In this document: positions 1-64,000 of the stretch, one piece after another
How positions within the stretch are numbered: the stretch's first letter is position 1
How the letters are laid out: each line of letters starts with the position of its first letter
Virus record (IMG/VR): IMGVR_UViG_3300031576_000002
Span: 62,001 to 126,000 of that record
Source: a virus
DNA: 64,000 bases
Direction: 5' to 3' (one strand)
Program-made: the position numbers and the translations under genes
Notes under the pieces: model-generated
Databases searched by the model: none
What the model was told of the DNA's origin: nothing
Seen by the model: only the letters and a program-made list of their open reading frames with translations

Positions 1-757
1 AGCTCATCTCAAAAATCTTGATATTCGACTTTGACTGATTAAAGACATGGTCTGCCAAAGGAGCTAGGCCGATGTCAAAATCGCAAAGGGCTAGGGTCGT
101 GTAATAGTCCACCCACTGAACCCAGTGAACCTGGTAGGCGCCTTTGAAGTCGGGAAACTGGAAGAGCTTGATCGCGGCCTCTCCCGAGTCTCGAAGCGTT
201 TCTAGCGCGGGCTGTACTCGCGCAAAATCCATCTTGTGCGTACCGCTGCCTGTCCATCCTACGACAGGCTTGCGGTTGTTGCGAGGTCGCTGGGGAATCT
301 GGTCGGGATCGAACGAGTTGGGTAGTACATAGACATGCTTGTTGTGCTGACCGTACACCTTGGCTAGATGCTCGGTCGATACGAAGATCGCGTCGCACTC
401 TTCCAGGAAGTAGGTAAAGTTCTGCCGAATGTCGGGGTGAGTGAAAAGTTCGTGGCTTGGATTCCACTCCGGCAAACTGAAGAAGTCATCATCCGCTTCG
501 TAGATCACGCGCGTCTTGGCGTTCTTGCGCCCAGTCAGGGCGTTGGCGAAGCTGCGGCCGTCTACCTGCCTTTGGAGGATGATGGCGCGACTTGCTTCGA
601 TGTCCTCGGGCTTCATCTGGTACGTGATCTTGATTCGATACTGGTCGGGATGATGGGTTGCGATTGCGTTAAGGGGGAAGAAAAGCCGGTAGCCGTAGCA
701 AGCTCCAAAATCGGCCTGATACGCCGTGATCCGAATGGGCTTAGCTTTTGTGTTCAT
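1..757 (-). CDS. GT-B type glycosyltransferase, 3' end outside window
   Basis: An open frame starts at the ATG at 757 and is still open after 252 codons at the window edge. Its ATG overlaps the stop of the upstream coiled-coil gene (ATGA). Visible segments fit family 4-like GT-B glycosyltransferases: YEADDD (residues 86-91), LPNSFD (145-150), VGWTGSG (166-172), then DFDIGLAPL (226-234) followed by FNQSKSNIKIFE (239-250), the usual nucleotide-sugar-binding C-terminal region. It would transfer a sugar from an activated donor; the acceptor cannot be read. Its place directly after fibre/baseplate genes suggests a virion protein or a host-surface glycan as substrate (inference). Confidence 0.85.
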   Translation of the reverse strand, partial: MNTKAKPIRITAYQADFGACYGYRLFFPLNAIATHHPDQYRIKITYQMKPEDIEASRAIILQRQVDGRSFANALTGRKNAKTRVIYEADDDFFSLPEWNPSHELFTHPDIRQNFTYFLEECDAIFVSTEHLAKVYGQHNKHVYVLPNSFDPDQIPQRPRNNRKPVVGWTGSGTHKMDFARVQPALETLRDSGEAAIKLFQFPDFKGAYQVHWVQWVDYYTTLALCDFDIGLAPLADHVFNQSKSNIKIFEMS

Positions 758-1143
758 GTAGGCCCAGGCTTTCCGACTAGCAGGGGGATCGGCTCTTCGG
801 GAAGGATGGGCAGCTCTTCCGGGAATAGAATGGGTGTAAGAACACGAATCTGTTCGACAGTTGTGATGACTTTTTTGCTAAAAAGAATGTCAACAAGAGT
901 ACGGAACGCCCCTAGCAGACCAGCATCAGCATCTTCGAGGGCAGAGATTCGCCCTTCATGGTCAAGTAGAGTAGGATCGACGTAGGTCGATCGCCACTCT
1001 TCTAGTATAGCGACCCGTGTCTGAAGGTCAGCGACATCGGCTTGGAGTGCAGTAATCGCGTTCTCGGCCGTAGTCATGCGATCTCCAAGATCGTTGATCT
1101 GATCTTGAAGATCGTCGCAAGTAGTCTGGTCGCAAGCAGCCAT
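754..1143 (-). CDS. Small coiled-coil virion protein (fibre- or whisker-like)
   Basis: 129 residues. Residues ~10-75 form a continuous heptad-like coiled coil (LQDQINDLGDRMTTAENAIT onward), followed by a proline-rich C-terminus (FPEELPILPEEPIPLL). This is the pattern of short trimeric fibre or chaperone-like baseplate proteins. It lies between a 697-residue structural protein and the glycosyltransferase, whose start overlaps its stop. No named family recognised. Confidence 0.6.
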   Translation of the reverse strand: MAACDQTTCDDLQDQINDLGDRMTTAENAITALQADVADLQTRVAILEEWRSTYVDPTLLDHEGRISALEDADAGLLGAFRTLVDILFSKKVITTVEQIRVLTPILFPEELPILPEEPIPLLVGKPGPT

Positions 1144-1149
1144 AGACTT

Positions 1150-3243
1150 TTACTTCAGCAGGTTGAGCACTTCCTGTAGCATGTCCGCCGTCTCCATCGG
1201 AGACCGCTCTTCGTCGCAGCTTTGCGCCAGTTCGTTCAAGCGCTGCTCTGTCTTGGACTTGTCCCGGTGGAACTCCCGGGGGTAGACAAAGATGAGAACG
1301 GATTCTCCAGGAGAAGGAACCTGAGTTTGTGTCACTGTATACTCCCCAAAAACTTCCCCAAACGGGCCAAAACTTATAATAATTGGTATTGTAGCTACTA
1401 TCGTAGTTCCTGATTCTGTGTTTGTGAGGAACGTAGATAGCGGACGATCTGCAACAGTTGGGTCGCCAGGAGCCGTTCCCGCCATGAACTTGTTCTGGCT
1501 GATGGTAAAGCCGTTCAAACTCTCCGATTCAATGACAAAAAAGTAGTAAAGGTGGTGGGTATCAATGAAAAATGGAAGGCGCTGCGATCTCATGAACTCT
1601 ACTACATTTGAGACCGGATGCCCGATCGAGCCTCCCCCGTTAATTATAATCTCGTTAGAGAGGTGCGCGAGAAGTTCATCGGGTAGCAGAACCTCGGGAT
1701 TCGTCCTCAAGTCGATCGGTGTCACAGCCTGGTATGGATAGGTCTTGCTGTCTGGTGCTTCCGGATCTCGGGTAAAAGGCCGCAAGACCCGAAGCTCTTG
1801 CAGGTACAGAAGCAGTTCTCGATTAGGCACAAGAAGAAGCCAGACTGGAAAATCTTCTTCTAGTACCTCATTCTGAATACGCGGAATATCAGTCAGAGGC
1901 ACGGCTTCTGGAAAGCGCCGCTCAAAGATCGCGGTACGCTCTTTCCTGCCGTCAGGAATTGGCTTTTCAGGGTCATACCACAAATAGCGCCCCTGTTGAT
2001 CGACATTGAGAATGAGAGTCGTCTTTCTTGTTACGGGGTCGAACAGGCTGCCCTTGGTACCAATTCCGAAAGGGTCGAGTAAGTCGAAGGTTGGTACATT
2101 GAACAGATCTACATTGGGATTCGTCAGAGTGCCCTCTTCTAGCGCAGGTAGTACATAGCGATCGTCGCCCAGAATCGTCCGTCCGTCAAAGGTTTTCCGA
2201 AACGCACTCTTGATGACGATTTCTTCATCTAAGGTTACGAGATCCGTCGGGAAAAAGGATGCGTCCACTTCTACTGTCAGTGAGACCTCTTTAACGGATG
2301 TCTCTCCATTTGCAGGATTGACAACGTCACGGACATTCAAGAGCACGAAAGTACAAGTTCCAAGATCGGGGCTCTTGACTTCTACGGGAAGCCCAAATTC
2401 CACCGCTTCAGGTGGCTTCCACGCCAGAAAAAAAACGCTAGTACCGTGGCTGACAACGCGCGTCCAGCGGATCATTCCATTCCTGCCCTCTTGGTCGGAG
2501 GAATTCGTATTGTTCGAGGCTTCGACTACTTTGACGATTCCAGCAATGTTCTCGGTAACTTTGCGCGCCGATACGCTGTTGTTAATGGGAAACGCGCCAA
2601 CGACGTAGCCTTCATTCGTTGGCTTGGATACAGTAACTTCGACGCTTGGTACGACAACAACCAGTGCATCGGTAGCATCTACTCCAAGGCGTTCCAGGTT
2701 GACATCTTGCCCGAGAACGATAGTGGTCCGCTCCACGACAAGAACAGAGAGCGGCTTTGGTGGATTATCCTCAATCGCGGTCGGATCCTTTACCTCGATC
2801 ACAAGGAGATCGCGCGCAGTTGGAGCCTGCGGTGTTACGGGATGGAACGGATTGACTTCTGCTGGCGCAGATTCTTGTTTGACGAGTGCTGCATCGAGGA
2901 TGACAACATCCTTCTCGACTCCCTTCTCTTTGTACTTGGCGGTGTGATTGGCGAGAGGGCTGATGAAGGGTGTTACTGGCGGAGTAATAGATGAATCGCT
3001 AATCTCAGTCAGCACAGATTGCGATACGACCCGTAGGACTCGCGGCGACTTCTCGCTGACGATGTTGGAGAAGACTTCGACCAGGCTGACCTCTGCCGGA
3101 TCGTAGCGCTCCCGAGAGAGGATCTCGGTATCGGTCGGGATCAGCGCGCCGGGCAGAAGCTCGGCAAGACGAAACGCTTTGGTAGCAAGGACACGAGCTG
3201 TTGCCAGCTCGTAGAAAACTCGAACTCTCGGAAGAATCGCCAC
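1150..3243 (-). CDS. Large beta-rich tail/baseplate structural protein, unknown family
   Basis: 697 residues, rich in beta-branched residues and proline, no signal peptide, no enzymatic motif seen. It starts 26 bases after the 1408-residue protein and ends with a helical segment (ETADMLQEVLNLLK). Position at the end of the baseplate/fibre module argues for a peripheral baseplate or fibre-network role (inference). I do not recognise its family. Confidence 0.65.
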   Translation of the reverse strand: MAILPRVRVFYELATARVLATKAFRLAELLPGALIPTDTEILSRERYDPAEVSLVEVFSNIVSEKSPRVLRVVSQSVLTEISDSSITPPVTPFISPLANHTAKYKEKGVEKDVVILDAALVKQESAPAEVNPFHPVTPQAPTARDLLVIEVKDPTAIEDNPPKPLSVLVVERTTIVLGQDVNLERLGVDATDALVVVVPSVEVTVSKPTNEGYVVGAFPINNSVSARKVTENIAGIVKVVEASNNTNSSDQEGRNGMIRWTRVVSHGTSVFFLAWKPPEAVEFGLPVEVKSPDLGTCTFVLLNVRDVVNPANGETSVKEVSLTVEVDASFFPTDLVTLDEEIVIKSAFRKTFDGRTILGDDRYVLPALEEGTLTNPNVDLFNVPTFDLLDPFGIGTKGSLFDPVTRKTTLILNVDQQGRYLWYDPEKPIPDGRKERTAIFERRFPEAVPLTDIPRIQNEVLEEDFPVWLLLVPNRELLLYLQELRVLRPFTRDPEAPDSKTYPYQAVTPIDLRTNPEVLLPDELLAHLSNEIIINGGGSIGHPVSNVVEFMRSQRLPFFIDTHHLYYFFVIESESLNGFTISQNKFMAGTAPGDPTVADRPLSTFLTNTESGTTIVATIPIIISFGPFGEVFGEYTVTQTQVPSPGESVLIFVYPREFHRDKSKTEQRLNELAQSCDEERSPMETADMLQEVLNLLK

Positions 3244-3269
3244 TTAAGTCTTAGCCCGAAGGGCTTAGA

Positions 3270-6200
3270 TTATGGCTTCTTTACGCGGATAAGTCCAGTG
3301 TTGATCTGGCCGTCGCTGTTAAGGCTGGCGTCCGTAATTGTAACACTTTGAACTCCCGCTCCACTAGGCGCGGTAACTCGTAGTTTCAGAATTCTACTTG
3401 TCGTAGGAGCTTCGCTGTTATGAGGGGTCCCCCCAAAAGGAATTACTACAAATTTTGTAACAACATTGGCTGCACTAACTCCCCTAACTTTTGCTCGAAA
3501 GCTGGGATCGCCTGAAGCACCGACAGACAACGGAATGTTATTCAAGCGAAGTTGAAAAATTGCTTCATCGTTGGTATCCGAAATTACGATCGCTTGAAAT
3601 GCTACAGAGCCGCTAATCTGACTCCTGTCATTTGGCTGCGTCCAAGACACAAGATCCATTGTATAAACACTGCCATTTGTTAGTATTCCACCGTCCCAGT
3701 TCTTAGTAGAGCCTATGCTATCAAACCCGCCCGCATCTCCAGTCTCCAGCTCAACCAGAGCCGTCTGATCCCCGAGGTCCGTAACCTCGAAATCGTCACT
3801 CTTGAAGCGTAGCCGCGCCGTCGGTTTTACGACGGATACGCCTGTTGTCGCATCACCCTCTTGGGTATCCAACAGGGGTCCGACAGTTCCGAGCGCTTCA
3901 ATGTTAGCCGCCGTTCTCGGATTCGGACCCGCCTGCACTCGGAAGAAGATGAAGTGCGAATCACCATCCGACAGCCCCAGCCCGGAAGCAGCAGGCAACA
4001 GGCTGGTGGAAATCGAGCTGAACCCCACCATGAAGACGCCGTCTTTGGACTCATCGTCGAGCCACCAGAACGGAGGCTGCGAGTCCACTGTAGAGGTGTG
4101 ATGGCAGTTCCACCACCAGCCTCCTGCGGCATCCGGATCCGTCGAGAACGGGAACGCGGGGTCGATACCGCTGCGCTGGAATACGCCCCGCACCTGCGCA
4201 TCATCGAGGTAACGGCGATCGACGATGGTAGAGACAACGCCCGGGAACGAGCGCCGATCCTCCGCGTACTCAAGTGTGGTACTCGCCACCTGGACGTAAC
4301 AAATCGCCAAAAGCGCCAGCCGCCTTCCGCTGAGCGTTTGACGAACGTCCGCTGAGCTAAGAACGACCTCGCCAGATTCGTTGACGTAGAGATAGCGGCG
4401 CCGGTTGCTCGAAGAGTTGACAACTGTATTGGTCGCAGTCCCTGCCTCGATCGTGTAGCGATTGCCGCCCACGTCCACGACACCGCCCGTCCAGGAAATG
4501 TCCGAGCCGGTAAAGCTGAGATCAAGGCCCCGGATCACCCCGTCCGAGCGGGTCTCGGAATGGTACTCGTCGTGAATCCGCTTCGAGAAGTCGAGCGCGT
4601 CGGATCCAAGCGACCGCCGACCCACGGTTCCGAACCGGCGCTTGTCGATGATGCGGATGATCTCGCTCGAACCGTCGTAAGAGATTCGGGCAAGCTCCAG
4701 GCTCTCGTTTAGGTCGAGGGGCGCCAGAACCGTGAACGTAGCCGTCGCATCTGCCGTAGGAGCGACAATAGTGCCGATTCGAGTAATCTCGATCCAGTTG
4801 ACTCCGTCACCGGCGTACAGGCGCCAAGTCTCCCCATCTTGCGTCGGATCCGTTACTACAGGATCGCCGACTCCATCAAATGTCACAAAAAAGGTGTGGA
4901 ATCCGGTGGTCGGGAAATTGACCACAATGTCAAGAGTTGGGGAACCCGCAGGCCAATCGTTTGAAATGGTCGAGATCACATAGCCAGGAATCAGCTTGTT
5001 CTGTGCATCCTGGTCCTCTCGGACTCGAACGTGGTTTTTGAGCCGAGCAAACTCGTCCACGTAGAGTTGATGAACTGACGCAACAGACTCCGGCCCGGTG
5101 CCGTCATCGTTCGTATCATTCGCGTAATCAAAGTCGGGCGGATCGTTCTCGGGGTCCGAGTTATCCACGACCTCGGTATGCTCACGGCCGTCCACGTAGA
5201 AGAACGTGGTCGCCGCATCCGGCTGCTGAACTGTTACCAAAGAGTTGGGACTTGCTAGCTCGACCAGCAGCGCATTCGGATCCGTGTCGAGAACGGAATC
5301 GTGCTCGTGATGAGTCGAGATGCCGTTGTCGAGCAGCCGGTTCCGGTCATCCTTGACTCGGTGAGCCAGCGTGGGAGAAGTTCCCCGAGTCTCGGTAACA
5401 TCCAGCTCCAGCGCTGCCACACGCCGGTCATTGTCCGCGGTAGCGAATCGGCGCAGGTCGAAGTCCGAGGGAAAGCTGCAATCCGTCTGATCCCACAGGA
5501 CCATGCAGAGCGGTAAAGTGTTTTCGATGTTGACGACATTGGCGTCGAGTAGAACCGTGACCGTCATGTTGACGGTCGTACCCGTCGTAATCAGTTCGGT
5601 CAGGTCGAGGCCAATTCGCAGGATGTCGCCATTAGCCGACACCAGGCGCATGTCTGCCTTGGCTTCTTGCGCTACACCAAACCCGTTCTCTCCCGCCGAG
5701 TCATCTCCGGGGGCTCGCCAACGGAACGTCTGATCGGCGGGGTTGTATCTCAGCGTGCCGGGAACCGTGCCATCGTTCGGCGCCAGCGTGTTGTAGATGT
5801 CCAGAATCCGCAGGTGAGGCGCAGTCGGAAGCGTCTCCTCCGTCACGACTCCGGTCAGGAGCGGCAACGCAGCCGCCCGGATCGCGGTCAGGATGCCGTC
5901 CGCGTCCACGTAGACCAGGTAGTAGCCGGTCGGGTTGAGGGCGTTGAAGACGACCTGGGGAGGATCGGGCAGAAGGTCATTGAAGCTGACGCCTTGGATC
6001 AGGTAGACGTCCGCCGCCGAAAGTGGCGGCTGGGCCTGAATCGCGTCATCCCCGCCCGCAGTGGTCACTTCACTGCACTCTAGGAAGTCGGATGCAGCGT
6101 CCACCGAAATTCCGTTGATATGGAAGCGATTTTGGTGCGTCTCGAAGGGGTTGTCCCCCGTCGATTCGGCGATGTCCCCGAACGACGTCCCGTGCGGGTT

Positions 6201-7496
6201 CCGGGGCGTAGGCGTGCCCGAGCCCACGTAACTGCGGTGGAGGATGTCGTCAGCGGTTTGAACCGCTACCAGCAGGTCGTAGAGGCCCCTGACGTCAATC
6301 TCATCCGTGAACACGGTCAGTCCCGTGTCCGGATTGAGTCCGATCGGAAGCTGAGTCTCCGAGACGAAGACCGAAGCGAACAGGGCGGTCGCCGCCGAGC
6401 GGAGGATGAACGGTCCCCCTCCTGAAACGTCCAGTCCCGTGCCTGCTGTGTCGCCCGGCGCTGCCCAGCTCATCAGCTTCGTCGCCGAGTCGTAGGTCAG
6501 AGTGCCCGTGCCCGTCGAGGTATTGGTCGAGAGACGCCGGATCACAGCTCCGGTCACTACAACGGGCTGGCTGGCCTGGGGAAAAGTCAGAGCCAGTCGG
6601 GTAACGACGCTGATCGCCTCTCGCGTGTCGATCAGCGGCAGAGAGGCTTTGACCACGTCTACGACAATCGTGAATGTAGAAGTAGCGGACTGAATCGCAA
6701 TGACCCCGTTCGGGTCAGGTACGGCAACTCCCGCGCCCTCTCCAGAATCGGAAGGCGCCTGCCAGGACAGCGAAGCGCTCCCCTCGCTGATGCGCAAGCG
6801 GAGAAATCCTGTTCCGGGCGGCGTGTTCGAGGATACGTTGACGATACGAACGCCAGTGAGCGTCACCGGCTGCGTAACGCCTGGATCGACGCCCTGGATG
6901 TCTGCCTGCGTCAGCGGGATCGACGGACCCTTGGTCGTTACAATCGCCAGCAAGATGCGAAACTGGCGGGACGGAAACGGATCCGTAGTCGGAAACGGAG
7001 CCCCGGGAACGTCGATCGCATCGCTGCTGGTCAGTGCCTCGAACTCTGCTTCTTCCAGAACCTCGATCTCGAAAGAGCCCGTGACAATGGTGTTGTGCTG
7101 GACAGGCAAGAAACGCTCAACCAGCGGGTGCTGGGAGCGCTCGGTGTAGCGCAACATGACATAGTTGCGAGCGTTCAGGGTATAGTCGCCCTCACCTCGA
7201 ACCGCAACTGGAAAGACCTCCGCCGTCAGGGCGAGAGAGGTAGAAACATCGAGGCGGAGACCTACGATGTTCTCATTCAGCCTGACCCGTTCCCCGTTCG
7301 GGGTGTAGCCCTGCCCTGGACTGATGTCGATTCGAGTGGCATCCAGTGCGTTGACGGTGACGCGCAAGCCCCTCCGCACGCCTCGGGTATTGCCATCCTT
7401 AAATCGCTCCAAGGTCTCCTCGACCTGAGCGGATTCAGAATTTGTAAATACCTGCTCGTCCGGATGGATGTCGTTAAAGAAAAGAGACCTTCGCAT
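3270..7496 (-). CDS. Giant tail/baseplate protein with WQAPGD repeat domains
   Basis: 1408 residues, the largest gene here. The N-terminal ~180 residues are a distinct domain (GQGYTPNGERVRLNENIVGL) of the kind that opens large phage structural proteins. Three repeat domains of about 60 residues are centred on SWQAPSD (W245), SWAAPGD (W344) and RWRAPGD (W593), matching four copies in the neighbouring 889-residue protein. The middle carries a His-rich stretch (STHHEHDSV) and the C-terminal ~250 residues look like a beta-sandwich receptor-binding or assembly domain. Probable baseplate-attached fibre; the family is not recognised. Confidence 0.75.
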   Translation of the reverse strand: MRRSLFFNDIHPDEQVFTNSESAQVEETLERFKDGNTRGVRRGLRVTVNALDATRIDISPGQGYTPNGERVRLNENIVGLRLDVSTSLALTAEVFPVAVRGEGDYTLNARNYVMLRYTERSQHPLVERFLPVQHNTIVTGSFEIEVLEEAEFEALTSSDAIDVPGAPFPTTDPFPSRQFRILLAIVTTKGPSIPLTQADIQGVDPGVTQPVTLTGVRIVNVSSNTPPGTGFLRLRISEGSASLSWQAPSDSGEGAGVAVPDPNGVIAIQSATSTFTIVVDVVKASLPLIDTREAISVVTRLALTFPQASQPVVVTGAVIRRLSTNTSTGTGTLTYDSATKLMSWAAPGDTAGTGLDVSGGGPFILRSAATALFASVFVSETQLPIGLNPDTGLTVFTDEIDVRGLYDLLVAVQTADDILHRSYVGSGTPTPRNPHGTSFGDIAESTGDNPFETHQNRFHINGISVDAASDFLECSEVTTAGGDDAIQAQPPLSAADVYLIQGVSFNDLLPDPPQVVFNALNPTGYYLVYVDADGILTAIRAAALPLLTGVVTEETLPTAPHLRILDIYNTLAPNDGTVPGTLRYNPADQTFRWRAPGDDSAGENGFGVAQEAKADMRLVSANGDILRIGLDLTELITTGTTVNMTVTVLLDANVVNIENTLPLCMVLWDQTDCSFPSDFDLRRFATADNDRRVAALELDVTETRGTSPTLAHRVKDDRNRLLDNGISTHHEHDSVLDTDPNALLVELASPNSLVTVQQPDAATTFFYVDGREHTEVVDNSDPENDPPDFDYANDTNDDGTGPESVASVHQLYVDEFARLKNHVRVREDQDAQNKLIPGYVISTISNDWPAGSPTLDIVVNFPTTGFHTFFVTFDGVGDPVVTDPTQDGETWRLYAGDGVNWIEITRIGTIVAPTADATATFTVLAPLDLNESLELARISYDGSSEIIRIIDKRRFGTVGRRSLGSDALDFSKRIHDEYHSETRSDGVIRGLDLSFTGSDISWTGGVVDVGGNRYTIEAGTATNTVVNSSSNRRRYLYVNESGEVVLSSADVRQTLSGRRLALLAICYVQVASTTLEYAEDRRSFPGVVSTIVDRRYLDDAQVRGVFQRSGIDPAFPFSTDPDAAGGWWWNCHHTSTVDSQPPFWWLDDESKDGVFMVGFSSISTSLLPAASGLGLSDGDSHFIFFRVQAGPNPRTAANIEALGTVGPLLDTQEGDATTGVSVVKPTARLRFKSDDFEVTDLGDQTALVELETGDAGGFDSIGSTKNWDGGILTNGSVYTMDLVSWTQPNDRSQISGSVAFQAIVISDTNDEAIFQLRLNNIPLSVGASGDPSFRAKVRGVSAANVVTKFVVIPFGGTPHNSEAPTTSRILKLRVTAPSGAGVQSVTITDASLNSDGQINTGLIRVKKP

Positions 7497-7510
7497 GAAT
7501 TGGCCCTCCG

Positions 7511-10180
7511 TCAGGGAGGTAGGAACGCCTCGAAGCCAGGTACGAGAAAGCCTTCCGGGATGTTACGCGGAGATGAAACCGTGGTCAAGAAGCCGTCCAC
7601 CCCTCCCAGCACCATGCCCATGTCGGTGATGAGATTGCACTCTGCGTCGAAGCCTAGCGTGACCCAACGGTAGAAGTCGTCGAAGATGAGACAACGCGGC
7701 GGAATTGGCTGCACGGACCTGCGCAGCGCGATTCCCAGAAACTCGTAATCCGCAGGAGTTGGATTTGATTCGTGATCGGGGCGATCCTCAATAGTGATTC
7801 GGAACTGGATGTAAGGATTGGTCAGCGTGAGGCGGTCGTACGGCGCGATTTCGGTAAAGTCCTCGCCAAGCGGGTCGTAGGAAGGATCGTCTTCGTCCGG
7901 TGAGTTTCCAAGGCGGTATGCAAATTGTCGCCCGACATTCTCACTGTAGATCCGGTCAAGCAGACTGCACTCAACGGCGGTTGCACTCAAGCCCGCCAAA
8001 AGAACAGGAACGGTTCTCAGCTCGGCCGTCCGAACTCGAAGCCTTTCGAGTACAGTCGCGGTCGGAAGCTGGTTGGCGAGTACGCGCACACGGAGACGGT
8101 AGAGCGAATTTCCAGAAGTAATCTGGAAGTCACCCCCATCTGTAATCAAAACCGGCGCCGTTATAGTGACAAGAGACGACGTGGCTAGGGTAGGGACAAA
8201 GTCCAAATCTACTTCAATTGTCAAGCGAGCGCCCGAATTGGCAGTAACTATATGCGCTCCCGATTCTTCGATGTCCGTCTCGGCTCCAGGAGGAGTTTCT
8301 CCAGGCGCCAGCCAGGAGAGCTTCGCCGGGTTTCCACCTGATGCGGGAGTGTAGCTCAACGTACCGTCGCCAGGACGGGTGTTCGCGGAGGCTGCAACCA
8401 CCAACATGCCCGCGTGAGGATTGGTCACTGTAAGTCCGTCCGTGAGCGGAAGGATCCCACCAGGCAGGGAAGCCGTAAAGATGAATATGAGAAGCTCGCG
8501 CGTCACCGTGGAGGAGCGCAGGCGTAGCTGTCCTCCAGGCGTCGCAGGAATAGCCAGTGGGGTTCCAGGGCTCACATCTCCTGGAGCCTGCCACGTCATT
8601 GTCTGTGCGACCGGATCGTAGGTCAGCAGTCCCACACCGTTCGGCGTGTCCTCCAGTACGCTAACAACGGTCACACCCGTAATCAGAAATGGCGCCGAAA
8701 CCGTAGGTGCCTCTATGGTAATTTGCGCTCCACTCCCCAACGGATCGAGGCCGAAAGGCGCGGAAGGATCGGGAGCCTGCCACAGCAGCGTTCCGCTCGG
8801 TTCATCAAAATTGAGAACTCCGACTCCGCTCAGCGTATCTGCCGAGATTTCTGTGATGAGCAGGCCGGTCAATTCTTCTGGGCTGCTGACGAGATTGTCT
8901 TGTACCCTCCAGTGGAAGGTTGGCCCTAGCTCAAAGTTCTCTGCAAAAGCATTTTCATAGTCGTGGAAGCGCTCCTTGATAACGATGAAGGGTCCGCACA
9001 AATCAGGGACCGAGGTCGTATCCACTCCAGTTGCGTAGAGCGAGAATGCGGAACCCTCTGCGGGAAAGGCAGAGCTGTACGCACGAACTTGCAGATCCCC
9101 AAAGACCGGAATCTGTGGGGGAAACGCCGACGCAAATAGAACCGTTTCCGGTGTACACCAGATCGGCCCCAGCGTGTCCTCGACGTTGAGAAGCCCTGGC
9201 TCCTCCAGCGGGTACTGCGCGATTCCGACAGGAGGATGGTCCGCTGTCCGCTTCAACAGCTCGATCATTTCATCTCGGGTAACCTCCGAGATGCGGCTAA
9301 CGCCTAGCGTTTCCGCTACCAGTCCGTGCGTCAGGCTGTAAGCGCTTGGAAGCCACGCCTGCTCATCACAGCAGATGTCTGGCATCGGCAAAATATGCAC
9401 GGAGAAAGATGCCGCCGACGCCGATGCAGAAGCGCTGAACGCGGTCGTGTCCACGCTGGCGTAGACGTTGTAGAGCTTGCTGTAGGACCTCACAAAGTAC
9501 CGGCCACTGAGAAGCACTTCGACGGGATCTCCCGCAACGGGATCTCCAGGTGCTTGCCAGGACAGTTGGACAGGAGGGCCAGGATCGACCGTCAGCGTTC
9601 CGATTCCGGGAAGAGTTTCGCCCGACGCACTTGTAAGCTGGACGCCGCTTTGTGGAATGGCGGGGACCAGGATCGAGGCTCCCGTGAGCCGCGACACGCC
9701 CATGATCCAGTACCCGGGAAACTGATCCGTGCGCGTCACGAACGCGGGAACGCCGGTATAGGCGCCGAGGATCCGGTGGTAGGACTTGAGGGCACCGCCT
9801 TCTACGTTGGCGAGGAAAACGTCTTGGAGCCGGTTTCGGTAGGCTTCGAGCGAAAGATCAATGGCTCGCACGCCCAGCATGTCGGCGAAACGTCGCAGCT
9901 CCTTGGAACGCTTCAAGTACCACTGCCGGCGGATGTCGCTGACGCCGACTTCGGCCTGCGCGAAAAGGCGACTCTGAAAGGCTTGGACTACCGCGGCGAC
10001 ACGAGTAACTTCCGGGCTGACTTCCCAGAACTCCGGATCCATGATCTCTTCGAGATAGAGAGGATCGGCAGTTCCAGCGGAAGGCGCTCCCCTCTCGTCA
10101 AAGCGTAGCTCTGTCTCTGTCGTAACGCGACTCTCGATCGCGCCGACGTCAGGGCGGCTCTTGTCAAACCCGTGAGCCAT
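7511..10180 (-). CDS. Tail/baseplate protein with gpI-like N-terminus and WQAPGD repeats
   Basis: 889 residues. The first ~150 residues are helical, with a region (RRFADMLGVRAIDLSLEAYR, 97-116, then a Gly-Gly-Ala turn) reminiscent of P2 gpI-type tail proteins, and the gene sits two genes after baseplate J as gpI often does (tentative). The rest holds four beta domains with the shared core at W208, W467, W530 and W623 (SWQAPGD, LWQAPDP, TWQAPGD, SWLAPGE). Its ATG overlaps the stop of the beta-helix gene by one base (TGATG). Likely links baseplate to fibres. Confidence 0.7.
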   Translation of the reverse strand: MAHGFDKSRPDVGAIESRVTTETELRFDERGAPSAGTADPLYLEEIMDPEFWEVSPEVTRVAAVVQAFQSRLFAQAEVGVSDIRRQWYLKRSKELRRFADMLGVRAIDLSLEAYRNRLQDVFLANVEGGALKSYHRILGAYTGVPAFVTRTDQFPGYWIMGVSRLTGASILVPAIPQSGVQLTSASGETLPGIGTLTVDPGPPVQLSWQAPGDPVAGDPVEVLLSGRYFVRSYSKLYNVYASVDTTAFSASASASAASFSVHILPMPDICCDEQAWLPSAYSLTHGLVAETLGVSRISEVTRDEMIELLKRTADHPPVGIAQYPLEEPGLLNVEDTLGPIWCTPETVLFASAFPPQIPVFGDLQVRAYSSAFPAEGSAFSLYATGVDTTSVPDLCGPFIVIKERFHDYENAFAENFELGPTFHWRVQDNLVSSPEELTGLLITEISADTLSGVGVLNFDEPSGTLLWQAPDPSAPFGLDPLGSGAQITIEAPTVSAPFLITGVTVVSVLEDTPNGVGLLTYDPVAQTMTWQAPGDVSPGTPLAIPATPGGQLRLRSSTVTRELLIFIFTASLPGGILPLTDGLTVTNPHAGMLVVAASANTRPGDGTLSYTPASGGNPAKLSWLAPGETPPGAETDIEESGAHIVTANSGARLTIEVDLDFVPTLATSSLVTITAPVLITDGGDFQITSGNSLYRLRVRVLANQLPTATVLERLRVRTAELRTVPVLLAGLSATAVECSLLDRIYSENVGRQFAYRLGNSPDEDDPSYDPLGEDFTEIAPYDRLTLTNPYIQFRITIEDRPDHESNPTPADYEFLGIALRRSVQPIPPRCLIFDDFYRWVTLGFDAECNLITDMGMVLGGVDGFLTTVSSPRNIPEGFLVPGFEAFLPP

Positions 10181-11493
10181 CAGATGTCCGTTCCAGTGTT
10201 GACGAGCTGGCTGATGAACTCTAGCGAGAAGTCTCGACCGGCGTCATCCGGCGCGACAAAGCGCGGGTTGAACTGGTAGATAGATCCACCGGTTTCTACG
10301 TGTTCGGCAAAGGAGCCTTCTACGTCGAATAGCTCTCCGCTGAGGTCATACGTGTTGATGTAATCCACGTCGAGTGAAACATTGCCCGTCGTCTTGTAGC
10401 CGGTCACGAGCCGGCTCAAAGCGATGTTACGTAGCACGATCCGGATTGCGTCCGAGGTCGCGGGCTCAGCCCAAATACCGATTCCGACTCGGTCGGCGGT
10501 GATGTTCAGCCACGTCGCGCTCAAGCCAAGCAGAGAGGATCGAATTCCTGCATCTGCCCGGTACGCGAGTATGCTCTGGAGTCTCGCATCCTGCGCGCCG
10601 ATGATGCGGTAGCCGGCCGTCTGGGTTCGGTAGGCTTCTCCCTGGTCGTGTCCGGAGCGCACGACAAAGACCCTGGAATTCTTGAGAACGAGGTTGACGC
10701 CATTGGCGAGGCCGAAGGCGCCGATGCCCGCGGCAAAATCTTGTCCTTCTCCGGCCTGCCCGTGAGTGAAGATTTCTCGCACGACACAGTTCGAGATTCG
10801 AGCTACGTCCGGTGTAGGAGCCGAGACCTCGATTCCCGTCAGGATTCCGGCGACGTTGGCGTTCACGCCGCTGACGGTCGTGACGCGAGTATCCAAGATC
10901 GAGCACGTTCCCGTGTTCTCCACGCGGATGCCGTAGAGGGAGCCCCCCGCGACCGCGCTCGTACCCGGAGAAAAGGTACAGGCTAGCCCTCTGACATCCG
11001 TCCGCTGGATCTTGACCAGGTCGCAGTCAGACGCAAAGATCCCCGTGACTCTCAGGCTGGAGCGTACTTCGTTGATCGCCCAGAACTCGCAGATCGTGTC
11101 CGTGACGAGATTTCCCTCGCCGCCCGTAATTGCGACAACTGATGTGAAGTTGAAGGCGTCGGGAGTTCCATTGGGAAGCAGTACGCTACTAGGGGGTTCG
11201 ATAATCAGGCCGTCCAGCACGTACTGGCGGCAGTCCTCCAGTGTGATGAGTCCCGGCTCATCTTCTAGCGTCTCGAAGATGATCTTGACTTCGCCGCGAT
11301 CCAGCGCCTTGCACTGGCCCTGGATGACGCCGCGAACGGCTAGAGGGGAGGGCTCGACGTAGTCGCCCGCCTCGATCAGAATGCGGTCACCATTGCCCTG
11401 CTCGGCAACGGCCTTGCGAACGGTCTGGAACGGCGCAGTCCGGGATCCGTCTGCGCTGTCGCTTCCAGTTGGGGAAACGTAAAAGTCACGCAC
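10180..11493 (-). CDS. Right-handed parallel beta-helix tail protein
   Basis: 437 residues opening with FYVSPTGSDSADGSRTAPFQ, the signature start of pectate-lyase-like parallel beta-helix proteins (DUF1565-type), followed by repeated short beta strands with stacked Asn, Ile and Val (for example LKNSRVFVVRSG, ITADRVGIGIWA). Such proteins form tailspikes that bind or cleave surface polysaccharide, or rigid baseplate spikes. I cannot identify a catalytic site by eye. It sits between baseplate J and the gpI-like protein. Confidence 0.75.
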   Translation of the reverse strand: MRDFYVSPTGSDSADGSRTAPFQTVRKAVAEQGNGDRILIEAGDYVEPSPLAVRGVIQGQCKALDRGEVKIIFETLEDEPGLITLEDCRQYVLDGLIIEPPSSVLLPNGTPDAFNFTSVVAITGGEGNLVTDTICEFWAINEVRSSLRVTGIFASDCDLVKIQRTDVRGLACTFSPGTSAVAGGSLYGIRVENTGTCSILDTRVTTVSGVNANVAGILTGIEVSAPTPDVARISNCVVREIFTHGQAGEGQDFAAGIGAFGLANGVNLVLKNSRVFVVRSGHDQGEAYRTQTAGYRIIGAQDARLQSILAYRADAGIRSSLLGLSATWLNITADRVGIGIWAEPATSDAIRIVLRNIALSRLVTGYKTTGNVSLDVDYINTYDLSGELFDVEGSFAEHVETGGSIYQFNPRFVAPDDAGRDFSLEFISQLVNTGTDI

Positions 11494-11506
11494 TTTCTAA
11501 CTTTTC

Positions 11507-12985
11507 TCACGAGACCGTCGAGATTGCGATGGACTCGAACCGAGCGTATTCCTTTTCGCTGAATTCGATCATCTCCCCTGCGGGATCGTCTGTGATCCTG
11601 CGGATGTTTCCAAACTCATCTGTTGCAGTGATCTCTCGAATAATGACTTGATCGACGGACTGCACACGCACGCCTGAGACTCCAGTCTGGATGACGACGA
11701 TAACGTCCGATACCTGAATGGGGTCTCCCAGGCGGAACAGATCGAAGAAGAGGCTCAGCGCGAGCCGGATCTTCTCGCTCTCAACTTCGATGTCCACGCC
11801 GCCGAAGAAGGTGACAGCCGCGCGCATTTCCACGCCAAACCGGATCCCGCGCTTTACGAGTGGATTCGCAGTCAGGATCTGGTTCTCGGGCGTATCAATG
11901 TCGATCTGCGCTCTGGAGACCTCGCTCGCAAACGAGTAGGTCACCGTGAATACTTCCCCTTCACTCAGAGCGACGTGTCCCGCAGGTAGAATTCGTAAGC
12001 GCTCCAAGGCCCGCATAGAAAAGCGCAAGATCGAAGTCGAATCGCGCTCGACTTCGTAGTGCGTACCTTCCGACAGTGTTCCTGCGGCTTCTCCCCGCAC
12101 GATCAGTACCGCAAGCATAGGCTTGGCGACACGACTTCGTTCTACTTGTGCGCCCAAGCCGTACACATCGAGCGTTGGATCGTGGATGAAGGTCTGCGTA
12201 ATCTCTGCCAAGGAGTCGTCAATGACGAAGGCATCAATCCCGTTGGCGCGTTCGCTTTGAGTATCGTCCGTCCGAAGCACACGCGCGTCGAAGAAGTCGA
12301 AGTTATTGACAAGGTAGGATTCGAGGCCCCTGCGAATGTTTCTTTCTCGTCCTCGGGCTCGCCGCAGAACCCGCTCTCGCAGGACTTGGTCGGACTCCCG
12401 ATCCGTTCCGCCGGTAACTGCGTCCGGGTTGTAGACGCCCTCGATTCCAGCAACTGCGCCTTGTACGGATGAGATCCTCGCTTCGCCGATGTTTCCCTTC
12501 GTACCAATCTCAACGGCCTCGATCGGAACCGGATCCGTTTCGTAGCGCTGCGTATCGGAATGGAAGAAGGGTGTCGCCCCAATCCCACCTGGCATGGTAC
12601 GGGTTGCGACCGTCCGGTAGGTTACCTGCTGGGTCAGGTTGAAGGTCACGGTTGAGACCAATGTACCTGCCGGGATTTCGAGATCCGCTGTGGGAGCCGT
12701 GGAGGTGAAGAAGACCGCGGAGCCCCGCGATCTCCGCCCGGACTTTCTCGTCAGCGCGTAGTTCCCAGCCTCTTCGTCCAGGTCTTCGCCCGTGAGCGTA
12801 GAGATGACTTGCAGCTCTTGAACTATATCGAGCTGACTGAAGATCAGCTTGCCGGAGATCGACGCCGGAAAGAGAACTAGGTTCGACACGACGCTGTTGG
12901 GCGACGTATCAATATCGGGCCGTACGTTCCGGAGAAAGCGCCGGACTTCCGACAGGAGTTGGATCTCGTCCTTGATCTCGGCCAT
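11507..12985 (-). CDS. Baseplate J-like protein (wedge)
   Basis: 492 residues. The family signature is clear: an N-terminal helix-rich part, then a beta domain ending in a GGTDRESDQVLRERVLRR segment near residue 200, the conserved GG-D-E-x-D-x-LR-x-R block of P2 gpJ / Mu gp47 proteins. J proteins build the baseplate wedge and couple the hub to the fibres. Flanked by a small baseplate protein upstream (4 bases away) and the beta-helix protein downstream. Confidence 0.9.
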   Translation of the reverse strand: MAEIKDEIQLLSEVRRFLRNVRPDIDTSPNSVVSNLVLFPASISGKLIFSQLDIVQELQVISTLTGEDLDEEAGNYALTRKSGRRSRGSAVFFTSTAPTADLEIPAGTLVSTVTFNLTQQVTYRTVATRTMPGGIGATPFFHSDTQRYETDPVPIEAVEIGTKGNIGEARISSVQGAVAGIEGVYNPDAVTGGTDRESDQVLRERVLRRARGRERNIRRGLESYLVNNFDFFDARVLRTDDTQSERANGIDAFVIDDSLAEITQTFIHDPTLDVYGLGAQVERSRVAKPMLAVLIVRGEAAGTLSEGTHYEVERDSTSILRFSMRALERLRILPAGHVALSEGEVFTVTYSFASEVSRAQIDIDTPENQILTANPLVKRGIRFGVEMRAAVTFFGGVDIEVESEKIRLALSLFFDLFRLGDPIQVSDVIVVIQTGVSGVRVQSVDQVIIREITATDEFGNIRRITDDPAGEMIEFSEKEYARFESIAISTVS

Positions 12986-12989
12986 GGCG

Positions 12990-13748
12990 CTATACGAAGT
13001 TCAATCCCTGCCGAATCGGGGTGGGAGTCGTAATGTTGATCTGCTCACCTTCCAGGGTACGCACCTTCATCCGGATCATCGCGTTCCGCGGATCTTCAGG
13101 ATTTTCCACCACAGTTACGTCCTCTACTCCAAGCAAGATTTCGCCACGGGTGAAGGTCCGGTTCGAGGAGAAGAAGAAGGTGATCGCCTTGCGCTCCGGA
13201 AACACGGTGAAGTTCTGCCGGATGTCGAAGGTGCCGCCAGAGACGGGTGGCGTGATTTCAACGATCTCGACAGATACTCCACGGTCGTTGAACCGCCGAC
13301 TCCTGCGGTCGATCCGATAGGTTTCCAGCCGGCCCGGCCGTACTGCGGTATCGACAAAACTCTGGACGATCGGATCCTGGTTCAGCTTGACGAACTGATT
13401 CGTGCGCAGGTCGAGCTTGTAGATGTCCCAGCCTTGAAGATCGGTATCGTTCTCAGACACGAACGACATCTGGTTCTGCTTGAAGCTCTCAATCGCGGCA
13501 AGTATCACAGCACGGTATTCCTGCGCGCGGAAGATTTTGAGGAAGGACGCCGTGCGACGATTCACAATGGCAAAAGTAAGCTGTTGCGCCAGCTTGAGCT
13601 TGTCGGTAACCCGGCCGCACCTTCCAAGAGGATCCACGAGAATGTCGAACTTGAAGCTCGTCTCCTGGTTCTGAATGATCTGCACGGGCTGGCTCATGCC
13701 CTCCCGTATGACCGTATTGATCTCAACTGCGATGTCGTAGGTCGCCAT
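12990..13748 (-). CDS. Baseplate protein, probable wedge component
   Basis: 252 residues, mixed alpha/beta, no recognised family motif. It lies directly upstream of baseplate J, where contractile-tail phages usually encode gp25/gpW-like or other wedge proteins. A 25-residue basic stretch around ETYRIDRRSRRFNDRG is visible. It could be a fusion or divergent replacement of gp25; a structure prediction would decide. Confidence 0.6.
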   Translation of the reverse strand: MATYDIAVEINTVIREGMSQPVQIIQNQETSFKFDILVDPLGRCGRVTDKLKLAQQLTFAIVNRRTASFLKIFRAQEYRAVILAAIESFKQNQMSFVSENDTDLQGWDIYKLDLRTNQFVKLNQDPIVQSFVDTAVRPGRLETYRIDRRSRRFNDRGVSVEIVEITPPVSGGTFDIRQNFTVFPERKAITFFFSSNRTFTRGEILLGVEDVTVVENPEDPRNAMIRMKVRTLEGEQINITTPTPIRQGLNFV

Positions 13749-13749
13749 C

Positions 13750-14349
13750 TTAGCCTTGCGCCGCGTCGAGAATTTGCTGGAGGAGAGCTTCGGGATCAGG
13801 ACCGGGTGGAATCTGAAGGGAGCCGACTGCGCCGATACAGTTCTGGAGGCTGTCCCAAATCTCTTTGATTTCGTCCAGGTCTTTGATTACCCCGCCCAGA
13901 AAAGTAGATCCCTGGATCTGATTGAAGATCGCGTTCATGATCTTGGAGCTGCCCGCTTCAATCCCTTCCAGCAGCTTCTGCTTGCGGTAGGCAGCACTCG
14001 TGATCGCTGCCTGAATCTCAGCAATGGGGGCTACGATACCTGAAATCATTTCGGCCGCTGCGGCACACGTTGCAAAGGGCAGGATGATGTTGGTGAGTAC
14101 GGTCAAGACATTGAAGAGGGGCTGAAGGAGAAGGAGTACAGCGGCAATTTGTTCGTCGATGAGTTCGATCAGGATTTGGACGTACTTGTCCAGATTTAAC
14201 GATAGGAAGGCTTCGGCTTCTGCGATTTTCGATAGAACATCCAGGGCGTCGTTCAGTATCTGCCGCACGTCGTCTGGGAGGAATGATAGAAATTGCAGTA
14301 AGCATTGCGGGTTACCCAGCGAATTCAAGTACTCCGAGCAGGATGCCAT
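13750..14349 (-). CDS. Helical hydrophobic baseplate-module protein, unknown
   Basis: 199 residues, almost entirely predicted helix. Residues ~55-115 are very hydrophobic (QIAAVLLLLQPLFNVLTVLT, then ILPFATCAAAAEMISGIVAP), which would fit two membrane helices or a buried helical bundle. It is sandwiched between the spike and wedge genes with 1-base gaps, so it is likely made together with the baseplate. It might insert in the host membrane during DNA entry (inference). Confidence 0.55.
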   Translation of the reverse strand: MASCSEYLNSLGNPQCLLQFLSFLPDDVRQILNDALDVLSKIAEAEAFLSLNLDKYVQILIELIDEQIAAVLLLLQPLFNVLTVLTNIILPFATCAAAAEMISGIVAPIAEIQAAITSAAYRKQKLLEGIEAGSSKIMNAIFNQIQGSTFLGGVIKDLDEIKEIWDSLQNCIGAVGSLQIPPGPDPEALLQQILDAAQG

Positions 14350-14350
14350 G

Positions 14351-15439
14351 TCAAGGTGAAATCTTGATGGTCTGAGATAAGACAGTAGGCGGCGCAGGTG
14401 TAACTGGCGTACTCGAAGGAAGTACTCCGGCTGGAGCTTGCGGGACTATATGCGTATGCGAATTATATGCAGCAAGAAAAGCATTTCCCAGAATGGGGGA
14501 CTCTGAAGGATTAGCGCCAATCTCTACTAGCGGGGCTTTCACCGAAGCTATTGCCGTACCAATAAGCTCTGCATTGGTAGCAATAACCCGAACAAGCACT
14601 TTTGCGCCAAGCTCCATCTGCCCCGTCTCGGTCATGTGAACGTACGCTATGGGACTCAAGCCCCCCACAAGCGGAAAAATCTCCAGCACGCCACGTAGCG
14701 TATCCCCTAGACTTTTGCTAGCTTCTATTACTCCACGATCGTCAATCACTCCTGTCCCAAGTGAAATCCTAGCGGCCCGGCTAACTTCAGTGCCCGGGGG
14801 CGGAACGGGAATAAAGGGTACGTTGATTGTGAACTCATTATGGTTAAATCCGGGGTTTAAGATATTTGTGACAGGCTCGTCTGGGGCAGGAATAAGTGGT
14901 ATTCCCGTTTTGGGGTAGCGCCGGACAACTCCAAGCATCATTCGGCCTGCATTGGACATCACTTCCCACAGGTCAGGGGCTAGAGCCCTCACCCTTTGCG
15001 TGGGAATGACTTCAAAGCCCTCGTCACGATTCGTCAGGAGTTGGACGGATCCATCGTTGCGGAAGTGGAGGCGCTGGCCGAATCGTTTGGCGGTCCAGAG
15101 GCGTTCGCCGTGAAGGGCCTCGGGAATCTGGAACCCGTCTAGGCGTTCATCAAAGTTAAGTTCACAGAAGCCTATAACCATAGGCTGCTTGGCCCCGTCA
15201 ATAACGCAGATGACGACATCGCCAGACTCGGGGAGGGAGTAATTTCCCACGTCTGACCAAATCTTGAGATCAGTTCCTGTCCCTAAATGATTATTCCACT
15301 CTACACGGACGGTGCGTGTTTTTGTGTCTACTCCACGCACTGTAGCACGTTCTACAACGCGCAAATCTCCTGGAGATGCCGCTTTCATTTTGGGGAAACC
15401 CCCAAATGGTTTTTCGTATGCCGTTTCTGTACGTGCCAT
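14351..15439 (-). CDS. Baseplate spike protein (gpV / gp5-type) with HxH tip
   Basis: 362 residues. The N-terminal ~110 residues look like the OB-fold of gpV/gp45 spikes (VRVEWNNHLGTGTD, SGDVVICVIDG, PMVIGF). The C-terminal part is beta-repeat-like and ends with NSHTH (H328, H330), the HxH motif that coordinates iron at the membrane-piercing tip of P2 gpV and related spikes. The upstream hub gene ends on its start. It punctures the outer membrane on sheath contraction. Confidence 0.85.
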   Translation of the reverse strand: MARTETAYEKPFGGFPKMKAASPGDLRVVERATVRGVDTKTRTVRVEWNNHLGTGTDLKIWSDVGNYSLPESGDVVICVIDGAKQPMVIGFCELNFDERLDGFQIPEALHGERLWTAKRFGQRLHFRNDGSVQLLTNRDEGFEVIPTQRVRALAPDLWEVMSNAGRMMLGVVRRYPKTGIPLIPAPDEPVTNILNPGFNHNEFTINVPFIPVPPPGTEVSRAARISLGTGVIDDRGVIEASKSLGDTLRGVLEIFPLVGGLSPIAYVHMTETGQMELGAKVLVRVIATNAELIGTAIASVKAPLVEIGANPSESPILGNAFLAAYNSHTHIVPQAPAGVLPSSTPVTPAPPTVLSQTIKISP

Positions 15440-17574
15440 TAGGGACCTGTTAAGCCGGCTGTTACTTGCGCGGCACCTGTAATATCTGCAACTTCGGTTG
15501 CGAATCCAAGAAGATCCTGCGTCCCTTTAGAAGCAGCTCTGAGAAGATCCGCCACTGTAGGGTTCAAAAGAACAGCGCCAGGAGACTGTGCAGACCCTAT
15601 CAGACTGGTGCTGGTGGTACGTTTAAGTCCGCTTGCGATAGTAAAAAGCGTAATCAAAGCATCAATTTCTTGCTGAGTAATGGTAATGGTCGTGTTGCGT
15701 TGGATCAAAAACTCCGTAAAATCAATCGGTAGTGCATCCGTCTTTCTGACGTAGGATACGCCAAGACCCGTTGTGGGATCCCCGCCTACGGGAAAGTTGT
15801 GGTCAATGCTGATTATGTAACCAATGTCTCTGCGTTCAGGGAAATAGACTGGACGCGCAACTTCCAGCTCTGGACGAAATACGATTGTCACTTGCGCTGA
15901 ATAGAGATCCTTGTTGAGGTAGGCCAATCGGGCAAGAGCGTATAGCCCCAGCAAGCTATTGTACGTTTTCGTTTTGGCGTCTTTTGTGTCCTTTCCGGTC
16001 TGGCTTGAGCCAGCATTCACGAGCTGTTCTTGCTGCTCTCTAACCCAAAATCCATAGCGTAGCCCGAGTTCTTGAGCAACTGCTACTGTGCGGTGGCCAA
16101 ATACACTAAGAAGGGGAATTGTTGAACCAAAAATGGCTGGCTCCCCCTGAAACAAAAGCACAGTAGCTATTTCTTCGTCTGATATGGTAAAGCTGGATGA
16201 ACGCATCTCATCGTATGAGACTACATAAGCGCTAGTAAGTTTGGATGCAGCAAAATCTGGAATATCTGTTCCGTTAACGCGCGCCACAGTGTTGAGGAAT
16301 AGCATTGCATGACGGTATGGATGTGCTTGATAATGCCCGCAAGCATCTGCGTAAAACTCAGTCATTGTGCGTTTAGAAATTTCCTGGACTGCCTCCAAGC
16401 GATTGATAAAATCACTACCGAAAAATGTAGGCACGCGGGCAGGCAAAATCGCACGATACGGGTTTATGTCGTCTAGCCCCCAAAAAAATAGTTTCGGGGA
16501 CATGACGCTAGACCTACGAAGATCGCGAATACGAGGCGCAAGAAGATCCGGGTTTTCGCCAGCGTACGAGATTTTACGCCTAGCCTCGTAAATGCCAAAA
16601 TCTGATGGTTCGTCCGCAAGCTGATAGTCTAAAACCGCAAAAGGCGGCTGCCCTACAACACTGCCCAGATTTGATCCAAGAATGATGTAACTGTACACCT
16701 CCTTCATAGTTCGGCCCGAAAGAGGATGATTGGTAACAGCCGTGCTGTTACCCACAATGTTTTGAATGTTTGCATCTGCCGTAGGAGCTAGTGCCGGATT
16801 CACCCGCATCATCGTTTTGTGGAGAGGCTTGAGAGCATCTTCACATACTACTTCTAGGCTCTCATAACCCTGCTGGTTTGAGCGCGTCACATGATTTATC
16901 AATCCGGTAAATACCGGGTAGTAGTTTGCAGGGTCCAGACGTCCTCGACCGTAGATGTATACCCATGTCATAGGCGTTAAGAGTTGATCTAGCACTGTGA
17001 ACTCGCCAGTTTCCGCGGGAACGAAAAAGTGGTTCCAGAATAGAAGGGTATCAATCTGGAACTCGGGCTCTTTTCCTGGAGTAAAAAGCCCCGAACGCCT
17101 CGACATTGTCGGAAATGTAATCGAAACTGTGGCCGTACTCGGACCTGTCGAAGTCCGTCGCACGGACACATTCGAGATAAAGTGGCGAACAGCCTGATTG
17201 AGAAAGTCCTGCTTAGCTTCGGCGCTAGCAGCTATTGGTAGCTGACTTCCAGACAAAAAAGGAATTGAACGGTCAAAACCGAAAGCCTGTGCAAAATCTC
17301 GAAAAATCTTGTAGTAATACTCAACCCTTTGAATAGCGCGATCCGTCGCGAACGTGTCATTGACAACTTGGTTGAGGAGTTTACCACTTTTTAGTTCCTG
17401 CGGAGTCGCTGTTACGCGCCGTACAAAATCAAAATATACCCATATATCAGGCTGGTAGTGGTTATCTGGAACAGTAAAAGTTTCCGCGTTCATAGCACTA
17501 CGGATAATCCCATCGGGGATCGGGCGCTCCCGTGAGAGAAGGATCTGGAAGGGATTGACGGGGCCAGGTGGCAT
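15439..17574 (-). CDS. Baseplate hub protein (gpD/gp27-like)
   Basis: 711 residues, directly upstream of the spike and sharing its boundary base, the standard hub-spike arrangement. Beta-rich N-terminal half with VYIYGRGRLDPANYYPVFTG, typical of hub proteins that describe a tube-like ring. The C-terminal ~60 residues are helical and Ala/Ser/Thr rich. It would form the trimeric hub connecting tail tube and spike. Sequence alone gives no firmer family. Confidence 0.7.
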   Translation of the reverse strand: MPPGPVNPFQILLSRERPIPDGIIRSAMNAETFTVPDNHYQPDIWVYFDFVRRVTATPQELKSGKLLNQVVNDTFATDRAIQRVEYYYKIFRDFAQAFGFDRSIPFLSGSQLPIAASAEAKQDFLNQAVRHFISNVSVRRTSTGPSTATVSITFPTMSRRSGLFTPGKEPEFQIDTLLFWNHFFVPAETGEFTVLDQLLTPMTWVYIYGRGRLDPANYYPVFTGLINHVTRSNQQGYESLEVVCEDALKPLHKTMMRVNPALAPTADANIQNIVGNSTAVTNHPLSGRTMKEVYSYIILGSNLGSVVGQPPFAVLDYQLADEPSDFGIYEARRKISYAGENPDLLAPRIRDLRRSSVMSPKLFFWGLDDINPYRAILPARVPTFFGSDFINRLEAVQEISKRTMTEFYADACGHYQAHPYRHAMLFLNTVARVNGTDIPDFAASKLTSAYVVSYDEMRSSSFTISDEEIATVLLFQGEPAIFGSTIPLLSVFGHRTVAVAQELGLRYGFWVREQQEQLVNAGSSQTGKDTKDAKTKTYNSLLGLYALARLAYLNKDLYSAQVTIVFRPELEVARPVYFPERRDIGYIISIDHNFPVGGDPTTGLGVSYVRKTDALPIDFTEFLIQRNTTITITQQEIDALITLFTIASGLKRTTSTSLIGSAQSPGAVLLNPTVADLLRAASKGTQDLLGFATEVADITGAAQVTAGLTGP

Positions 17575-17576
17575 TC

Positions 17577-18419
17577 TTAGATCCGGTCGAAGAGGCCGCC
17601 CAGGGATTCGTCGAAGAACTGGACAATGCCGTTTTCAGGTATTTTTAGGTCTTCCAGAGCGCCATTAGCCCTAAGTAGCCGACCAGTGTCAAATGTGTCG
17701 AGGGTGCCGCCAATAAGAGACTCTAGCCCCTGGACCACTACAAAATCGGCTCCAAATTTCCAATTCCACGGGTTGTTCGCATCAACAGTAAAAGTCCAGT
17801 TAGTCAGGTAGCCGCGAAATATGCCTCGGCTAAAAGTCATCAGGAGGATGTCATTATTCGCATCAAACTCGTGGTACAGAATGTAGAACTCCAGAAAGGT
17901 TAAGAATCGTGGAGAAGCTAGCAAAAGGCCGGTATACGGGTACCCGCCTGCGAGACCGGTTGTTACTTCGGGCGTTCCGCTTGCGTTTAGGTTAAGGTAT
18001 CCTTGTGTATCAAAGTTGACAACTTGCGGAACACTTTGAAAAGCGTTTATACCTCCCGTAAAAGGTGCCGGTACAATAGGAGCGGGCAGAGGGGCGCTTC
18101 TGTAAGGCAGCATATTTCCTGTCTGCATCTTGAGGGACACCGTTGTTAGATCCGGTCCCCAGTCCTGAACAACGTAACGCCCGCGTGAAAGAGTTCTAGT
18201 CTTTTGAACTTCTTTTGGTGTCGCAAAAGTTACTTCATACGGATTGATTAACAGTTCTACCGCATTCAAATCCGGCCCGAGTACAATTTTCTCGCCTGTG
18301 CCTAGCCCCGCAGTAGCCGGTACAGCGCTCCGGATCTGATCGACCGTAAGCTCAGCAACAGCCTCCTTCCGGAATTTCCGGAAGATGATTGCTTCGTGGG
18401 ATCCGATAGAAGACGCCAT
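17577..18419 (-). CDS. Baseplate/tail-tube initiator-like protein
   Basis: 280 residues starting MASSIGSHEAIIFRKFRKE. It sits between tape measure and hub, the place of tail-proximal hub adaptors (gp48/gp54 or LysM/XkdP-like). Beta-rich with LLINPYEVTFATPKEV and VQKTRTLSRGRYVVQDWG, a motif style seen in LysM-like or DUF6046-type phage baseplate proteins (tentative). The few bases upstream hold a broken copy of its first codons. Confidence 0.65.
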   Translation of the reverse strand: MASSIGSHEAIIFRKFRKEAVAELTVDQIRSAVPATAGLGTGEKIVLGPDLNAVELLINPYEVTFATPKEVQKTRTLSRGRYVVQDWGPDLTTVSLKMQTGNMLPYRSAPLPAPIVPAPFTGGINAFQSVPQVVNFDTQGYLNLNASGTPEVTTGLAGGYPYTGLLLASPRFLTFLEFYILYHEFDANNDILLMTFSRGIFRGYLTNWTFTVDANNPWNWKFGADFVVVQGLESLIGGTLDTFDTGRLLRANGALEDLKIPENGIVQFFDESLGGLFDRI

Positions 18420-18422
18420 GGT

Positions 18423-18470
18423 TCAAGTACCTGTCTGGAAGATGGCTTCGTGCTGGCCGATGGATGCCAT
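18423..18470 (-). pseudogene. Vestigial 15-codon copy of the next gene's start
   Basis: Between the tape-measure stop and the 280-residue baseplate gene there is a 15-codon frame reading MASIGQHEAIFQTGT and then stop. The next gene begins MASSIGSHEAII, so this looks like a degenerate duplication of its 5' end. It begins 2 bases after the tape-measure stop codon. Either a remnant of a duplicated gene or a tiny translated leader; I favour a remnant. Confidence 0.5.
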
Positions 18471-18472
18471 GA

Positions 18473-21202
18473 CTAGGCGTTTGGATCATGTACACGCGGC
18501 GCCACAGGGGGCGGCGTAGGGGGCTTAGCCGCCTGCTCCATTCTACGGGCTACCATTTCAGCAGCTCTGTCGATTAGATCTATGTACGCATCTGCTTTCT
18601 CTGAATCCAGACCTTTACTTTTAGGCCCCATATAGAACTTACGCAGGCCCTCCTCAAGAGTTCCTGAGCTTTCCAACATTTTGGCCAGATAGCCCACACC
18701 AGTCCGTAATCCTGCTTCAATAGATGTAGGAGAAGCTCCTAGCTCTAAGTTAAGCTCTTTACGCATTAATTCGAATGTACCTTCTATAGGCTGCATTAGC
18801 CCGGTAGCGGTACTCGTAGGAGCTTTTGCAGTAGGATCAAATCCTGACTCAACTTGAATAATGGGCAGTAGATCTTTCGCAGTAGCGCCTACCTTCTTAA
18901 ATACATTTGCAAACTCGTCATAAGCCTCAATAGCTTTTTGTGCAATCTTTTCTCTCTGCTCCTGTGGTATTTCTTCACCCGCGTGCCTTCCCCACGGGTA
19001 AGTCTTCGGAACGCCAGAAAGAACAGTTTCAAAATCGCCATTACGGAGAACTTCAGCAGGTCTCTGCCTTCTGTTAGACACCAGTGTAAATCCAGGAGAC
19101 ATTCTGCCAACAGGTTCGCCAGTTGGACTGCCAGAAATTAACGGGACTTCGGGGCGGGCTTCCCTATTCTTGTACTTTTCAAGCCATTCAGTAATCTTCT
19201 GCACCATTACTTTGGGGTCACCTTTAGCCTCTTCCTTTGCCTGTGCGAGCACTCTGCTAATACCAAAAGGACTTAAACCTGAGCCTTTGATAGCAGCGCC
19301 CCTACTTGCTAGAACGCCTTTTCCCCATGGACCCTCATTATGCAATTCATCCAGGACCCCTTCTAATTCAGGAGTCAGGTCAAATTGCGTCAATCCTAGT
19401 TCCTGTAGCTGACCTTTGCGTTCCTCTCCCAGTGTCGCCAATGTCTCTTTTGCTCCAAAACCTACACCGGCCGCGATTAGCTTTGTCCATCCTGCTATCT
19501 GAGTGGTCCAGTTGACGATGTCCGCCGTATTCTGTTCAATGTTCTTGTCCGTCGTTTTTGGCAGAGTCCCAGTCTTGATAAACTCGTTGTACGCCTCCTC
19601 TGTAATCTGGCCCTGATCCTTCATCTCAGTCAATACCTTTTCCTGAGCATTCTTGAAAATCTCACCCATTTTTACGGGGTCGCGGAGAACTGCGTCTCCT
19701 CCCTGCACTGTCTCGGCGATGCTACGAGCGATGCGCGCTATCACCTGTGGATCAGTACCAGGAGCTACTCCTGCGGATTTAGCTAGTTCTGCTCCTAGTG
19801 CGGCCAAAGCTCCTTCCGACAAATCCGGCATGGATTCCGACAACATCTTCATAAGATTAGCCATAGGCCCAAGAGTAAGGTCAAGCGTGAGCTTGGCCCC
19901 TTTAGGTCCCGAAGCTGCTAGCAAGCCTTCATTGATCTTCTGAATGATCTCCAAAGTCTCGTTAAGACTGGTGCCAGGTTTTGCCAGCGCCACCGCCATC
20001 AGCTTAGACTCGAAGCTTGCACCTTGTAGACCTAAAGCGGCATCACCGATTGACTTGACCATGTCCTGCGTCATACCGCGAGCTTTAGCGAGTCCAAGTG
20101 TAGCCAGCCCCGCAGCGGTGTAGAGGAGCATGAACTGCTTGGGCAAAGTAGAAGCATCAAATTTTAGGCCACTTGTCTGTTTGACGAGTTTGCTAATACC
20201 TTCCAGGGCTTCTTCAGGCGAGAGATTACGGATTTCCTGCCCGAGAATCGCGGCCTCCCGAATCATATTCTTGGTGAGCCGCATACCGTCCGACAGGGAA
20301 CCCCCAAAGTTTCCAGCCTCCCGCGTAATCTGCTTGTAGAGCCTGACCTGCACTTCAAGGGGAACATTGAGAGCAGTCTGAGTTTGAAACATGCTCTTCG
20401 AGATGTGGGCTAACTCATCAGCTTTGATCCCTGCTGCTCCTATCTGTCCTACAAAAGACGCAGCTTCCTCGACGCTCAAATTTCCTGCAAACGCTACCTC
20501 TCTGAGAGCCCTGCGTACATTCTGTGTTTGGTCAGTTACCAGCGACATGTGGCTGGCTACTTTTAGAACTTGTCCTTTAACATCCGCCATCTCCTGAGCA
20601 ATTTTTCCTGCGGCTACAGCAAGTCCGAGACTTAGCCCGCCAACAGTTCCAATTCCGCGCGTCAAGCTAGATACGATTCCACCCAGCTCTGGACTGACCC
20701 TCCCAAGAACGTCTCCTACCATTCCCCCGGCTTCGGCGACTTTTCCCAGTCCCTTCAAGGGCATCGTCGCAAGAGCTTCTTTGAGTGCTCTCGCTTTCCG
20801 ATCCGCCTCCTCGAACTGCTCGGGCAAATTTTTGGCTTCCAGTGCGGCGACAAAATCGTCGAAGGACTTTCCCGCTCCGTAGGTATCCTTCTGGAGTTTA
20901 ATAACTTCGTCCTTGAGTCGCGTCACTTCCGCTTTTGCCGCTTCACTTGCAGCCTTCAGCTTCACTACGCCGTCACCGCTTCGCAGAGCGGCAGAGTTCA
21001 TCTGAGAGAATAGGCGCAAAGAGCTGCCCAACGAATTGCCGAGCAGCGCGATATTGCGTGAAGCCTGCCCGCTTACATTAGCCGTTCCACGAAGCTGTTG
21101 ATTGATAGCCCCCAGCGCACGCTCCATAGCGGTAAACGCCTGAAGCGTGTTAGGCCCTATCGACAGAGTCGGGGCACCAGGAGCGGTAGTCGGCGGGGGC
21201 AT
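18473..21202 (-). CDS. Tape measure protein with lytic transglycosylase domain
   Basis: 909 residues. The long helical Ala/Lys/Glu-rich body after two tail-assembly-chaperone frames identifies the tape measure, which sets tail length and passes into the envelope with the DNA. Around residues 770-880 there is an SLT-type lysozyme-like domain: IIQVESGFDPTAKA with catalytic Glu near 785, then TATGLMQ and GVGYLAKML. That domain would cut peptidoglycan during entry. The C-terminus is proline-rich. The ATG overlaps the chaperone stop by one base. Confidence 0.92.
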   Translation of the reverse strand: MPPPTTAPGAPTLSIGPNTLQAFTAMERALGAINQQLRGTANVSGQASRNIALLGNSLGSSLRLFSQMNSAALRSGDGVVKLKAASEAAKAEVTRLKDEVIKLQKDTYGAGKSFDDFVAALEAKNLPEQFEEADRKARALKEALATMPLKGLGKVAEAGGMVGDVLGRVSPELGGIVSSLTRGIGTVGGLSLGLAVAAGKIAQEMADVKGQVLKVASHMSLVTDQTQNVRRALREVAFAGNLSVEEAASFVGQIGAAGIKADELAHISKSMFQTQTALNVPLEVQVRLYKQITREAGNFGGSLSDGMRLTKNMIREAAILGQEIRNLSPEEALEGISKLVKQTSGLKFDASTLPKQFMLLYTAAGLATLGLAKARGMTQDMVKSIGDAALGLQGASFESKLMAVALAKPGTSLNETLEIIQKINEGLLAASGPKGAKLTLDLTLGPMANLMKMLSESMPDLSEGALAALGAELAKSAGVAPGTDPQVIARIARSIAETVQGGDAVLRDPVKMGEIFKNAQEKVLTEMKDQGQITEEAYNEFIKTGTLPKTTDKNIEQNTADIVNWTTQIAGWTKLIAAGVGFGAKETLATLGEERKGQLQELGLTQFDLTPELEGVLDELHNEGPWGKGVLASRGAAIKGSGLSPFGISRVLAQAKEEAKGDPKVMVQKITEWLEKYKNREARPEVPLISGSPTGEPVGRMSPGFTLVSNRRQRPAEVLRNGDFETVLSGVPKTYPWGRHAGEEIPQEQREKIAQKAIEAYDEFANVFKKVGATAKDLLPIIQVESGFDPTAKAPTSTATGLMQPIEGTFELMRKELNLELGASPTSIEAGLRTGVGYLAKMLESSGTLEEGLRKFYMGPKSKGLDSEKADAYIDLIDRAAEMVARRMEQAAKPPTPPPVAPRVHDPNA

Positions 21203-21843
21203 CAGTCTACCTTCAGATTCTTCAACACGTCGGCCAGCACGCCAAAGCTACCGCCCTGCCCTGACTTCTCCAAAGCGATCTTTTGCGCGCGACGAACCAA
21301 GTCGAGATCGGCCGCTTTCGGAGCTTCCACACCTGCGTCAGTTGGCATTGCGGGCATTCCTTGGCTCCGACTCCGAGACACCATACTACGCGCGACTGAC
21401 TCGAACTGCTTGTACCGTGGGTCAGCTTCCCGCATGATCCGAGAACCCTCTCCCACCTTCCGGGCCAGCTCGATCTCTTCCGCAGTCGGGACGTACCGAC
21501 CTTCTGCGTCCACACGCCGTCCCTGCTCCTCGTACAAAGCATTCTCGCGGACGAAGCCGAAGAAGCCGCCTTCCTCGTGGCGCATGCCGCTGTCTTCGGC
21601 CTGCTTCTTGTTCTTTTCCTCGTCCTGGACCTTCTTCCACAGCTCAGGATTGAGCCAAGGCTTGACCGAATCCAACACCATCTTGATGGTGTCGTGCTTC
21701 TCCCGCTCTTCCTCGAAGATAGAGTAGAGCAGAGCATGCTTTTGGTGGGGCGCTAGACGGAGGAACCGCTCGTCGGTGGGGAGGACGTTGAATCTTCGGC
21801 AGATGTTGAGATCCCACCACCAAGCCCCGCCGCGTTCGGACTT
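21202..21843 (-). CDS. Tail assembly chaperone, -1 frameshift extension (T part)
   Basis: This frame has no good start of its own and is best read as the -1 continuation of the upstream chaperone. After the slip the protein reads KSERGGAWWWDLNICRRFNV, the Trp-rich start typical of lambda gpT-like domains, followed by about 190 mostly helical residues. The fusion would be 342 residues (129 + 213). The G-T fusion normally coats the tape measure and recruits tube subunits; it is absent from virions. The stop overlaps the tape measure ATG. Confidence 0.85.
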   Translation of the reverse strand, partial: KSERGGAWWWDLNICRRFNVLPTDERFLRLAPHQKHALLYSIFEEEREKHDTIKMVLDSVKPWLNPELWKKVQDEEKNKKQAEDSGMRHEEGGFFGFVRENALYEEQGRRVDAEGRYVPTAEEIELARKVGEGSRIMREADPRYKQFESVARSMVSRSRSQGMPAMPTDAGVEAPKAADLDLVRRAQKIALEKSGQGGSFGVLADVLKNLKVD

Positions 21844-22229
21844 TTTTTTACAGCCTCTAGGTCCTTGAAATACTGGTCCATCCACTGCCCAGCGGCTACG
21901 TCGAGCATTTGTATGGTGTGGATCATGAAGCGGTCCTGCAACAGCAGCGAGGCTTCCTCCACCGAGGTCAATTCGGCCCTGTTCAAGCGCTTTTTGACCG
22001 CGTCGCGCTCGCTCGGATCCAAGACAAGAGAACCACCGTCGATGGTGACGATGGTACGAGCCAGCGACTCAATCTGATTGGAAAGGGCTTTAGCCGAGGG
22101 AGACTGGTACTTGTGAGAGGTCTCCCAGACCTCTAGCCACTCACCGGGAGTGAGGACCTTGAAGACGACCTTGTGGCCGTCTACGTCAATGGGCTGACTA
22201 CGAGCGTTCGGATTGAGAAAGTCGAGCAT
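21753..22229 (-). CDS. Tail assembly chaperone, short product (G part)
   Basis: 158 residues, starting MLDFLNPNARSQPIDVDGHK. Helical body (residues ~25-128), then after the A8 slippery run a low-complexity tail (GLGGGISTSAEDSTSSPPTS) that is only made without frameshifting. Position between tube and tape measure is that of lambda gpG. Both products, short and frameshifted, are expected at a fixed ratio. Confidence 0.85.
   Translation of the reverse strand: MLDFLNPNARSQPIDVDGHKVVFKVLTPGEWLEVWETSHKYQSPSAKALSNQIESLARTIVTIDGGSLVLDPSERDAVKKRLNRAELTSVEEASLLLQDRFMIHTIQMLDVAAGQWMDQYFKDLEAVKKSPNAAGLGGGISTSAEDSTSSPPTSGSSV
21842..21849 (-). promoter_or_regulatory. -1 ribosomal frameshift slippery site (A8)
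   Basis: On the minus strand the sequence is GTA AAA AAA AGT in the upstream frame, eight consecutive A. Slipping back one base after the second AAA gives AAG TCC GAA, which enters the long second frame. Homopolymeric A slippery sites of this form are established for tail assembly chaperones. I did not identify a firm downstream pseudoknot. Confidence 0.85.
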
Positions 22230-22250
22230 GGTCCCTCACGGGACCATGAA

Positions 22251-22694
22251 CTACGCCGGGGTAACCGTCGCAATCAGCACCGTGGCCCGTTCCATGACGA
22301 ACGTGGTACCCACGCTGATGGTAGTGCCGTACTCGGTAAAGAGGCAGTTCCGGTATGCGGTGCGGACGGGTGCAGCTCCGGCGGGTCGGTTCATGGTCTC
22401 AAGGATGTCAAACGGCTGGTTGAAGTCTTCGATGGTACGCACGTCGGTTCCGATGGACTGCATCAGGTTCAAGGAAAAGAGGCGGATTCGTTCCATCGTC
22501 GCCGAGATGTCGCAAATGCCCGGCACGATGTCAACAACCTTGGGGCCGCTGTCGAAGAGGATTTCGCGGACTCGATCGACAGTCTTGGAGAAGGTCGGAT
22601 TGAAGGACTGGAGGTTGCCGATGGGCTGATTGTTTACACTCAGAGTATAGGCCCACCAAATGCTACTACGTACATTTGCGGGGAGTGTGGACAC
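22251..22694 (-). CDS. Tail tube protein
   Basis: 147 residues, the size of small T4 gp19/XkdM-like tube proteins. Beta-rich with a loop-strand pattern (QSFNPTFSKTVDRVREILFD) and located between the sheath (with two inserted HNH genes) and the chaperones. The start is GTG: a strong Shine-Dalgarno (GGAGGT) sits 7 bases upstream, which decides the choice. It would polymerise into the inner tail tube. Confidence 0.85.
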   Translation of the reverse strand: MSTLPANVRSSIWWAYTLSVNNQPIGNLQSFNPTFSKTVDRVREILFDSGPKVVDIVPGICDISATMERIRLFSLNLMQSIGTDVRTIEDFNQPFDILETMNRPAGAAPVRTAYRNCLFTEYGTTISVGTTFVMERATVLIATVTPA

Positions 22695-22720
22695 TTGTGC
22701 TACCTCCTTCTATGGCATTG

Positions 22721-22736
22721 GCCGCTTTTCTGCGGC
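22721..22736 (-). other. Small hairpin upstream of the tail tube gene
   Basis: GCCGC and GCGGC pair around a 6-base loop between the HNH stop (22738) and the tube ribosome-binding site. No U-run follows, so it is not a classical terminator; it could protect the tube transcript or be incidental. Confidence 0.4.
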
Positions 22737-22737
22737 G

Positions 22738-23703
22738 TTACAGGACAAGCGTAACTTCACGAGGGGCTACAGTATCAGCCGTTGTTGCAGCAAACTCCAC
22801 GGCTGGATCAAAGCGCTCCCACGCCTTTCTGATTTTCCAGTAGCGCCTGAAGTATTCTATCCATTTCGGCCTGTTGTGGTTTGTAGCCATGTGGCACGCA
22901 ACGCACGAAGAGATAAGATTTCGGCTGAGGCCCTTACCCGTCTTACCGTAGTTATGATGCTTGTCGTAGTCCACATGGTGTACACTCAGTTTGACCTTAC
23001 AGCCCTTCTGGTGAATTCCGCAGATCTGGCAAGTGTACCAGTCCCGCTTTCTAATCCTTCGTCGAAGCCGTTTGCTGAATTCAGGAGGGTGTGGAAGAAA
23101 CGATGTTCCGCCTTTCCAGTTATAGTGGTTTGGACCTGAGAATCGTTCGATCATCTCAGGACGATTGAAGGTCTTTTTCAGACTGGCTGTGATCTTAGCC
23201 TGATGCTCTGGCGTCTTCTTTCTACCTTTGTTCCAACTCCCCCAGCCAGGTGGAGGCTTCCAAGGATTCGCAGCTCGCGCCGCTCGAATCTTCTGGCGTG
23301 TCTCTTCCGAGAGGTGGCGCCCTTTGAAGTAAGAAGTAGCCCTGCCACGAGTGTGCGCTAGCTTCTGCACTTCAATTTGGCTACGCCTTTTTATTCCGTG
23401 AATCTTCAGCCATCTGGATACAGGAGTAACGCTGCATCCGATTTCTTCGGCAATCTCTGCAACCGACATCTCTGCGTACTTTGCTTTCATCCAGCTCTTA
23501 TCTTTGAGGGTGGCGTAGGGAAGGCGTAGCTTTACAGTCGAAGGCATTCCCATCGGACGTACTGGAATTTTGGCCTTCCGCAAGCTTCTTAGAACTAGGG
23601 GCTTACTTACGCCGAGGCGGTCTGCCACTGCCTGCGCTGGCAGGCACTCCACCACATATAGTTGCTTCAAGGCTAGCGGGTCGAGATTGATGCGAGCCGG
23701 CAT
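22738..23703 (-). CDS. HNH homing endonuclease with helix-turn-helix arm (1)
   Basis: 321 residues, beginning MPARINLDPLALKQLY. N-terminal half holds helix-turn-helix units (PAQAVADRLGVSKPLVLRSL; AEIAEEIGCSVTPVSRWL). C-terminal third is an HNH nuclease: CQICG, then LSVHHVDYDKHHN with the catalytic His pair, then CVACH, giving CxxC/CxxC zinc ligands. Paralogous to the next gene upstream (same start and same HNH core). Inserted between sheath and tube genes, the classic site for free-standing homing nucleases that target a neighbouring conserved gene. Confidence 0.9.
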   Translation of the reverse strand: MPARINLDPLALKQLYVVECLPAQAVADRLGVSKPLVLRSLRKAKIPVRPMGMPSTVKLRLPYATLKDKSWMKAKYAEMSVAEIAEEIGCSVTPVSRWLKIHGIKRRSQIEVQKLAHTRGRATSYFKGRHLSEETRQKIRAARAANPWKPPPGWGSWNKGRKKTPEHQAKITASLKKTFNRPEMIERFSGPNHYNWKGGTSFLPHPPEFSKRLRRRIRKRDWYTCQICGIHQKGCKVKLSVHHVDYDKHHNYGKTGKGLSRNLISSCVACHMATNHNRPKWIEYFRRYWKIRKAWERFDPAVEFAATTADTVAPREVTLVL

Positions 23704-23747
23704 AGAACTTCCTACGACCTGGGACTAGCCCAGATCGTAGCAGTTCT
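23704..23747 (-). promoter_or_regulatory. Long hairpin abutting the HNH (1) start codon
   Basis: Three nested arms pair: AGAACT with AGTTCT, CTACGA with TCGTAG and CTGGG with CCCAG, around a 5-base loop, with single mismatches or small bulges between them. On the RNA the 3' arm contains AGGA 6 bases before the ATG and the helix ends directly at the ATG, so it should hide the ribosome-binding site. Such hairpins are established regulators of T4 homing endonuclease genes. Confidence 0.75.
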
Positions 23748-23759
23748 AGGCCAAAACGT

Positions 23760-24629
23760 CTATTCGAAGGAGGCGGCTGTTGCAGCAAATTCCACGGCAG
23801 GGTTGAAGTGTTCCCAGGCTGTCCTAATCTTCCAGTAACGCCTGAAGTATTTGACCCACTTTTTTCTATCCGTGTTGGTTCGGACGTGGCAAGGTATACA
23901 CAGTGTTGTAAGATTCTCGGGCACGTTATTATGCTTATCGTAATCTACACGGTGAACGCTCAGGCGTGCCTTACAGTCTTTCTGCTGCACACAACATATC
24001 TGGCATATCTGCCCATCCCGTGCCCGAATTTCTCGCCGTAACTCTGCGCTAAAAGTTCTCGGATATGGGTACTTTGCAATTCCGCCCTGCCAATTGTGAT
24101 TGAGCGGACCCGATATATCAGGACGAAATTTTCCCTTACCCTGTGCAACTCGACCTTGCTTAAAAGTTAAGCGGACAGCCTCGCTCCGGCTACGAAGGGG
24201 TATCCCAAATTTTTGAAATGACGCTACTACAACGCTCTGGGTACAGCCGAGCTTTGTAGCAATATCAGAAGTTGCTAAAGTCTTGTACTGCTCACGCAAC
24301 CACGCGGGATCTTGAAGCTCTGGGTACTGCGTTGGACCGTAGATTGTAGCTTTATGGAATTTGAGAACTCGCACGATAGTGGGACGGGTTACTCCAATCT
24401 TCTGTGCAACTTGTTCAGCAGAATGGCATTTCTCGTAAAGGTGTAGGATCCGATCGTGGTCCAGACTGTTCCAGATACTTGTAGGATGCCGCTCGATGCC
24501 CGAGCTAACCATAAACGTCCAGACTTTGTACTTCGAGACGCCCAAGTTTTTGGCGATCTGAAGGCACGTCATGCCCTGCTTTCGCAGGTGCTTGACGCGC
24601 TCTGGGTCGAGGTCTATACGCGCTGGCAT
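23760..24629 (-). CDS. HNH homing endonuclease with helix-turn-helix arm (2)
   Basis: 289 residues from the ATG at 24629 (MPARIDLDPERVKHL), chosen because the paralogous gene downstream starts the same way; a longer frame to 24677 would run through the upstream hairpin. Three helix-turn-helix units (LQIAKNLGVSKYKVW, AEQVAQKIGVTRPTIV, SDIATKLGCTQSVVV) precede an HNH domain with CQICC, LSVHRVDYDKHNN and CIPCH. The second histidine of the usual HH pair is Arg here (HRVD), while the paralog has HHVD. The last residues ASFE match the end of the tail sheath. Confidence 0.88.
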   Translation of the reverse strand: MPARIDLDPERVKHLRKQGMTCLQIAKNLGVSKYKVWTFMVSSGIERHPTSIWNSLDHDRILHLYEKCHSAEQVAQKIGVTRPTIVRVLKFHKATIYGPTQYPELQDPAWLREQYKTLATSDIATKLGCTQSVVVASFQKFGIPLRSRSEAVRLTFKQGRVAQGKGKFRPDISGPLNHNWQGGIAKYPYPRTFSAELRREIRARDGQICQICCVQQKDCKARLSVHRVDYDKHNNVPENLTTLCIPCHVRTNTDRKKWVKYFRRYWKIRTAWEHFNPAVEFAATAASFE

Positions 24630-24660
24630 GCTACAGTTCGAGGCGGGCTCAGACTGTAGC
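24630..24660 (-). promoter_or_regulatory. Hairpin abutting the HNH (2) start codon
   Basis: GCTACAGT (24630-24637) pairs perfectly with ACTGTAGC (24653-24660), and inner GAG pairs with CTC around GCGGG. The helix ends exactly at the ATG as for HNH (1). There is no U-run, so translation control is more likely than termination. Confidence 0.65.
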
Positions 24661-24686
24661 ACACTCCAACTAGCCACGCCAGCAGC

Positions 24687-26318
24687 TTACTCGAACGAAG
24701 CCACAAATGCGAAATTCACGTCCAGGAAACGAAGCGGGAATGCAGGCTTGACTCTCGCCCGCACAAAGATCCTGCGCGGCTCGATCGTGTCCTGCTGCGC
24801 CTGCACGTCCCGGAACTCCGCCAGGATTCGATCCTGGACAAGAGTCTGAAGAATGGACGTGACCGAGGTCTCGATCGCACCTTCGGTGTCTGCCGTGATC
24901 TTGGTATTTCGGTAGAGATCGAACAGGCGCAGGCGCACGAACTGCCGGAGATAGTCCGCCGTGTCCTGAACGCTCAGGTCTTCCGTGAACACATTGGTCG
25001 TGTCCACGGTAATCGGAATCGCCATGATCGTGCCGAGGTTGGCGATATCGGCACGGCGCCGCTTGAAGGGAATGACGCCGTTTCGCCGAAGCTCTCGGGC
25101 CTCGTCGAGGATCCAGCTATCGTAAAGCGTGACGCCCGAAATGGGGGCGAAGTTGTTCGGCGCTCCGATGAACGATCCCGCCAGGAGTCCGCCGGTTGCA
25201 GCCATCAAGAAGTTCACGTTCTGATTGCTACCCAGCGTAGTCGCTGAAGCCGTCGAGCCCGAGATCGTACCTACCTGGATCGCTACCGCAGATCGCACGG
25301 TATGGCCGTCCAGATCGCCCGGAGGACCCTTCACGCCGGGAAGTGCGATTCGGTTTCCGGCGGTCTGGTTCTCATCGAACGGATTCGCCTGCTCCTTGAA
25401 CGACTCGGCAATCGCCGTCATCAAGGTAAGATCCGTACCTCTGGGGTAGCTGCCCAGCAGGGTACGCTCCCGGCCCTCGTCAGGGGCAGAAGCGGACAGG
25501 GCGTGGATGAAGAACCGGCTATTGTTGTCCTCGCCGAAAGTCCAGTCAGCTCTGTCCGGGTCACTGCCGGGATCCATGGGCACCAGCCAGAGCTTGAACT
25601 CCTCCACCTTGTTGATCTTCTGCACGGCAATGTCGTAGCTGGGCTCCATCTCTAGTGTCCCGCCTATGGGAGGAACAGTAGTAGGGTTAAGCGGATCCCC
25701 CCAGTCCAGTGCGGTCACGCCCGGCAAAGAACCATTGCCGGTAACGGAAGGATGGAAGTCGAGCTGGAGAATGACCACACCAGGCGCGTTGTTCTTGAAC
25801 GCCAACCGGCCCGCCGCCACCAGCGGATTGACCTCGCGGTCGTCAGCGAGAACCGAGGAGAAGAACAGCTCGCTGCCCCGCTCTCGAATCATCAACTGCT
25901 CGTCGAGATACAGCAGCGGCTCGAACGCGCTTGCGGGAATCTCCACGGTGTAGTTGAGGAAATACTTGGTTCCTACCGGGGGCTCTGCACCTCCCGGTGC
26001 CCATTCGACCCGTGCGGGAACGGTCGAGCTGGGAGAAGGCGTGATGGTGTAGTCCGTGCCCTCGGAGAACTGCGTCGCTCCCGGCGCTCTGCCGACACCC
26101 CAGACAGTCACGACAGGGCTGGTACTCGGCTCCGCGCGCAGATCGTCGTAAGAAGTCGTGGAGCTACGGGTCAGGCCGAGATTGCGTTCCTTGATGACCT
26201 CGTAGTCGCCCCGGCCAATAATGGCGGGAAAACGCTCGAAACCCGCGGGCGCGATGATGCCCTGGTTCTCGATCGTCACTACGATGCCAGGAAGACGTTC
26301 GCCAGTAGAGAGCGGCAT
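24687..26318 (-). CDS. Tail sheath protein
   Basis: 543 residues. The N-terminal segment (VTIENQGIIAPAGFERFPAI) and the C-terminal third (ETSVTSILQTLVQDRILAEF ... RARVKPAFPLRFLDVNFAFV) match the conserved pattern of contractile sheaths, where the C-terminal domain forms the inner contacts with the tube and neighbouring sheath subunits. A clear GGAGG precedes the ATG. Next in order are two HNH genes and the tube, so the usual sheath-tube pair is interrupted. Confidence 0.92.
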   Translation of the reverse strand: MPLSTGERLPGIVVTIENQGIIAPAGFERFPAIIGRGDYEVIKERNLGLTRSSTTSYDDLRAEPSTSPVVTVWGVGRAPGATQFSEGTDYTITPSPSSTVPARVEWAPGGAEPPVGTKYFLNYTVEIPASAFEPLLYLDEQLMIRERGSELFFSSVLADDREVNPLVAAGRLAFKNNAPGVVILQLDFHPSVTGNGSLPGVTALDWGDPLNPTTVPPIGGTLEMEPSYDIAVQKINKVEEFKLWLVPMDPGSDPDRADWTFGEDNNSRFFIHALSASAPDEGRERTLLGSYPRGTDLTLMTAIAESFKEQANPFDENQTAGNRIALPGVKGPPGDLDGHTVRSAVAIQVGTISGSTASATTLGSNQNVNFLMAATGGLLAGSFIGAPNNFAPISGVTLYDSWILDEARELRRNGVIPFKRRRADIANLGTIMAIPITVDTTNVFTEDLSVQDTADYLRQFVRLRLFDLYRNTKITADTEGAIETSVTSILQTLVQDRILAEFRDVQAQQDTIEPRRIFVRARVKPAFPLRFLDVNFAFVASFE

Positions 26319-26394
26319 TTTTGTGCCTCCGAATTGCTAAGGGACTTTCGCAATCTTCGCACCCTCAACGCTTCCGCATGAAAGCGCGATTGCA

Positions 26395-27126
26395 TCAAGG
26401 GTCGTAGAGAGTTGCAGAAAAGAACGCGGCTTCGATCTCATCCAGGCGGACGAGACGATCTTCCCACTCGCCTCTCACCGGAATCGTAAGCTCGGTCTGG
26501 TAGAGACGAAAGTCGGTTGCTACATCCTCTGTCGAGGACTGCGAGCCAAAGCTGGGAGCGTCTGTAATCACGAAGCCGTACTTCTTCATCAGGAGCGCTT
26601 TGAATACGGGATGCGCGGTAAAGTACCCCGCCATGTCCGCTAGATTGTCCGCTTCTTCTCTGGTTCTAGCGACCGCGGTAAAGCTCAGCACGAACTCCGC
26701 CGCACCTCCGAAAACAGCTTCATTGGGGTCAAGAGATTCGTCGATCTCCATGAAGCCGCCGAACGATCCACTGCCGAGCATGGAGCGGATCTCGTTGCCG
26801 TCTGGATTGGTCGGAATCCTGGGAGCTTGTACAGTGGTGAAGCTCAACTCTTTCATCGGCCCCGTAACGGCATTGATGAGCACGCAGGGATACTCCCGGT
26901 TCCTGAGATCAATCCCTGCCAGCCCTCTTGTCTGCCCCGTAGCTTGGTCGAGTCCGGCTGCTCTCGCTTCCCACTCTTCGTAGGTTCTGGCAGTCGGCTT
27001 TCGTGAGAACTTGATCGCTTCTCTGCCATCCGAGAGACGAATCACATCTCGATCAACCAGGTCGAAGAGGCGCCGAAAGTAATCGACGAATCCGTGCTTG
27101 ATTCCGCGTGTGAGCCGAAAGTACAT
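26395..27126 (-). CDS. Neck/tail-completion protein
   Basis: 243 residues, mixed alpha/beta, no named motif. It precedes the sheath by 76 bases, where contractile phages encode tail terminator or neck proteins (T4 gp14/gp15-like). The central part has a beta pattern (EFVLSFTAVARTREEADNLA) and the C-terminus LYQTELTIPVRGEWE. The call is from position. Confidence 0.55.
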   Translation of the reverse strand: MYFRLTRGIKHGFVDYFRRLFDLVDRDVIRLSDGREAIKFSRKPTARTYEEWEARAAGLDQATGQTRGLAGIDLRNREYPCVLINAVTGPMKELSFTTVQAPRIPTNPDGNEIRSMLGSGSFGGFMEIDESLDPNEAVFGGAAEFVLSFTAVARTREEADNLADMAGYFTAHPVFKALLMKKYGFVITDAPSFGSQSSTEDVATDFRLYQTELTIPVRGEWEDRLVRLDEIEAAFFSATLYDP

Positions 27127-27488
27127 CAGCCTTTCCTTTCAACCAGCAGTGCTTCTGTCCAGGCTCTCACACCTGGAAGAGGCTCGGCAATCCGCATGTA
27201 GATTCGGGGGGCTCTTCCTGTCTGCTTTGCCATATCTCGTGCGATGCGGATGACAGTGGGAATGTTCTCCGGAGTCTCTTTCGTGCCCTTTTCCTTGAGC
27301 GCGATTCTACCCTGGCCGCCTCTTGCCGTCGCTTCCAGCCGATTGATGAAGTCTACGTCGCCTGCTTCCGCCGCTTGCATCACGGCTTCGGTGTAGCCCT
27401 GCCGTACAAAGGCGTTCGTCTGCTCCGCCGGCAGTGCCTTCAAGTAATTCTGGAACTGCTGAATGGCTCTGGTATCTACATTAAACAT
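27126..27488 (-). CDS. Small head-tail joining protein, unknown family
   Basis: 120 residues, helical first half, then beta strands (RIYMRIAEPLPGVRAWTEAL). Abuts the next gene at base 27126. Length, composition and place fit HK97 gp10-like minor connector proteins, but I see no decisive signature. Confidence 0.5.
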   Translation of the reverse strand: MFNVDTRAIQQFQNYLKALPAEQTNAFVRQGYTEAVMQAAEAGDVDFINRLEATARGGQGRIALKEKGTKETPENIPTVIRIARDMAKQTGRAPRIYMRIAEPLPGVRAWTEALLVERKG

Positions 27489-27771
27489 GATTCGAGTACA
27501 CCTTTGCGCCGAGAAGATCGCTCAGCGCCGCGATTGGCTCTTCCGATTCTACGCGAAGCAGCAAAGCTTTGCGGTTCCGAAAGCACACTTTTTCTCCGGC
27601 CAGAAGCGCAGATGAAAAGGGATGCGGGACTCGCAACACGATCGGGCTAGTGGGAGTTTCGGTAGCAGGAGAGATTCGTACTTCGACCGTGCTGTCGGGA
27701 TCCCATCCTGCCGTTACTTCCGACACAACTCCTAAGAGTTCATCCGGGCAGGCAGAGTGCCAGGCGTACAT
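27481..27771 (-). CDS. Small beta-rich head-tail joining protein, unknown
   Basis: 96 residues, mostly beta (STVEVRISPATETPTSPIVL). Overlaps the following gene by 8 bases and the preceding PagL-like gene by one base (TGATG), so translation is probably coupled. Size fits a stopper protein of the head-tail joint (inference only). Confidence 0.5.
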   Translation of the reverse strand: MYAWHSACPDELLGVVSEVTAGWDPDSTVEVRISPATETPTSPIVLRVPHPFSSALLAGEKVCFRNRKALLLRVESEEPIAALSDLLGAKVYSNHV

Positions 27772-28262
27772 CAGAATGCCCAGCCTGCGGAAAATACAAC
27801 GGAGTTGATCCCGCCATTCGGTGCATCAAGGCCGGCATTCGATAGATGGTGGATTCGAGTTCCAAGCTCCAGTTCCTCGATTACACGCACGCTCGCGCCG
27901 GCTTGCAGCAGGAACATGACCTTGTCCGCCTGCCCACGCGCCCCATCGAAATCCGTATAGCCCGCGCCTGCATCTGCTCTTGCTGTAAAGCGGCTGTACT
28001 GGACACGACCTCCGCCGTACAGGAACGCGCCCCAGCCGTGGTACGGCGCATAGACACCCAAACCTTGAAGGCCGATCGCGCCCTTGAGGTACTCGAAAAG
28101 TACAGGAGTTCGACTCTCTACTTCGACCAGACCGAGGCGTGAATCAACCAGGTTCCCGTTTCGCGTACCGCCCAAGGGAACGCCGAATCCCCAGCCTGCT
28201 TCGATAGAAGGCTGCGCTTGCGCCGCAGTTGCAAGCAGCAGGAGGAAGGCCAGCGTTCGCAT
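27771..28262 (-). CDS. PagL-like outer-membrane lipid A deacylase
   Basis: 163 residues from the ATG at 28262, which overlaps the upstream stop (TGATG); a GTG one codon earlier is the alternative. Sec signal peptide MRTLAFLLLLATAAQA then Gln. The mature part alternates as an 8-stranded beta-barrel and ends in Phe, as outer-membrane proteins do. The segment HLSNAGLDAPNGGIN has the PagL catalytic pair His139 and Ser141; the position of the third PagL residue (Glu140 in Pseudomonas aeruginosa) is Asn153 here. PagL removes the 3-O-acyl chain of lipid A. In a phage it would alter the host outer membrane. Confidence 0.8.
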   Translation of the reverse strand: MRTLAFLLLLATAAQAQPSIEAGWGFGVPLGGTRNGNLVDSRLGLVEVESRTPVLFEYLKGAIGLQGLGVYAPYHGWGAFLYGGGRVQYSRFTARADAGAGYTDFDGARGQADKVMFLLQAGASVRVIEELELGTRIHHLSNAGLDAPNGGINSVVFSAGWAF

Positions 28263-29155
28263 CACGTTCGCACGACTGGAATCTTAGTTCTCGGATCGTT
28301 CTCTTCTAGCAGGACTGCCGTGAATTTCTGGCTTTTCAAGCGGGACTGGCCGTTGGCGAATCCAAGCCCCCAGTCCAGCTCGTTCATCACGACTTCGTAG
28401 TATGCGTTGTTCGCAGCGCGAACGAGCAGATCGTGTTCGAGGATCACGGGCGTGAAAGGCGGCACGGAGGTCCACCATTCGATTCTACTTGCGCGCGTCA
28501 TACCCGCAGGCTGCACGGAGAGATCACCGGGTTCGGCAGGAAGCGCCAGTGGAATGATGTGCGGCGCGGTAACGCCGCGGAAGAGGCGCTTGGGGTCCAG
28601 GAATTGCCGGTAGCCTCGCAGACTCGTCTCCTTAGAGGGGAAGTTGTCTACGACCGGCTGACGGCTGTGGAAGTCAGTAGCAGGAGAAATCCAACGGTAC
28701 AGGACGTGAACGGGGTCCGTGCCGTTGTGGGGCGGAGCATTGAGGATGAGGTAGACCACTCCTGGCAGGGGGTTATCACTCGCGTCTACACGCCTTGCTT
28801 GAAAGTCGAGAGAGAACTGAGCTGCATTCGGTGAGAAGGTATCCTTGTCCTGAATCTGAGTTAGCTCGATCGCACCGAAGCTGGTCGTGAGCGTCGCCTC
28901 GAACCCTTCCGAGTCGGGGAATTCTTCCGGCGGATCTCGCTCTTCGTGCCAGATGACGGTACGCGGCAATCTTACGTCAGGGTCGAGATCATAGTTTCCG
29001 AGCGTCTTCACCACTCGATCGGAGTCGTAGCGCCGCTGGAGAAGATAGAACGGCTCGCCTCCAAACTGGAGGTACTCGTCCTGGTGCGCGATGACAATGT
29101 CAAGCGCACCCGTGGCGTCAAGGACGTGCCAGGGTTCGACCCAGAAGCGACTCAT
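28262..29155 (-). CDS. Virion structural protein, unknown family
   Basis: 297 residues, beta-rich, starting MSRFWVEPWHVLDATGALDI. It overlaps the upstream membrane protein by 4 bases. No motif recognised; sits among neck and host-envelope genes. A virion role is inferred from its composition and place. Confidence 0.5.
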   Translation of the reverse strand: MSRFWVEPWHVLDATGALDIVIAHQDEYLQFGGEPFYLLQRRYDSDRVVKTLGNYDLDPDVRLPRTVIWHEERDPPEEFPDSEGFEATLTTSFGAIELTQIQDKDTFSPNAAQFSLDFQARRVDASDNPLPGVVYLILNAPPHNGTDPVHVLYRWISPATDFHSRQPVVDNFPSKETSLRGYRQFLDPKRLFRGVTAPHIIPLALPAEPGDLSVQPAGMTRASRIEWWTSVPPFTPVILEHDLLVRAANNAYYEVVMNELDWGLGFANGQSRLKSQKFTAVLLEENDPRTKIPVVRT

Positions 29156-29439
29156 GCTGTAGGTGAAGGTAAGAGTGGAGCTGCGGGCGGTGCAGCCGGC
29201 GGAACTTCGGCTGGGGGAGTAGGCGGCTTACGCGCAGCAAGCGGAGGGCGCATGGCAAAGTACGCGCCCACAACGGTCATGACCAAAGCGCTAAACTGAT
29301 CGTTCGGAAGATCAATCGCAACTCCCAGAAGAGGACCACAAGCCCTGAGAGTTACAAGTCCGAGGTAGGTCCAGACCACGGAAAGCGTGATGATGGCTCG
29401 AATGCTGCCCTCTGGAAGATTAAGGCTCCCGCGTTTCAT
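29152..29439 (-). CDS. Two-helix membrane protein, holin candidate
   Basis: 95 residues. Two hydrophobic helices (IRAIITLSVVWTYLGLVTL, ~13-31; FSALVMTVVGAYFAM, ~49-63) and a very proline/alanine-rich tail. Size and topology fit class II holins. The M15 peptidase that could be its endolysin partner lies 10 kb upstream, not next to it, so the assignment is tentative. Confidence 0.5.
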   Translation of the reverse strand: MKRGSLNLPEGSIRAIITLSVVWTYLGLVTLRACGPLLGVAIDLPNDQFSALVMTVVGAYFAMRPPLAARKPPTPPAEVPPAAPPAAPLLPSPTA

Positions 29440-29810
29440 GGACGCAGTGTCCCACGGCCAAAGCGCGGTACTTTGACGAGTTGTGGCTGCTCACCTTTCG
29501 GCTTGATGAGCACCGCTTCCTGCCCGTAGCGGCGTCCGTAATCAAGGGCCTGGCTGAGGGGCATGTTCTCAACGCGAATATCGAGTTCCTTCTGCCCCCG
29601 CCAGTTACCCGGCTCTACCCGAAGCCGGGGAAAGCGCTCCTTCAATTCGTCGAGAAGCTGCCAGTGCCGTTCTAGGTTCTTTGCTTCTGGCGCACCAGGG
29701 TTGAAGGCGGAGACGACCGCGTACTCCCAATGTTGAGCGTTCCGGCCCAGCCCGTAGTCGAGAACTTCGCGGACTGGATTCAGGAAGCGCCTGCGCTTAG
29801 GCGAGCCCAT
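29436..29810 (-). CDS. DUF3293-like protein
   Basis: 124 residues. The layout resembles DUF3293: YAVVSAFNPGAPEAKNLERH, then a Gly-x-Trp segment (VEPGNWRGQKELDIRV) and an end of the type YGQEAVLIKPKG. DUF3293 has no known function in bacteria or phages. Overlaps the downstream holin candidate and the upstream gene. Confidence 0.6.
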   Translation of the reverse strand: MGSPKRRRFLNPVREVLDYGLGRNAQHWEYAVVSAFNPGAPEAKNLERHWQLLDELKERFPRLRVEPGNWRGQKELDIRVENMPLSQALDYGRRYGQEAVLIKPKGEQPQLVKVPRFGRGTLRP

Positions 29811-30090
29811 GGGAAAGGTCGATCAGGCGGTCCATGAAGACCTCGGCGAACTGCTCGGCCGCGAACTCGGGATCCTCTTCAGCACCTACCTGGTCGCGGT
29901 AGCGCGCTTCAAAAAGGCGGTCCGCGTACAGCTTGAGGTCGCCCGAGTTGACTGCGACCTGTGCGTTCTGGCGGTCTTCCAACCACGTCTTCTCGGCTGC
30001 CTCTTCCGCAAGCTCTCGAAGGTCGAGAGCGCTGGACGCCAGCTTAGAGATGGCGCCATGAAGAGCGGATCGGGCAAATTTTTGTCTCAC
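29797..30090 (-). CDS. Small helical protein, unknown
   Basis: 97 residues, helical and acidic in the second half (QVGAEEDPEFAAEQFAEVFM). Overlaps the DUF3293-like gene by 14 bases. No family recognised. Confidence 0.5.
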   Translation of the reverse strand: MRQKFARSALHGAISKLASSALDLRELAEEAAEKTWLEDRQNAQVAVNSGDLKLYADRLFEARYRDQVGAEEDPEFAAEQFAEVFMDRLIDLSHGLA

Positions 30091-30093
30091 CGC

Positions 30094-30279
30094 CTACCCC
30101 TCTCGCTTTCCGTGAACGGCGCGGTAGCTGACGCTTTGCATCATCGGGCTCCGCGGATCCAGTCCTACCGGATCCAGCTTCCACAGCGGCACTACAGAGG
30201 CAGTCGTCTGCTTGCCGACTCTTGCAGCGCGTTGCTTGCGGGCACGCTTGGTATTCTTGCGGACTTGCTTAGATGTCAT
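30094..30279 (-). CDS. Small basic protein, unknown
   Basis: 61 residues, strongly basic N-terminus (MTSKQVRKNTKRARKQRAAR), which suggests nucleic-acid contact. Ends 3 bases before the next gene. No family recognised. Confidence 0.5.
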   Translation of the reverse strand: MTSKQVRKNTKRARKQRAARVGKQTTASVVPLWKLDPVGLDPRSPMMQSVSYRAVHGKREG

Positions 30280-30288
30280 GGAGTCCTC

Positions 30289-30420
30289 TCAGGTGTATGG
30301 ATTTTTCCAGAGTACCGTTACGATGCCCGCCAAGAGTAGCACGATCCAGGCGCGTACGATACCGGCTACGAGCAAGGCGACGAAATTGATTCCTGCCAAA
30401 GTTCGAGCCGCAAAGTCCAC
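30289..30420 (-). CDS. 43-residue single-helix membrane protein
   Basis: GTG start with a good Shine-Dalgarno (GGAGG, 5 bases upstream). Reads MDFAARTLAGINFVALLVAG, then IVRAWIVLLLAGIVTVLW and a short tail: one long or two short hydrophobic helices. It is followed within 10 bases by the basic-protein gene. Possible holin/antiholin or membrane anchor; size alone does not tell. Confidence 0.6.
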   Translation of the reverse strand: MDFAARTLAGINFVALLVAGIVRAWIVLLLAGIVTVLWKNPYT

Positions 30421-30471
30421 GGTGCCCTCCTTGCCGGAAGCATCTTAGCCGCTTGCAAGGAAGGAGCTACA

Positions 30472-30900
30472 TCATCTTTTGCGCCGGTAGCCGTGGCGGG
30501 CGGCGTGAGCGTCCAGCACTCGCCCGACTTCTGCACGGGCCTTGTCGTTCCAGGAGCCCCAAGGCATCTCGTCTTCCAGCACTTCGCGGCTGGCCTCGAT
30601 GCCGCAGTCGTAGGAAGAGGACAACGACTTGGTCGCTTCCAGGCAGCTCTCGAAGTGCATGACCATGGCCGCAATCCCACGCTGCATTCTCTTGGCCGCC
30701 GCTTCGACCCCGGGCTCGTCTACCCGAAGCCCCCACGCTGCGGGCGTCACGGGAATGTTGTAACGCTGAATATATTTTCCAAGTCGCTTCCGCTCTTCCG
30801 CCTTCTTGGCAATACGCGGCATCAAATCAACAACCTGGGCGGGCTCGGTAGGAGGGCTCTTGATAAAGCCTAGCTCTTTGCGCAATCGCGGAGTTCTCAT
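30472..30900 (-). CDS. Helical protein of unknown function
   Basis: 142 residues from the ATG at 30900, chosen because it overlaps the upstream stop (ATGA); a longer frame to 31008 exists but would run over that gene. Basic ends, central helices (AAAKRMQRGIAAMVMHFESC). No family recognised. Confidence 0.5.
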   Translation of the reverse strand: MRTPRLRKELGFIKSPPTEPAQVVDLMPRIAKKAEERKRLGKYIQRYNIPVTPAAWGLRVDEPGVEAAAKRMQRGIAAMVMHFESCLEATKSLSSSYDCGIEASREVLEDEMPWGSWNDKARAEVGRVLDAHAARHGYRRKR

Positions 30901-31091
30901 TTTGAACAGACTACCGCTCGCAATTCTTTGTCTAGGTGCTGCCCGCAACGCTTGCAACTGATTGGTTCTTCTTCGACGGTCTTCCAGAGCCGCCCCAGTC
31001 GCCCCCACTTTCCGCAGAACATCGTCACGATTTCGTCGCGCCCCTGGACAACATGTACAGTCCCACTGGGAGTGTAGCGGGCCAGGTTCAC
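30897..31091 (-). CDS. Small CxxC (zinc-binding-like) protein
   Basis: 64 residues starting at a GTG whose last bases overlap the upstream stop (GTGA). Ends with ISCKRCGQHLDKELRAVVCS, a CxxC and a further Cys, with another Cys at residue 26, so one zinc site is plausible. A longer frame upstream overlaps a real gene and is rejected. Role unknown. Confidence 0.6.
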   Translation of the reverse strand: MNLARYTPSGTVHVVQGRDEIVTMFCGKWGRLGRLWKTVEEEPISCKRCGQHLDKELRAVVCSK

Positions 31092-31375
31092 GCCGATGCG
31101 AACTCGGGGAGAGGCAGCCACCGCGATCGATCCTCGGGCGGATCGAGAACGACCCGTACCCACATCGGGTTGATGTATCCCGTCAAGTTCTCCAAGTTGA
31201 TCTCTGAAACCAGGAGATCGTCTGCGTCTTGATAGATCGTAGTCAGGTAGCCCACGTAGGCACGGGCAGCGTCCTCGCAGGAGAATACGGGAATCCACAC
31301 GCAACGGCTCTCGCAGAATGGATGGATCATGAACGGCGCATGTCCTTCTTCACGGACGATGAAAAAGACTTGCAC
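31088..31375 (-). CDS. Small protein of unknown function
   Basis: 95 residues with a beta-alpha pattern (FFIVREEGHAPFMIHPF; CVWIPVFSCEDAARAYVGYL). GTGA overlap with the next gene and one base from the J-domain gene. No family recognised. Confidence 0.5.
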   Translation of the reverse strand: MQVFFIVREEGHAPFMIHPFCESRCVWIPVFSCEDAARAYVGYLTTIYQDADDLLVSEINLENLTGYINPMWVRVVLDPPEDRSRWLPLPEFASA

Positions 31376-31376
31376 G

Positions 31377-31985
31377 TTAGATTCTCAGGAAGTAACGGAA
31401 CTCTTCGCACATTCGCGGACTGCCAAACTCATAACCTTCGTAGTAAAAGTGTTCTCCATAGCAGTGGTAGGGCCATACAATCTTTAGGCGGTCCGAGTGG
31501 TACTCCACGGCGGCTTTGAGTTTTACCCCGTGCTCTAACTTCAGCCAATCTGCAAACTCGTATATGACCTCGTGAAAGACTTGAGTGTTTACAGGGAGTT
31601 CGTACTCCTGCGTGAACTTTTTGCCATCAAACACCATCAGCTTGCAAATACTGATGTCGCCGGCAACGGTCCGGCAGAGAGCGTCCAACCTGCGGCGCAA
31701 AAGGGCAAAGCTCGAAGCTGGCTCTGCGTAGGGCTCTTCTTTAGAAGGTCGCGACGTAGGGCGCTCTGGTCGCGGAAGCGTTCGGAATCCTGACTTTGCC
31801 AGGATTCGATACGCTTCGTTGATCGCCTTCATCCGTTCCTCGGCCATGTCCCGGAACTGCTTGGGCGCACGGTCAGGGTGATAGGCGAGACTCAGAAAGC
31901 GATAGACCTTCTTGATGTCCGCTTTGTCCGCGGACATGGAAACACCTAGCACCTGACAAGCTTCTTGGGGCGTGGAAAGCGGCAT
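31377..31985 (-). CDS. J-domain (DnaJ-like) protein
   Basis: 202 residues. Residues ~1-65 form a J domain: helix II, then the diagnostic HPD tripeptide in AYHPDRAPKQF, then INEAYRIL of helix III. J domains stimulate Hsp70 ATPase, so this should recruit host DnaK. The remaining ~135 residues are unlike DnaJ (no G/F or zinc part) and may bind a phage client. Confidence 0.85.
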   Translation of the reverse strand: MPLSTPQEACQVLGVSMSADKADIKKVYRFLSLAYHPDRAPKQFRDMAEERMKAINEAYRILAKSGFRTLPRPERPTSRPSKEEPYAEPASSFALLRRRLDALCRTVAGDISICKLMVFDGKKFTQEYELPVNTQVFHEVIYEFADWLKLEHGVKLKAAVEYHSDRLKIVWPYHCYGEHFYYEGYEFGSPRMCEEFRYFLRI

Positions 31986-31986
31986 A

Positions 31987-32568
31987 CTACCGCCGTGACA
32001 ATGGATACGCGATATGCACGGCCCTAGAAGCGGCCAGAACCGCCTCTTTCCACCTATCGTACTCGCGCAGCCCTTCCCGCCAAGCGGCTGGACTCAAATC
32101 TCTCGGATCGAGCGAAGTAAACGCTTCGTCGATGCGTTCGGCGTCATTCGAGAAGAAGACGGAGCGCCACCCTTCAGGCGGCCCTTGTCCCCGGCCAAAG
32201 CCTGAGAATCCGGACTCCTTGGCGTACTGCTGGAAAGACACAATCTGATCGTCCATCACGTTGAAGCTGGAGTCTGAGTGCTCGATCTCATGCCGAAGGC
32301 GTTTGACTAGATCATCTCGGGTGCTGAGGTCAAGATCATTGCGCTCCGCCTGGAACTTCTTGAGCACGGCTAGGAGTCCCTGCTCTTCCCAGGTATTCCA
32401 GAACTCACCAATTCCCGGACGCTGAAAGCCAGGATCCTCGGACATGATGTCCTGGACTTTTTCGAGCGTGTCTTGAACGGTCTTGCGCTGCTTCTGGATA
32501 CGGCGTTCGCCGAGGTCGATGACATCGGCCTGAGAGAAGCGTTGAAGTACAGCCTGGAGGCGTTTCAT
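31987..32568 (-). CDS. Helical protein with amphipathic N-terminal leader
   Basis: 193 residues. The ATG at 32568 overlaps the upstream stop (ATGA) and is preferred over one 11 codons further up. Starts MKRLQAVLQRFSQADVIDLG, one of several proteins here with the same short amphipathic leader. Mostly helical, charged. No family recognised. Confidence 0.6.
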   Translation of the reverse strand: MKRLQAVLQRFSQADVIDLGERRIQKQRKTVQDTLEKVQDIMSEDPGFQRPGIGEFWNTWEEQGLLAVLKKFQAERNDLDLSTRDDLVKRLRHEIEHSDSSFNVMDDQIVSFQQYAKESGFSGFGRGQGPPEGWRSVFFSNDAERIDEAFTSLDPRDLSPAAWREGLREYDRWKEAVLAASRAVHIAYPLSRR

Positions 32569-32798
32569 TTTGATCTCGGCCCGAACTGAGTCTTGACCCA
32601 TTCCAGAGAGCTTGCTCTACCGTCTCCGAACTGATTCCAGAAAGCGTGAAAGGTTCCCTCGGGGTAAGGAAAGAGGGCTTGGTAGAGGTAGAGCTTGTCC
32701 CTGATGTTGTCTTTGTCGTGGATCCGTTGAATCTTGGACTCGTAGGGCTCCTGGACAGGAGCAGAGAAGCGGTGGAGGATGGAGGTGAGGGGGCTCAT
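32565..32798 (-). CDS. Small protein with SPLT leader
   Basis: 77 residues from the ATG at 32798 (MSPLTSILHRFSAPVQEPYE). A longer frame to 32894 overlaps the upstream gene and is rejected. The leader matches the start of the nucleotidyltransferase gene 940 bases upstream. Function unknown; leader suggests co-targeting (inference). Confidence 0.6.
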   Translation of the reverse strand: MSPLTSILHRFSAPVQEPYESKIQRIHDKDNIRDKLYLYQALFPYPEGTFHAFWNQFGDGRASSLEWVKTQFGPRSK

Positions 32799-32803
32799 TG
32801 TGC

Positions 32804-33160
32804 TCACGCGAATGTAAGATACTCCGGTGAAGCAAAGATGTTTCGCCGTTTCAAGGGCTCCGGAGATTCTGCTTCGCACCAGCGTTTCGTCCACGGCAGT
32901 GAATCAATGTCGGGGAACAGATAGAAAGGGGCTCTCATACCTCCGACCGCAGAGGTCCATGCAGGGGGCTTCTGCCCCTTCCGAAGGGCGAGTAGCTCGA
33001 TGATGGCGGCAGCTAGGGCTAGTTCTTCTGAACTTCCCAGGCAGGGTCTTTCTACCTCCCCGAGGTTATCGACAGAGCGCAGAAGCTCCATCGTCCACGC
33101 ACGCACGTAAAAATCGTTCTGTGCGTGCGCAGCAACTGCAATCTTTTCAAGTAGGCTCAT
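32804..33160 (-). CDS. Small helical protein, unknown
   Basis: 118 residues from the ATG at 33160 (MSLLEKIAVAAHAQND), 14 bases inside the end of the upstream gene, with an AAGG stretch upstream as ribosome site. Helical body, Cys/Trp-containing middle. Unknown function. Confidence 0.55.
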   Translation of the reverse strand: MSLLEKIAVAAHAQNDFYVRAWTMELLRSVDNLGEVERPCLGSSEELALAAAIIELLALRKGQKPPAWTSAVGGMRAPFYLFPDIDSLPWTKRWCEAESPEPLKRRNIFASPEYLTFA

Positions 33161-33734
33161 GAAGCCTTCCCCACAAATCGTCAAAGGCATACTGCATTTT
33201 AAGCTCTCGGCCTTTTTGAAGAAAGGGCTGCAAACTTTCCCAGACACTCTCTTTGCTCGCATCTTCTGCCAAAGCCTTGAGCAGTTCCGTAGCGTCTCCG
33301 TAGTCACCCGCTCCACGCCAAGCCCCCAGCTTCAGAGCTAGCAACTGTTCTGTAGAGGGCTGAGAAGCTGTGATCCCTTCTGATTGTACCAGAACAGGAC
33401 CCTCGGATAGAACATCGACATAGCCCTTGGCCGCATCATTGAGCCAGTCACGGGGCCAGTTGTTCTCTGCGGCTACCGCCTCTGCCCATTTCCGCACGAG
33501 CTGTGCATTGGGCGATAGAATGACGACGTCAACATCTTTGGTGGACTCTCGGGTGCGGTAGCCAAGAACCATAGCAGCGCCACCAAGAACGACCAAATGG
33601 ATCTGTTGACCATCGGCATGGGCAAGTTCGCCGAGTCGGGTAAGGCCGGATTGAATATCGGAAAAGTTGAAGGAGGAGTCTGCGGGAGACGCGGAAAGGC
33701 AGAGGCGACGGAGGATAGCTGTGAGGGGGCTCAT
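33147..33734 (-). CDS. Nucleotidyltransferase-fold protein (AbiEii/MNT-like) with SPLT leader
   Basis: 195 residues from the ATG at 33734, which overlaps the stop of the homing endonuclease (ATGA). Leader MSPLTAILRRLCLSA is followed by a nucleotidyltransferase signature: VVLGGAAMVLGYRTRESTKD and VDVVIL, the GG plus D-x-D arrangement of AbiEii/MNT-type enzymes. These transfer a nucleotide to RNA or protein, often as toxins. Here it could act on host targets after injection or counter defence (inference). Confidence 0.75.
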   Translation of the reverse strand: MSPLTAILRRLCLSASPADSSFNFSDIQSGLTRLGELAHADGQQIHLVVLGGAAMVLGYRTRESTKDVDVVILSPNAQLVRKWAEAVAAENNWPRDWLNDAAKGYVDVLSEGPVLVQSEGITASQPSTEQLLALKLGAWRGAGDYGDATELLKALAEDASKESVWESLQPFLQKGRELKMQYAFDDLWGRLHEPT

Positions 33735-34936
33735 GCTGCGGCCTGGACGAGACGGGGTATGCCGAGGAAGGTGCGGAGGCGCTTGCGGACTAGCTTGCGG
33801 CCTTCCTTGGACTTCAGTTCGCACTCCCACACAATGAGCAATTTCCATCCTGCATCAGCTAGAGCTTCTGCCTTTGCTTTATCACGTAGTACGGCGGCGA
33901 TCTGCGGAACGTACTTAGGAGTGTACGGCTGATGCCATTCATTACCAACAGCGTGTGCATGCCAAAAGCATCCATTGCACTCTATCGCTACTTTAGTTTG
34001 TAAGAGCGCGATGTCGAGGGCTCGCTTCTTACCACGCTGGTAGCGATGGTCAAAAGTGTAATCAGTTTGAAACTCTACCCCCAGTTTGCGCAAAATTCTC
34101 TGGACACGGCGTTCAGGTAGCGAATCCTTGACTGGCTGGCAACGGCGTAACGGAATACCGAACTTCTTCACTCGGTCGGCTATGGTACTCGTGGTGCAAT
34201 GAAAGCATCGAGCAATTTCCGGAATTGTCAGCTTTTGAGCTGTATAGAGCCCTTCTAGCGACTCTTTTGTAATATCGGGCCTTCGCTCACGATCCGGCCA
34301 GTTACCAGCTTCGATTGTTCTTTTAGCCCAAATCTTCGTCGCCGTTACTGTATCGCGCCTTTTTACCCCACTTCTTTCCAGGCGGTCAATAATAGTAGTT
34401 GTATCAACTTTAAGTTCTGCTGCAAGACTCGAAGCGCTCCTGCCGTCCTTGTATTGAACGACTATGTACGCATCATCAAGCTCTTTAGCCGCAAAACTCT
34501 TCCTAACGCTTACCCCTTGTGCAGACATGTAACTGCGTACGGTAAGACCGTCAAGCCCGGTACGGTTAGCTATCTCTCTGATACTATGCCCTGCCTTGTA
34601 GAGAGACACTATTTCAGAAGACTTTTCTGCGTACTTCCTCCATTCGTACTTGTAGACTCCCGCAAGAGTCAAACGATTTATTACGATTTTCTCTGTTGTT
34701 TCTACTTCGCGTGCAATCGCTCGCGGACCTTTTCCCGTCTGGTAGAGCTGTAAGATACGTTCAGCATCGACCTCAACTCTTCCAGGGCACTTTTCGATGA
34801 TAACCCCCGCTTCGCGCAGTCTGGACTTGACGAGCTTTCTGGAAACTCCTAAAGAAGCCGCCAAAGCGCTTAGGCTTTCCCGCGCCTTGTAGCGTGCAAC
34901 TAGCACGGCCGAGTTGAGATGGATTTGGCGTTTCAT
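33731..34936 (-). CDS. Vsr-like homing endonuclease with five helix-turn-helix units
   Basis: 401 residues from the ATG at 34936 (MKRQIHLNSAVLVARYK); an in-frame start 40 codons earlier lies inside the intein-bearing gene and is rejected. Five tandem helix-turn-helix units of ~60 residues (for example LSALAASLGVSRKLVKSRL, IPEIARCFHCTTSTIADRV) precede a Vsr/EDxHD-type nuclease: TDYTFDHRYQ, RALDIALLQTKVAIECNGCF and WHAH. Vsr-like homing nucleases are known beside inteins and split genes. Its stop overlaps the next gene. Located 35 bases after the gene with two mini-inteins. Confidence 0.88.
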   Translation of the reverse strand: MKRQIHLNSAVLVARYKARESLSALAASLGVSRKLVKSRLREAGVIIEKCPGRVEVDAERILQLYQTGKGPRAIAREVETTEKIVINRLTLAGVYKYEWRKYAEKSSEIVSLYKAGHSIREIANRTGLDGLTVRSYMSAQGVSVRKSFAAKELDDAYIVVQYKDGRSASSLAAELKVDTTTIIDRLERSGVKRRDTVTATKIWAKRTIEAGNWPDRERRPDITKESLEGLYTAQKLTIPEIARCFHCTTSTIADRVKKFGIPLRRCQPVKDSLPERRVQRILRKLGVEFQTDYTFDHRYQRGKKRALDIALLQTKVAIECNGCFWHAHAVGNEWHQPYTPKYVPQIAAVLRDKAKAEALADAGWKLLIVWECELKSKEGRKLVRKRLRTFLGIPRLVQAAA

Positions 34937-34970
34937 GCAGCGGGCAATTTTATAGCAACTGCGTAGAACA

Positions 34971-36812
34971 TCAAGGCGTAAATCCGCTTCCTGCAAGTAC
35001 CCCGCTAGGCCCGCCGACCGACAAGCCGTACCTACTGAAAAACCCCGACGGAACACTACTATTACAGCACATGATCCCGTCCGCTACAAAGTTCTCGAAC
35101 CTGCTCCCAGGCACAGAAATATCGTACATACGTGGGCTCTTCATAGGCTCGATAGATACGATCTTAGCGCGACAGACTTCGGTATCCAAGAGATGCCCTT
35201 GCGCCCTTGGAGGAGCTACGACAATCTCATCTCCCACTTGAAGGTCTCGACCTTTTACCCGTAGAAGGCTGTTCAAGCCGAACCGAAATACCGAGTGGTC
35301 TCCCGTGAGAGAAATCGATGTCCTGCTTGACAGACGCACCCGATAGCAGTCCTTTCCCGCGCAATCATGAGAGAGCCACGCCTGGACTTTTTTCCAGGCA
35401 GGACGCCCCGTCTTTGTATCGACCGCAAGCACTTCGGGAGATTTGACTTCAGCGGCAAAATCGCCAATTGGAACTGTCTGGATCTTTCCGCCGTCCCTCA
35501 CAATCAACTCGTGTTCCGCGCCAACAGAAAAGAAGCGGCCAATCGAGTTGTGAGCCATGACGCCCGAAGCCACGAAGTTCTCTACTCCAGGCACGGACAG
35601 GTCGTACATCTTAGCTACGTGAACAGGTTCTACTGCCTTGACACGGTCAATCCGTGAAGTGCTGGTTTCCAGACGGTGCCGAAGATCGCAAGTGACAATC
35701 TCACTACCTTCTTTCAGGGCTCTTCCTTGTACCGGCTCCAGCCGGTTTCCCTGCACCTCAAACAAGGAGTGATCCCCTGTAATCGTAATGGACTTTCCAC
35801 CGGCTGTCTTGATCTTGTAGCAGTCTTTGGCAGAAGTGTCGTGCTCCCACCACTGGGTAACCGGATGCCATCCTACCTCACCGCTAGCGGGATGGATCGC
35901 CAAGACTTCAGAGCCTTCTCGTGGGTTCGCACAAGCCTCTCCAATCGTAACCGGATAGGTTCGTTTACCCTCCCGTATAAGTAATTCTTCTTCAGTAGAT
36001 ATACTGAAGGAATACTGCATCTGGACTAACACCGATCCTTGACTTCTAAACTGCTGCTTGAACCGGATCAGCCAGTCTTTGAAGTCCGCGAACAGGGGAA
36101 GTCCGCTCACCTGAGCAATCTTGCTCAGGTGGTCAATGGTGAGCGCGTTGCCGCCGAGGCTGTAGACGTAGTCCGTGTCCACGGCGTAGATGCCCTGGCT
36201 CTCCAGGGCTACCAGGGTAGCGGCCTGGATGAGAACCCAGAGATGCTGGTCTGGGAAGTTGCCGACCCCGAACCCGGTATAGGGCGGCACCATGTTGATG
36301 ACGCCCGCTCCGAGGTCGAGGTAGACGGACATCATCGCGTCGGAGTAGCCGTAGGTGACGCCTCCCCGCGACGTAATGTTGGTGGACGTGAGGCTCTTGC
36401 GGCTCTTGTCCACCATCAGCCGCAGGATGGGGATGTACTTGAAGTATTTGATCGGGGCTACGCGGATCAGGTGCTGCTTCCGGATCTCCCTGGCGTTTCC
36501 AGTCCGGAAGCGGTAGAAGGCCAGGTACGTGGGGCTCTGAAGCAATGCTGAGTCAAAACCGTACTTGTACGTGCCCAATCCAAGCCGCTGGACAGCACCA
36601 CTGCCTGCCTCTGGAAACAGCAGCGTCTCGATCGCGGTCCCGCCGTCGTCCACTAGCTCGATCTTTCCCGCTTCGGGGTCGGTCGTGATGAGCTGCTCGG
36701 GAGTCGCGTTCCTGTCGAGTGGCTCGGTCGCCGCAATGAGAATGTCCTCGGCAGTGCCTTGCCTGAGCAGGACAAGCTCTTGATCGCTTCTGAGAGGCTG
36801 TGGCTGGCTCAT
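34971..36812 (-). CDS. Neck-like virion protein interrupted by two inteins
   Basis: 613 residues as read, about 304 after removal of both inteins. N-extein 1-269, a 6-residue middle extein (SIGRFF, 423-428) and C-extein 585-613. The N-extein contains YSDAMMSVYLDLGAGVINMV, PPYTGFGVGNFPDQ and DYVYSLGGNALTIDHLSKI, a pattern I associate with head-tail neck/completion proteins of large myoviruses (tentative). Splicing of both inteins is needed to make the product. A Vsr-like homing nuclease follows. Confidence 0.8.
   Translation of the reverse strand: MSQPQPLRSDQELVLLRQGTAEDILIAATEPLDRNATPEQLITTDPEAGKIELVDDGGTAIETLLFPEAGSGAVQRLGLGTYKYGFDSALLQSPTYLAFYRFRTGNAREIRKQHLIRVAPIKYFKYIPILRLMVDKSRKSLTSTNITSRGGVTYGYSDAMMSVYLDLGAGVINMVPPYTGFGVGNFPDQHLWVLIQAATLVALESQGIYAVDTDYVYSLGGNALTIDHLSKIAQVSGLPLFADFKDWLIRFKQQFRSQGSVLVQMQYSFSISTEEELLIREGKRTYPVTIGEACANPREGSEVLAIHPASGEVGWHPVTQWWEHDTSAKDCYKIKTAGGKSITITGDHSLFEVQGNRLEPVQGRALKEGSEIVTCDLRHRLETSTSRIDRVKAVEPVHVAKMYDLSVPGVENFVASGVMAHNSIGRFFSVGAEHELIVRDGGKIQTVPIGDFAAEVKSPEVLAVDTKTGRPAWKKVQAWLSHDCAGKDCYRVRLSSRTSISLTGDHSVFRFGLNSLLRVKGRDLQVGDEIVVAPPRAQGHLLDTEVCRAKIVSIEPMKSPRMYDISVPGSRFENFVADGIMCCNSSVPSGFFSRYGLSVGGPSGVLAGSGFTP
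35061..35528 (-). mobile_element. Mini-intein 2 (Hint domain, residues 429-584)
   Basis: About 156 residues from Ser429 to Asn584. Block A SVGAEHELIVRDGG, block B SISLTGDHSVF with T503 and H506, block F MYDISVPGSRFENFVADGIM, ending CCN before Ser585. The penultimate residue is Cys rather than the usual His. Clearly paralogous to intein 1, six residues away. Also lacks an endonuclease domain. Confidence 0.83.
35547..36005 (-). mobile_element. Mini-intein 1 (Hint domain, residues 270-422)
   Basis: About 153 residues from Ser270 to Asn422. Block A reads SISTEEELLIREG, block B has SITITGDHSLF with T345 and H348, block F has MYDLSVPGVENFVASGVMAH and it ends HN followed by Ser423. All splicing residues are present. 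No DOD or HNH homing endonuclease is inserted, so it is a mini-intein dependent on another nuclease for mobility. Confidence 0.85.
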
Positions 36813-37834
36813 AGCGGGGCTTCCGGTGCGGGCTGATAGCCCTTGTGGAGAGGCTTCAGCTCATCGTAGAGAGCGTTCAAGAAATTCCACCGCGGATTTT
36901 CCCCGAGAGCCTCATCTTGAGCCTCTTGTTCCAACTTATACCAGTCTGCTTCTGCACGCTGAAACTCTTCATCACTCTCGAAGTCTTCTTCGCGGGGCAT
37001 GGAGGGTAGGCCGTAGTTAGCGTCGTAGGAGTGCCATTCTTCCCAGAACTTGTCCTGCTCTGCGTCGCGTATGACTGCGAGTTCCGCTACGGTACCACTC
37101 GCTTCAGCAAGCTCTACAAAGGCTTCCGCAACGTCTTGAACGTCGCGCGCCCGGTGGTACTTTCCGACAAGCTCTAACGCCCTACCTACGAGATGCTCCC
37201 AAACGTGACCACTTAGGTCGGGCATTACCCCATAGTCGGAGGAACCCCATTCTCTGCCTACGACTTGGTCAAAACTCCAGTCGTCAGCTTCTCCAAGCTT
37301 GGGGTGGTCAAGTGCCTGGAACCATTCCTTGAGGAGCGCCTTGTAAGGCTTCGAGGGCTCTGAGTTTGACTTTCCCTTGATCTGCGCAATGCGCGGGTTT
37401 TTGGTAGAATGTGGCGTGCTCATTTCAATCGTGACATGTGGTTGATTCTGTGGGTCGCGTAACGAATAAATGTATGAATCCTCTGCATACACCGCTTGAC
37501 AGTAGGACCCGATGCAATGTTTCATCTTGGCGCCCTCGACTTCCAGATCATTCTTGGACTTGACCTGTTGAATCGTCCATCCACTGTCCAGGCTGTAGAC
37601 GACATTCTTTTCTTCGTACTCTTCCGGCTCTTGTGTTCCTATCTCCCGGTCCCACTCACGGACCGCGTCTAGTACCTGTTCCGAGGTCATGGGCATGATG
37701 TTAGGACGTTTCTCTCTAAACCAGTCGCCAATGTGGTCAATTACTTCGGCGTCTATAGGAGGAAGATCTCGCTCCTGGATGTAGTCGTTGAACGTGGTCC
37801 ACAGCCTTTCCCGTTGTAGTTCCCGAACACCCAA
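36809..37834 (-). CDS. PcfJ-like protein
   Basis: 341 residues, TTG start. Residues ~90-140 contain EGAKMKHCIGSYCQAVYAED and YIYSLRDPQNQPHVTIEM, resembling PcfJ-like proteins, whose role is unknown. The first 27 codons overlap, in another frame, the end of the upstream gene, and the upstream frame looks like noise there, so the two may be one gene split by a frameshift. It overlaps the neck-like gene by 4 bases. Confidence 0.7.
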   Translation of the reverse strand: MGVRELQRERLWTTFNDYIQERDLPPIDAEVIDHIGDWFREKRPNIMPMTSEQVLDAVREWDREIGTQEPEEYEEKNVVYSLDSGWTIQQVKSKNDLEVEGAKMKHCIGSYCQAVYAEDSYIYSLRDPQNQPHVTIEMSTPHSTKNPRIAQIKGKSNSEPSKPYKALLKEWFQALDHPKLGEADDWSFDQVVGREWGSSDYGVMPDLSGHVWEHLVGRALELVGKYHRARDVQDVAEAFVELAEASGTVAELAVIRDAEQDKFWEEWHSYDANYGLPSMPREEDFESDEEFQRAEADWYKLEQEAQDEALGENPRWNFLNALYDELKPLHKGYQPAPEAPL

Positions 37835-39615
37835 GAAATGAGCTTTTCGTCGCGCTCGCGTACATTATCCTTCACCCACTGAATGTTGGACCTAGACCGT
37901 TCATCCTGATTCTCTGGACGACTTTGCAAGTGCTTGATTCTTGTATCCTTGTCCGCCTGCCGGAAGATCCTGAGCACGCCTTGGAGCGGCAGATCTATCT
38001 GCCTTGGATCGCGCTCTGGCGCAAACAGTGGAAAGCTGGAATAAACAGGAACTTCATAGCCTTCCGCTTTCATCCATTCGATGAAGTTCTTGATCGTCTC
38101 TTCATTCAATTCTGCCGAAATCTTCTCCAGTATCTTCTCTCGGCCTTCTACAAGGCGGTCGATAAACTCACCCTCAGCTTTCATCTCTAGCTCGGAACGA
38201 TACTCGCTTTGGTACCAATCATCTACGTCCAACTCATCCAAAACGGTATAAGCCTCTTCCTGCTCTTCAGGATCATCCGTAGTAATTTCGATAATGCCGC
38301 CCTTGGCAGTGAGATGGGGAACCGAGTCTTCGAGCCACTCTATAAAGGTTCTCTCTACATCGATCTCTTTTATCAGATCGGCCAGGTCAAGACTGTAAGG
38401 ATCTTCGGATAGTTTTTTCCACTCTGCTTCATAATCTTTAAAGTCGATGTAGTCGATAAAGAGTCCGATAGCCAAAGGCGGTATGTTCTCCTCCATCCAG
38501 TGTCCTAGCATCCTGCGTGGGTACTCCTCGTCTACTAAGATTTCCTGCTCTGGCCTGAGCTTTCTATGCTCCTCTTCCCACTTCAGATCCTGCTCGATCC
38601 ACTCCTGCGTCCGCTCTATCGCGGACTCTTTGAGATCATCTATTTCATAGTGGTCGGCGTACTCATGGCGTAAGTTCACACCAAGACTATTGGTCAACTT
38701 TTCGAGCGTGTACGCGCCAATGCCTATGAGAGGTCTTCGGATCTCGTCGATAACTTTTTCGCCTACTTCCCGATCACGAACGTCTTTGTACTGACGAGAT
38801 TCTGGATGTGCCAGCACGTACTTCTCGCCGTTTTTCAGGATGAGGTAGAGCGGACCGTCTTTCAGGTAGTCCTTTGAGAACCGTGGATCCTTCACGCACC
38901 AGTCTGTGCCGTGACAGAGTGCCGCAGAAGACTCAGGCGTCGTAATCTTCAGTACCTGGTACGTGCCGTCGTCATAGACTTGCTGCGCACCTTCTACTTC
39001 CTTGACGCGGACCTTCTCCTTCTTGCTTTCCTGGCCAGTTGCGCTGTCGATCGCATCCGCAAGATCGCCGTAGCTTCTGTACTGGCCGATGTCTTTGGGA
39101 GCCTGGAAGCGTGGACTGTTCTTGAGCCGTTCAAACTTGGAGAGCGCTTCGTGGACTTTCTCGGTATCTTCTGGAAACCGGATCTGCTCCGCCTGCACCT
39201 GACGGACGATCCAGGACAGATACTTCTTGGCAAGCGATGGATCGGCTTCCGCCGCTTCTCGGATCTCGGCTTCACCGAACTGCGGAAATGCTTTGAGCAG
39301 GCCGGGTAGCCTCTCTTCAAGCCCTGCTTGAATGAGACGGGCTAGGACTCTTTTCAGCGCGGCCGGAGCCCAGGCACCTCCCTGCTCCTGACTTCTCGTA
39401 CCTCGTTGAAAGTTTCCGCGCGTATCTATGAAGCCAGTGTCCTGAATGTCGTCCCATGCTAGCGAATTGCTCAACACGATCTCGACGTGAGGCTGGTCAA
39501 ACTCTCCCACGATGACCTCGCCGTCGGTAAGGAGAATCGCCGGGCGGCGCTTTACGAACTCTGCGTGCAGCAATTCATTGGCTAGCAGCAGGGTAGTCGC
39601 AGTCAAGGGGCTCAC
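37753..39615 (-). CDS. Large protein with PcfJ-like core and SPLT leader
   Basis: 620 residues from a GTG at 39615 that overlaps the M15 peptidase stop (GTGA). Starts SPLTATTLLLANELLHAEF after the initiator Met. A central region reads ALCHGTDWCVKDPRFSKDYL, GPLYLILKNGEKYVLAHPES and QYKDVRDREV, common in large-phage proteins and related in style to the next gene's PcfJ-like core. The last ~27 residues look like out-of-frame sequence. Function unknown. Confidence 0.7.
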   Translation of the reverse strand: MSPLTATTLLLANELLHAEFVKRRPAILLTDGEVIVGEFDQPHVEIVLSNSLAWDDIQDTGFIDTRGNFQRGTRSQEQGGAWAPAALKRVLARLIQAGLEERLPGLLKAFPQFGEAEIREAAEADPSLAKKYLSWIVRQVQAEQIRFPEDTEKVHEALSKFERLKNSPRFQAPKDIGQYRSYGDLADAIDSATGQESKKEKVRVKEVEGAQQVYDDGTYQVLKITTPESSAALCHGTDWCVKDPRFSKDYLKDGPLYLILKNGEKYVLAHPESRQYKDVRDREVGEKVIDEIRRPLIGIGAYTLEKLTNSLGVNLRHEYADHYEIDDLKESAIERTQEWIEQDLKWEEEHRKLRPEQEILVDEEYPRRMLGHWMEENIPPLAIGLFIDYIDFKDYEAEWKKLSEDPYSLDLADLIKEIDVERTFIEWLEDSVPHLTAKGGIIEITTDDPEEQEEAYTVLDELDVDDWYQSEYRSELEMKAEGEFIDRLVEGREKILEKISAELNEETIKNFIEWMKAEGYEVPVYSSFPLFAPERDPRQIDLPLQGVLRIFRQADKDTRIKHLQSRPENQDERSRSNIQWVKDNVRERDEKLISWVFGNYNGKGCGPRSTTTSRSEIFLL

Positions 39616-40088
39616 GAATTCCCCCGCCGTGCGCGTTCGGTTTGAAGCATTTCGTAGACCGCGTTGCTCGTCAGGTTCTGGTAAGTACCGGCCGCATCTC
39701 GCCACCATCGAGCTTCGGCCTGGTTTGGGCCTCGGGAGCGTACATCAAGGTGTAGCCCGGAATTTGCCCAAAGAGGGTAGAGACCTATTCCGCCCCAGCC
39801 GAATCTTTCCGCCTGAATCCAGGAATCAATGAGACTGAGACCTTGAACGTGGCAATCCACGGCTTCCCCGCGGTAATGAGCGGAGTCCGCAGCATGCCCG
39901 TCGGCTGCCCACGCGGCATGGATGAGAACAGGCTTGCCGACAAAAGCTCGGAAGATGTCGAGACGGAAAAGGAGTTCTTGCTCGATTTGATTGGGGTCTC
40001 CCCACGCATTGACGCCTGGACGCCCAAAGGCTTGCTCTTCTCTTTTGAAGAACTTGAGCGTCTTCCAGAACGCTGCATCAGCTTTCAT
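39612..40088 (-). CDS. M15-type peptidase (endolysin candidate)
   Basis: 158 residues. SAHYRGEAVD (69-78) and SGLHLDVR (110-117) form the zinc site of M15A peptidases: His71, Asp78, His113. Such enzymes cleave peptidoglycan cross-links. No signal peptide, so it would need a holin to reach its substrate, or act as a virion-associated lysin. Located before the PcfJ-like genes. Confidence 0.85.
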   Translation of the reverse strand: MKADAAFWKTLKFFKREEQAFGRPGVNAWGDPNQIEQELLFRLDIFRAFVGKPVLIHAAWAADGHAADSAHYRGEAVDCHVQGLSLIDSWIQAERFGWGGIGLYPLWANSGLHLDVRSRGPNQAEARWWRDAAGTYQNLTSNAVYEMLQTERARRGNS

Positions 40089-40094
40089 TTTCGG

Positions 40095-40412
40095 CTAGTC
40101 CCGCCGAGGATGGGGGCGCTGCCCTAGCTGGAGCTTTCTTCCAATCTGGCGAGCTACTTCCTCCCAGGAAAAGCCTGCGGAGTCTCCAGTCTCGACAATA
40201 CTGCGAACTCGTGAATCTTGTCCGAACCTGCGCTCTAGCTCCTGCCCAAGGTTAACCCAATCAGGTTCCGGGTCTCCCCACTCACCAATCGCTTTTGTTA
40301 CAAGATCCCCGACCGGCCAGAAATCCTGATTGTACTGAAATAGTTTCACGACTGCATCGACCGTACTGTTGCTGTCCGCCAAGAGGTGTAGTGCGTTTCT
40401 TAGGTGTTTCAT
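40095..40412 (-). CDS. Small helical protein with amphipathic N-terminus
   Basis: 105 residues from the ATG at 40412 (MKHLRNALHLLADSNS), with AGAGGGA upstream; an in-frame start 12 codons earlier would run into speD. Helical with Trp-rich centre. N-terminus is similar to the amphipathic leaders of nearby genes. Unknown function. Confidence 0.55.
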   Translation of the reverse strand: MKHLRNALHLLADSNSTVDAVVKLFQYNQDFWPVGDLVTKAIGEWGDPEPDWVNLGQELERRFGQDSRVRSIVETGDSAGFSWEEVARQIGRKLQLGQRPHPRRD

Positions 40413-40422
40413 CAGAGTCCCT

Positions 40423-40908
40423 CTACTCCGGCAAGATACCGATTCCACGTCGAACGGTTTGCACCACCGACTTCTCAGGATCTACGTCAAACGCCTTGAA
40501 CAGAATATCTGTGGCTTTCTCGACATCGAACTCCTTACAGGAAAAGAAATCGGCTGATAGATAAGAACGCTGCGGCCAGGTATGAACGGAGAGATGAGAT
40601 TCCGCGATTATGACAATTCCGGAAACTCCCGACTCCCCCCACGCACGTTCTTCGAGATGCCGTTCCATATCTCGAACTACAGTTTCTGCGTGAGACGGTA
40701 ACGGAGCAACTCCACCACGGAGCTGCTCTACAAAACGCTGAAGCTCGCTCGCTGCATGCGGGAAACGTACGCAAAGCGGTGGCACTACGACACACATATC
40801 TAGGTGCGCCGGCATCTCTGCAAGTACGTGATAAACGGTCTCTAAACTCGCTAGAGCCCCGGGGCTCCTAACCCGGCAATCAAAAAGTAGGTGCAACCCA
40901 GTCTGCAT
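40423..40908 (-). CDS. speD: S-adenosylmethionine decarboxylase
   Basis: 161 residues from the ATG at 40908. The proenzyme signature is intact: [10 protein letters not shown] with the self-cleavage Ser104, His109, and Cys124 in SADFFSC. Cleavage before Ser104 forms the pyruvoyl cofactor. The enzyme makes decarboxylated AdoMet for spermidine and spermine synthesis. It has a ~40-residue insertion between the N-terminal strand region and the core compared with typical ~130-residue SpeD. A divergent 5' fragment of another copy lies 1.2 kb upstream. A phage copy could raise host polyamines for DNA packaging. Confidence 0.88.
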
Positions 40909-40910
40909 GG

Positions 40911-41516
40911 CTACGCTGCCTCCAGTTTTTCCAGTAACAGCGCTTCTACTTGGTGAGGGCACATGCCGGGATTTTCTAAGTTGAAGGCTTTTCCCGCATT
41001 ACAGTTGTAGCACAAAGTTTGGTACTTAGTCGGATCATTCTCTACTATCATACGCTGCCACATTTTCCGCAAGCCGCAGAGCTTCCGGTCTCTATTTCCG
41101 CCGCCTTTAATACGGTCAATTACTAAAAACTGTAAGCGAGCTTCTCCGCAGCAAGTACACGCATAGCCGTAAAGGTCAAAAAGCCTAAAGCGTAGGCGCA
41201 TCCTCGAATTGTAAAACTTCCTTCTTATCTTGTCTGGATGCTTTTTCTGATAGCGTCGCTCTCGCTCTTTACGTCTTGGATCAACTTTGTGAGATTTATA
41301 GTAGTCGGCATTCCGCTGCTTTATGTATTCTCGCCTCTTTGCGTTCCGCAAACGGTCGGCCTCCCTCAAAGATTCTATATGCTCAAGTCGCCACTTTCTG
41401 TTTTTAGCCAGTAATGTAGCCTTATTTTTCTGGTAGAAGGCTCGCTTCTTCTCCAAAATTTCTTGCCGGTTAGTCTGATAATACTCCTGCCTTTTCTTTA
41501 GTTCTAGGCTAGACAC
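40911..41516 (-). CDS. HNH endonuclease (B), tandem copy
   Basis: 201 residues, GTG start 3 bases after its paralog's stop, with AAGGCGG as ribosome site. Lys/Arg-rich helical N-terminus, then an HNH domain ([20 protein letters not shown] with CxxC, then CYNCNAGK). The position of the catalytic His in the paralog's AIDHING is Arg here (VIDRIKG), so it may be weakened. It ends 2 bases before the speD start. Probably a free-standing homing nuclease targeting speD. Confidence 0.82.
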
Positions 41517-41519
41517 AAT

Positions 41520-42140
41520 TTAGGCCGCCTTGTCCAACTCCATAGTCCGCCTTTCTACCTCGTGCGGACAAATACCAGGATACTCAAAATTATTCACTTT
41601 TCCAGCGTTACAGTTCCAGCACAGTGTCTGGTACTTGGCCGGATCTTTCTCAACAATCATACGTTTCCACATGCTCCGGCTGTTTCCGGAATTTTTCAAA
41701 TCTCGGTTTCCTCCGCCATTTATATGGTCTATCGCGAGAAATGGAAGACGGTGTTCACCGCAACAGGCACAGCATAGACCGTAAATTGTTAAAACTCTGT
41801 AGCGAACTGCGGCCCACTGCTTGCGACCTCTCGCATTCAACTCTTCCCGTCTACGTTTATAGGCTTGGTGTAGCCGCTCTTTATACTGTGGATCATTTTT
41901 ATGAGCCTGGCGCCACGCTGTACTCTGCGCATTATGCTTTTCTTTATTAGCTTTGTAGTAAGCGCGCTGGTACGCGCGCGAGCGCTCACTGTTAGCAGCC
42001 CGCCACTTTCTATTACGCGCTACAACTTTTTCCTTATTCAAGGCGTAGCGCGCCCGGATCTTATCAATGTTCTTCCAGTAATACCTCCGACCTCTCGCCC
42101 GCTCTTTTACTAAGTCAACTTCCTTGCGATCAACAGCCAT
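41520..42140 (-). CDS. HNH endonuclease (A), tandem copy
   Basis: 206 residues, ATG at 42140, 15 bases after the stop of the speD remnant. Same architecture as its neighbour: basic helical arm, then CACCGEHRLPFLAIDHINGG with intact His-Asn and CWNCNAGK. Both copies end in a similar CPHEVE/CPHQVE segment and finish in AA, so they are a duplication. Likely the active member of the pair. Confidence 0.87.
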   Translation of the reverse strand: MAVDRKEVDLVKERARGRRYYWKNIDKIRARYALNKEKVVARNRKWRAANSERSRAYQRAYYKANKEKHNAQSTAWRQAHKNDPQYKERLHQAYKRRREELNARGRKQWAAVRYRVLTIYGLCCACCGEHRLPFLAIDHINGGGNRDLKNSGNSRSMWKRMIVEKDPAKYQTLCWNCNAGKVNNFEYPGICPHEVERRTMELDKAA

Positions 42141-42144
42141 AGCC

Positions 42145-42159
42145 GTAACCCACCGTTAC
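42145..42159 (-). other. Small hairpin before HNH (A)
   Basis: GTAAC and GTTAC pair around a 5-base loop, overlapping the stop codon of the speD remnant and ending 4 bases before the HNH (A) ATG. It may influence translation of the nuclease as the larger hairpins do at the sheath locus, but a 5-base stem is weak. Confidence 0.3.
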
Positions 42160-42296
42160 CACTCCTGCCTGACCATCGCTGTCATGCTGATTTCTGCGGG
42201 CAAGTTTTCGAGCAGGTGGTAGACGGTCGGGAGGCTAGCTATCGCTCCTGCCGTGCGTGTACGGCAGTCGAAGAGGAGATGGATTCCTGTTTCCAA
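42156..42296 (-). pseudogene. Truncated speD 5' remnant (46 codons)
   Basis: A frame from a TTG at 42296, preceded by GGAAGG, reads METGIHLLFDCRTRTAGAIA and SLPTVYHLLENLPAEISM, then diverges and stops after RQEW. It aligns over 42 codons with the N-terminus of the intact SpeD ([20 protein letters not shown]), about 25 identities by eye. It lacks the catalytic half, so it is a remnant or at most a tiny peptide. Confidence 0.8.
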
Positions 42297-42311
42297 TTCA
42301 CAAAACCTTCC

Positions 42312-42680
42312 TTACGGAGCAGTAGAAGCGTCCGTGATTCTCAGCCGCAGCAAGTCGAGCAGCTTCAGCCCGTCCTCGTGCGGAAGCGCTTCGTAGACCT
42401 CGATCGCTAGAACTGGCCCCGCCTCGAACAAGGCGTTGACAACATCTTCGAGGTTTCCGTTAATCCAGGTCTCGGCCAACTCTTGTGCCTCGTTGAGACC
42501 CTCCTCACCACCTAGCCCTTTCGTAGAATCTTCCATGGACTCTTCCATGGACTCTTCCATGGACTCTTCCGTGGACTCTTCCATGGACTCTTCCATGGAC
42601 TCTTCCGTGGACTCTTCCATGGACTCTTCCACGTCGTCTTCCGCGCCGATAGCGCGGATGATTCTACTGAGGCGCTGCAT
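42312..42680 (-). CDS. Acidic protein with MEES/TEES repeat
   Basis: 122 residues. N-terminus MQRLSRIIRAIGAEDD resembles the amphipathic leader of nearby genes. Residues ~18-52 are a string of MEES/TEES tetrapeptides encoded by a 12-base DNA repeat. The C-terminal half is helical (DVVNALFEAGPVLAIEVYEA). The repeat will be very acidic and disordered. Function unknown. Confidence 0.65.
   Translation of the reverse strand: MQRLSRIIRAIGAEDDVEESMEESTEESMEESMEESTEESMEESMEESMEDSTKGLGGEEGLNEAQELAETWINGNLEDVVNALFEAGPVLAIEVYEALPHEDGLKLLDLLRLRITDASTAP
42529..42624. repeat. 12-base minisatellite, 8 units
   Basis: Eight head-to-tail copies of TCTTCCATGGAC (two with G in place of A at position 7), coding MEES or TEES on the minus strand; a degenerate unit follows. 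Copy number likely varies between isolates by slippage without breaking the frame. Confidence 0.92.
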
Positions 42681-42695
42681 GGGAGGCTCCTTGCG

Positions 42696-43202
42696 CTACG
42701 GCAGCGCGTTGGTAATCGTGGTCAGAAGGTCCAGCGTGCTGTCGCGGAACTCGACGTAGGGCGCTGGACGGGCGGCAGCCACGGGCTCGTTGCGAGTACG
42801 GGGCTGACTCACCTTCTTCTGCTCGATCGCGGTACGAACTGTGTCCACGTCCGCAATCACAGCTCCATTACCCTGCGCAGCAGCGATGTCCGTGAGAAGA
42901 CCGAGGATTTCGTCGCGAAAAGAGCGCCGATTGATCGGAGCCTCGAACTCAACGCCGCGTACGAACACGTCCGAAACCTTGTTGACGCGATAGCCAGCGA
43001 TACGCGCCAGGAGCGCGGTCACAGTTGCAGAAGGCGCCAGAAGGTCGAGAACCGCCTCGCCTACGTCCAGGGTGGTATCCCGGAAGTTACGAAAGGCGTA
43101 CACTCCGACCTGCTCAGAGCCGGTCACGAATGCGCCCGAAACCAAGCGGTTCTCGATGTTGTCCAGCTCTGCCAGGATCTCTGCCTTTGTGCTTAGGGCC
43201 AT
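42696..43202 (-). CDS. FVRG-motif protein, paralog 1
   Basis: 168 residues, MALSTKAEILAELDNIENRL then SGAFVTGSEQ (22-31) and VFVRGVEFEAP later. A repeated FRDxxLxLL segment (FRDTTLDV, FRDEILGLL, FRDSTLDLL) is visible. Start and motif are shared with the gene at 44786-45331, so they are paralogs. Family not recognised. Probable virion component by location after the fibre genes. Confidence 0.65.
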   Translation of the reverse strand: MALSTKAEILAELDNIENRLVSGAFVTGSEQVGVYAFRNFRDTTLDVGEAVLDLLAPSATVTALLARIAGYRVNKVSDVFVRGVEFEAPINRRSFRDEILGLLTDIAAAQGNGAVIADVDTVRTAIEQKKVSQPRTRNEPVAAARPAPYVEFRDSTLDLLTTITNALP

Positions 43203-43265
43203 GACGTTTCCTCCGTGCCGTTAGTATCTATACGAATCACGGTTCAATTTCGTTCAGCGTTGTGC

Positions 43266-44423
43266 CTAGTCGCAAACACAGGCAAGTTCTAGGTCAACTG
43301 CGGCGCTAAAAGTAGAAAACAGACTCGCCACATTCACGCCAAGAGCGTCGGGAGAGTTGGTGCAGGTTGGTCCCGAATGAGTCGTCACGCCTGCCGGGTA
43401 GATCGTCAGTCCAGTTCCCCCGCTAGTGTTCCACTCAAGCTTAGCAGTGTCTGCCGCGTCTATGTTACAGACCCGGCAAGACCGAATGTTTCCGGCACAG
43501 GACGCTGGCAAAGTAACGGACTGGTCGGATCCATTGGGAGAAGCTGTGGTCGTGTTGACTTCTCCGCCGTTCTGAGAGACGCCGTTCACACGAAGACCGT
43601 AAACTCCATCTCCAGGGAGTTGGTACAAATCGCCCACCGCGTCGCGCAAGCCAACTGCAAGCGCGCCCGTAGGCGCGTCGGCGCCGTGGATTGCAGCAAG
43701 CTGCTCCACCACTGCATTGGCAGCGTCCTTCGCCGCGATTACTGGAGCACCTGTAGTGCTCGTCAACAGGCGTCTTGCATTTCCATCTTGAGACGTGCCT
43801 CCCACGTTGAGAAGTCCTGTGGGAACGGGGGAGTCGTGAGTACCGACAAAATTCGAGATTGCTGTTCCATCAATCTTATCCAAGTCTACTACAAAGGTAC
43901 CAGACCCGTAGTCAACTGTGAGCGATGATCCACCGTCCGATACATGCAGATTACCGCTCGAAGAATTCAAAATGCTGATGTACCCGGCCACGTTATCAAA
44001 CGCTAGCGGCATGTTGAGCAAAGCACTAGGGGTGGGCAGCAGAGGATCAAACGGCGCCGTAACGCTGCTGAGAATTCCCAGAGCCGTTGGCGTTACGCCC
44101 TCCAGTCCGTAAGTCAAAGACGGCATCGGATTCGCCGTCGATACAGCGGCTCCAGCCACGACCATAAAAGTGGGTAGTGGATTTGCAATTCCTACGGGAG
44201 TTCCAGCAATCTGCGTGATGTTTACGGGCTGCTCTCCTGCGCCAGGAGTGGTCGTAATCGATCCTGTCACGGGGACAGGAACCAGAGCCGAGACGGGGGA
44301 GAACGTGCCGCTACCGTCTTGAACGTACAGCACGCTCGGATTTGGAGCGGCTGTATAAACCGTTTGGGCAGCAGCAGAGCCTACCCACAAAAGAAGGAGA
44401 AATGGTATGTTCCGAATTTTCAT
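43266..44423 (-). CDS. Exported beta-rich protein with Sec signal
   Basis: 385 residues. Clear Sec signal MKIRNIPFLLLLWVGSAAAQ with a signal peptidase site after SAAA. The mature part is composed of short Thr/Val/Pro/Gly beta repeats like phage fibre proteins, with a Cys-rich C-terminus (CAGNIRSCRVCNIDAADTAK; final CVCD). An exported protein among virion genes is unusual; it may decorate the host envelope. Overlaps the lipoprotein-like gene by 4 bases. Confidence 0.7.
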   Translation of the reverse strand: MKIRNIPFLLLLWVGSAAAQTVYTAAPNPSVLYVQDGSGTFSPVSALVPVPVTGSITTTPGAGEQPVNITQIAGTPVGIANPLPTFMVVAGAAVSTANPMPSLTYGLEGVTPTALGILSSVTAPFDPLLPTPSALLNMPLAFDNVAGYISILNSSSGNLHVSDGGSSLTVDYGSGTFVVDLDKIDGTAISNFVGTHDSPVPTGLLNVGGTSQDGNARRLLTSTTGAPVIAAKDAANAVVEQLAAIHGADAPTGALAVGLRDAVGDLYQLPGDGVYGLRVNGVSQNGGEVNTTTASPNGSDQSVTLPASCAGNIRSCRVCNIDAADTAKLEWNTSGGTGLTIYPAGVTTHSGPTCTNSPDALGVNVASLFSTFSAAVDLELACVCD

Positions 44424-44758
44424 GGCGGCGTCTCCTTCTTGTCAGTATGACCTACCCCGCTTTTTTCCTTTTCGTCGGTGTTTTTGTCGGCCCGTTCTTT
44501 AGCAGGGACAGGAGACTTGCACTCCAACCCTCTAAGGTTTTTGTAGACTCCGTCCACGGGCGCGCAACATGGAATGCACCCTGGCGTGGGAAGATTTCCG
44601 CAGCAGGGAAGGCATTGGCCGCCTTGTAGCGTATCAAGGTCAATCCAGCGGCCACGACTTGCGTCTACCCACCGACTTGTATCAACCCAGTGGGGTGGGG
44701 GCATAGGCGCCGTACAAGCGCTGCTCAGCAGAAAAACAAACAGAAATAGTGATTTCAT
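44420..44758 (-). CDS. Cysteine-rich lipoprotein-like exported protein
   Basis: 112 residues. MKSLFLFVFLLSSAC has a signal peptide and a near-lipobox Cys15 (SSAC rather than LSAC), so lipidation is likely but not certain. Two CPCC-like clusters (CLPCCGNLPTPGCIPCC) follow a repeat of WVD-SR units, then a Lys/Glu-rich tail. Probably made together with the exported protein downstream. Function unknown. Confidence 0.6.
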   Translation of the reverse strand: MKSLFLFVFLLSSACTAPMPPPHWVDTSRWVDASRGRWIDLDTLQGGQCLPCCGNLPTPGCIPCCAPVDGVYKNLRGLECKSPVPAKERADKNTDEKEKSGVGHTDKKETPP

Positions 44759-44785
44759 TTTGGTTGTCAGGAGTTTGGATCCCTG

Positions 44786-45331
44786 TCAGGGATAAGCGGC
44801 CACAGCATCCCGAAAAATAGGAAACATTAAGACCGCGATCTCGTCTAGCGTCGCGCAACGATGGATAGGCACACCTCTCACGTATGAGCTTCCTATGAGC
44901 TTATTCAGGACCAATTCTTCCGCTTTCAGCGCAGCACTGAGAGCAGATGGATATCCATTTGCTAGATCAGACAACGTGCCTGCTGCGATGGTGATAGAGA
45001 TGATGCCTGCGTCGTCAGGCACCAACCCACGAAGTAGGGGGCGCCCGATTGGCCTTGGTTGCGGCTTTCCCCGCACTATGATGCCGATGTCAAGACTCGC
45101 GCGAGTCTCTTCCACAAAGGCGATGACCGCCGCTCGAACGAATGCAGTGAGGGGGTCACTTGTCGGAGTAATGAGTGCAGTGCCCTCCAAAATGTCAAGC
45201 CCTGTAGTTATGAGGGTGGCATCACTGAGAGCACTGGATTGTTCTTGTCCCCGAACAAACACCCCTGAGTGATTCAGCGCAGTGGCGCCGTCAATCACTC
45301 GCAAAATTTCTGCTTTGGTCGAAAGAGTCAT
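44786..45331 (-). CDS. FVRG-motif protein, paralog 2
   Basis: 181 residues. MTLSTKAEILRVIDGATALN, then SGVFVRGQEQ (22-31), later GIIVRGKPQPRP and SSYVRGVPIHR, giving three motif copies. Paralog of the gene at 42696-43202. Predicted helical between motifs. Virion or capsid-decorating role is inferred from the shared motif with fibre-like genes. Confidence 0.65.
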   Translation of the reverse strand: MTLSTKAEILRVIDGATALNHSGVFVRGQEQSSALSDATLITTGLDILEGTALITPTSDPLTAFVRAAVIAFVEETRASLDIGIIVRGKPQPRPIGRPLLRGLVPDDAGIISITIAAGTLSDLANGYPSALSAALKAEELVLNKLIGSSYVRGVPIHRCATLDEIAVLMFPIFRDAVAAYP

Positions 45332-45510
45332 GGCACGTCAGGGCAGCAGCCGGCGCTGCGGTGCAGTTCGCGCCTACGCCGCAGATCATCCGCGTCCTGC
45401 GGATGGGCCATCAAGCGTGCCATCAACTCATCGTGCAGTGTGGGATCCTGCTGCTTCAGCTTTCTGAAGACGCTGCCCACAAGATCAAACTCTTGTGAGT
45501 TTGGCTTCAC
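45328..45510 (-). CDS. Small charged protein, unknown
   Basis: 60 residues, helical and Arg/Asp rich (MARLMAHPQDADDLRRRREL). Overlaps both neighbours by 4 bases (ATGA-type), so coupled translation. No family recognised. Confidence 0.5.
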   Translation of the reverse strand: MKPNSQEFDLVGSVFRKLKQQDPTLHDELMARLMAHPQDADDLRRRRELHRSAGCCPDVP

Positions 45511-45752
45511 GATTCCCGCGCGAGTACGATCTGGCCCAGCTCGTACGTCACCAGAGCCAATTGCTTTACGACCTTCCGCAAGTCCGCCACGTTGCCGGTG
45601 TTGGCGTCGATGTAGGCTTCGATCGCGGGCCGTGTCATCTGGAGGAAGGGCTTGGGCTCGGTCGCGGCCAACTTTTCGGCCTTGACGTTCTTCTTACCCG
45701 TCTCGCGCTTCTGCGCCACGGGATCGATGACGGGTTGGATCGTCTGGGCCAT
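45507..45752 (-). CDS. Small helical protein, unknown
   Basis: 81 residues, helical C-terminal half (IEAYIDANTGNVADLRKVVK). Overlaps the next gene by 4 bases. No family recognised. Confidence 0.5.
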   Translation of the reverse strand: MAQTIQPVIDPVAQKRETGKKNVKAEKLAATEPKPFLQMTRPAIEAYIDANTGNVADLRKVVKQLALVTYELGQIVLARES

Positions 45753-45753
45753 C

Positions 45754-46023
45754 TCAGTTCTTCCTCACATGTAGGGTGTAGCCCTGTCCGATATCGAAGG
45801 ATACCAGTTCGTCGTTCTCACTAAGTAGGTGTGTTTCCCCCACCCGCTCTACACTTGATAGGTGCTGTTGTACAAAGACATTGGCCGCTTCCAATGGATC
45901 GTTTGCCTCAACCACAACCTGCGGATATGCAGAATCGTACCCCCGTTCAGAATCCCAGCGGTTCAACTGAACTTGATACGAGCGTGCAGTAAGGATACGA
46001 ATGGCACGGATTAGCGCGTACAT
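45754..46023 (-). CDS. Small alpha/beta protein, unknown
   Basis: 89 residues with alternating strands (YQVQLNRWDSERG; QVVVEANDPLEAANVFVQQH). One base from the next gene. No family recognised. Confidence 0.5.
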   Translation of the reverse strand: MYALIRAIRILTARSYQVQLNRWDSERGYDSAYPQVVVEANDPLEAANVFVQQHLSSVERVGETHLLSENDELVSFDIGQGYTLHVRKN

Positions 46024-46032
46024 ATGAATCTC

Positions 46033-46446
46033 CTACACCACTTGCAACCAGTTGACCGTCGTCTGGTCCAGATCCGTCGCGTTGGTCGGCAGGACAAACC
46101 ACGCAAGGGTCGCGAGCTTGACCCAAGGGGCGACAGGCGAACCGTGGGCCTGGATGTTGTTCTTGATGAGGCTGGCATCCAACAAGATGCCGCAGACCCC
46201 CACGTCGTTTGCATCGGTCGAGGGATTGTGCAGCAGGTAGACCAGCACGTCCTTGGGCAGCACCAGGTCAGGAGTGAAGTCAAGTACCTCTTGGGCGAAG
46301 CTGTAGGTCACGAGATCGCCACTGGCATCGGGCTCAATCCAGTCGCCCGCCGAAATGGTCAACTGGAGTGCCCCCGTCTGGGCCACCTGGATGCTGCTGG
46401 ACGAGCCGGAAGCAGCGCCATCGACAAGGTGTTGGACGAGCGCCAT
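46033..46446 (-). CDS. Beta-rich virion protein, fibre module
   Basis: 137 residues, beta-rich (GALQLTISAGDWIEPDASGD; LPKDVLVYLLHNPSTDANDV). It lies inside the fibre cluster with gaps of a few bases to its neighbours. Likely a fibre-tip or adaptor protein (inference). Confidence 0.55.
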   Translation of the reverse strand: MALVQHLVDGAASGSSSSIQVAQTGALQLTISAGDWIEPDASGDLVTYSFAQEVLDFTPDLVLPKDVLVYLLHNPSTDANDVGVCGILLDASLIKNNIQAHGSPVAPWVKLATLAWFVLPTNATDLDQTTVNWLQVV

Positions 46447-46448
46447 GG

Positions 46449-46706
46449 CTACTCCTCCACCGCCATGATGTCAACCGACTCGACATCGGTCGCGGTACCA
46501 CCAAAATGATACCGGAGTCCCGTCTTGGTCAGGTTCGTGATGCTCCCGGCCTTCGGGTTGTTCCCCGTGATCTTGTCACCCTGGCTGATCTTCGGAACTT
46601 TGGCGAACGCTTTGGAGAACACAACGTCCGCAAATCCCTGGCCCCCTGATGGGTTCTGAACCGTGAACGACTGAAGGTTGACCCCAACGGCATAATGTTT
46701 TGGCAT
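46449..46706 (-). CDS. Small beta-rich protein, H-type-lectin-like
   Basis: 85 residues. FADVVFSKAFAKVPKISQGD has the F-x-x-xF-x-x-xP-x-V style of H-type lectin domains, which bind sugars in phage fibre tips. The resemblance is weak. In the fibre cluster. Would bind a surface glycan if correct. Confidence 0.45.
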   Translation of the reverse strand: MPKHYAVGVNLQSFTVQNPSGGQGFADVVFSKAFAKVPKISQGDKITGNNPKAGSITNLTKTGLRYHFGGTATDVESVDIMAVEE

Positions 46707-46708
46707 CG

Positions 46709-47008
46709 TTACACCAGATCCGTATCTATCAGTCCAAAGGCGGTGACCCGCAACTTCCAGAGGGCTCCGTTAGGACTCCGCAAATACAAAGGCTCCTCGG
46801 GGTAAGGGCTCGGATGGGCCGCGATCACGTTGGTAAGGGCGGTCTGCTCTGCTCCAGTCAGCGTGTCCGCCATCACGACGATCCCATTTGGATCAGCGTA
46901 GTCGATCCGCACGACGGAAGGCGCGATCCCAGGGTAGGCATTGATCTCGATGTGGAGCTTACCAGCCCGCACACCGGATTTAGAAAACAGATAGTTGGTT
47001 TCGGGCAT
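46709..47008 (-). CDS. Small fibre-module protein, unknown
   Basis: 99 residues, beta-rich (KLHIEINAYPGIAPSVVRID). One base after the fibre protein upstream. Perhaps a fibre tip or chaperone; no family recognised. Confidence 0.5.
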   Translation of the reverse strand: MPETNYLFSKSGVRAGKLHIEINAYPGIAPSVVRIDYADPNGIVVMADTLTGAEQTALTNVIAAHPSPYPEEPLYLRSPNGALWKLRVTAFGLIDTDLV

Positions 47009-47009
47009 G

Positions 47010-47834
47010 TTAGTTCACCTTCACGACCGTAAGGGTTCGTTGGTGCGTTGTGCCGGTACCACCCGATACTCTCCACCGGATCTCAATTGCTTGACCCCCC
47101 GTTACACCCGTTACGTAGGCGTGGGTTGCGACTGGATACGGATTGTTGGCCTGTCCTTTGGACGGTCGCTCCGTATGGGCCACCTGGACGCCCCCCACGT
47201 AAATCGAAATCGTGGTGCTCTGGGCACCCGAAGTATTCTCCAGCGTAGTGGTGAACCAGATAAGGTAGCCGCCCGCCCCCGGCGTAAGGGTCATGCCAGA
47301 CAAGAGCCCGTCAGTGGGGGATATTGTGGTGGTGTCGCCCGTGGCCGAAACTTGCGCCGGGGTCCCGATGGTGCCGGCAAGACCGCTAACCGATTTGATC
47401 TTGGCCTGGTTGCTAGCATCAATCTCCAGCGTCACGTTATCGGTCTTGACCGCGAGGAACCCGGCATCTGCTGCCGCAGCTCCAGTACCATCCGAGTTCC
47501 TATCCTTGACGATCCCACCGTACTGTTGCGCGAGTGCCGCGACCGCGACATCCGACGAGATAGTGCCGCCAGACTTCCCAATCCCGTCGCCCGCCGACAG
47601 GTACGTGAGGCCATCAACGTAACTTTTGGAGGTTGCGGCAGGAGCACTGGACGGGGTGGTCGGCACCACGACATCGCCTGATCCGTCCCGCTGCACGATG
47701 TTGCCCGCGGTTGCGGCGGTGCCGAACGCCTTCTCCGCCAAGGCACTCGACTCTGTACCCAGCAACGTCCCGTTGGTACCGGGCGCGTGGTTCTCCGCGT
47801 TACTGATCGCGTGCTGTTTCTTGTGGATCGCCAT
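47010..47834 (-). CDS. Tail/head fibre protein (2)
   Basis: 274 residues. N-terminus (NAENHAPGTNGTLLGTESSA) has the H-x-x-GT-x-x-LLGT style of phage fibres. A central module, AVAALAQQYGGIVKDRNSDG onwards through AGFLAVKTDNVTLEIDASN, is repeated in the upstream fibre. The C-terminal ~110 residues are a distinct beta domain, likely the receptor-binding tip. Two bases from the upstream fibre gene. Confidence 0.75.
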   Translation of the reverse strand: MAIHKKQHAISNAENHAPGTNGTLLGTESSALAEKAFGTAATAGNIVQRDGSGDVVVPTTPSSAPAATSKSYVDGLTYLSAGDGIGKSGGTISSDVAVAALAQQYGGIVKDRNSDGTGAAAADAGFLAVKTDNVTLEIDASNQAKIKSVSGLAGTIGTPAQVSATGDTTTISPTDGLLSGMTLTPGAGGYLIWFTTTLENTSGAQSTTISIYVGGVQVAHTERPSKGQANNPYPVATHAYVTGVTGGQAIEIRWRVSGGTGTTHQRTLTVVKVN

Positions 47835-47836
47835 TT

Positions 47837-49045
47837 TCAGCTATCCATCTCGACCAACGCGAAGTCGTCGATTGTGCCGGCCGCAACACTGCGGCGGAAC
47901 GCCAAGTACGTGGAATCGGTCGCGCCCTTCTTGAAGAAAGCCCATTGGTTCACAGCCGTCAGTTGGTCCAGCTCTCCCGTGAAGACGGGATCTGCCCCTG
48001 CGTAGCTGAAGGCCCCCTGGAACAGCACAGCGTTCGACCCCGCCTTGAGCCGAAGCTGATTTGAAGGATCGACCTCCAGGGTTGTGTTGTCGGTCTTGAC
48101 CGCAAGAAATCCTGCATCGGCCGCTGCCACGCCTGTACCGGCAGAATTCCGATCCTTGACAACGCCACCGTACTGCTGCGCAAGAATGGCGGTCGCGACG
48201 TCAGCAGCCAGGGGAGTACCAGAGCCTCCCCCGAGTCCATCGCCGGCTGCTCCTGCGGCAATCCGGACCTGATTGGACCCGTCAATCTCTAGTGTTAAAA
48301 AATCGGTCTTGGCCGCAGCGTACCCCAGGTCTGCTCCCGCGATCCCAGATCCATCGGCAGTGCGACGAACATCAAGACCGCCGTACTGTTGTGGCGCCGC
48401 CGCTACCGCAGGGGCTACCCGTAGGACGTTGACGGCTTTGTCGAGACCGTCACCTGCTTCAAGCTGCGCCGCAGTAAAAGGACTCCACGGCAAAGGATCG
48501 GTATCAACAATATCGGTGCCGAAGGGTGCAGTACATACCCACGAGGTATTGATATTGACTGTACCTTCCAACACCGAGATGATAAACACGCCGCTGGCCG
48601 AATTCCCCGTCACCAAATCGGAGGAACGGACAGGAGCGCCCGCGAGCTGGACGTCGTATACCCCATTCTGGGTCGCGGACACTTGGTTCTTGATTAGGAT
48701 GCGGTCCCCCGTCACGAGCAATACGCCGTCAATCGTGTCGCCATTCTCAAAATCGGTCGCGAGGGTACCGGCCACCACGGTGGCGGCCCGGGCAGCTTCG
48801 TGGGGTTGCAGCCCTGAAGCCGCGGCATCAACGTACGCCTTGGACGCCGCATCATTCGATTCGAAGGGAACCAGCGGAACATTGATCTGATCGCCGTCTC
48901 GTTGAACCAGAGCATCCGACGTCACCATAGGGCTAAACACAATCTCGGCGAGCAATCCTCCACTATCCGTCCCGATAACCGTCTCGGCGGTCCCGGGGTC
49001 GTGGTCTCCGGTGGAGGCCAGCTCGTGGTTTTGCCGGTGGCTCAT
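47837..49045 (-). CDS. Tail/head fibre protein (1)
   Basis: 402 residues from the ATG at 49045, which overlaps the upstream stop (ATGA); a longer frame to 49138 is rejected. N-terminus SHRQNHELASTGDHDPGTAE resembles the next fibre. It carries two copies of the QQYGG module (QQYGGLDVRRTADG; QQYGGVVKDRNSAGTG), each followed by a KTD-x-LT-LE-D-SNQ segment. C-terminal beta domain differs from its neighbour. A fibre-like adhesin. Confidence 0.78.
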   Translation of the reverse strand: MSHRQNHELASTGDHDPGTAETVIGTDSGGLLAEIVFSPMVTSDALVQRDGDQINVPLVPFESNDAASKAYVDAAASGLQPHEAARAATVVAGTLATDFENGDTIDGVLLVTGDRILIKNQVSATQNGVYDVQLAGAPVRSSDLVTGNSASGVFIISVLEGTVNINTSWVCTAPFGTDIVDTDPLPWSPFTAAQLEAGDGLDKAVNVLRVAPAVAAAPQQYGGLDVRRTADGSGIAGADLGYAAAKTDFLTLEIDGSNQVRIAAGAAGDGLGGGSGTPLAADVATAILAQQYGGVVKDRNSAGTGVAAADAGFLAVKTDNTTLEVDPSNQLRLKAGSNAVLFQGAFSYAGADPVFTGELDQLTAVNQWAFFKKGATDSTYLAFRRSVAAGTIDDFALVEMDS

Positions 49046-49713
49046 GGGGGCGTCGTCAGTTCCACGGCATACAGCGTACCGCTCACGTTCAAGACCTGGA
49101 ACGAGGTCAAGTTGACGGTGTCGAACCAAAAGCCCCATGTACTCGTGGGGATCTGGACTGTCGCGGGGGCCGCGGGCTGAGAGAAAATCCCGCGGTACGC
49201 ATGGGCCACGCTGGCGGCAACGTGTGCATCGAGCGTTGCGCCATCGACCGAAACATCGCGCCCGTCGAAAGTTCCGGGAGTCGTGAAGTTTCCGAGATCG
49301 TCAAGAATCGCGAGACTGTTCTGGATGATTTTTCCAGTAATTCCGTCAAACCGAGTAACGGCGTTGTCGGTCGAAACCGCAGGGCCGTCAACATCGCCCA
49401 GTGCCCCCGCATTGATATTTGAAAATGCTTCTTCGGCATCACTCGGATTCCCGATATTGGGGTAGCTGCCTTCTACGATTACGTTCGAGGCTGTAATCTG
49501 CCCAGAAGAGATAAGAGTTAGGGCTTCAATCACATCCCGGATTTCAACGCCCCGTGCTCGCGGCTCCTTAGCAATTCCCTCTTCCCGTAAAAGCTTGTCA
49601 AGAAGATAAGGATTAGGAGCACCCGGTTGCTCACGACCTCGAACAAATACGCCCGTGCCGTAACCACCGACAATTCGCCGAAAGAAATCTGATACGACAG
49701 AAATAGCTGCCAT
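49042..49713 (-). CDS. Fibre protein with N-terminal FVRG motif
   Basis: 223 residues. GTGVFVRGREQPG (19-31) at the N-terminus is shared with several neighbours. The middle GDVDGPAVSTDNAVTRFDGI, TGKIIQNSLAILDDLGNFTT is typical of phage tail fibres. The C-terminus is a beta domain. The motif sits where fibres attach to the virion, so it may be an anchoring peptide. Overlaps the next fibre. Confidence 0.75.
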   Translation of the reverse strand: MAAISVVSDFFRRIVGGYGTGVFVRGREQPGAPNPYLLDKLLREEGIAKEPRARGVEIRDVIEALTLISSGQITASNVIVEGSYPNIGNPSDAEEAFSNINAGALGDVDGPAVSTDNAVTRFDGITGKIIQNSLAILDDLGNFTTPGTFDGRDVSVDGATLDAHVAASVAHAYRGIFSQPAAPATVQIPTSTWGFWFDTVNLTSFQVLNVSGTLYAVELTTPP

Positions 49714-49723
49714 GGTAGTTGGC

Positions 49724-50230
49724 TTAGTTCACGCCAGTCCGTGAAGACGTACCATTCGGTTTCAGACCCAGCAACGCTTCAACTTTGCCCTTGTCTCGTA
49801 GAACTTGTTCAAGAGCCCGCTTGAGCACTAAAACTTCTTGAAGGTGTGAGTCAATCTTTTGCTGACGCTCTTGAATATCACTCACAGCATGCTCGATCCT
49901 ATCAATTCCTTCTTTTGTTGCACGAGCAATGGCGAGAGAGTCTCCTTCTTTGAAGACGCCGGCTAGAGCTTCGAGCCTCCCCATTCGCCCTGCTAGTTGA
50001 TCTATGTCTTGCTGTAGCAACGCCAAGTGTTGAGCCGCGTCAACCACTTTCGGGGACTCTAGCGACACAAGCGCATTTCGCCGTTTCGGTGGCGCGCTTT
50101 GGGGCTTAGGAGCATCTTCGGTGGGTACGACCTCTAAGCCTTTAGAAACTGGTCCCACCTGCTCATTGCCGCGCACGAATACTCCTGTCCCGCGCCTGCG
50201 GACAAGCAAACGACCGGCGTAAACGGGCAT
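49724..50230 (-). CDS. Coiled-coil protein with N-terminal FVRG motif
   Basis: 168 residues. GTGVFVRGNEQVG (14-26) near the N-terminus, then from ~70 to 150 a long heptad coiled coil (DIQERQQKIDSHLQEVLVLK). Likely a trimeric fibre shaft or whisker. A GC-rich hairpin lies upstream in the gap. Role on head or tail unknown. Confidence 0.7.
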   Translation of the reverse strand: MPVYAGRLLVRRRGTGVFVRGNEQVGPVSKGLEVVPTEDAPKPQSAPPKRRNALVSLESPKVVDAAQHLALLQQDIDQLAGRMGRLEALAGVFKEGDSLAIARATKEGIDRIEHAVSDIQERQQKIDSHLQEVLVLKRALEQVLRDKGKVEALLGLKPNGTSSRTGVN

Positions 50231-50243
50231 GTTACAAGTCTAG

Positions 50244-50261
50244 CCGGGCACCGTCGCCCGG
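50244..50261 (-). terminator. GC-rich hairpin between 50289-gene and coiled-coil gene
   Basis: CCGGGC and GCCCGG pair around a 6-base loop in a 58-base gap. No run of T follows on the minus strand, so it is at most a weak terminator or an RNA-processing site. Confidence 0.35.
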
Positions 50262-50288
50262 TAGCAGCGCGTGTTGTCAGACCGACAG

Positions 50289-50588
50289 CTAGCCGCCAAA
50301 GACCGACTTCTTGATCGCGCCAATGATTCCGTCGAACCGAGCAAACTGCGAATTGGGGTAGGTCATCCGAAGATGGCTGAGAACGTCGAATCCCGCTTTC
50401 GGATTTTCAGGATTGGGGTTCCTGAAAAAAACCTCGAAGGCTCGGCCGTCTTTCCGCGCAGATGCCATCTCCATACCGGAGATAATGAGAAACGCGGCAA
50501 GGCCCAGGTCGCCAACCTTGTAGAAACCTTCCGGCGTAGGGCCAAAGTTCATAGGCCGGAACTCGTGGATAGTCGCAGTCGCGGGCAT
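50289..50588 (-). CDS. Small alpha/beta protein, unknown
   Basis: 99 residues (RPMNFGPTPEGFYKVGDLGL ... IIGAIKKSVFGG). One base from its upstream neighbour. No family recognised; sits after head genes. Confidence 0.5.
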   Translation of the reverse strand: MPATATIHEFRPMNFGPTPEGFYKVGDLGLAAFLIISGMEMASARKDGRAFEVFFRNPNPENPKAGFDVLSHLRMTYPNSQFARFDGIIGAIKKSVFGG

Positions 50589-50589
50589 G

Positions 50590-50820
50590 TCAGCCTACTT
50601 TCAAAATGCGAATCGCACGCTGGAGAGAACTCTGCCGCGGACGCAGAACTCCTTCTGCTACATCTGCCGCTTCATCGGTTCCGGTAGCGCCCGTGTTCAA
50701 CTCGTGCGCCGTGTTGGAGGCTACTTGGTAGCTCTCGTCCTGTATGACGCGCTTGCCGGTCTGGGTGTCCACTACATCCCAGTTTCCGTCTGCCGTGGGC
50801 TTGGTTTGGTATCGCATCAT
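50590..50820 (-). CDS. Small protein of unknown function
   Basis: 76 residues. DVVDTQTGKRVIQDESYQVA is a beta-hairpin-like start, the rest helical with a basic C-terminus. ATG overlaps the upstream stop. No family recognised. Confidence 0.5.
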   Translation of the reverse strand: MMRYQTKPTADGNWDVVDTQTGKRVIQDESYQVASNTAHELNTGATGTDEAADVAEGVLRPRQSSLQRAIRILKVG

Positions 50821-51374
50821 GCCGCCAGGATCTGCCGAAGCTCGGAGGCAACTTTACGGAGATTCTCGTGAACCTCCTGCATCGTCGCCTTGGCCTGCGG
50901 CAAGATCAGAAGGTGGTAGGACTCGTACAGCTTGAAGCCGAGGTCGGGAACGCGGGCGTTAACGTAGGTTACCAGGTACTCCTCATCCGCGTCGTCAACG
51001 CCTTCCAGCCTCAAAACCCGCACGTATTCGCTTGGAGTACACCCAAGCTTGAAGTACCAGTGCTTGTCGTTAGGCTCGGCAGCATGCTCCTCCGCAATCT
51101 TCTGGAGGTAGGCCGCGAACGACTTGGGCTTGGCCTGAGCCGTCTTTTCGAACGACGTCCCAGGCCAGACCCAAAATAGAAAACGGTGAAGAGCCGCTGC
51201 GAAGTTCAGCGGGTCTTTCATCTTGACGGCTTCGGCGTACTTCATGACTTCCTGCAAGTCGCCATCCGAAGCACGCCAAAATTCTTCCCACTGGTTCCGA
51301 TTCGCCTCGGAAAACTGATACTGCCCGTACGGACGCCAACGATTTGTCCGGTACCGAGCGGTTAGCTGGGGCAT
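50817..51374 (-). CDS. Late protein of unknown function
   Basis: 185 residues, aromatic-rich N-terminus (RWRPYGQYQFSEANRNQWEE), helical body. It follows the head gene cluster with a 30-base gap. No family recognised. Confidence 0.55.
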   Translation of the reverse strand: MPQLTARYRTNRWRPYGQYQFSEANRNQWEEFWRASDGDLQEVMKYAEAVKMKDPLNFAAALHRFLFWVWPGTSFEKTAQAKPKSFAAYLQKIAEEHAAEPNDKHWYFKLGCTPSEYVRVLRLEGVDDADEEYLVTYVNARVPDLGFKLYESYHLLILPQAKATMQEVHENLRKVASELRQILAA

Positions 51375-51404
51375 GGCGTAGCGCCTCCGTGCAGAAGTAG
51401 GAGG

Positions 51405-52178
51405 CTATTCTCCGTCTTCCATGTGACGCCGCATCGCCTTCTCTTTCGCTCGTTCCAGAGCGCTCTCGAATCCGGCAGAGCCAGGAACTGCGCTCACCGA
51501 AATCTCATCTTCCTCGACTGAGCGCTTCCGCGGCCGGCGAACCGGCTCCTCGGCTTCGTCAGGACGGACGATTCGGGGCTTCGTCTGGAGCGGGGGAGGG
51601 GCCTCACCCGAGCGCGTGTTCAGCACTTCCTGCGCCCACTCGCAAACTTCAAAGTTACGAGCGGCCGAGTGGAGGTACTCCAAGTCGCTATCAGTGAAAC
51701 CGCTCTCCATGGGCAACAGCATGTTGAGTGCCGCCTCCGCGGTCAAGCGCCGATCGTGCAGCTCCTCGACCACATGCAGGACGCGCGGATTGACGAAGTC
51801 CTCCAGCGAGCCGGATTCGTACTTCACCTTGAGACGGGGATCGGCGGTACGTGCCCGCAGGGAAAGCTCGGCGATCTTGTTCTTGACGGCATCCACCCGT
51901 TCGGGATGCTTTGCCAGGTGGCTCCGCGCCTCCTCGGGCTCCCACAGCTTGAGAATTCCGCGACCGATTGCGACACGCAGATCCTGACAGTCGCGAAGCT
52001 GCCGGTTATCCAGCAGTGCGGTCAGGTTGATCGGATCGTGCCCAATCGGCAGGGGCGGAATCTTGAGATCCTTGTTGGGATGGTTCAGTACGAACACTCC
52101 CGGCGGCTGCCCCTTGATCCCGGGGAAGCTGACGTAGATTTCCTCGTTCGAGCTGAATACTTCGTGCAGCGTTGTCAT
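51405..52178 (-). CDS. Late structural-module protein, unknown
   Basis: 257 residues. Beta-rich start (EEIYVSFPGIKGQPPGVFVL), helical centre and a charged C-terminus (RRPRKRSVEEDEISVS). GGAG-like ribosome site. Perhaps a minor head or assembly protein. No family recognised. Confidence 0.5.
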   Translation of the reverse strand: MTTLHEVFSSNEEIYVSFPGIKGQPPGVFVLNHPNKDLKIPPLPIGHDPINLTALLDNRQLRDCQDLRVAIGRGILKLWEPEEARSHLAKHPERVDAVKNKIAELSLRARTADPRLKVKYESGSLEDFVNPRVLHVVEELHDRRLTAEAALNMLLPMESGFTDSDLEYLHSAARNFEVCEWAQEVLNTRSGEAPPPLQTKPRIVRPDEAEEPVRRPRKRSVEEDEISVSAVPGSAGFESALERAKEKAMRRHMEDGE

Positions 52179-52190
52179 GACGTTTCTCCT

Positions 52191-52595
52191 TTAGTCCTCG
52201 TCCATGGGTTCTGCTTCGTCCCGTTCATCCAAGTGGCGGTCCACGAAATGTACTAGCTGGTGGATCGGCACAAGGCCCCTTACGACTTTCACGTCCTTGC
52301 CTGTCATCAGTACCGCGCCTAGATCCAGCTTCTCTCCATCGGGCGCCCAGATCCTTCCGGAAACCTGGTAGCCCTCCGACGTCTTGCCCTCGTCTACGGA
52401 GAGCCGGAATCCCTCTCCGTACAACTCGTCGATGATGTCGAAAAGTTCTTCCGCGAAGGGCGGAAAGAAGTGGACGCCGCGAAAGACGGCGTCCTCTCTC
52501 CGCATCCGGATCGTGTCAGAAACAAGCCGCGAAAGGGGGTATTCGTCACCCCCCTGCGCGGCCAGTTCCCATTCTACAAGCGGGTCCACGCCCAC
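52191..52595 (-). CDS. Small acidic protein, unknown
   Basis: 134 residues, acidic C-terminus (FVDRHLDERDEAEPMDED), helical centre. Between the LREARM protein and the 257-residue protein. No family recognised. Confidence 0.5.
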   Translation of the reverse strand: MGVDPLVEWELAAQGGDEYPLSRLVSDTIRMRREDAVFRGVHFFPPFAEELFDIIDELYGEGFRLSVDEGKTSEGYQVSGRIWAPDGEKLDLGAVLMTGKDVKVVRGLVPIHQLVHFVDRHLDERDEAEPMDED

Positions 52596-52602
52596 CCGCA
52601 GT

Positions 52603-53049
52603 TCAGCTCAGAAAGCGGTCGAGCGCCAGATGCCGTGCCTTCTTGACATCGCGCTCGCTGAAACCCAGACGAGCCATCCGGGCCTCTCGCAGACTTGCAC
52701 TCTTGTTGCCCTTGCCGATGTCGGGCATGCCCTTCTCGCGCCGATGCTCCTTGTAGGAAGCGTCGGCGTCGCCCTTGTCCCAGCCCTCCAGCGGCCGGCG
52801 GCGAGCCACAGGACGACGCTCTGCTGCCTTGCGGCTGCTCTTGCGCGACTCCATGCGCTCGAACGCGGCGTCGATCTTCACCAGCTCTTCACGCACCTTG
52901 TCCTCGGCTTCGGGGCCAAAGACGTAGAGCGCCTCGTGACATTCATCCACGCGATCCGCGAGCCCTCGGTAGCCGCTCTTCTCGATCTCCAGCGCGGCGC
53001 GATCCAGCTCGTCGAGCGCGTCCTCCCTTGCCTTTCTCGACAGTGCCAT
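52603..53049 (-). CDS. Small charged head-module protein with LREARM motif
   Basis: 148 residues, helical and highly charged. Near the C-terminus it reads SLREARMARLGFSERDVKKA; the scaffold protein contains NLREARMRRLAEKEKKA. It follows the major capsid gene after a hairpin. May interact with the same partner as the scaffold during head assembly (inference). Confidence 0.6.
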   Translation of the reverse strand: MALSRKAREDALDELDRAALEIEKSGYRGLADRVDECHEALYVFGPEAEDKVREELVKIDAAFERMESRKSSRKAAERRPVARRRPLEGWDKGDADASYKEHRREKGMPDIGKGNKSASLREARMARLGFSERDVKKARHLALDRFLS

Positions 53050-53071
53050 TTTTTTCTCCCTTTGCTCGGAA

Positions 53072-53095
53072 AGGAGGGGCCTTGCGACCCCTCCT
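53072..53095. terminator. Strong hairpin after the major capsid gene
   Basis: AGGAGGGG pairs with CCCCTCCT around an 8-base loop. On the plus strand it is followed by a run of 7 T, on the minus strand only by TTT, so a leaky terminator or mRNA-stabilising structure on the transcribed strand is possible. Confidence 0.55.
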
Positions 53096-53115
53096 CCGTT
53101 TTTTTCGCGCTGCGC

Positions 53116-54297
53116 TTAGGTCGTCTTGAGACCCTTCGACACGCCGGCCTTGGTAATGATGAGTTCGTCGATCAGCTCCCACCAGAACCAGCCCCGCACC
53201 GGCTTGCCGGCCTGGAACTGATTCGTCGGCTCGCTGAACAACTCGACCCACACCGGGAAGCCGCCGAGGTACTCAGGAGCGGTCACGCAGAAGATTTCAC
53301 CAGGACGGATGACCTCGAAGTCGTTCGGACGGCGACCGGCCGAAACGATCACGGGGACGCTGAGGATCATCCCGATGAAGCCTGCCATGACCAGCTCGCG
53401 CTGCGTCACGTTGTCCACTTCCTGGCTCATCACCGTCACGAAGTCGGAAATCTCGCGGCGGTTGACCAGAAACTTGTCGGCCACGAGCCGATTCTTCTCC
53501 ACCTGGTAGCGAATCGCTTCCATGGTGGCGAGGTTGGCGGTGGCAAAGAACACGAGGTCGTTCACCGCAGTTGCTGCGGCGTCGAGCCGGCTACGCAGGA
53601 TGCTGTCCTCCTGCTTCTCGATCGCCTGCCGAGCACGATCCTGGATGCGGCTCAGGATGTCGTAGCCCGCCTGGTACACGTCAGCCAGGTTGATGGTCGG
53701 GTACGCGGACACCACACGCGGGACCGGGAACACGTACCGGCCACCCAGACGGGTTTCCGGGGTCTGTGCGTCCACGCCCACATCGAACGCCGTCGCGAAA
53801 ACGTCCTTGTCGTACCGGACGGTTTCGCCCTGCCTCACCAATCTCACGGGCAGGATCCGACGGCTGAACCCGTCGTAGTCGAGCGTCTCCTTGACGGGAT
53901 TGACGAGCTGCTGGCCAAGAATTTCGAACGCCTCTCCGCGGGGATTCGCCAGCGCCTCGCGGATCATTCCTTCCTCTTCCGCAGCCGTGACGTTGATGCC
54001 TGCGCTTGCGGTGCGATCCCAGGTCGGGACAGCATCGACCTCGCCCTCCGCCATGCTGTCGATCACATGCTTGATCTGGAACAGGACGTCGCGCTGGTCG
54101 TAGGCGTTGATCTCACCCTGACGGTCGAAGACCATCTCCCGCGAACGCTGCTTGGTACCAGCGCGGGTCAGACCGCCGAAAGCGGGAAGGTTGGCGGGCT
54201 CGCCAGTGCGGCGATCCCGGTAGGTCAGACCGGCAGGCGCGAGCGGCTTCTTGCCCCCCGTGGCTGCGGCGCCCAGTTGAAGATACGGGTTAGACAT
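53116..54297 (-). CDS. Major capsid protein (HK97 fold)
   Basis: 393 residues. The start is the second of two in-frame ATGs: AAGGAG lies right before the first and 6 bases before the ATG at 54297, which fits the ribosome spacing. The body shows the HK97 pattern (helical N-terminal region, QAIEKQEDSILRSRLDAA spine-like helix, MAGFIGMILSVPVIVSAGRR P-domain, C-terminal EIFCVTAPEYLGGFPVWVEL). It follows protease, scaffold and a decoration-like protein, the usual order. Forms the icosahedral shell. Confidence 0.88.
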   Translation of the reverse strand: MSNPYLQLGAAATGGKKPLAPAGLTYRDRRTGEPANLPAFGGLTRAGTKQRSREMVFDRQGEINAYDQRDVLFQIKHVIDSMAEGEVDAVPTWDRTASAGINVTAAEEEGMIREALANPRGEAFEILGQQLVNPVKETLDYDGFSRRILPVRLVRQGETVRYDKDVFATAFDVGVDAQTPETRLGGRYVFPVPRVVSAYPTINLADVYQAGYDILSRIQDRARQAIEKQEDSILRSRLDAAATAVNDLVFFATANLATMEAIRYQVEKNRLVADKFLVNRREISDFVTVMSQEVDNVTQRELVMAGFIGMILSVPVIVSAGRRPNDFEVIRPGEIFCVTAPEYLGGFPVWVELFSEPTNQFQAGKPVRGWFWWELIDELIITKAGVSKGLKTT

Positions 54298-54320
54298 TTT
54301 CATCTCCTTTTGGAAGGGGC

Positions 54321-54335
54321 GGAGGAATTTCCTCC
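54321..54335. other. Palindrome upstream of the capsid gene
   Basis: GGAGGAA and TTCCTCC pair around one base in the gap between the decoration-like gene and the capsid gene. Almost perfectly palindromic; likely a hairpin that affects mRNA stability or processing ahead of the abundant capsid message. Confidence 0.4.
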
Positions 54336-54365
54336 TCCACTCCGGATTTCAGTTCGTCTTTGTCA

Positions 54366-55088
54366 TCAGGCCGGGAGCAGAGTCCCGAACTCGACCTCCA
54401 GCATCTCGTTGGACGCATTCGGCGGAGTAATCACTCGGCCGAACACTCGCGTTCCCACCACTGTCGTCACGCGCCCCACCGCGTTCACGTACAGGGCATC
54501 GTTGACTGCGTAGTCCTGCGCGGTGTCGTACATCGACGTGTAGACCTGAGTGTCCGCCTGAAGGACGGTCGCCAGGCCGTTGCCTAGGGTGTCGTCAGGC
54601 TGCCGATCGTAGTTGATGCCCAGGGTCAGCAGCTCGGCCACGGTGATGTTGCGCCGGTAGCGAATCGTGATCGTTCCGCCAGCAGGAATCGGGTTCGCGC
54701 CCGCGCCGGTACGGGTGATCCCGCCGCCCGCCGTCAGGGTGTACTCGCCCGTCGCGACCGAGATGTCGGTACCGTCCTCCAGCTCGCCGAAATCCGAGCC
54801 GGCCTCGACCGAGGTGCCGCGAAGCTGGATCGGACCGTTGGTCGGAGCGCCGGTACCATCGACGAACGTGATGGTCTCGATCTCGACCTTGGTAACGGTT
54901 GTGGTCTTGTCACCCCAGAACATTCCGATCGGGGTCTCGGCCGTTCCGCCGGTCGCCAGAGTCACGATGGTAGCGCCCGAGCTGTCCGAGGTAAGAGCTG
55001 CGATGTTGCCCGCCTCCCAGTTCGCACTGGGATCAGCGGTGTAAGAGCGCCGCTTGTCGATGAAGAGCTGCGACTTGTCGATAGCCAT
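54366..55088 (-). CDS. Head decoration-like protein
   Basis: 240 residues, beta-rich, Gly/Thr rich (SGATIVTLATGGTAETPIGM; TGEYTLTAGGGITRTGAGAN), no hydrophobic segment. It lies between scaffold and major capsid gene, where lambda gpD-like decoration proteins are found. The C-terminus ends in FGTLLPA. Assigned from location and composition. Confidence 0.6.
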   Translation of the reverse strand: MAIDKSQLFIDKRRSYTADPSANWEAGNIAALTSDSSGATIVTLATGGTAETPIGMFWGDKTTTVTKVEIETITFVDGTGAPTNGPIQLRGTSVEAGSDFGELEDGTDISVATGEYTLTAGGGITRTGAGANPIPAGGTITIRYRRNITVAELLTLGINYDRQPDDTLGNGLATVLQADTQVYTSMYDTAQDYAVNDALYVNAVGRVTTVVGTRVFGRVITPPNASNEMLEVEFGTLLPA

Positions 55089-55114
55089 TGGAAGTTCTCC
55101 TTGATGCCAGTGCC

Positions 55115-56758
55115 TTACCGGCGTGCGTTGAACATGGCAGCGAGCTTACGGCGGTTCTCCAGACCCGCAGGCTTCGGCACGATGGCCGCAAACCGTGCAG
55201 CAAGATCGCTCCCTCTCTCGTCCATTCCGTCCCCGTCCGTTGATGGCACTGCGCTTCCAGCCGCAGCCCGCAGACGCATCGAACGCGCCTCCACGCTGCG
55301 CGCTGCAATCTCTTCTTCCTCGGGCTCGGGCGGCATGAGCGTGTTGGCCCGCCGCACCGTCCGCTCCCACTCTGCCAAGCTCTGATCTTCCATCCCCATC
55401 CACTCGTTCGCCTGCTCCATCAGGCTCTCGCCGTACTTCTCACCGGCCAGGCGGAACGCCCGCTCGATCACGGCGATCGGGTTGTTGATCCCGACCTTTT
55501 CCAGTACGTCATGGAAAGCGACCTTGAGCGGATTCGCGGTCAGGTTGCGGTTGGCGGCCAGGATCGCGATCTGGAACGTCCGCTTGAAACGCTCCATGTG
55601 ATCCGCAGCCGCTCGCTTGGCGACAGCCGTGATCTCTGCCTTGGAGGCGTAGACCGCTTCCTTGGGAGCCTTCGGGCACTTGGGGCAGTCTTCCATGTCG
55701 TGATCGGCACAGCGCGTTGCCGCTACCTTCTCCTCGGCAGGAGCAGGAGTCGGAGCCGTTGCCGGAGCCTCGGGGGCCTTTGCAGCTTCCGCCTCCGGAG
55801 CCACGTCCACGGGAGTCGCCTGAAGGCTGTCCATCGCGTCGGCGAAGCCCTTCTTGTGGATGGCTTTCAGGATGCGCATGCCGTACTCACGCTTGGCGTA
55901 CTCGGACGGATCCACGCCCTCGGGCCGATCGATCCGAGCGATCTTCTGGTTGGTGTCGGTACGGACCACATGCCAGGCGCGCTTGCCGGTCTCGCCCACC
56001 AACTGCACAGAAAGGCTGGACTTGGCCGCACCCTTGGGATTGAAGGTGTCCTTCCACATGGGAGGAGTCTTGCCGCGCTCTTCCTTGGTCCGCTTCTCGA
56101 TCTCGCTCGCCGGATTGAAGTTCTCCACAGAACCCGCATCCGACTTGAGATCGTCGCGCTGCTCTTCGGAGCGCCAGTGATCGCGCAGGGTCGTGTCCGG
56201 TCCCTCCGGAACGTCGTGGCTCTGCGCCTTCTTCTCCTTCTCAGCCAATCGGCGCATACGCGCCTCACGTAGATTTCCCATGGGGTAGCTCCTTGTCGCC
56301 TTTCTCGCTCCGTAGAACGTCTGGGAGAGGCCGTATTCTTCGCCCGTGACCGTGTCGTCGTCAGTCAACTCGTCTTTGCGCTCGCGGACTTCCTCATCGA
56401 TCTCGGCAGGAGAGGCTTCATCCATCTTGATCTCGTGCAAGATCTCCTCGTGAGATCGCAGCACGTCCGAGATTTCTTCCAGGCTGTCCTCGATGCCGCG
56501 AAGCTGATCGTCAATACCGCTGTCCTCGCCCGCGGGGGCCGGTGCGGGAGCTGCCATCTCCTCTTCGGGCTCTTCGGGGGGCAGCAGATCCTCCACCGGC
56601 TCTCCGTCTCCGACCTCTTCCTCGTCTTCTGTCTCTTCCTGTGCAAGACGATCCATCCGATGGCGCAGAGAATCGCGCTCGATCGGATCGACTTCCTCTT
56701 CGAGGCGCTGCTCGTACTGTCGCAGCTTCTGTGCAAGGATTGCGTGCATTCGCCTCAC
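55115..56758 (-). CDS. Prohead scaffold protein
   Basis: 547 residues, GTG start overlapping the protease stop (GTGA); an ATG three codons in is the alternative. Very acidic, Glu/Pro/Ala-rich N-terminal third (EETEDEEEVGDGEPVEDLLP), then helical C-terminal half. A CxxC pair (CADHDMEDCPKCP) and the motif NLREARMRRL are visible. Sits between protease and capsid genes, the standard place of scaffolds, which are removed by the protease during maturation. Confidence 0.75.
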   Translation of the reverse strand: MRRMHAILAQKLRQYEQRLEEEVDPIERDSLRHRMDRLAQEETEDEEEVGDGEPVEDLLPPEEPEEEMAAPAPAPAGEDSGIDDQLRGIEDSLEEISDVLRSHEEILHEIKMDEASPAEIDEEVRERKDELTDDDTVTGEEYGLSQTFYGARKATRSYPMGNLREARMRRLAEKEKKAQSHDVPEGPDTTLRDHWRSEEQRDDLKSDAGSVENFNPASEIEKRTKEERGKTPPMWKDTFNPKGAAKSSLSVQLVGETGKRAWHVVRTDTNQKIARIDRPEGVDPSEYAKREYGMRILKAIHKKGFADAMDSLQATPVDVAPEAEAAKAPEAPATAPTPAPAEEKVAATRCADHDMEDCPKCPKAPKEAVYASKAEITAVAKRAAADHMERFKRTFQIAILAANRNLTANPLKVAFHDVLEKVGINNPIAVIERAFRLAGEKYGESLMEQANEWMGMEDQSLAEWERTVRRANTLMPPEPEEEEIAARSVEARSMRLRAAAGSAVPSTDGDGMDERGSDLAARFAAIVPKPAGLENRRKLAAMFNARR

Positions 56759-57624
56759 CCGAACAAGTGCGCGCCGAGGCGTGCCATGCCCTCGGGAAGA
56801 CGGTTTACGTTGGCCTTGAAGTAGCGCAGAATCTCATCACGATCGTCCCGGTCCAGATCGAGACTTTCGATCAGGGGAACGGCTCGTGAAGCGGCCTTGG
56901 CGATCGGCGTGGGAGCGTTCTGGGCCAACTTGCCCAGCATCGCAATCGTCCGCGCCTTCTTGTCGGCAGGATCGGGAACGTCGGAAAGCTCTGTGAAGGA
57001 TACGCCAAAGCAGTTCTCGTAGCAGAGCTTTCCCGCCACATGCTGCATCTTCTGACTACGCAGATGAAAGCACAGATCATCTTCGGTACTTGCGTACTTC
57101 TGACAGATCGAGCATTGGACTTTAGCCGCCAAGCAGCCCATGCTGCACGAATCTCTCCTACCTGTCTCGTAATCTTGGGCTAACCGAGTATCTTTCGCGC
57201 GATCAATGGCTACCAACGCTTCGATGAATTTTTCTTGCGCACTCTCCCGATTGAAGTGGCAATCAGGAATAAAGCCTCTAGCCTGGGTACGATCCGCTGC
57301 CTGATGATTTACATGAAACGGAACATTCTGAAACGTCTGGTAGACTTGACAATTACGCGAAGCATCGAACCGGCGAAGCTCCGGCTCTGAGAACATATCG
57401 CCGTTTGAATTTGGCGTGTCTGCCGTAACCGCTCGTACTACAACGAAGAGGTAGTCTTTGGGATCGTTCGAGATGTTGTAAATCTCGGAAACGGCATTGA
57501 AAATATCCGAGCTGAGGATGTTCTCACGTTCACCGAAAACGGTGAAGCGGGCTTTCTTTTGAAAGCCGCCTTTGGGCGCGTCCAGGACGCGCAAGACGCG
57601 AGCTTCGGCAGTAAGAGCAAACAT
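56755..57624 (-). CDS. Prohead maturation protease
   Basis: 289 residues. NSNGDMFSEPELRRFDASRN, then NVPFHVNHQ with the likely catalytic His, and ETGRRDSCSMGCLAAK with the likely catalytic Ser, follow the S78-type prohead protease order. A Cys cluster (CSICQK ... CFHL ... CYENC) suggests a zinc-binding insertion, unusual for the family. It precedes the scaffold, as expected for a head protease. Confidence 0.7.
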   Translation of the reverse strand: MFALTAEARVLRVLDAPKGGFQKKARFTVFGERENILSSDIFNAVSEIYNISNDPKDYLFVVVRAVTADTPNSNGDMFSEPELRRFDASRNCQVYQTFQNVPFHVNHQAADRTQARGFIPDCHFNRESAQEKFIEALVAIDRAKDTRLAQDYETGRRDSCSMGCLAAKVQCSICQKYASTEDDLCFHLRSQKMQHVAGKLCYENCFGVSFTELSDVPDPADKKARTIAMLGKLAQNAPTPIAKAASRAVPLIESLDLDRDDRDEILRYFKANVNRLPEGMARLGAHLFG

Positions 57625-57689
57625 GGCTTTGGGTTTGACCCAAAGCCAGTGTAAAAGCCGGTCAACTACTCAAAATAAAGGGGCGTTTC

Positions 57690-57836
57690 CTACTTTGCGG
57701 GAGGAGGGGGAGCTGGTTCCGCTTTAGAGGGCGCGTGCGGGTTCTGACAGCGCTCGCCAGGCTTATTGAGCGCGCCGCACTGCGGACACGGAACGAGCAC
57801 GGACTGAACAGGGGCATCTCCGGTCTTGTAAAACAT
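57690..57836 (-). CDS. 48-residue zinc-ribbon protein
   Basis: Frame from the ATG at 57836: MFYKTGDAPVQSVLVPCPQC, GALNKPGERCQNP and a proline/alanine tail. CPQC with CQNP gives a CxxC plus Cys pattern of a small zinc ribbon. Gap of 9 bases from the coiled-coil gene upstream. Function unknown. Confidence 0.65.
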   Translation of the reverse strand: MFYKTGDAPVQSVLVPCPQCGALNKPGERCQNPHAPSKAEPAPPPPAK

Positions 57837-57845
57837 GGTCGCTCC

Positions 57846-58271
57846 TCAATCGCGTAGGACGCTGATGACCTTCCCATCTCGCACGACAAAACGCTTATCG
57901 CCCACGCGAATCGTAGAAGTGGACAGGTTCAAGATGTTCTCGATTCTGCCATGAAGCATGTGTCGGACTTCCTCACGCACAGAGTCTACATCGAGACTCT
58001 TGTAGAGCGCAAGGTACTGGAGCGCGGCGTGATCGCTTACCTCTAAGAAGGGGTCCGCGCCATTTCCGTTTGGAGCCTTCTCTCGCAGCTTCTTGGCTTC
58101 GGCGATCTTCTGCTGGACAAGGTGGAGTTCGTCCGCCTTGGCAATCCTTCTCTTTTTGAGGTCTTCCTCCGTCTGCCGAGCTTCTTCGTACTCGGCGCGG
58201 AGCAGGTCCTGCTTTTCCTGCAAGGACTTGAGCCATGCTCCCAGGTCCCGGTACGGGTTCGGCGCCGCCAC
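57846..58271 (-). CDS. Coiled-coil protein of unknown function
   Basis: 141 residues. N-terminal half is a long charged coiled coil (EKQDLLRAEYEEARQTEEDL), the C-terminal part beta-like (TSTIRVGDKRFVVRDGKVIS). Upstream of head genes; perhaps a core component of the prohead. Family not recognised. Confidence 0.55.
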   Translation of the reverse strand: MAAPNPYRDLGAWLKSLQEKQDLLRAEYEEARQTEEDLKKRRIAKADELHLVQQKIAEAKKLREKAPNGNGADPFLEVSDHAALQYLALYKSLDVDSVREEVRHMLHGRIENILNLSTSTIRVGDKRFVVRDGKVISVLRD

Positions 58272-58275
58272 GTTT

Positions 58276-58515
58276 TTAGCTAGGAACGGTTGGCGGCCAG
58301 CTCACCCAAATTCCCCGCGCTAGCTTGCGCGGGCGCCCTTTGAAATCGTACGAGGGACCTACCAGAACCGTCTCGTAGATTCCCGTGTAGGGACTCAAAT
58401 CTCTGGAGGCTTTGATGGTGACATCCAGGAGCCAGGAAAGGTTGTCCCGTCTGTAGCGCTTGAGCTTCTTGTCGAGCGTCGCGAGAAAGTCAGACTGCTT
58501 GACGTTTAGCGCCAC
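58276..58515 (-). CDS. Small protein, unknown
   Basis: 79 residues with a basic helical start (LDKKLKRYRRDNLSWLLD) and a Pro/Trp-containing end. Overlaps the upstream regulator gene by 26 bases. Unknown. Confidence 0.5.
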   Translation of the reverse strand: MALNVKQSDFLATLDKKLKRYRRDNLSWLLDVTIKASRDLSPYTGIYETVLVGPSYDFKGRPRKLARGIWVSWPPTVPS

Positions 58516-58909
58516 GAGATCCTCCGGCTAGGACAAGCAGGTCGGGCTTTTCCGCAGGTCCTACGTGCTGCTCGTAAATCGCGGTAACCGTACTATTTAG
58601 CTCTCCGTTTGCGATACCGGGGGGCAGTAGTTTGCTATTCCACTCAGCCAGGACAGATTTTCCAAGTTCCGTCAGCTTGTAGTATTCCGCCCTAAGATCG
58701 TCTTTGGAGCGCTGAAGGATAATATATTCCTTGTCTTTCAACTTTTGCAGGAGTCCACTAACGTGGGCGTGATGGAGCTTCAAGAGTTCCGCCAGCCTGC
58801 AAGTTCTCTCGCAGTGCCAGTTCAGCAAGAGCAGGATAGCGTGCAGAGTCGGGATACGCCTTCCCAGCAGTGCAGCGGCTATCAGCAATTCGTCCACGTA
58901 GTCCCCCAA
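58490..58909 (-). CDS. MarR-like winged-helix protein
   Basis: 139 residues. Residues ~20-105 form a winged helix: CRLAELLKLHHAHVSGLLQK recognition helix, then LKDKEYIILQRSKDDLRAEY wing, then KLTELGKSVLAEW dimer-type helix. MarR-family repressors bind promoters. In a phage it may control late or early genes; no operator seen nearby. Confidence 0.75.
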   Translation of the reverse strand: MGDYVDELLIAAALLGRRIPTLHAILLLLNWHCERTCRLAELLKLHHAHVSGLLQKLKDKEYIILQRSKDDLRAEYYKLTELGKSVLAEWNSKLLPPGIANGELNSTVTAIYEQHVGPAEKPDLLVLAGGSRGAKRQAV

Positions 58910-58939
58910 GGCTACACCCGAAAGCCAAAAAATCGAGAC

Positions 58940-59182
58940 CTAGTTTCCGAAAACCGCATCGAGCGGCACTTGCAGCGCTTTGGCAATCAGGCGGGCGTTG
59001 CTGACCCGGGGCTCTCTGCGGCCAGAGCAGTATTTCCAGATCTCTTGCGGGCTGATCCCGGACGTTCCCGGCGCCGCTGTTCGAGTCAGGCGGGACAGCT
59101 CGCGCTGGTTGATACCCTTCTCCCGCAAGATCCGCCTTAGAGTATCGGCGGTCGCAGACTTCTTCGTCTTCGGTCTTCCCAT
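58940..59182 (-). CDS. XRE-type helix-turn-helix protein
   Basis: 80 residues from the ATG at 59182. RRILREKGINQRELSRLTRT and IARALQ-like AKALQVPLDAVFG form a Cro/C1 helix-turn-helix. Gap of 30 bases to the MarR-like gene. It could regulate the neighbouring genes; the target is unknown. Confidence 0.78.
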   Translation of the reverse strand: MGRPKTKKSATADTLRRILREKGINQRELSRLTRTAAPGTSGISPQEIWKYCSGRREPRVSNARLIAKALQVPLDAVFGN

Positions 59183-59189
59183 GCACGTA

Positions 59190-59702
59190 CTATACACCAG
59201 CTCGCTCGGAGAGAACGCTCACAAAGGGCTCGATCGCAGGCTTGACTTCTACGAGTTCGGATGCCGCCTCGACCGTCTGCATCATGGGCTCCCTTCCTGC
59301 CCGCGGACCTGACTGCAAGTCGTGCAGCTTGAACTCGACCCGCCAGCGTTCGCCGTCGTGCTTCATGTCGTAGATGAGCTGGGCATGGGGTGCTTCCTCC
59401 CAGACGGTCTCCTTGACCATCTTCGGCGTACCGTCCTCGTTTTTGAGCAGACCCCGCAAGACGTGGTTGTCTTGCACCTCCCTTACGATACCGGACTTCC
59501 GGTAGAAAGACATGATGCCCTGGACATAGGTAAGCCCGTCCCAGGCTTGCACGCGCGCGTTCAGACTCCAGTACAGCCGTCCAAAATTGACACGTCCAGC
59601 CAGAGGAGAGTTCGACATGCGCTCCAGCAGGTACTCGCGGAACGCAATAGCTTCTCGGACACGGTCTTCCACCGCATCCGCTGCTCGAACTCGTATCGTC
59701 AT
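59190..59702 (-). CDS. Late protein of unknown function
   Basis: 170 residues. The ATG at 59702 is chosen because it follows the upstream stop by 2 bases; an in-frame start 20 codons earlier would overlap that gene. Helical N-terminal half (DAVEDRVREAIAFREYLLER), beta C-terminal half. Unknown family. Confidence 0.55.
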   Translation of the reverse strand: MTIRVRAADAVEDRVREAIAFREYLLERMSNSPLAGRVNFGRLYWSLNARVQAWDGLTYVQGIMSFYRKSGIVREVQDNHVLRGLLKNEDGTPKMVKETVWEEAPHAQLIYDMKHDGERWRVEFKLHDLQSGPRAGREPMMQTVEAASELVEVKPAIEPFVSVLSERAGV

Positions 59703-59704
59703 TG

Positions 59705-59995
59705 TTACTTTGAGCGGCGCTTGCTGGGATTCTTCTTCAGCCACTCCGAGTAGAGCGCCTGACATAGAGCGGCAGGATCGTCCACGGAGTCGTTCTCACT
59801 CAGTTTTTCCATGCACTCGGTTCGCGGATGCTCAGCTTTCGAGAATCGACCGAACCAGTAGTCTTTCAACTGCGGAGGCACGTTCGTCTTGGCAAGCCTG
59901 CGCTTCATGCAAGGCGGACAGTCGTCGATACCTTCGAGGGGAGGAAGGCCCAGGGAATCGTTCAAAGACGCAATTACGCTTCGTAGCATGTCCAT
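59705..59995 (-). CDS. Small CxxC protein, unknown
   Basis: 96 residues, DDCPPCMKRRLAKTNVPPQL with CxxC and a basic end (WLKKNPSKRRSK). Four bases from its upstream neighbour. No family recognised. Confidence 0.5.
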   Translation of the reverse strand: MDMLRSVIASLNDSLGLPPLEGIDDCPPCMKRRLAKTNVPPQLKDYWFGRFSKAEHPRTECMEKLSENDSVDDPAALCQALYSEWLKKNPSKRRSK

Positions 59996-59999
59996 GACG

Positions 60000-60419
60000 C
60001 TACCCCCTCAAATTAAGAATATGCGTAGAGCGCTCTGCCTTGGAAGCAAGCTGGTGCAAGCGCGGAATCTGCTCGTCGATCTTGTTCACGGATACATGCT
60101 CGTATCGCTCAGGGTCCATCCGAAGATCGAGAAGGGCGTGGTACACGCGCAGGATTCTCGTGACATCCCCAATATCTACTTCTAGTTGTGTGAGCATGTC
60201 CTCCCAGCTTTCGTAGTCTGGAAGGTAGCGCTTCTCATCTCTGAGAAGCGTCATTAGCTTTGCGATCTCGGGCCACGTCGAGCGCATGAGCGTGTGGAGA
60301 TAGGCGCGCTGGATTCCCTTCCTACCGCCTTGCGCAATCTGATCGCAAGCAGAGACGGCAAGATCGAGGCAGTCGTCTTCGTCAAACTCTTCTAGGGGGG
60401 GATCGTCGGCGTCGTGCAT
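60000..60419 (-). CDS. Helical acidic protein, unknown
   Basis: 139 residues, acidic N-terminus (MHDADDPPLEEFDEDDCLDL), helical centre with a Trp-containing segment, ends LNLRG. No family recognised. Confidence 0.5.
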   Translation of the reverse strand: MHDADDPPLEEFDEDDCLDLAVSACDQIAQGGRKGIQRAYLHTLMRSTWPEIAKLMTLLRDEKRYLPDYESWEDMLTQLEVDIGDVTRILRVYHALLDLRMDPERYEHVSVNKIDEQIPRLHQLASKAERSTHILNLRG

Positions 60420-60437
60420 GACAACTACTATACAACT

Positions 60438-60743
60438 TCAACGCCGTCTTTCCGACACTTCCTGCGCCTTCAGGAGCATGCCCCAGACTTTATCGTTGAC
60501 ACTCGCAAGGACAGACTTCAGCCGCTCTTCCTCTGAATGGTGTAACTCGTCACGGCGTTCAAGCTCGGCTGTCCAGAAGGTATCCCGATCGACAAGCTCT
60601 TTTCTATGCTCCTGCTCTCGCCGGTCGTACCGTTGCTCGTAGTGTCTCCAGAGAGCGATAAGGCCGAGGAGGAAGACGGTCGCAACTCCCCAACCGCCTT
60701 CCTTGAAAAGCGCGAGAATCCATTCACCCGTCGTCTCCACCAT
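60438..60743 (-). CDS. Single-pass membrane protein with coiled-coil tail
   Basis: 101 residues. One transmembrane helix (GGWGVATVFLLGLIALW, ~16-32), then a charged coiled coil (YDRREQEHRKELVDRDTFW) that would face the periplasm or cytoplasm. The layout is like an inner-membrane spanin subunit, but no partner lipoprotein is seen beside it. Overlaps in another frame with the gene at 60518-60991. Confidence 0.6.
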   Translation of the reverse strand: MVETTGEWILALFKEGGWGVATVFLLGLIALWRHYEQRYDRREQEHRKELVDRDTFWTAELERRDELHHSEEERLKSVLASVNDKVWGMLLKAQEVSERRR

Positions 60744-60991
60744 GGACCTCGTGCCGGTTCAGGCTCCGTCGCAGGATAACAGGGCTTCGGTAGCTCAGGC
60801 CGTTTCTGCGCGACAGCCGCCCGGGATGCTTGAACCGTCTGCTTGAGATCAGCCAGCTCCTTCGGCCCGATCGCGGCGTGAATTCCATCAACCAGGCTCT
60901 GGATGATGATTTCCGTGCCGCCGTCTACTGCTTCCTCCGTCTCCGGACGGGGGACGCGCCGATGCTCCCTGTCCAGCATGACAGCCTCCAT
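60518..60991 (-). CDS. Small protein overlapping the membrane-protein gene
   Basis: 157 residues. The first ~80 residues look coding (GTEIIIQSLVDGIHAAIGPK, ELADLKQTVQASRAAVAQKR). The second half, overlapping the membrane protein in another frame, is Ser/Gly-rich and probably not selected as protein. The true end may be uncertain, or the gene may be read through. Low confidence in the C-terminus. Confidence 0.4.
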   Translation of the reverse strand: MEAVMLDREHRRVPRPETEEAVDGGTEIIIQSLVDGIHAAIGPKELADLKQTVQASRAAVAQKRPELPKPCYPATEPEPARGPWWRRRVNGFSRFSRKAVGELRPSSSSALSLSGDTTSNGTTGESRSIEKSLSIGIPSGQPSLNAVTSYTIQRKSG

Positions 60992-61011
60992 CGTTCCTCG
61001 CAGTCCTTGCT

Positions 61012-62421
61012 TTAGGGACGGTACTTAGCCAGGGCTTCGAGCGCACGCAGGTTGTTTCCTGTGGGATCTTGCGACAGGTCGCCACTGGGGCCGTCGAGCA
61101 TGTTGATCTCCAGGTGGTACGGAGACTTTGCAGCCCATGCACACAGAGCGTCCATGTTGTACTTTTCCGTGCCCCGGCCGTCGGTCGAATAGCCGGTGGA
61201 CACATGACTGTACATCTCCGCCAGCTTGTCCCGGCAAGCATTCGGGCCTGGCTCTTCCGGGTTGGGGTGCTCCTGCCAAGGATGCAGCCACCACACCCCA
61301 GCCGATCCCTGGCCGTCATTGCCGTCGCGCCAGCTCGTATTGTGCGGTCCTTCGGGGCGGTGAGGCGTCGTGCAGGAAAGGAGCGACCATCCGAAAGGCG
61401 TGATCTGATCGCGGTACTCATCGATTCCATGCGCCCACTCAGCCCCCATCCACGACTCGTTCGGAGGCGGCTCATTGACGAGTTCCGGCAGCATCGCCTT
61501 CTTGAGCCGTGCATCAATCTTGCCGTAGTAGCGCTGTGCCAGGGAGGCAAACGTGGTGTCAGACGGACGCTTTCCGTTAAAGGCGCTCTCCGACTCGGGC
61601 AAATTCATCGGAGGCTTGGTATTCCGGTCGGGCTCGTCAAGGCTGACCAGCATGACCGCCACTCCCCGCTTGGCGCCCTCGTCAAGCATCGCGGCTAGAC
61701 GCTGGTCCCACTCTGCCCCGTTCGACCAGGGTGACACGTAGAGTTCACGCTTGGGCGGATTGTTGGGCGGGTTGCGGTACAAGGCCGTCATGACACGGAC
61801 CATGTTGCAGTTGTACTGCGCGGCGATCTGCACGATCCTTCGCGGATCGTAGTCCCGACGGCAAAGCCAGGGCAACGCCGCGAATCCCCACAACCTGACC
61901 GGCTTACCTTCACCGTCGAGGAGTTGGTTGGTGTTCCGCGGGCGGTTCCACTTCGTCACGTCCAGCGTAGAAGGCGGTGGATCCGGAGGCTCGGGCTGAT
62001 TGACCTGTTCGACCGCGGTCTTGAACGCCTCGGTCCGGCTCTTCACCTCTGAAGGAGACAGATCGTGACGCGGAACGTAAGCGGCTAGCACCTCTGGATC
62101 GGTGTAGCCCAGCACATCCACTTGCACCTTGTTGATGGTACTGCCGCGCTCCGCGCTCTTCGCCAGATCGATTGCGATTTCGGTAGGGGTAAAGTCGCTG
62201 AGCTGGTACGCCCTCTGCCCTTCCGGGTCTGCCTCGCGCCCTAGCACTTCAAGGTACGCATCCTTCACACGACGGATGCGCTCCTCTGAGCCTTTCAGGA
62301 TCAGCGTGAGCTTGTCTTCGGGAGTCTCGGCGTAGTATTCGATCGCACCGGGATCCGGCTCTCGCCCAAGAATGGCGAGAAAGTATCGGCGAACCTTGCC
62401 CGCTTGCTCGTTCGTTACCAC
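61012..62421 (-). CDS. DUF4214-type repeats fused to a glycosidase-like domain
   Basis: 469 residues, GTG start with AGGGA upstream. Two N-terminal repeats (YFLAILGREPDPGAIEYYAE; AYLEVLGREADPEGQRAYQ) look like DUF4214. Residues ~175-469 resemble a GH-A clan TIM barrel: FAALPWLCRRDYDPRRIVQI, NMVRVMTALY and ELVNEP with Glu317 as possible acid/base. Could cleave a host surface or cell-wall glycan. No signal peptide, so it may be virion-bound or released by lysis. Confidence 0.6.
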   Translation of the reverse strand: MVTNEQAGKVRRYFLAILGREPDPGAIEYYAETPEDKLTLILKGSEERIRRVKDAYLEVLGREADPEGQRAYQLSDFTPTEIAIDLAKSAERGSTINKVQVDVLGYTDPEVLAAYVPRHDLSPSEVKSRTEAFKTAVEQVNQPEPPDPPPSTLDVTKWNRPRNTNQLLDGEGKPVRLWGFAALPWLCRRDYDPRRIVQIAAQYNCNMVRVMTALYRNPPNNPPKRELYVSPWSNGAEWDQRLAAMLDEGAKRGVAVMLVSLDEPDRNTKPPMNLPESESAFNGKRPSDTTFASLAQRYYGKIDARLKKAMLPELVNEPPPNESWMGAEWAHGIDEYRDQITPFGWSLLSCTTPHRPEGPHNTSWRDGNDGQGSAGVWWLHPWQEHPNPEEPGPNACRDKLAEMYSHVSTGYSTDGRGTEKYNMDALCAWAAKSPYHLEINMLDGPSGDLSQDPTGNNLRALEALAKYRP

Positions 62422-62738
62422 GTTGAGTTCCCTTTCTGCTGCTCGACCCGAACCCGTTCAAGGAGTGCGTAAACGGATCCCGGATCCTCTCTAGCGAGTA
62501 GGACGAGAACGGAGTGCAGAACCTCACGGATCTGCGCGATGTTGACACCATACTTCTTGCCTTCCAGTCTCGCAACTTCCAGAGCTAGATCAGTACGATC
62601 AATTCGACGCGCTTCGAGTGAAAAGTAGTCAAGCCTCTGGCGAACCTGGATGAGGGAGTAGAGAACAACCCCAAACCCGCCAAGAGCGCAGGAAAGCATT
62701 GCCAGAAAGACAACTACCTGTCCGGGCGTGAGCGTCAC
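62415..62738 (-). CDS. Small membrane protein with N-terminal helix
   Basis: 107 residues. N-terminal transmembrane segment (VVVFLAMLSCALGGFGVVLY), then a helical, charged cytoplasmic-like part. Overlaps the glycosidase gene by 7 bases. Candidate membrane anchor or lysis accessory; family not recognised. Confidence 0.55.
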   Translation of the reverse strand: MTLTPGQVVVFLAMLSCALGGFGVVLYSLIQVRQRLDYFSLEARRIDRTDLALEVARLEGKKYGVNIAQIREVLHSVLVLLAREDPGSVYALLERVRVEQQKGNSTW

Positions 62739-62771
62739 CCCTCAAACGTAGCCTGCAACGAGGCTTGCGAA

Positions 62772-63512
62772 TCAGCCTTCGTTGCGGATGCAGGCCAGGA
62801 AGGCTTTGGCGCTCTTTCGCCGCAGGAACTCGTCCGGGTCTTTTCCTTCGGGAAGGTCGATTCCGGCCACTTGGAGGGAGGCTCTTTCCAACTCGATCCG
62901 CGCTTTCTTCGTCGCCGCCTGACCGGCTTTATCAGAGTCCAAGGCCAGGACCGCATTCTCCGTGTAGCGCGCTAAGACGATTCCGTGGAGCGGTGTCACC
63001 GCAGTTCCCATCGTAGCCACTACGTTTCGGATGCCTCGTAGATAGCAGCGGATCGCGTCAAAGTACCCCTCGACCAAAAACACACGGCCCTCTTCCCGAA
63101 TCGCGTCTTTGGCGTGGTGCAGGCCGTAGAGCAGCAGTTTCTTGGAAAAGATGGAGCTTGTGGGCGAGTTCCGGTACTTTGGCTCTTCGCTGCCTAGAGC
63201 CCTTCCTGAGAATCCGACAACTCGGCCGACTGCGTCTTGAATGGGAAAGACCAGCCTGCCCTGGATCAGCCTGCTCAGGTTGGGGTGGATTCTGTCGAGG
63301 GCGTAGCAGTGCTCGCCGTAGCCGATTCGGTAGGGAGCCAGCTCATCGAGATCGTACTCGCGTCCATCAAGGTACTGTCTCGCCGTCCTCCCCTGCTTCT
63401 GGCGCAGGGCTCTCTCCATGAACTGCGTCGCTATCTCGTGATCCCTCAGCAGCCTGTGATTCCGCTTGAGCGCTGGCGATCTCTGCAAGGCGTTTTCCGA
63501 TCGAATTGTCAA
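62772..63512 (-). CDS. DnaG-type primase catalytic core
   Basis: 246 residues read from a TTG at 63512; an ATG at 63419 (MERALRQKQ) is the better-looking alternative. YLDGREYDLDELAPYRIGYG, FPIQDAVGRVVGFSGRALG, FLVEGYFDAI (Glu149) and LALDSDKAGQ (Asp192, Asp194), then GKDPDEFL, follow bacterial DnaG. It lacks the N-terminal zinc-binding domain and the C-terminal helicase-interacting domain. It synthesises RNA primers. The N-terminus overlaps the upstream gene by up to 146 bases in another frame. Confidence 0.85.
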   Translation of the reverse strand: MTIRSENALQRSPALKRNHRLLRDHEIATQFMERALRQKQGRTARQYLDGREYDLDELAPYRIGYGEHCYALDRIHPNLSRLIQGRLVFPIQDAVGRVVGFSGRALGSEEPKYRNSPTSSIFSKKLLLYGLHHAKDAIREEGRVFLVEGYFDAIRCYLRGIRNVVATMGTAVTPLHGIVLARYTENAVLALDSDKAGQAATKKARIELERASLQVAGIDLPEGKDPDEFLRRKSAKAFLACIRNEG

Positions 63513-63735
63513 GGTGTTCGCGGACCTGGTTCAGAATCGCTTCCCAGGACGTACCCACGATTCCGACTACGGTCGCGTTCCTGACTATGTGCATAATACC
63601 ATCCACCGGAATCCTTCCTCCCGTCTCTCCGACGAACCCGCCACAGAAGATAAAGGCTCCGCCCAGTTTGCTCCCTTTGGGGTAGTGGCCCTGTACCAGG
63701 TCATCCACTGTGACTGTCCATGCGCGCTCTTCCAA
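63367..63735 (-). CDS. Small protein with Gly-rich beta segment, unknown
   Basis: 122 residues. Beta-rich N-terminal part (LGGAFIFCGGFVGETGGRIP), helical middle, then an acidic Pro/Glu/Ala tail (VHGESPAPEAGEDGETVP). It overlaps the window-edge gene and the primase in another frame; its acidic tail lies where the primase would start. Function unknown. Confidence 0.5.
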   Translation of the reverse strand: MEERAWTVTVDDLVQGHYPKGSKLGGAFIFCGGFVGETGGRIPVDGIMHIVRNATVVGIVGTSWEAILNQVREHLDNSIGKRLAEIASAQAESQAAEGSRDSDAVHGESPAPEAGEDGETVP

Positions 63736-64000
63736 GCTGTTCTCCTCGGTAGGCTTTCAACCAGGTTTCTGGGTCTTGAACAGGAATACCTTCTTCTACT
63801 AGGGGAACTTCATAAGAATCTGCCAGCGCGCGAATCCGTTTTTCTCCCAGAGCCTTTTTTCGACGGTACAGGCTCTTCTCCAGCGTTACCTTGAATTCAA
63901 TCACACTCAGGGTAACAGCGGAGGGAAGAAGCTGCCGCAGGCCCTCTAGCTCTTTGCGCCAGTGCTCTCGTATGGACTGGGTCAGGTTGTAGTCGTCGAG
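63701..64000 (-). CDS. Protein of unknown function, 5' end outside window
   Basis: Frame is open from the window edge to the stop at 63701; a GTG at 63904 is within it but the 32 upstream codons (LDDYNLTQSIREHWRKELEG) also look coding, so the gene begins outside. Basic, helical. No family recognised. Confidence 0.55.
   Translation of the reverse strand, partial: LDDYNLTQSIREHWRKELEGLRQLLPSAVTLSVIEFKVTLEKSLYRRKKALGEKRIRALADSYEVPLVEEGIPVQDPETWLKAYRGEQLGRARMDSHSG

Follow-up and report, generated by a model that had tools for sequence, protein, structure and literature searches.

A gene among the tail genes of a large tailed phage encodes a protein of the PagL family, and this protein is probably an active, phage-carried lipid A 3-O-deacylase, as judged from its sequence and its structure model. 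The gene lies in a window of 64,000 nucleotides, the whole stretch of DNA that was analyzed, which covers bases 62001-126000 in a virus record 205,227 bases long. Profile, fold, and genomic context support its membership of the PagL family, its origin in the phage, and its location within the tail genes. We favor the active deacylase because the protein has a signal-peptide-like start and a modeled barrel closest to that of PagL, retains the catalytic His and Ser, carries a third catalytic residue that is normal for the family, and is encoded in a tail operon by a gene whose end codons overlap its neighbors. We also infer that the protein is expressed late, inserts into the membrane, is active, and benefits the phage. 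The PagL enzymes of Salmonella, Pseudomonas, and Bordetella act on lipid A.

Family assignment and predicted fold

The gene and the protein that it encodes have the following features:

27771..28262, minus strand: PagL-family coding sequence, 163 amino acids plus stop (open reading frame; PF09411, 51.3 bits)
28215..28262, minus strand: predicted Sec signal peptide MRTLAFLLLLATAAQA (residues 1-16, read by eye), with cleavage expected ahead of Q17
27804..27848, minus strand: catalytic segment from H139 through S141 to N153 (2erv alignment, 76-row alignment, pattern unique in the window)
27774..27809, minus strand: last beta strand with the C-terminal Phe (strand 152-162 of the model, sequence)

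The open reading frame runs from 28262 to 27771 on the minus strand and begins with ATG, with a GTG one codon 5' of this start. A preliminary description of the DNA had proposed a protein of 163 residues that carries a Sec signal, a beta-barrel pattern, and a C-terminal Phe, and all of these were found. The N-terminus reads MRTLAFLLLLATAAQA followed by QPSIEAGWGFG after the expected cut, and the C-terminus reads VVFSAGWAF. Judged by eye, the signal peptide is of the standard Sec type; its hydrophobicity peaks at residue 4, and the structure model has a helix at residues 2-13 in this region. Alternating hydrophobicity is present in most, not all, of the predicted strands. As a general rule, a C-terminal Phe on the final strand is an outer-membrane targeting signal. 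The model agrees with the signal peptide and the C-terminal Phe recognized in the sequence, and the protein is predicted to reside in the outer membrane.

PagL (PF09411) was the single Pfam match of the protein (51.3 bits vs. a cut-off of 23, E = 1.7e-13), and this score places the resemblance suspected in the preliminary description far beyond chance. The match spans residues 86-161 only (profile positions 55-135), and the N-terminal half of the protein is divergent. Matches elsewhere were weak: phrog_15758 in PHROGs (E = 7.7e-4, 20.4 bits, confined to residues 99-155) and, in a sequence search of solved structures, the PagL of P. aeruginosa (2erv; E = 0.019), in a match that lines up the two catalytic segments. 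An NCBIfam search returned no match, and Ail_Lom was absent from the Pfam matches at E values up to 1. By sequence, the protein is a divergent, otherwise ordinary, member of the PagL family.

Folding from the single sequence was uninformative (pLDDT 42). AlphaFold2 with a 76-row alignment gave a barrel of eight strands with a mean pLDDT of 74, in a model that leans towards the PagL fold since the alignment is composed of PagL relatives. Confidence was weak in the N-terminal half (pLDDT 39 for residues 51-60). A comparison of the predicted structure with PagL had been proposed at the outset, and it returned PagL as the best match by both methods used. Foldseek ranked both chains of 2erv at the top (E = 1.1e-5), followed by OmpA (7e-4), and VIA-align likewise placed 2erv first (Z 16.6; 136 residues superposed with an rmsd of 2.2 Å and 23% identity; runner-up Z 14.4). 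The OmpX, OmpA, OmpW, and Ail barrels also matched the model, with scores below that of PagL in both comparisons.

The protein resembles 2erv in its predicted form, a Sec-exported, eight-stranded outer-membrane barrel with its C-terminal strand, and in an HxSNAG...PNxGx[EDN] segment that contains the catalytic His and Ser. It differs from 2erv in being phage-borne within a tail operon, in having Asn in place of Glu140, and in its diverged N-terminal strands, with identity of about 23% in the structural alignment. The Lom/OmpX/Ail proteins of lambdoid phages are likewise phage-encoded, eight-stranded outer-membrane barrels, but in contrast to the window protein they are without the catalytic segment. 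We ranked an identity as Lom/OmpX below PagL given the presence of this segment and the lack of a Pfam match to Ail_Lom.

Catalytic segment and its third residue

Residues 139-153 of the protein read HLSNAGLDAPNGGIN, and the DNA pattern for this segment had a single occurrence in the window, whereas 100 shuffles gave none. In the alignment with 2erv, H139, S141, and N142 fall on the HxSNAG segment, and H139 and S141 take the places of His126 and Ser128 in the PagL of P. aeruginosa. N153 stands opposite Glu140, the third catalytic residue of that enzyme. The His and Ser of the catalytic pair are retained, and the preliminary description was right to place an Asn (Asn153) at the third position.

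The doubt about activity that it had drawn from this Asn is largely lifted by the relatives. Among 76 diverse PagL relatives, all of which themselves match Pfam PagL (alignment A2), the third position was Asn in 35, Asp in 35, and Glu in six; among the 120 bacterial pattern matches listed, it was Glu in 49, Asn in 49, and Asp in 22. These counts apply to the four residues that the search pattern allowed at this position (N, D, E, and K). In the 76 relatives, Asn equals Asp in frequency and exceeds Glu, so Asn153 would be a normal state of the family and no sign of a dead enzyme. Across these two sets, Glu does not define the family and Asn is ordinary at this position. Residues inside the search pattern are conserved by construction in the 76-row alignment; outside the pattern, G101 was found in all 76 rows and F117 in 70.

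Genomic setting and relatives in other phages

The gene is surrounded by tail genes, in line with the preliminary description, which is borne out by the tail sheath and Baseplate_J genes. The setting comprises:

28260..28264, minus strand: TGATG overlap of the upstream gene's stop and the PagL gene's start
27769..27773, minus strand: TGATG overlap of the PagL gene's stop and the downstream gene's start
28262..29155, minus strand: upstream neighbor, 297 amino acids, no family match (Pfam, PHROGs)
29152..29439, minus strand: 95-amino-acid product with a pair of hydrophobic stretches and a tail rich in Pro and Ala, without significant family matches
27481..27771, minus strand: downstream neighbor, 96 amino acids, no family match (Pfam, PHROGs)
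26395..27126, minus strand: 243-amino-acid protein with a weak, non-significant tail-terminator match (phrog_1232, E = 0.19)
24687..26318, minus strand: tail sheath (phrog_279, E = 5.9e-9; Phage_sheath_1C, 26.4 bits, just below the cut-off)
11507..12985, minus strand: baseplate wedge / Baseplate_J protein, also part of this tail module

The TGATG overlaps on both sides and the location in a tail operon indicate that the PagL gene is a phage gene. It shares its strand with its neighbors, and its third-position GC (0.61) is like theirs. A long protein with a transglycosylase domain, encoded farther along the same strand, may be the tape measure, and our guess is that the 95-amino-acid protein two genes upstream is possibly a holin-like membrane protein. 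LpxR, Rz, phage lysozyme, and Amidase_2 families were not found in the phage record, which is possibly incomplete.

Several other features were observed in the record. Two family-2 glycosyltransferase matches lie elsewhere in it (G000:C1:17615-18070, L242; 134407-134529, L243). In the window, the adjacent minus-strand genes 43266-44423 and 44420-44758 carry export signals and are without family matches; their products have 385 amino acids and a Sec-like signal, and 112 amino acids and a lipoprotein-like signal, MKSLFLFVFLLSSAC, respectively. Three minus-strand genes inserted beside the tail genes (22738-23703, 23760-24677, and 33731-35056) are probably of homing-endonuclease type, with HNH-like sequence and repeated helix-turn-helix units recognized by eye. 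The protein encoded at 42312-42680 (minus strand) contains a run of EESMEEST-like repeats. A short GVFVRGxEQ-like motif occurs near the N-terminus of four proteins (42696-43202, 44786-45331, 49042-49713, and 49724-50230, all on the minus strand) and may be a tag that recurs in virion proteins.

Protein searches of phages, plasmids, and IMG/VR found no close relatives of the window protein, and neither did a search with a two-sequence alignment as query; we attribute this to tblastn confirmation being strict for so divergent a protein. A DNA pattern was used instead (H-x-S-N-A-G-x3-P-N-x-G-x-[N/D/E/K]), and it matched at least 120 stretches of viral contigs and at least 120 of bacterial genomes. 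In cultured phages, neither the window protein nor further PagL copies or DNA used as queries found a PagL. For the phage itself, IMG/VR scans with the tail sheath and with the upstream gene found no relatives, and the sheath had distant matches only, in cultured phages. In the searches made, this large tailed phage is an orphan by sequence.

We built a tree from bacterial copies and 29 viral PagL representatives, which were drawn from the matches listed and share less than 65% mutual identity. One mostly viral cluster (support 92/84), with two well-supported subgroups, held 24 of the 29. Examples of this cluster in IMG/VR are:

L017:3345-3917, PagL gene
L028:617-1105, PagL gene
L039:1931-2407, PagL gene
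L040:3516-4004, PagL gene
L119:9608-10111, PagL gene

The copies in L017, L028, and L040 adjoin or stand near the large terminase, so they are real phage genes, and some members of the cluster have an N-terminal membrane anchor that replaces the plain signal peptide. Apart from this cluster, the tree contained a viral trio (L052, L060, and L086), a viral copy that grouped loosely with those of Alcaligenaceae (L043), and a Pseudomonas prophage-type PagL that fell among the copies of Pseudomonas. Given these separate places, phages seem to have acquired PagL several times. The window protein belonged to none of the viral groups; it stood on a branch of length 2.1 beside copies from Omnitrophota, Bacteroidota, Nitrospirota, and Acidobacteriota, without firm support, and its highest identity to any row of the tree was 29%. 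Like the window protein, members of the mostly viral cluster are carried on phage contigs and have the PagL segment with His and Ser, but they are separate on the tree and their third residue is mostly Asp.

The family phrog_15758, listed as of unknown function, was matched by the Pseudomonas-like copy L002:1983-2492 (E = 2.7e-89). It represents PagL in phage sequences and is weakly matched by the window protein, yet its copies are Pseudomonas-like and the window protein lies outside that group. On these matches, phrog_15758 is the PagL family of presumed Pseudomonas prophages and could be renamed.

Function of the protein during infection

Three other explanations were weighed against an active lipid A deacylase. 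It is unlikely that the protein is a PagL-fold outer-membrane protein that has lost its lipid A deacylase activity and acts through its surface loops in the manner of the phage-encoded Lom/OmpX proteins, for example in superinfection exclusion or adhesion. The divergent N-terminal half, the long branch, and the lower-scoring matches of the model to the OmpX, OmpA, OmpW, and Ail barrels would suit such a protein; however, loops would have no need of His139, Ser141, Asn142, Pro148, Asn149, and Gly151, all of which are kept together with a family-normal third residue, and PagL is the only Pfam match. We consider it quite improbable that the protein is a deacylase or esterase with a target different from the 3-O site of lipid A, for example phospholipids or some other acylated lipid in the envelope of an unusual host. 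In favor of this, the divergent part consists of the N-terminal strands, and the nearest bacterial relatives are not known to include an assayed enzyme; against it, the tested members with this fold and motif act on lipid A. The PagL of P. syringae does so too (PMC8876380).

That the gene is a passenger (moron) recently taken up from bacteria and without any part in the phage cycle, or the product of a chimeric contig, is very hard to credit. No second copy of the phage type was found in the IMG/VR scans to show retention, but the start and stop codons overlap both phage neighbors, the third-position GC is neighbor-like, the protein has diverged from every bacterial copy in the tree, and other phages repeatedly carry PagL.

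If the protein is an active deacylase, as we favor, it would be made late in infection and would sit in the infected cell's outer membrane, where it would cleave the 3-O acyl chain off host lipid A. The likeliest benefit would be a remodeling of the cell surface late in infection, which may lessen the adsorption of rival or sister virions (superinfection exclusion, receptor change) or leave the outer membrane less tightly packed at lysis. Loss of the 3-O acyl chain through bacterial PagL increases membrane fluidity, PagL action in Salmonella increases the formation of outer-membrane vesicles, and the PagL of P. syringae acts on lipid A (PMC8876380). The present data are consistent with either benefit and do not choose between them. 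The lack of Rz, lysozyme, and Amidase_2 matches would fit a need for help with the outer membrane, but we place little weight on these missing families because lysis genes frequently escape recognition and the record is possibly incomplete.

The rewriting of O-antigen by phages, through glycosyl- and acetyltransferases, is well known. In the literature searched, we found no description of a phage PagL or of phages altering the lipid A anchor during infection. The interest of these findings lies in phages carrying PagL at all, and in how many do; the window protein adds a new, divergent member to a family already known, and its gene is not unique among viruses. The PagL assignment supplies a name for a PHROG family annotated as unknown. 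We tentatively suggest that lipid A deacylation by a dedicated PagL may be a widespread and repeatedly acquired late function of phages of diverse Gram-negative hosts, which would exclude other phages or loosen the outer membrane for release. A compact enzyme encoded by a single gene and present in many phages would make a change of lipid A during infection directly testable.

Follow-up and report, generated by a model that had tools for sequence, protein, structure and literature searches.

The 64,000-base stretch of DNA analysed here (the window) was taken from a virus record of 205,227 bases, in which it occupies positions 62001-126000. On its minus strand a single open frame of 613 codons and a stop codon encodes a probable phage neck or head-tail connector protein, which is interrupted by two mini-inteins standing six residues apart (Table 1). 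The intein coordinates given in a preliminary description of this DNA were exact, since Ser270 begins at 36005 and Asn584 finishes at 35061. Directly upstream of the intein gene and overlapping it by four bases lies a gene for a PcfJ-like protein (36809-37834). Downstream, 34 bases past the stop codon, begins an ORF for a candidate homing endonuclease, whose frame can also be read longer from a GTG at 35056 (441 aa). This ORF is the first of about 5.8 kb of extra genes which in the window lie between the intein gene and the next conserved gene.

Table 1. Parts of the intein-bearing precursor gene and the neighbouring nuclease ORF, in window coordinates
Feature	Coordinates	Strand	Evidence and remarks
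Precursor gene	34971..36812	-	One open frame, 613 aa + stop codon; product probably a phage neck / head-tail connector protein, with two inteins
N-extein, aa 1-269	36006..36812	-	Alignable to intein-free homologs
Mini-intein 1, aa 270-422 (153 aa)	35547..36005	-	Ser1, TGDH, His-Asn; PF14890 57.3, TIGR01445 32.0, TIGR01443 26.3 bits
Spacer SIGRFF, aa 423-428, read as native extein	35529..35546	-	Homolog spacing of 27-28 residues (46/46) requires SIGRFF
Mini-intein 2, aa 429-584 (156 aa)	35061..35528	-	Ser1, TGDH, Cys-Asn; PF14890 42.9, TIGR01445 25.3 bits
C-extein, aa 585-613	34974..35060	-	PSGFFSR matches conserved C-terminus of homologs; GC3 0.55
Candidate free-standing homing endonuclease	33731..34936	-	Helix-turn-helix modules and Vsr-like nuclease, 401 aa from ATG; PF03852, TIGR00632 and HTH matches, alignment to solved Vsr, GC3 0.49

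The assignment of the host protein as a neck or head-tail connector protein is probable, although it is a weak call. Three homologs show weak matches to PHROG 17327 (head-tail connector), the best of which is that of L013 with E=2.4e-5. In the relatives, homologs of the window genes 28262-29155 and 26395-27126 and of the tail sheath gene 24687-26318 come after this gene, and such an order near the tail sheath fits a neck or connector role. A fold search of the extein homolog against the PDB gave weak matches only, which are mostly immunoglobulin-like, and a search against a viral library mainly returned phage proteins without names. The earlier designation as "neck-like" is plausible from the low PHROG match and the tail-sheath neighbourhood, though weak. 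An Archaeoglobales record matched by the extein query is probably the viral contig behind L060 (both have 17,766 bases) and was not considered as evidence on the host of the virus.

Splicing residues and the predicted 304-residue protein

Pfam detects two Intein_splicing stretches within the precursor, and both inteins, when scanned separately, score above the curated cut-off of PF14890 (35.8 bits). They also exceed the curated cut-off of the NCBIfam intein_Nterm model (32.0 and 25.3 bits; cut-off 24.5 bits); the intein_Cterm model of the same collection matches intein 1 only and gave no match to intein 2. Read from the sequence, intein 1 contains Ser270, TGDH at residue 345, His421-Asn422 and Ser423 as +1 residue, and intein 2 contains Ser429, TGDH at 503, Cys583-Asn584 and Ser585. 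Ser270 and Ser429 were set as position 1 by the alignment of the two paralogs together with TIGR01445. By domain and motif both inserts are class-1 mini-inteins, and none of the Pfam nuclease models matched within their 153 and 156 residues. They are 42% identical to each other, and despite the divergence of 58% both copies have kept their splicing residues.

These profile matches and residues agree with the preliminary description, which had reported two complete Hint domains, each with Ser1, TxxH, a C-terminal Asn and a +1 Ser, and had regarded the two as paralogs that lack endonuclease domains and are separated by SIGRFF alone. Its account of the intein ends holds for the terminal Asn followed by Ser; it did not remark, however, that the residue before this Asn, usually a His and a His in intein 1, is a Cys in intein 2. 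With this Cys and no intein_Cterm match, intein 2 may be slow in splicing.

A search of INPHARED revealed a homolog of 286 aa (Rctr197k_060) in a 197-kb phage record, and a small alignment scanned against IMG/VR brought up 56 loci, none of which carries an insert at either intein site. If homologs were natively of the 613-residue form, as the preliminary description had considered, two active inteins would be refuted; the homologs, however, lack any interruption at the two sites and correspond to the 304-residue form. In an alignment of 46 distinct viral homologs, a conserved Lys and a conserved-Pro position are 27 residues apart in 29 proteins and 28 in the other 17. The window protein has 27 residues at this place when doubly spliced and 21 when residues 270-584 are excised as a block. 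Because only the doubly spliced form has the spacing of the homologs, SIGRFF is, as judged by this comparison, native extein. Its counterparts in the homologs are RLNMLL, RLQTLI or PFYTFL. A homolog profile built without the window sequence scores the doubly spliced form with 229.9 bits, the form lacking SIGRFF with 215.1 bits and the unspliced form with 210.2 bits. Opposite the +1 Ser of intein 1 the homologs have Arg, Ala or Pro and never Ser, therefore that junction needed a substitution.

In the AlphaFold2 model of the homolog L013 (mean pLDDT 83.7), a beta domain forms the N-terminus and the C-terminal part is helical. Judged by their place in the sequence, the insertion sites map to helix 263-272 of this model, and both inteins are predicted to interrupt the same C-terminal helix. 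For the stretch with the two inteins, a structure predicted from three sequences reached a pLDDT of 49 and was discarded.

The best explanation for these observations is that the 613-residue gene product would be the precursor of a neck or head-tail connector protein. The two class-1 mini-inteins (Ser first, Asn last, Ser at +1) would cut themselves out, and residues 1-269, SIGRFF and residues 585-613 would be joined to a protein of 304 residues. We estimate the probability that both inteins are functional and yield this product at about 0.85. Since both would lie within one C-terminal helix, the mature protein should form only once both are gone.

The Cys583 and the lack of an intein_Cterm match could also mean that intein 1 alone is active, with intein 2 dead or splicing slowly, and that the virion protein retains its Hint domain or undergoes cleavage at this place instead of splicing. 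We consider this improbable, because the nucleophiles, the TGDH motif and the +1 Ser of intein 2 are all intact despite the heavy divergence, the C-extein still resembles the conserved C-terminus, and a dead intein would disrupt a conserved helix in a gene that is kept by all relatives. Even more improbable is cross-splicing, in which a hybrid intein, made up of the first half of intein 1 and the second half of intein 2, would remove residues 270-584 including SIGRFF, since its 298-residue product, formed alone or alongside the 304-residue one, would be six residues short in a stretch whose length is kept in 46/46 homologs, and its score with the homolog profile is lower by about 15 bits, even though the needed residues are present at the start of intein 1 and the end of intein 2 and the halves of paralogs with 42% identity might be interchangeable.

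Distances between natural inteins

In order to place the distance of six residues, 295 archaeal genomes were surveyed with PF14890, of which 124 gave a match. Several same-frame intein pairs occur among the strongest matches, which were those listed. The tightest one examined among them belongs to a haloarchaeal MCM gene (L089) with three inteins, two of which are separated by SDDRSAMHEALEQQ, 14 residues. Close intein pairs do exist in nature, and six residues is the smallest gap found. The earlier statement that inteins are usually far apart or single thus needs to be modified, as close pairs are less rare than it implies, but the pair described here is still the tightest one found. No closer twin, tandem or double inteins were found in the open literature, which was the scope of the search.

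For the haloarchaeal MCM/CDC21 gene four nearby intein sites, a to d, are described (PMC10643990). As in the gene described here, several inteins are found near one another; however, those inteins often carry LAGLIDADG nucleases and are located in the catalytic domain of a helicase, whereas the mini-inteins described here are free of nucleases, six residues apart and part of a probable virion gene. In Pyrococcus abyssi, CDC21-1 and CDC21-2 are likewise mini-inteins that share one protein and lack nuclease domains, but the host is an archaeal helicase and the spacing is 27 or 48 residues, depending on the paper (PMC6801210, PMC8966425). The polymerase of T. kodakaraensis also contains two inteins, which in contrast are 85 residues apart and are both named homing endonucleases. 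Multiple inteins per gene are therefore already known; what is new here is a spacing of six residues, together with the sister relation of the two inteins and a candidate nuclease that may act in trans.

If both inteins splice, the known minimum distance between two natural inteins is lowered, because six residues between inteins cannot fold alone. The gene would then offer a small natural system in which to see whether paralogous inteins disturb each other, cross-splice or need an order. The pair may also supply small paired inteins for protein engineering.

Origin of the pair and the neighbouring nuclease

The two inteins match each other with 118 bits, while the best outside matches in phage records are 62 bits for intein 1 (in two joined pieces) and 37 bits for intein 2, and plasmids gave 41 bits or none. 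Within the searched collections the inteins are therefore sisters. Close relatives of the pair were found neither by back-translated scans of the viral and genome collections nor with exact degenerate patterns. Third codon positions of the two inteins are 33% identical and thus saturated, which indicates an old split. A tandem duplication would have copied the flanking extein codons, yet the extein has its native length; more probably, as far as the sequences tell, the second copy was inserted at a new Phe^Ser position. Of the two origins named in the preliminary description, a duplication or a second invasion, the unchanged extein length disfavours the first in its tandem form, and the insertion of a second copy of a sister intein is favoured.

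The GC content at third positions (GC3) is 0.80 in the N-extein and 0.52 and 0.55 in the inteins (p=3e-11 versus the N-extein). The 29-codon C-extein (p=0.0045) and the nuclease ORF are intein-like in this respect. At the first junction there is a sharp fall in silent-site GC, which remains low over the inteins, the C-extein and the Vsr-type ORF, although among the genes of the window GC3 varies from 0.45 to 0.82, so that composition alone is no proof of an import. The silent-site composition suggests that the inteins diverged elsewhere. In the simplest reading, for which these data are suggestive only, the twin arrangement was formed elsewhere, and the 3' end of the gene and the nuclease were imported along with it; both inteins would then have reached the site as one DNA tract with these two parts.

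The nuclease ORF scores 53.1 bits with TIGR00632 (whole-protein cut-off 97.85) and 25.7 bits with PF03852 (cut-off 27), both of which are below the cut-offs. In the alignment to solved Vsr structures including 1cw0, the aligned Asp and the CFWHxH motif are kept, and several HTH models match over residues 37-305 of the 441-aa form. The protein thus combines a Vsr-type core with tethered DNA-binding modules. Relatives of the ORF were not detected by tblastn in the fetched stretches of intein-free loci, nor were relatives of the whole gene in viral contigs; the phage records contain relatives of its nuclease domain only.

An in-place tandem duplication in this phage lineage, with the nearby nuclease as an unrelated hitchhiker, is the rival that concerns the origin alone and not the splicing. 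It would account for the fact that the inteins are by far mutual closest relatives, and free-standing nucleases are common in phages; two of the HNH type adjoin the tail sheath gene of this very genome. We nevertheless regard this as rather unlikely, because of the native extein length and since the intein GC3 has not shifted to the value of the N-extein although the third positions are saturated.

We tentatively prefer a two-intein mobile cassette, for which the odds are still short of even. By collaborative homing the twin mini-inteins would travel with the 3' end of the host gene and with the Vsr-type endonuclease gene; the nuclease would mobilise both inteins in trans by cutting the empty extein site, and one repair would install both. 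The proposed link between inteins and nuclease comes from one genome. In so-called fractured gene systems, split inteins reportedly occur with the coding region of a Vsr-like homing endonuclease. The locus described here resembles these in that its inteins adjoin the coding region of a Vsr-like nuclease equipped with DNA-binding modules; it differs in that the inteins are contiguous and not split, and that the nuclease is a separate gene behind the host gene. From phages, introns are described that home in collaboration with adjacent free-standing nucleases (PMC10448857), and the EDxHD nuclease family is treated in PMC3943268; I-Bth0305I and the EDxHD Vsr-like homing endonucleases are cited in both papers. 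The presence of a nuclease next to the pair offers a way to test whether one endonuclease can move two inteins together. In haloarchaea, by contrast, interference between neighbouring nuclease-bearing inteins was reported (PMC10643990).

The gene family contains a further intein. The homolog L065:5902-8031 has a single intein at a third site, DTDIPNY^SAQG. It shares the host gene family and the +1 Ser with the window pair, but it is single, starts with Cys1, carries a LAGLIDADG domain and is located at another site. The gene family therefore has at least three intein insertion sites and is a repeated target. Neither this third site nor the Vsr-type ORF was mentioned in the preliminary description.

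Counting the twin pair, the virus record contains four inteins. One is located in its RecA (L004, G000:C1:50648-51310) and shows a weak HNH endonuclease match. Another one, of the LAGLIDADG type, is found in a probable portal protein (L006, G000:C1:22123-22965), whose function was read from the sequence with no family match. Two related HTH-HNH endonuclease genes (22738-23703 and 23760-24677) are arranged in tandem directly downstream of the tail sheath gene, with a GC3 of about 0.55 compared to 0.74 in the sheath gene.
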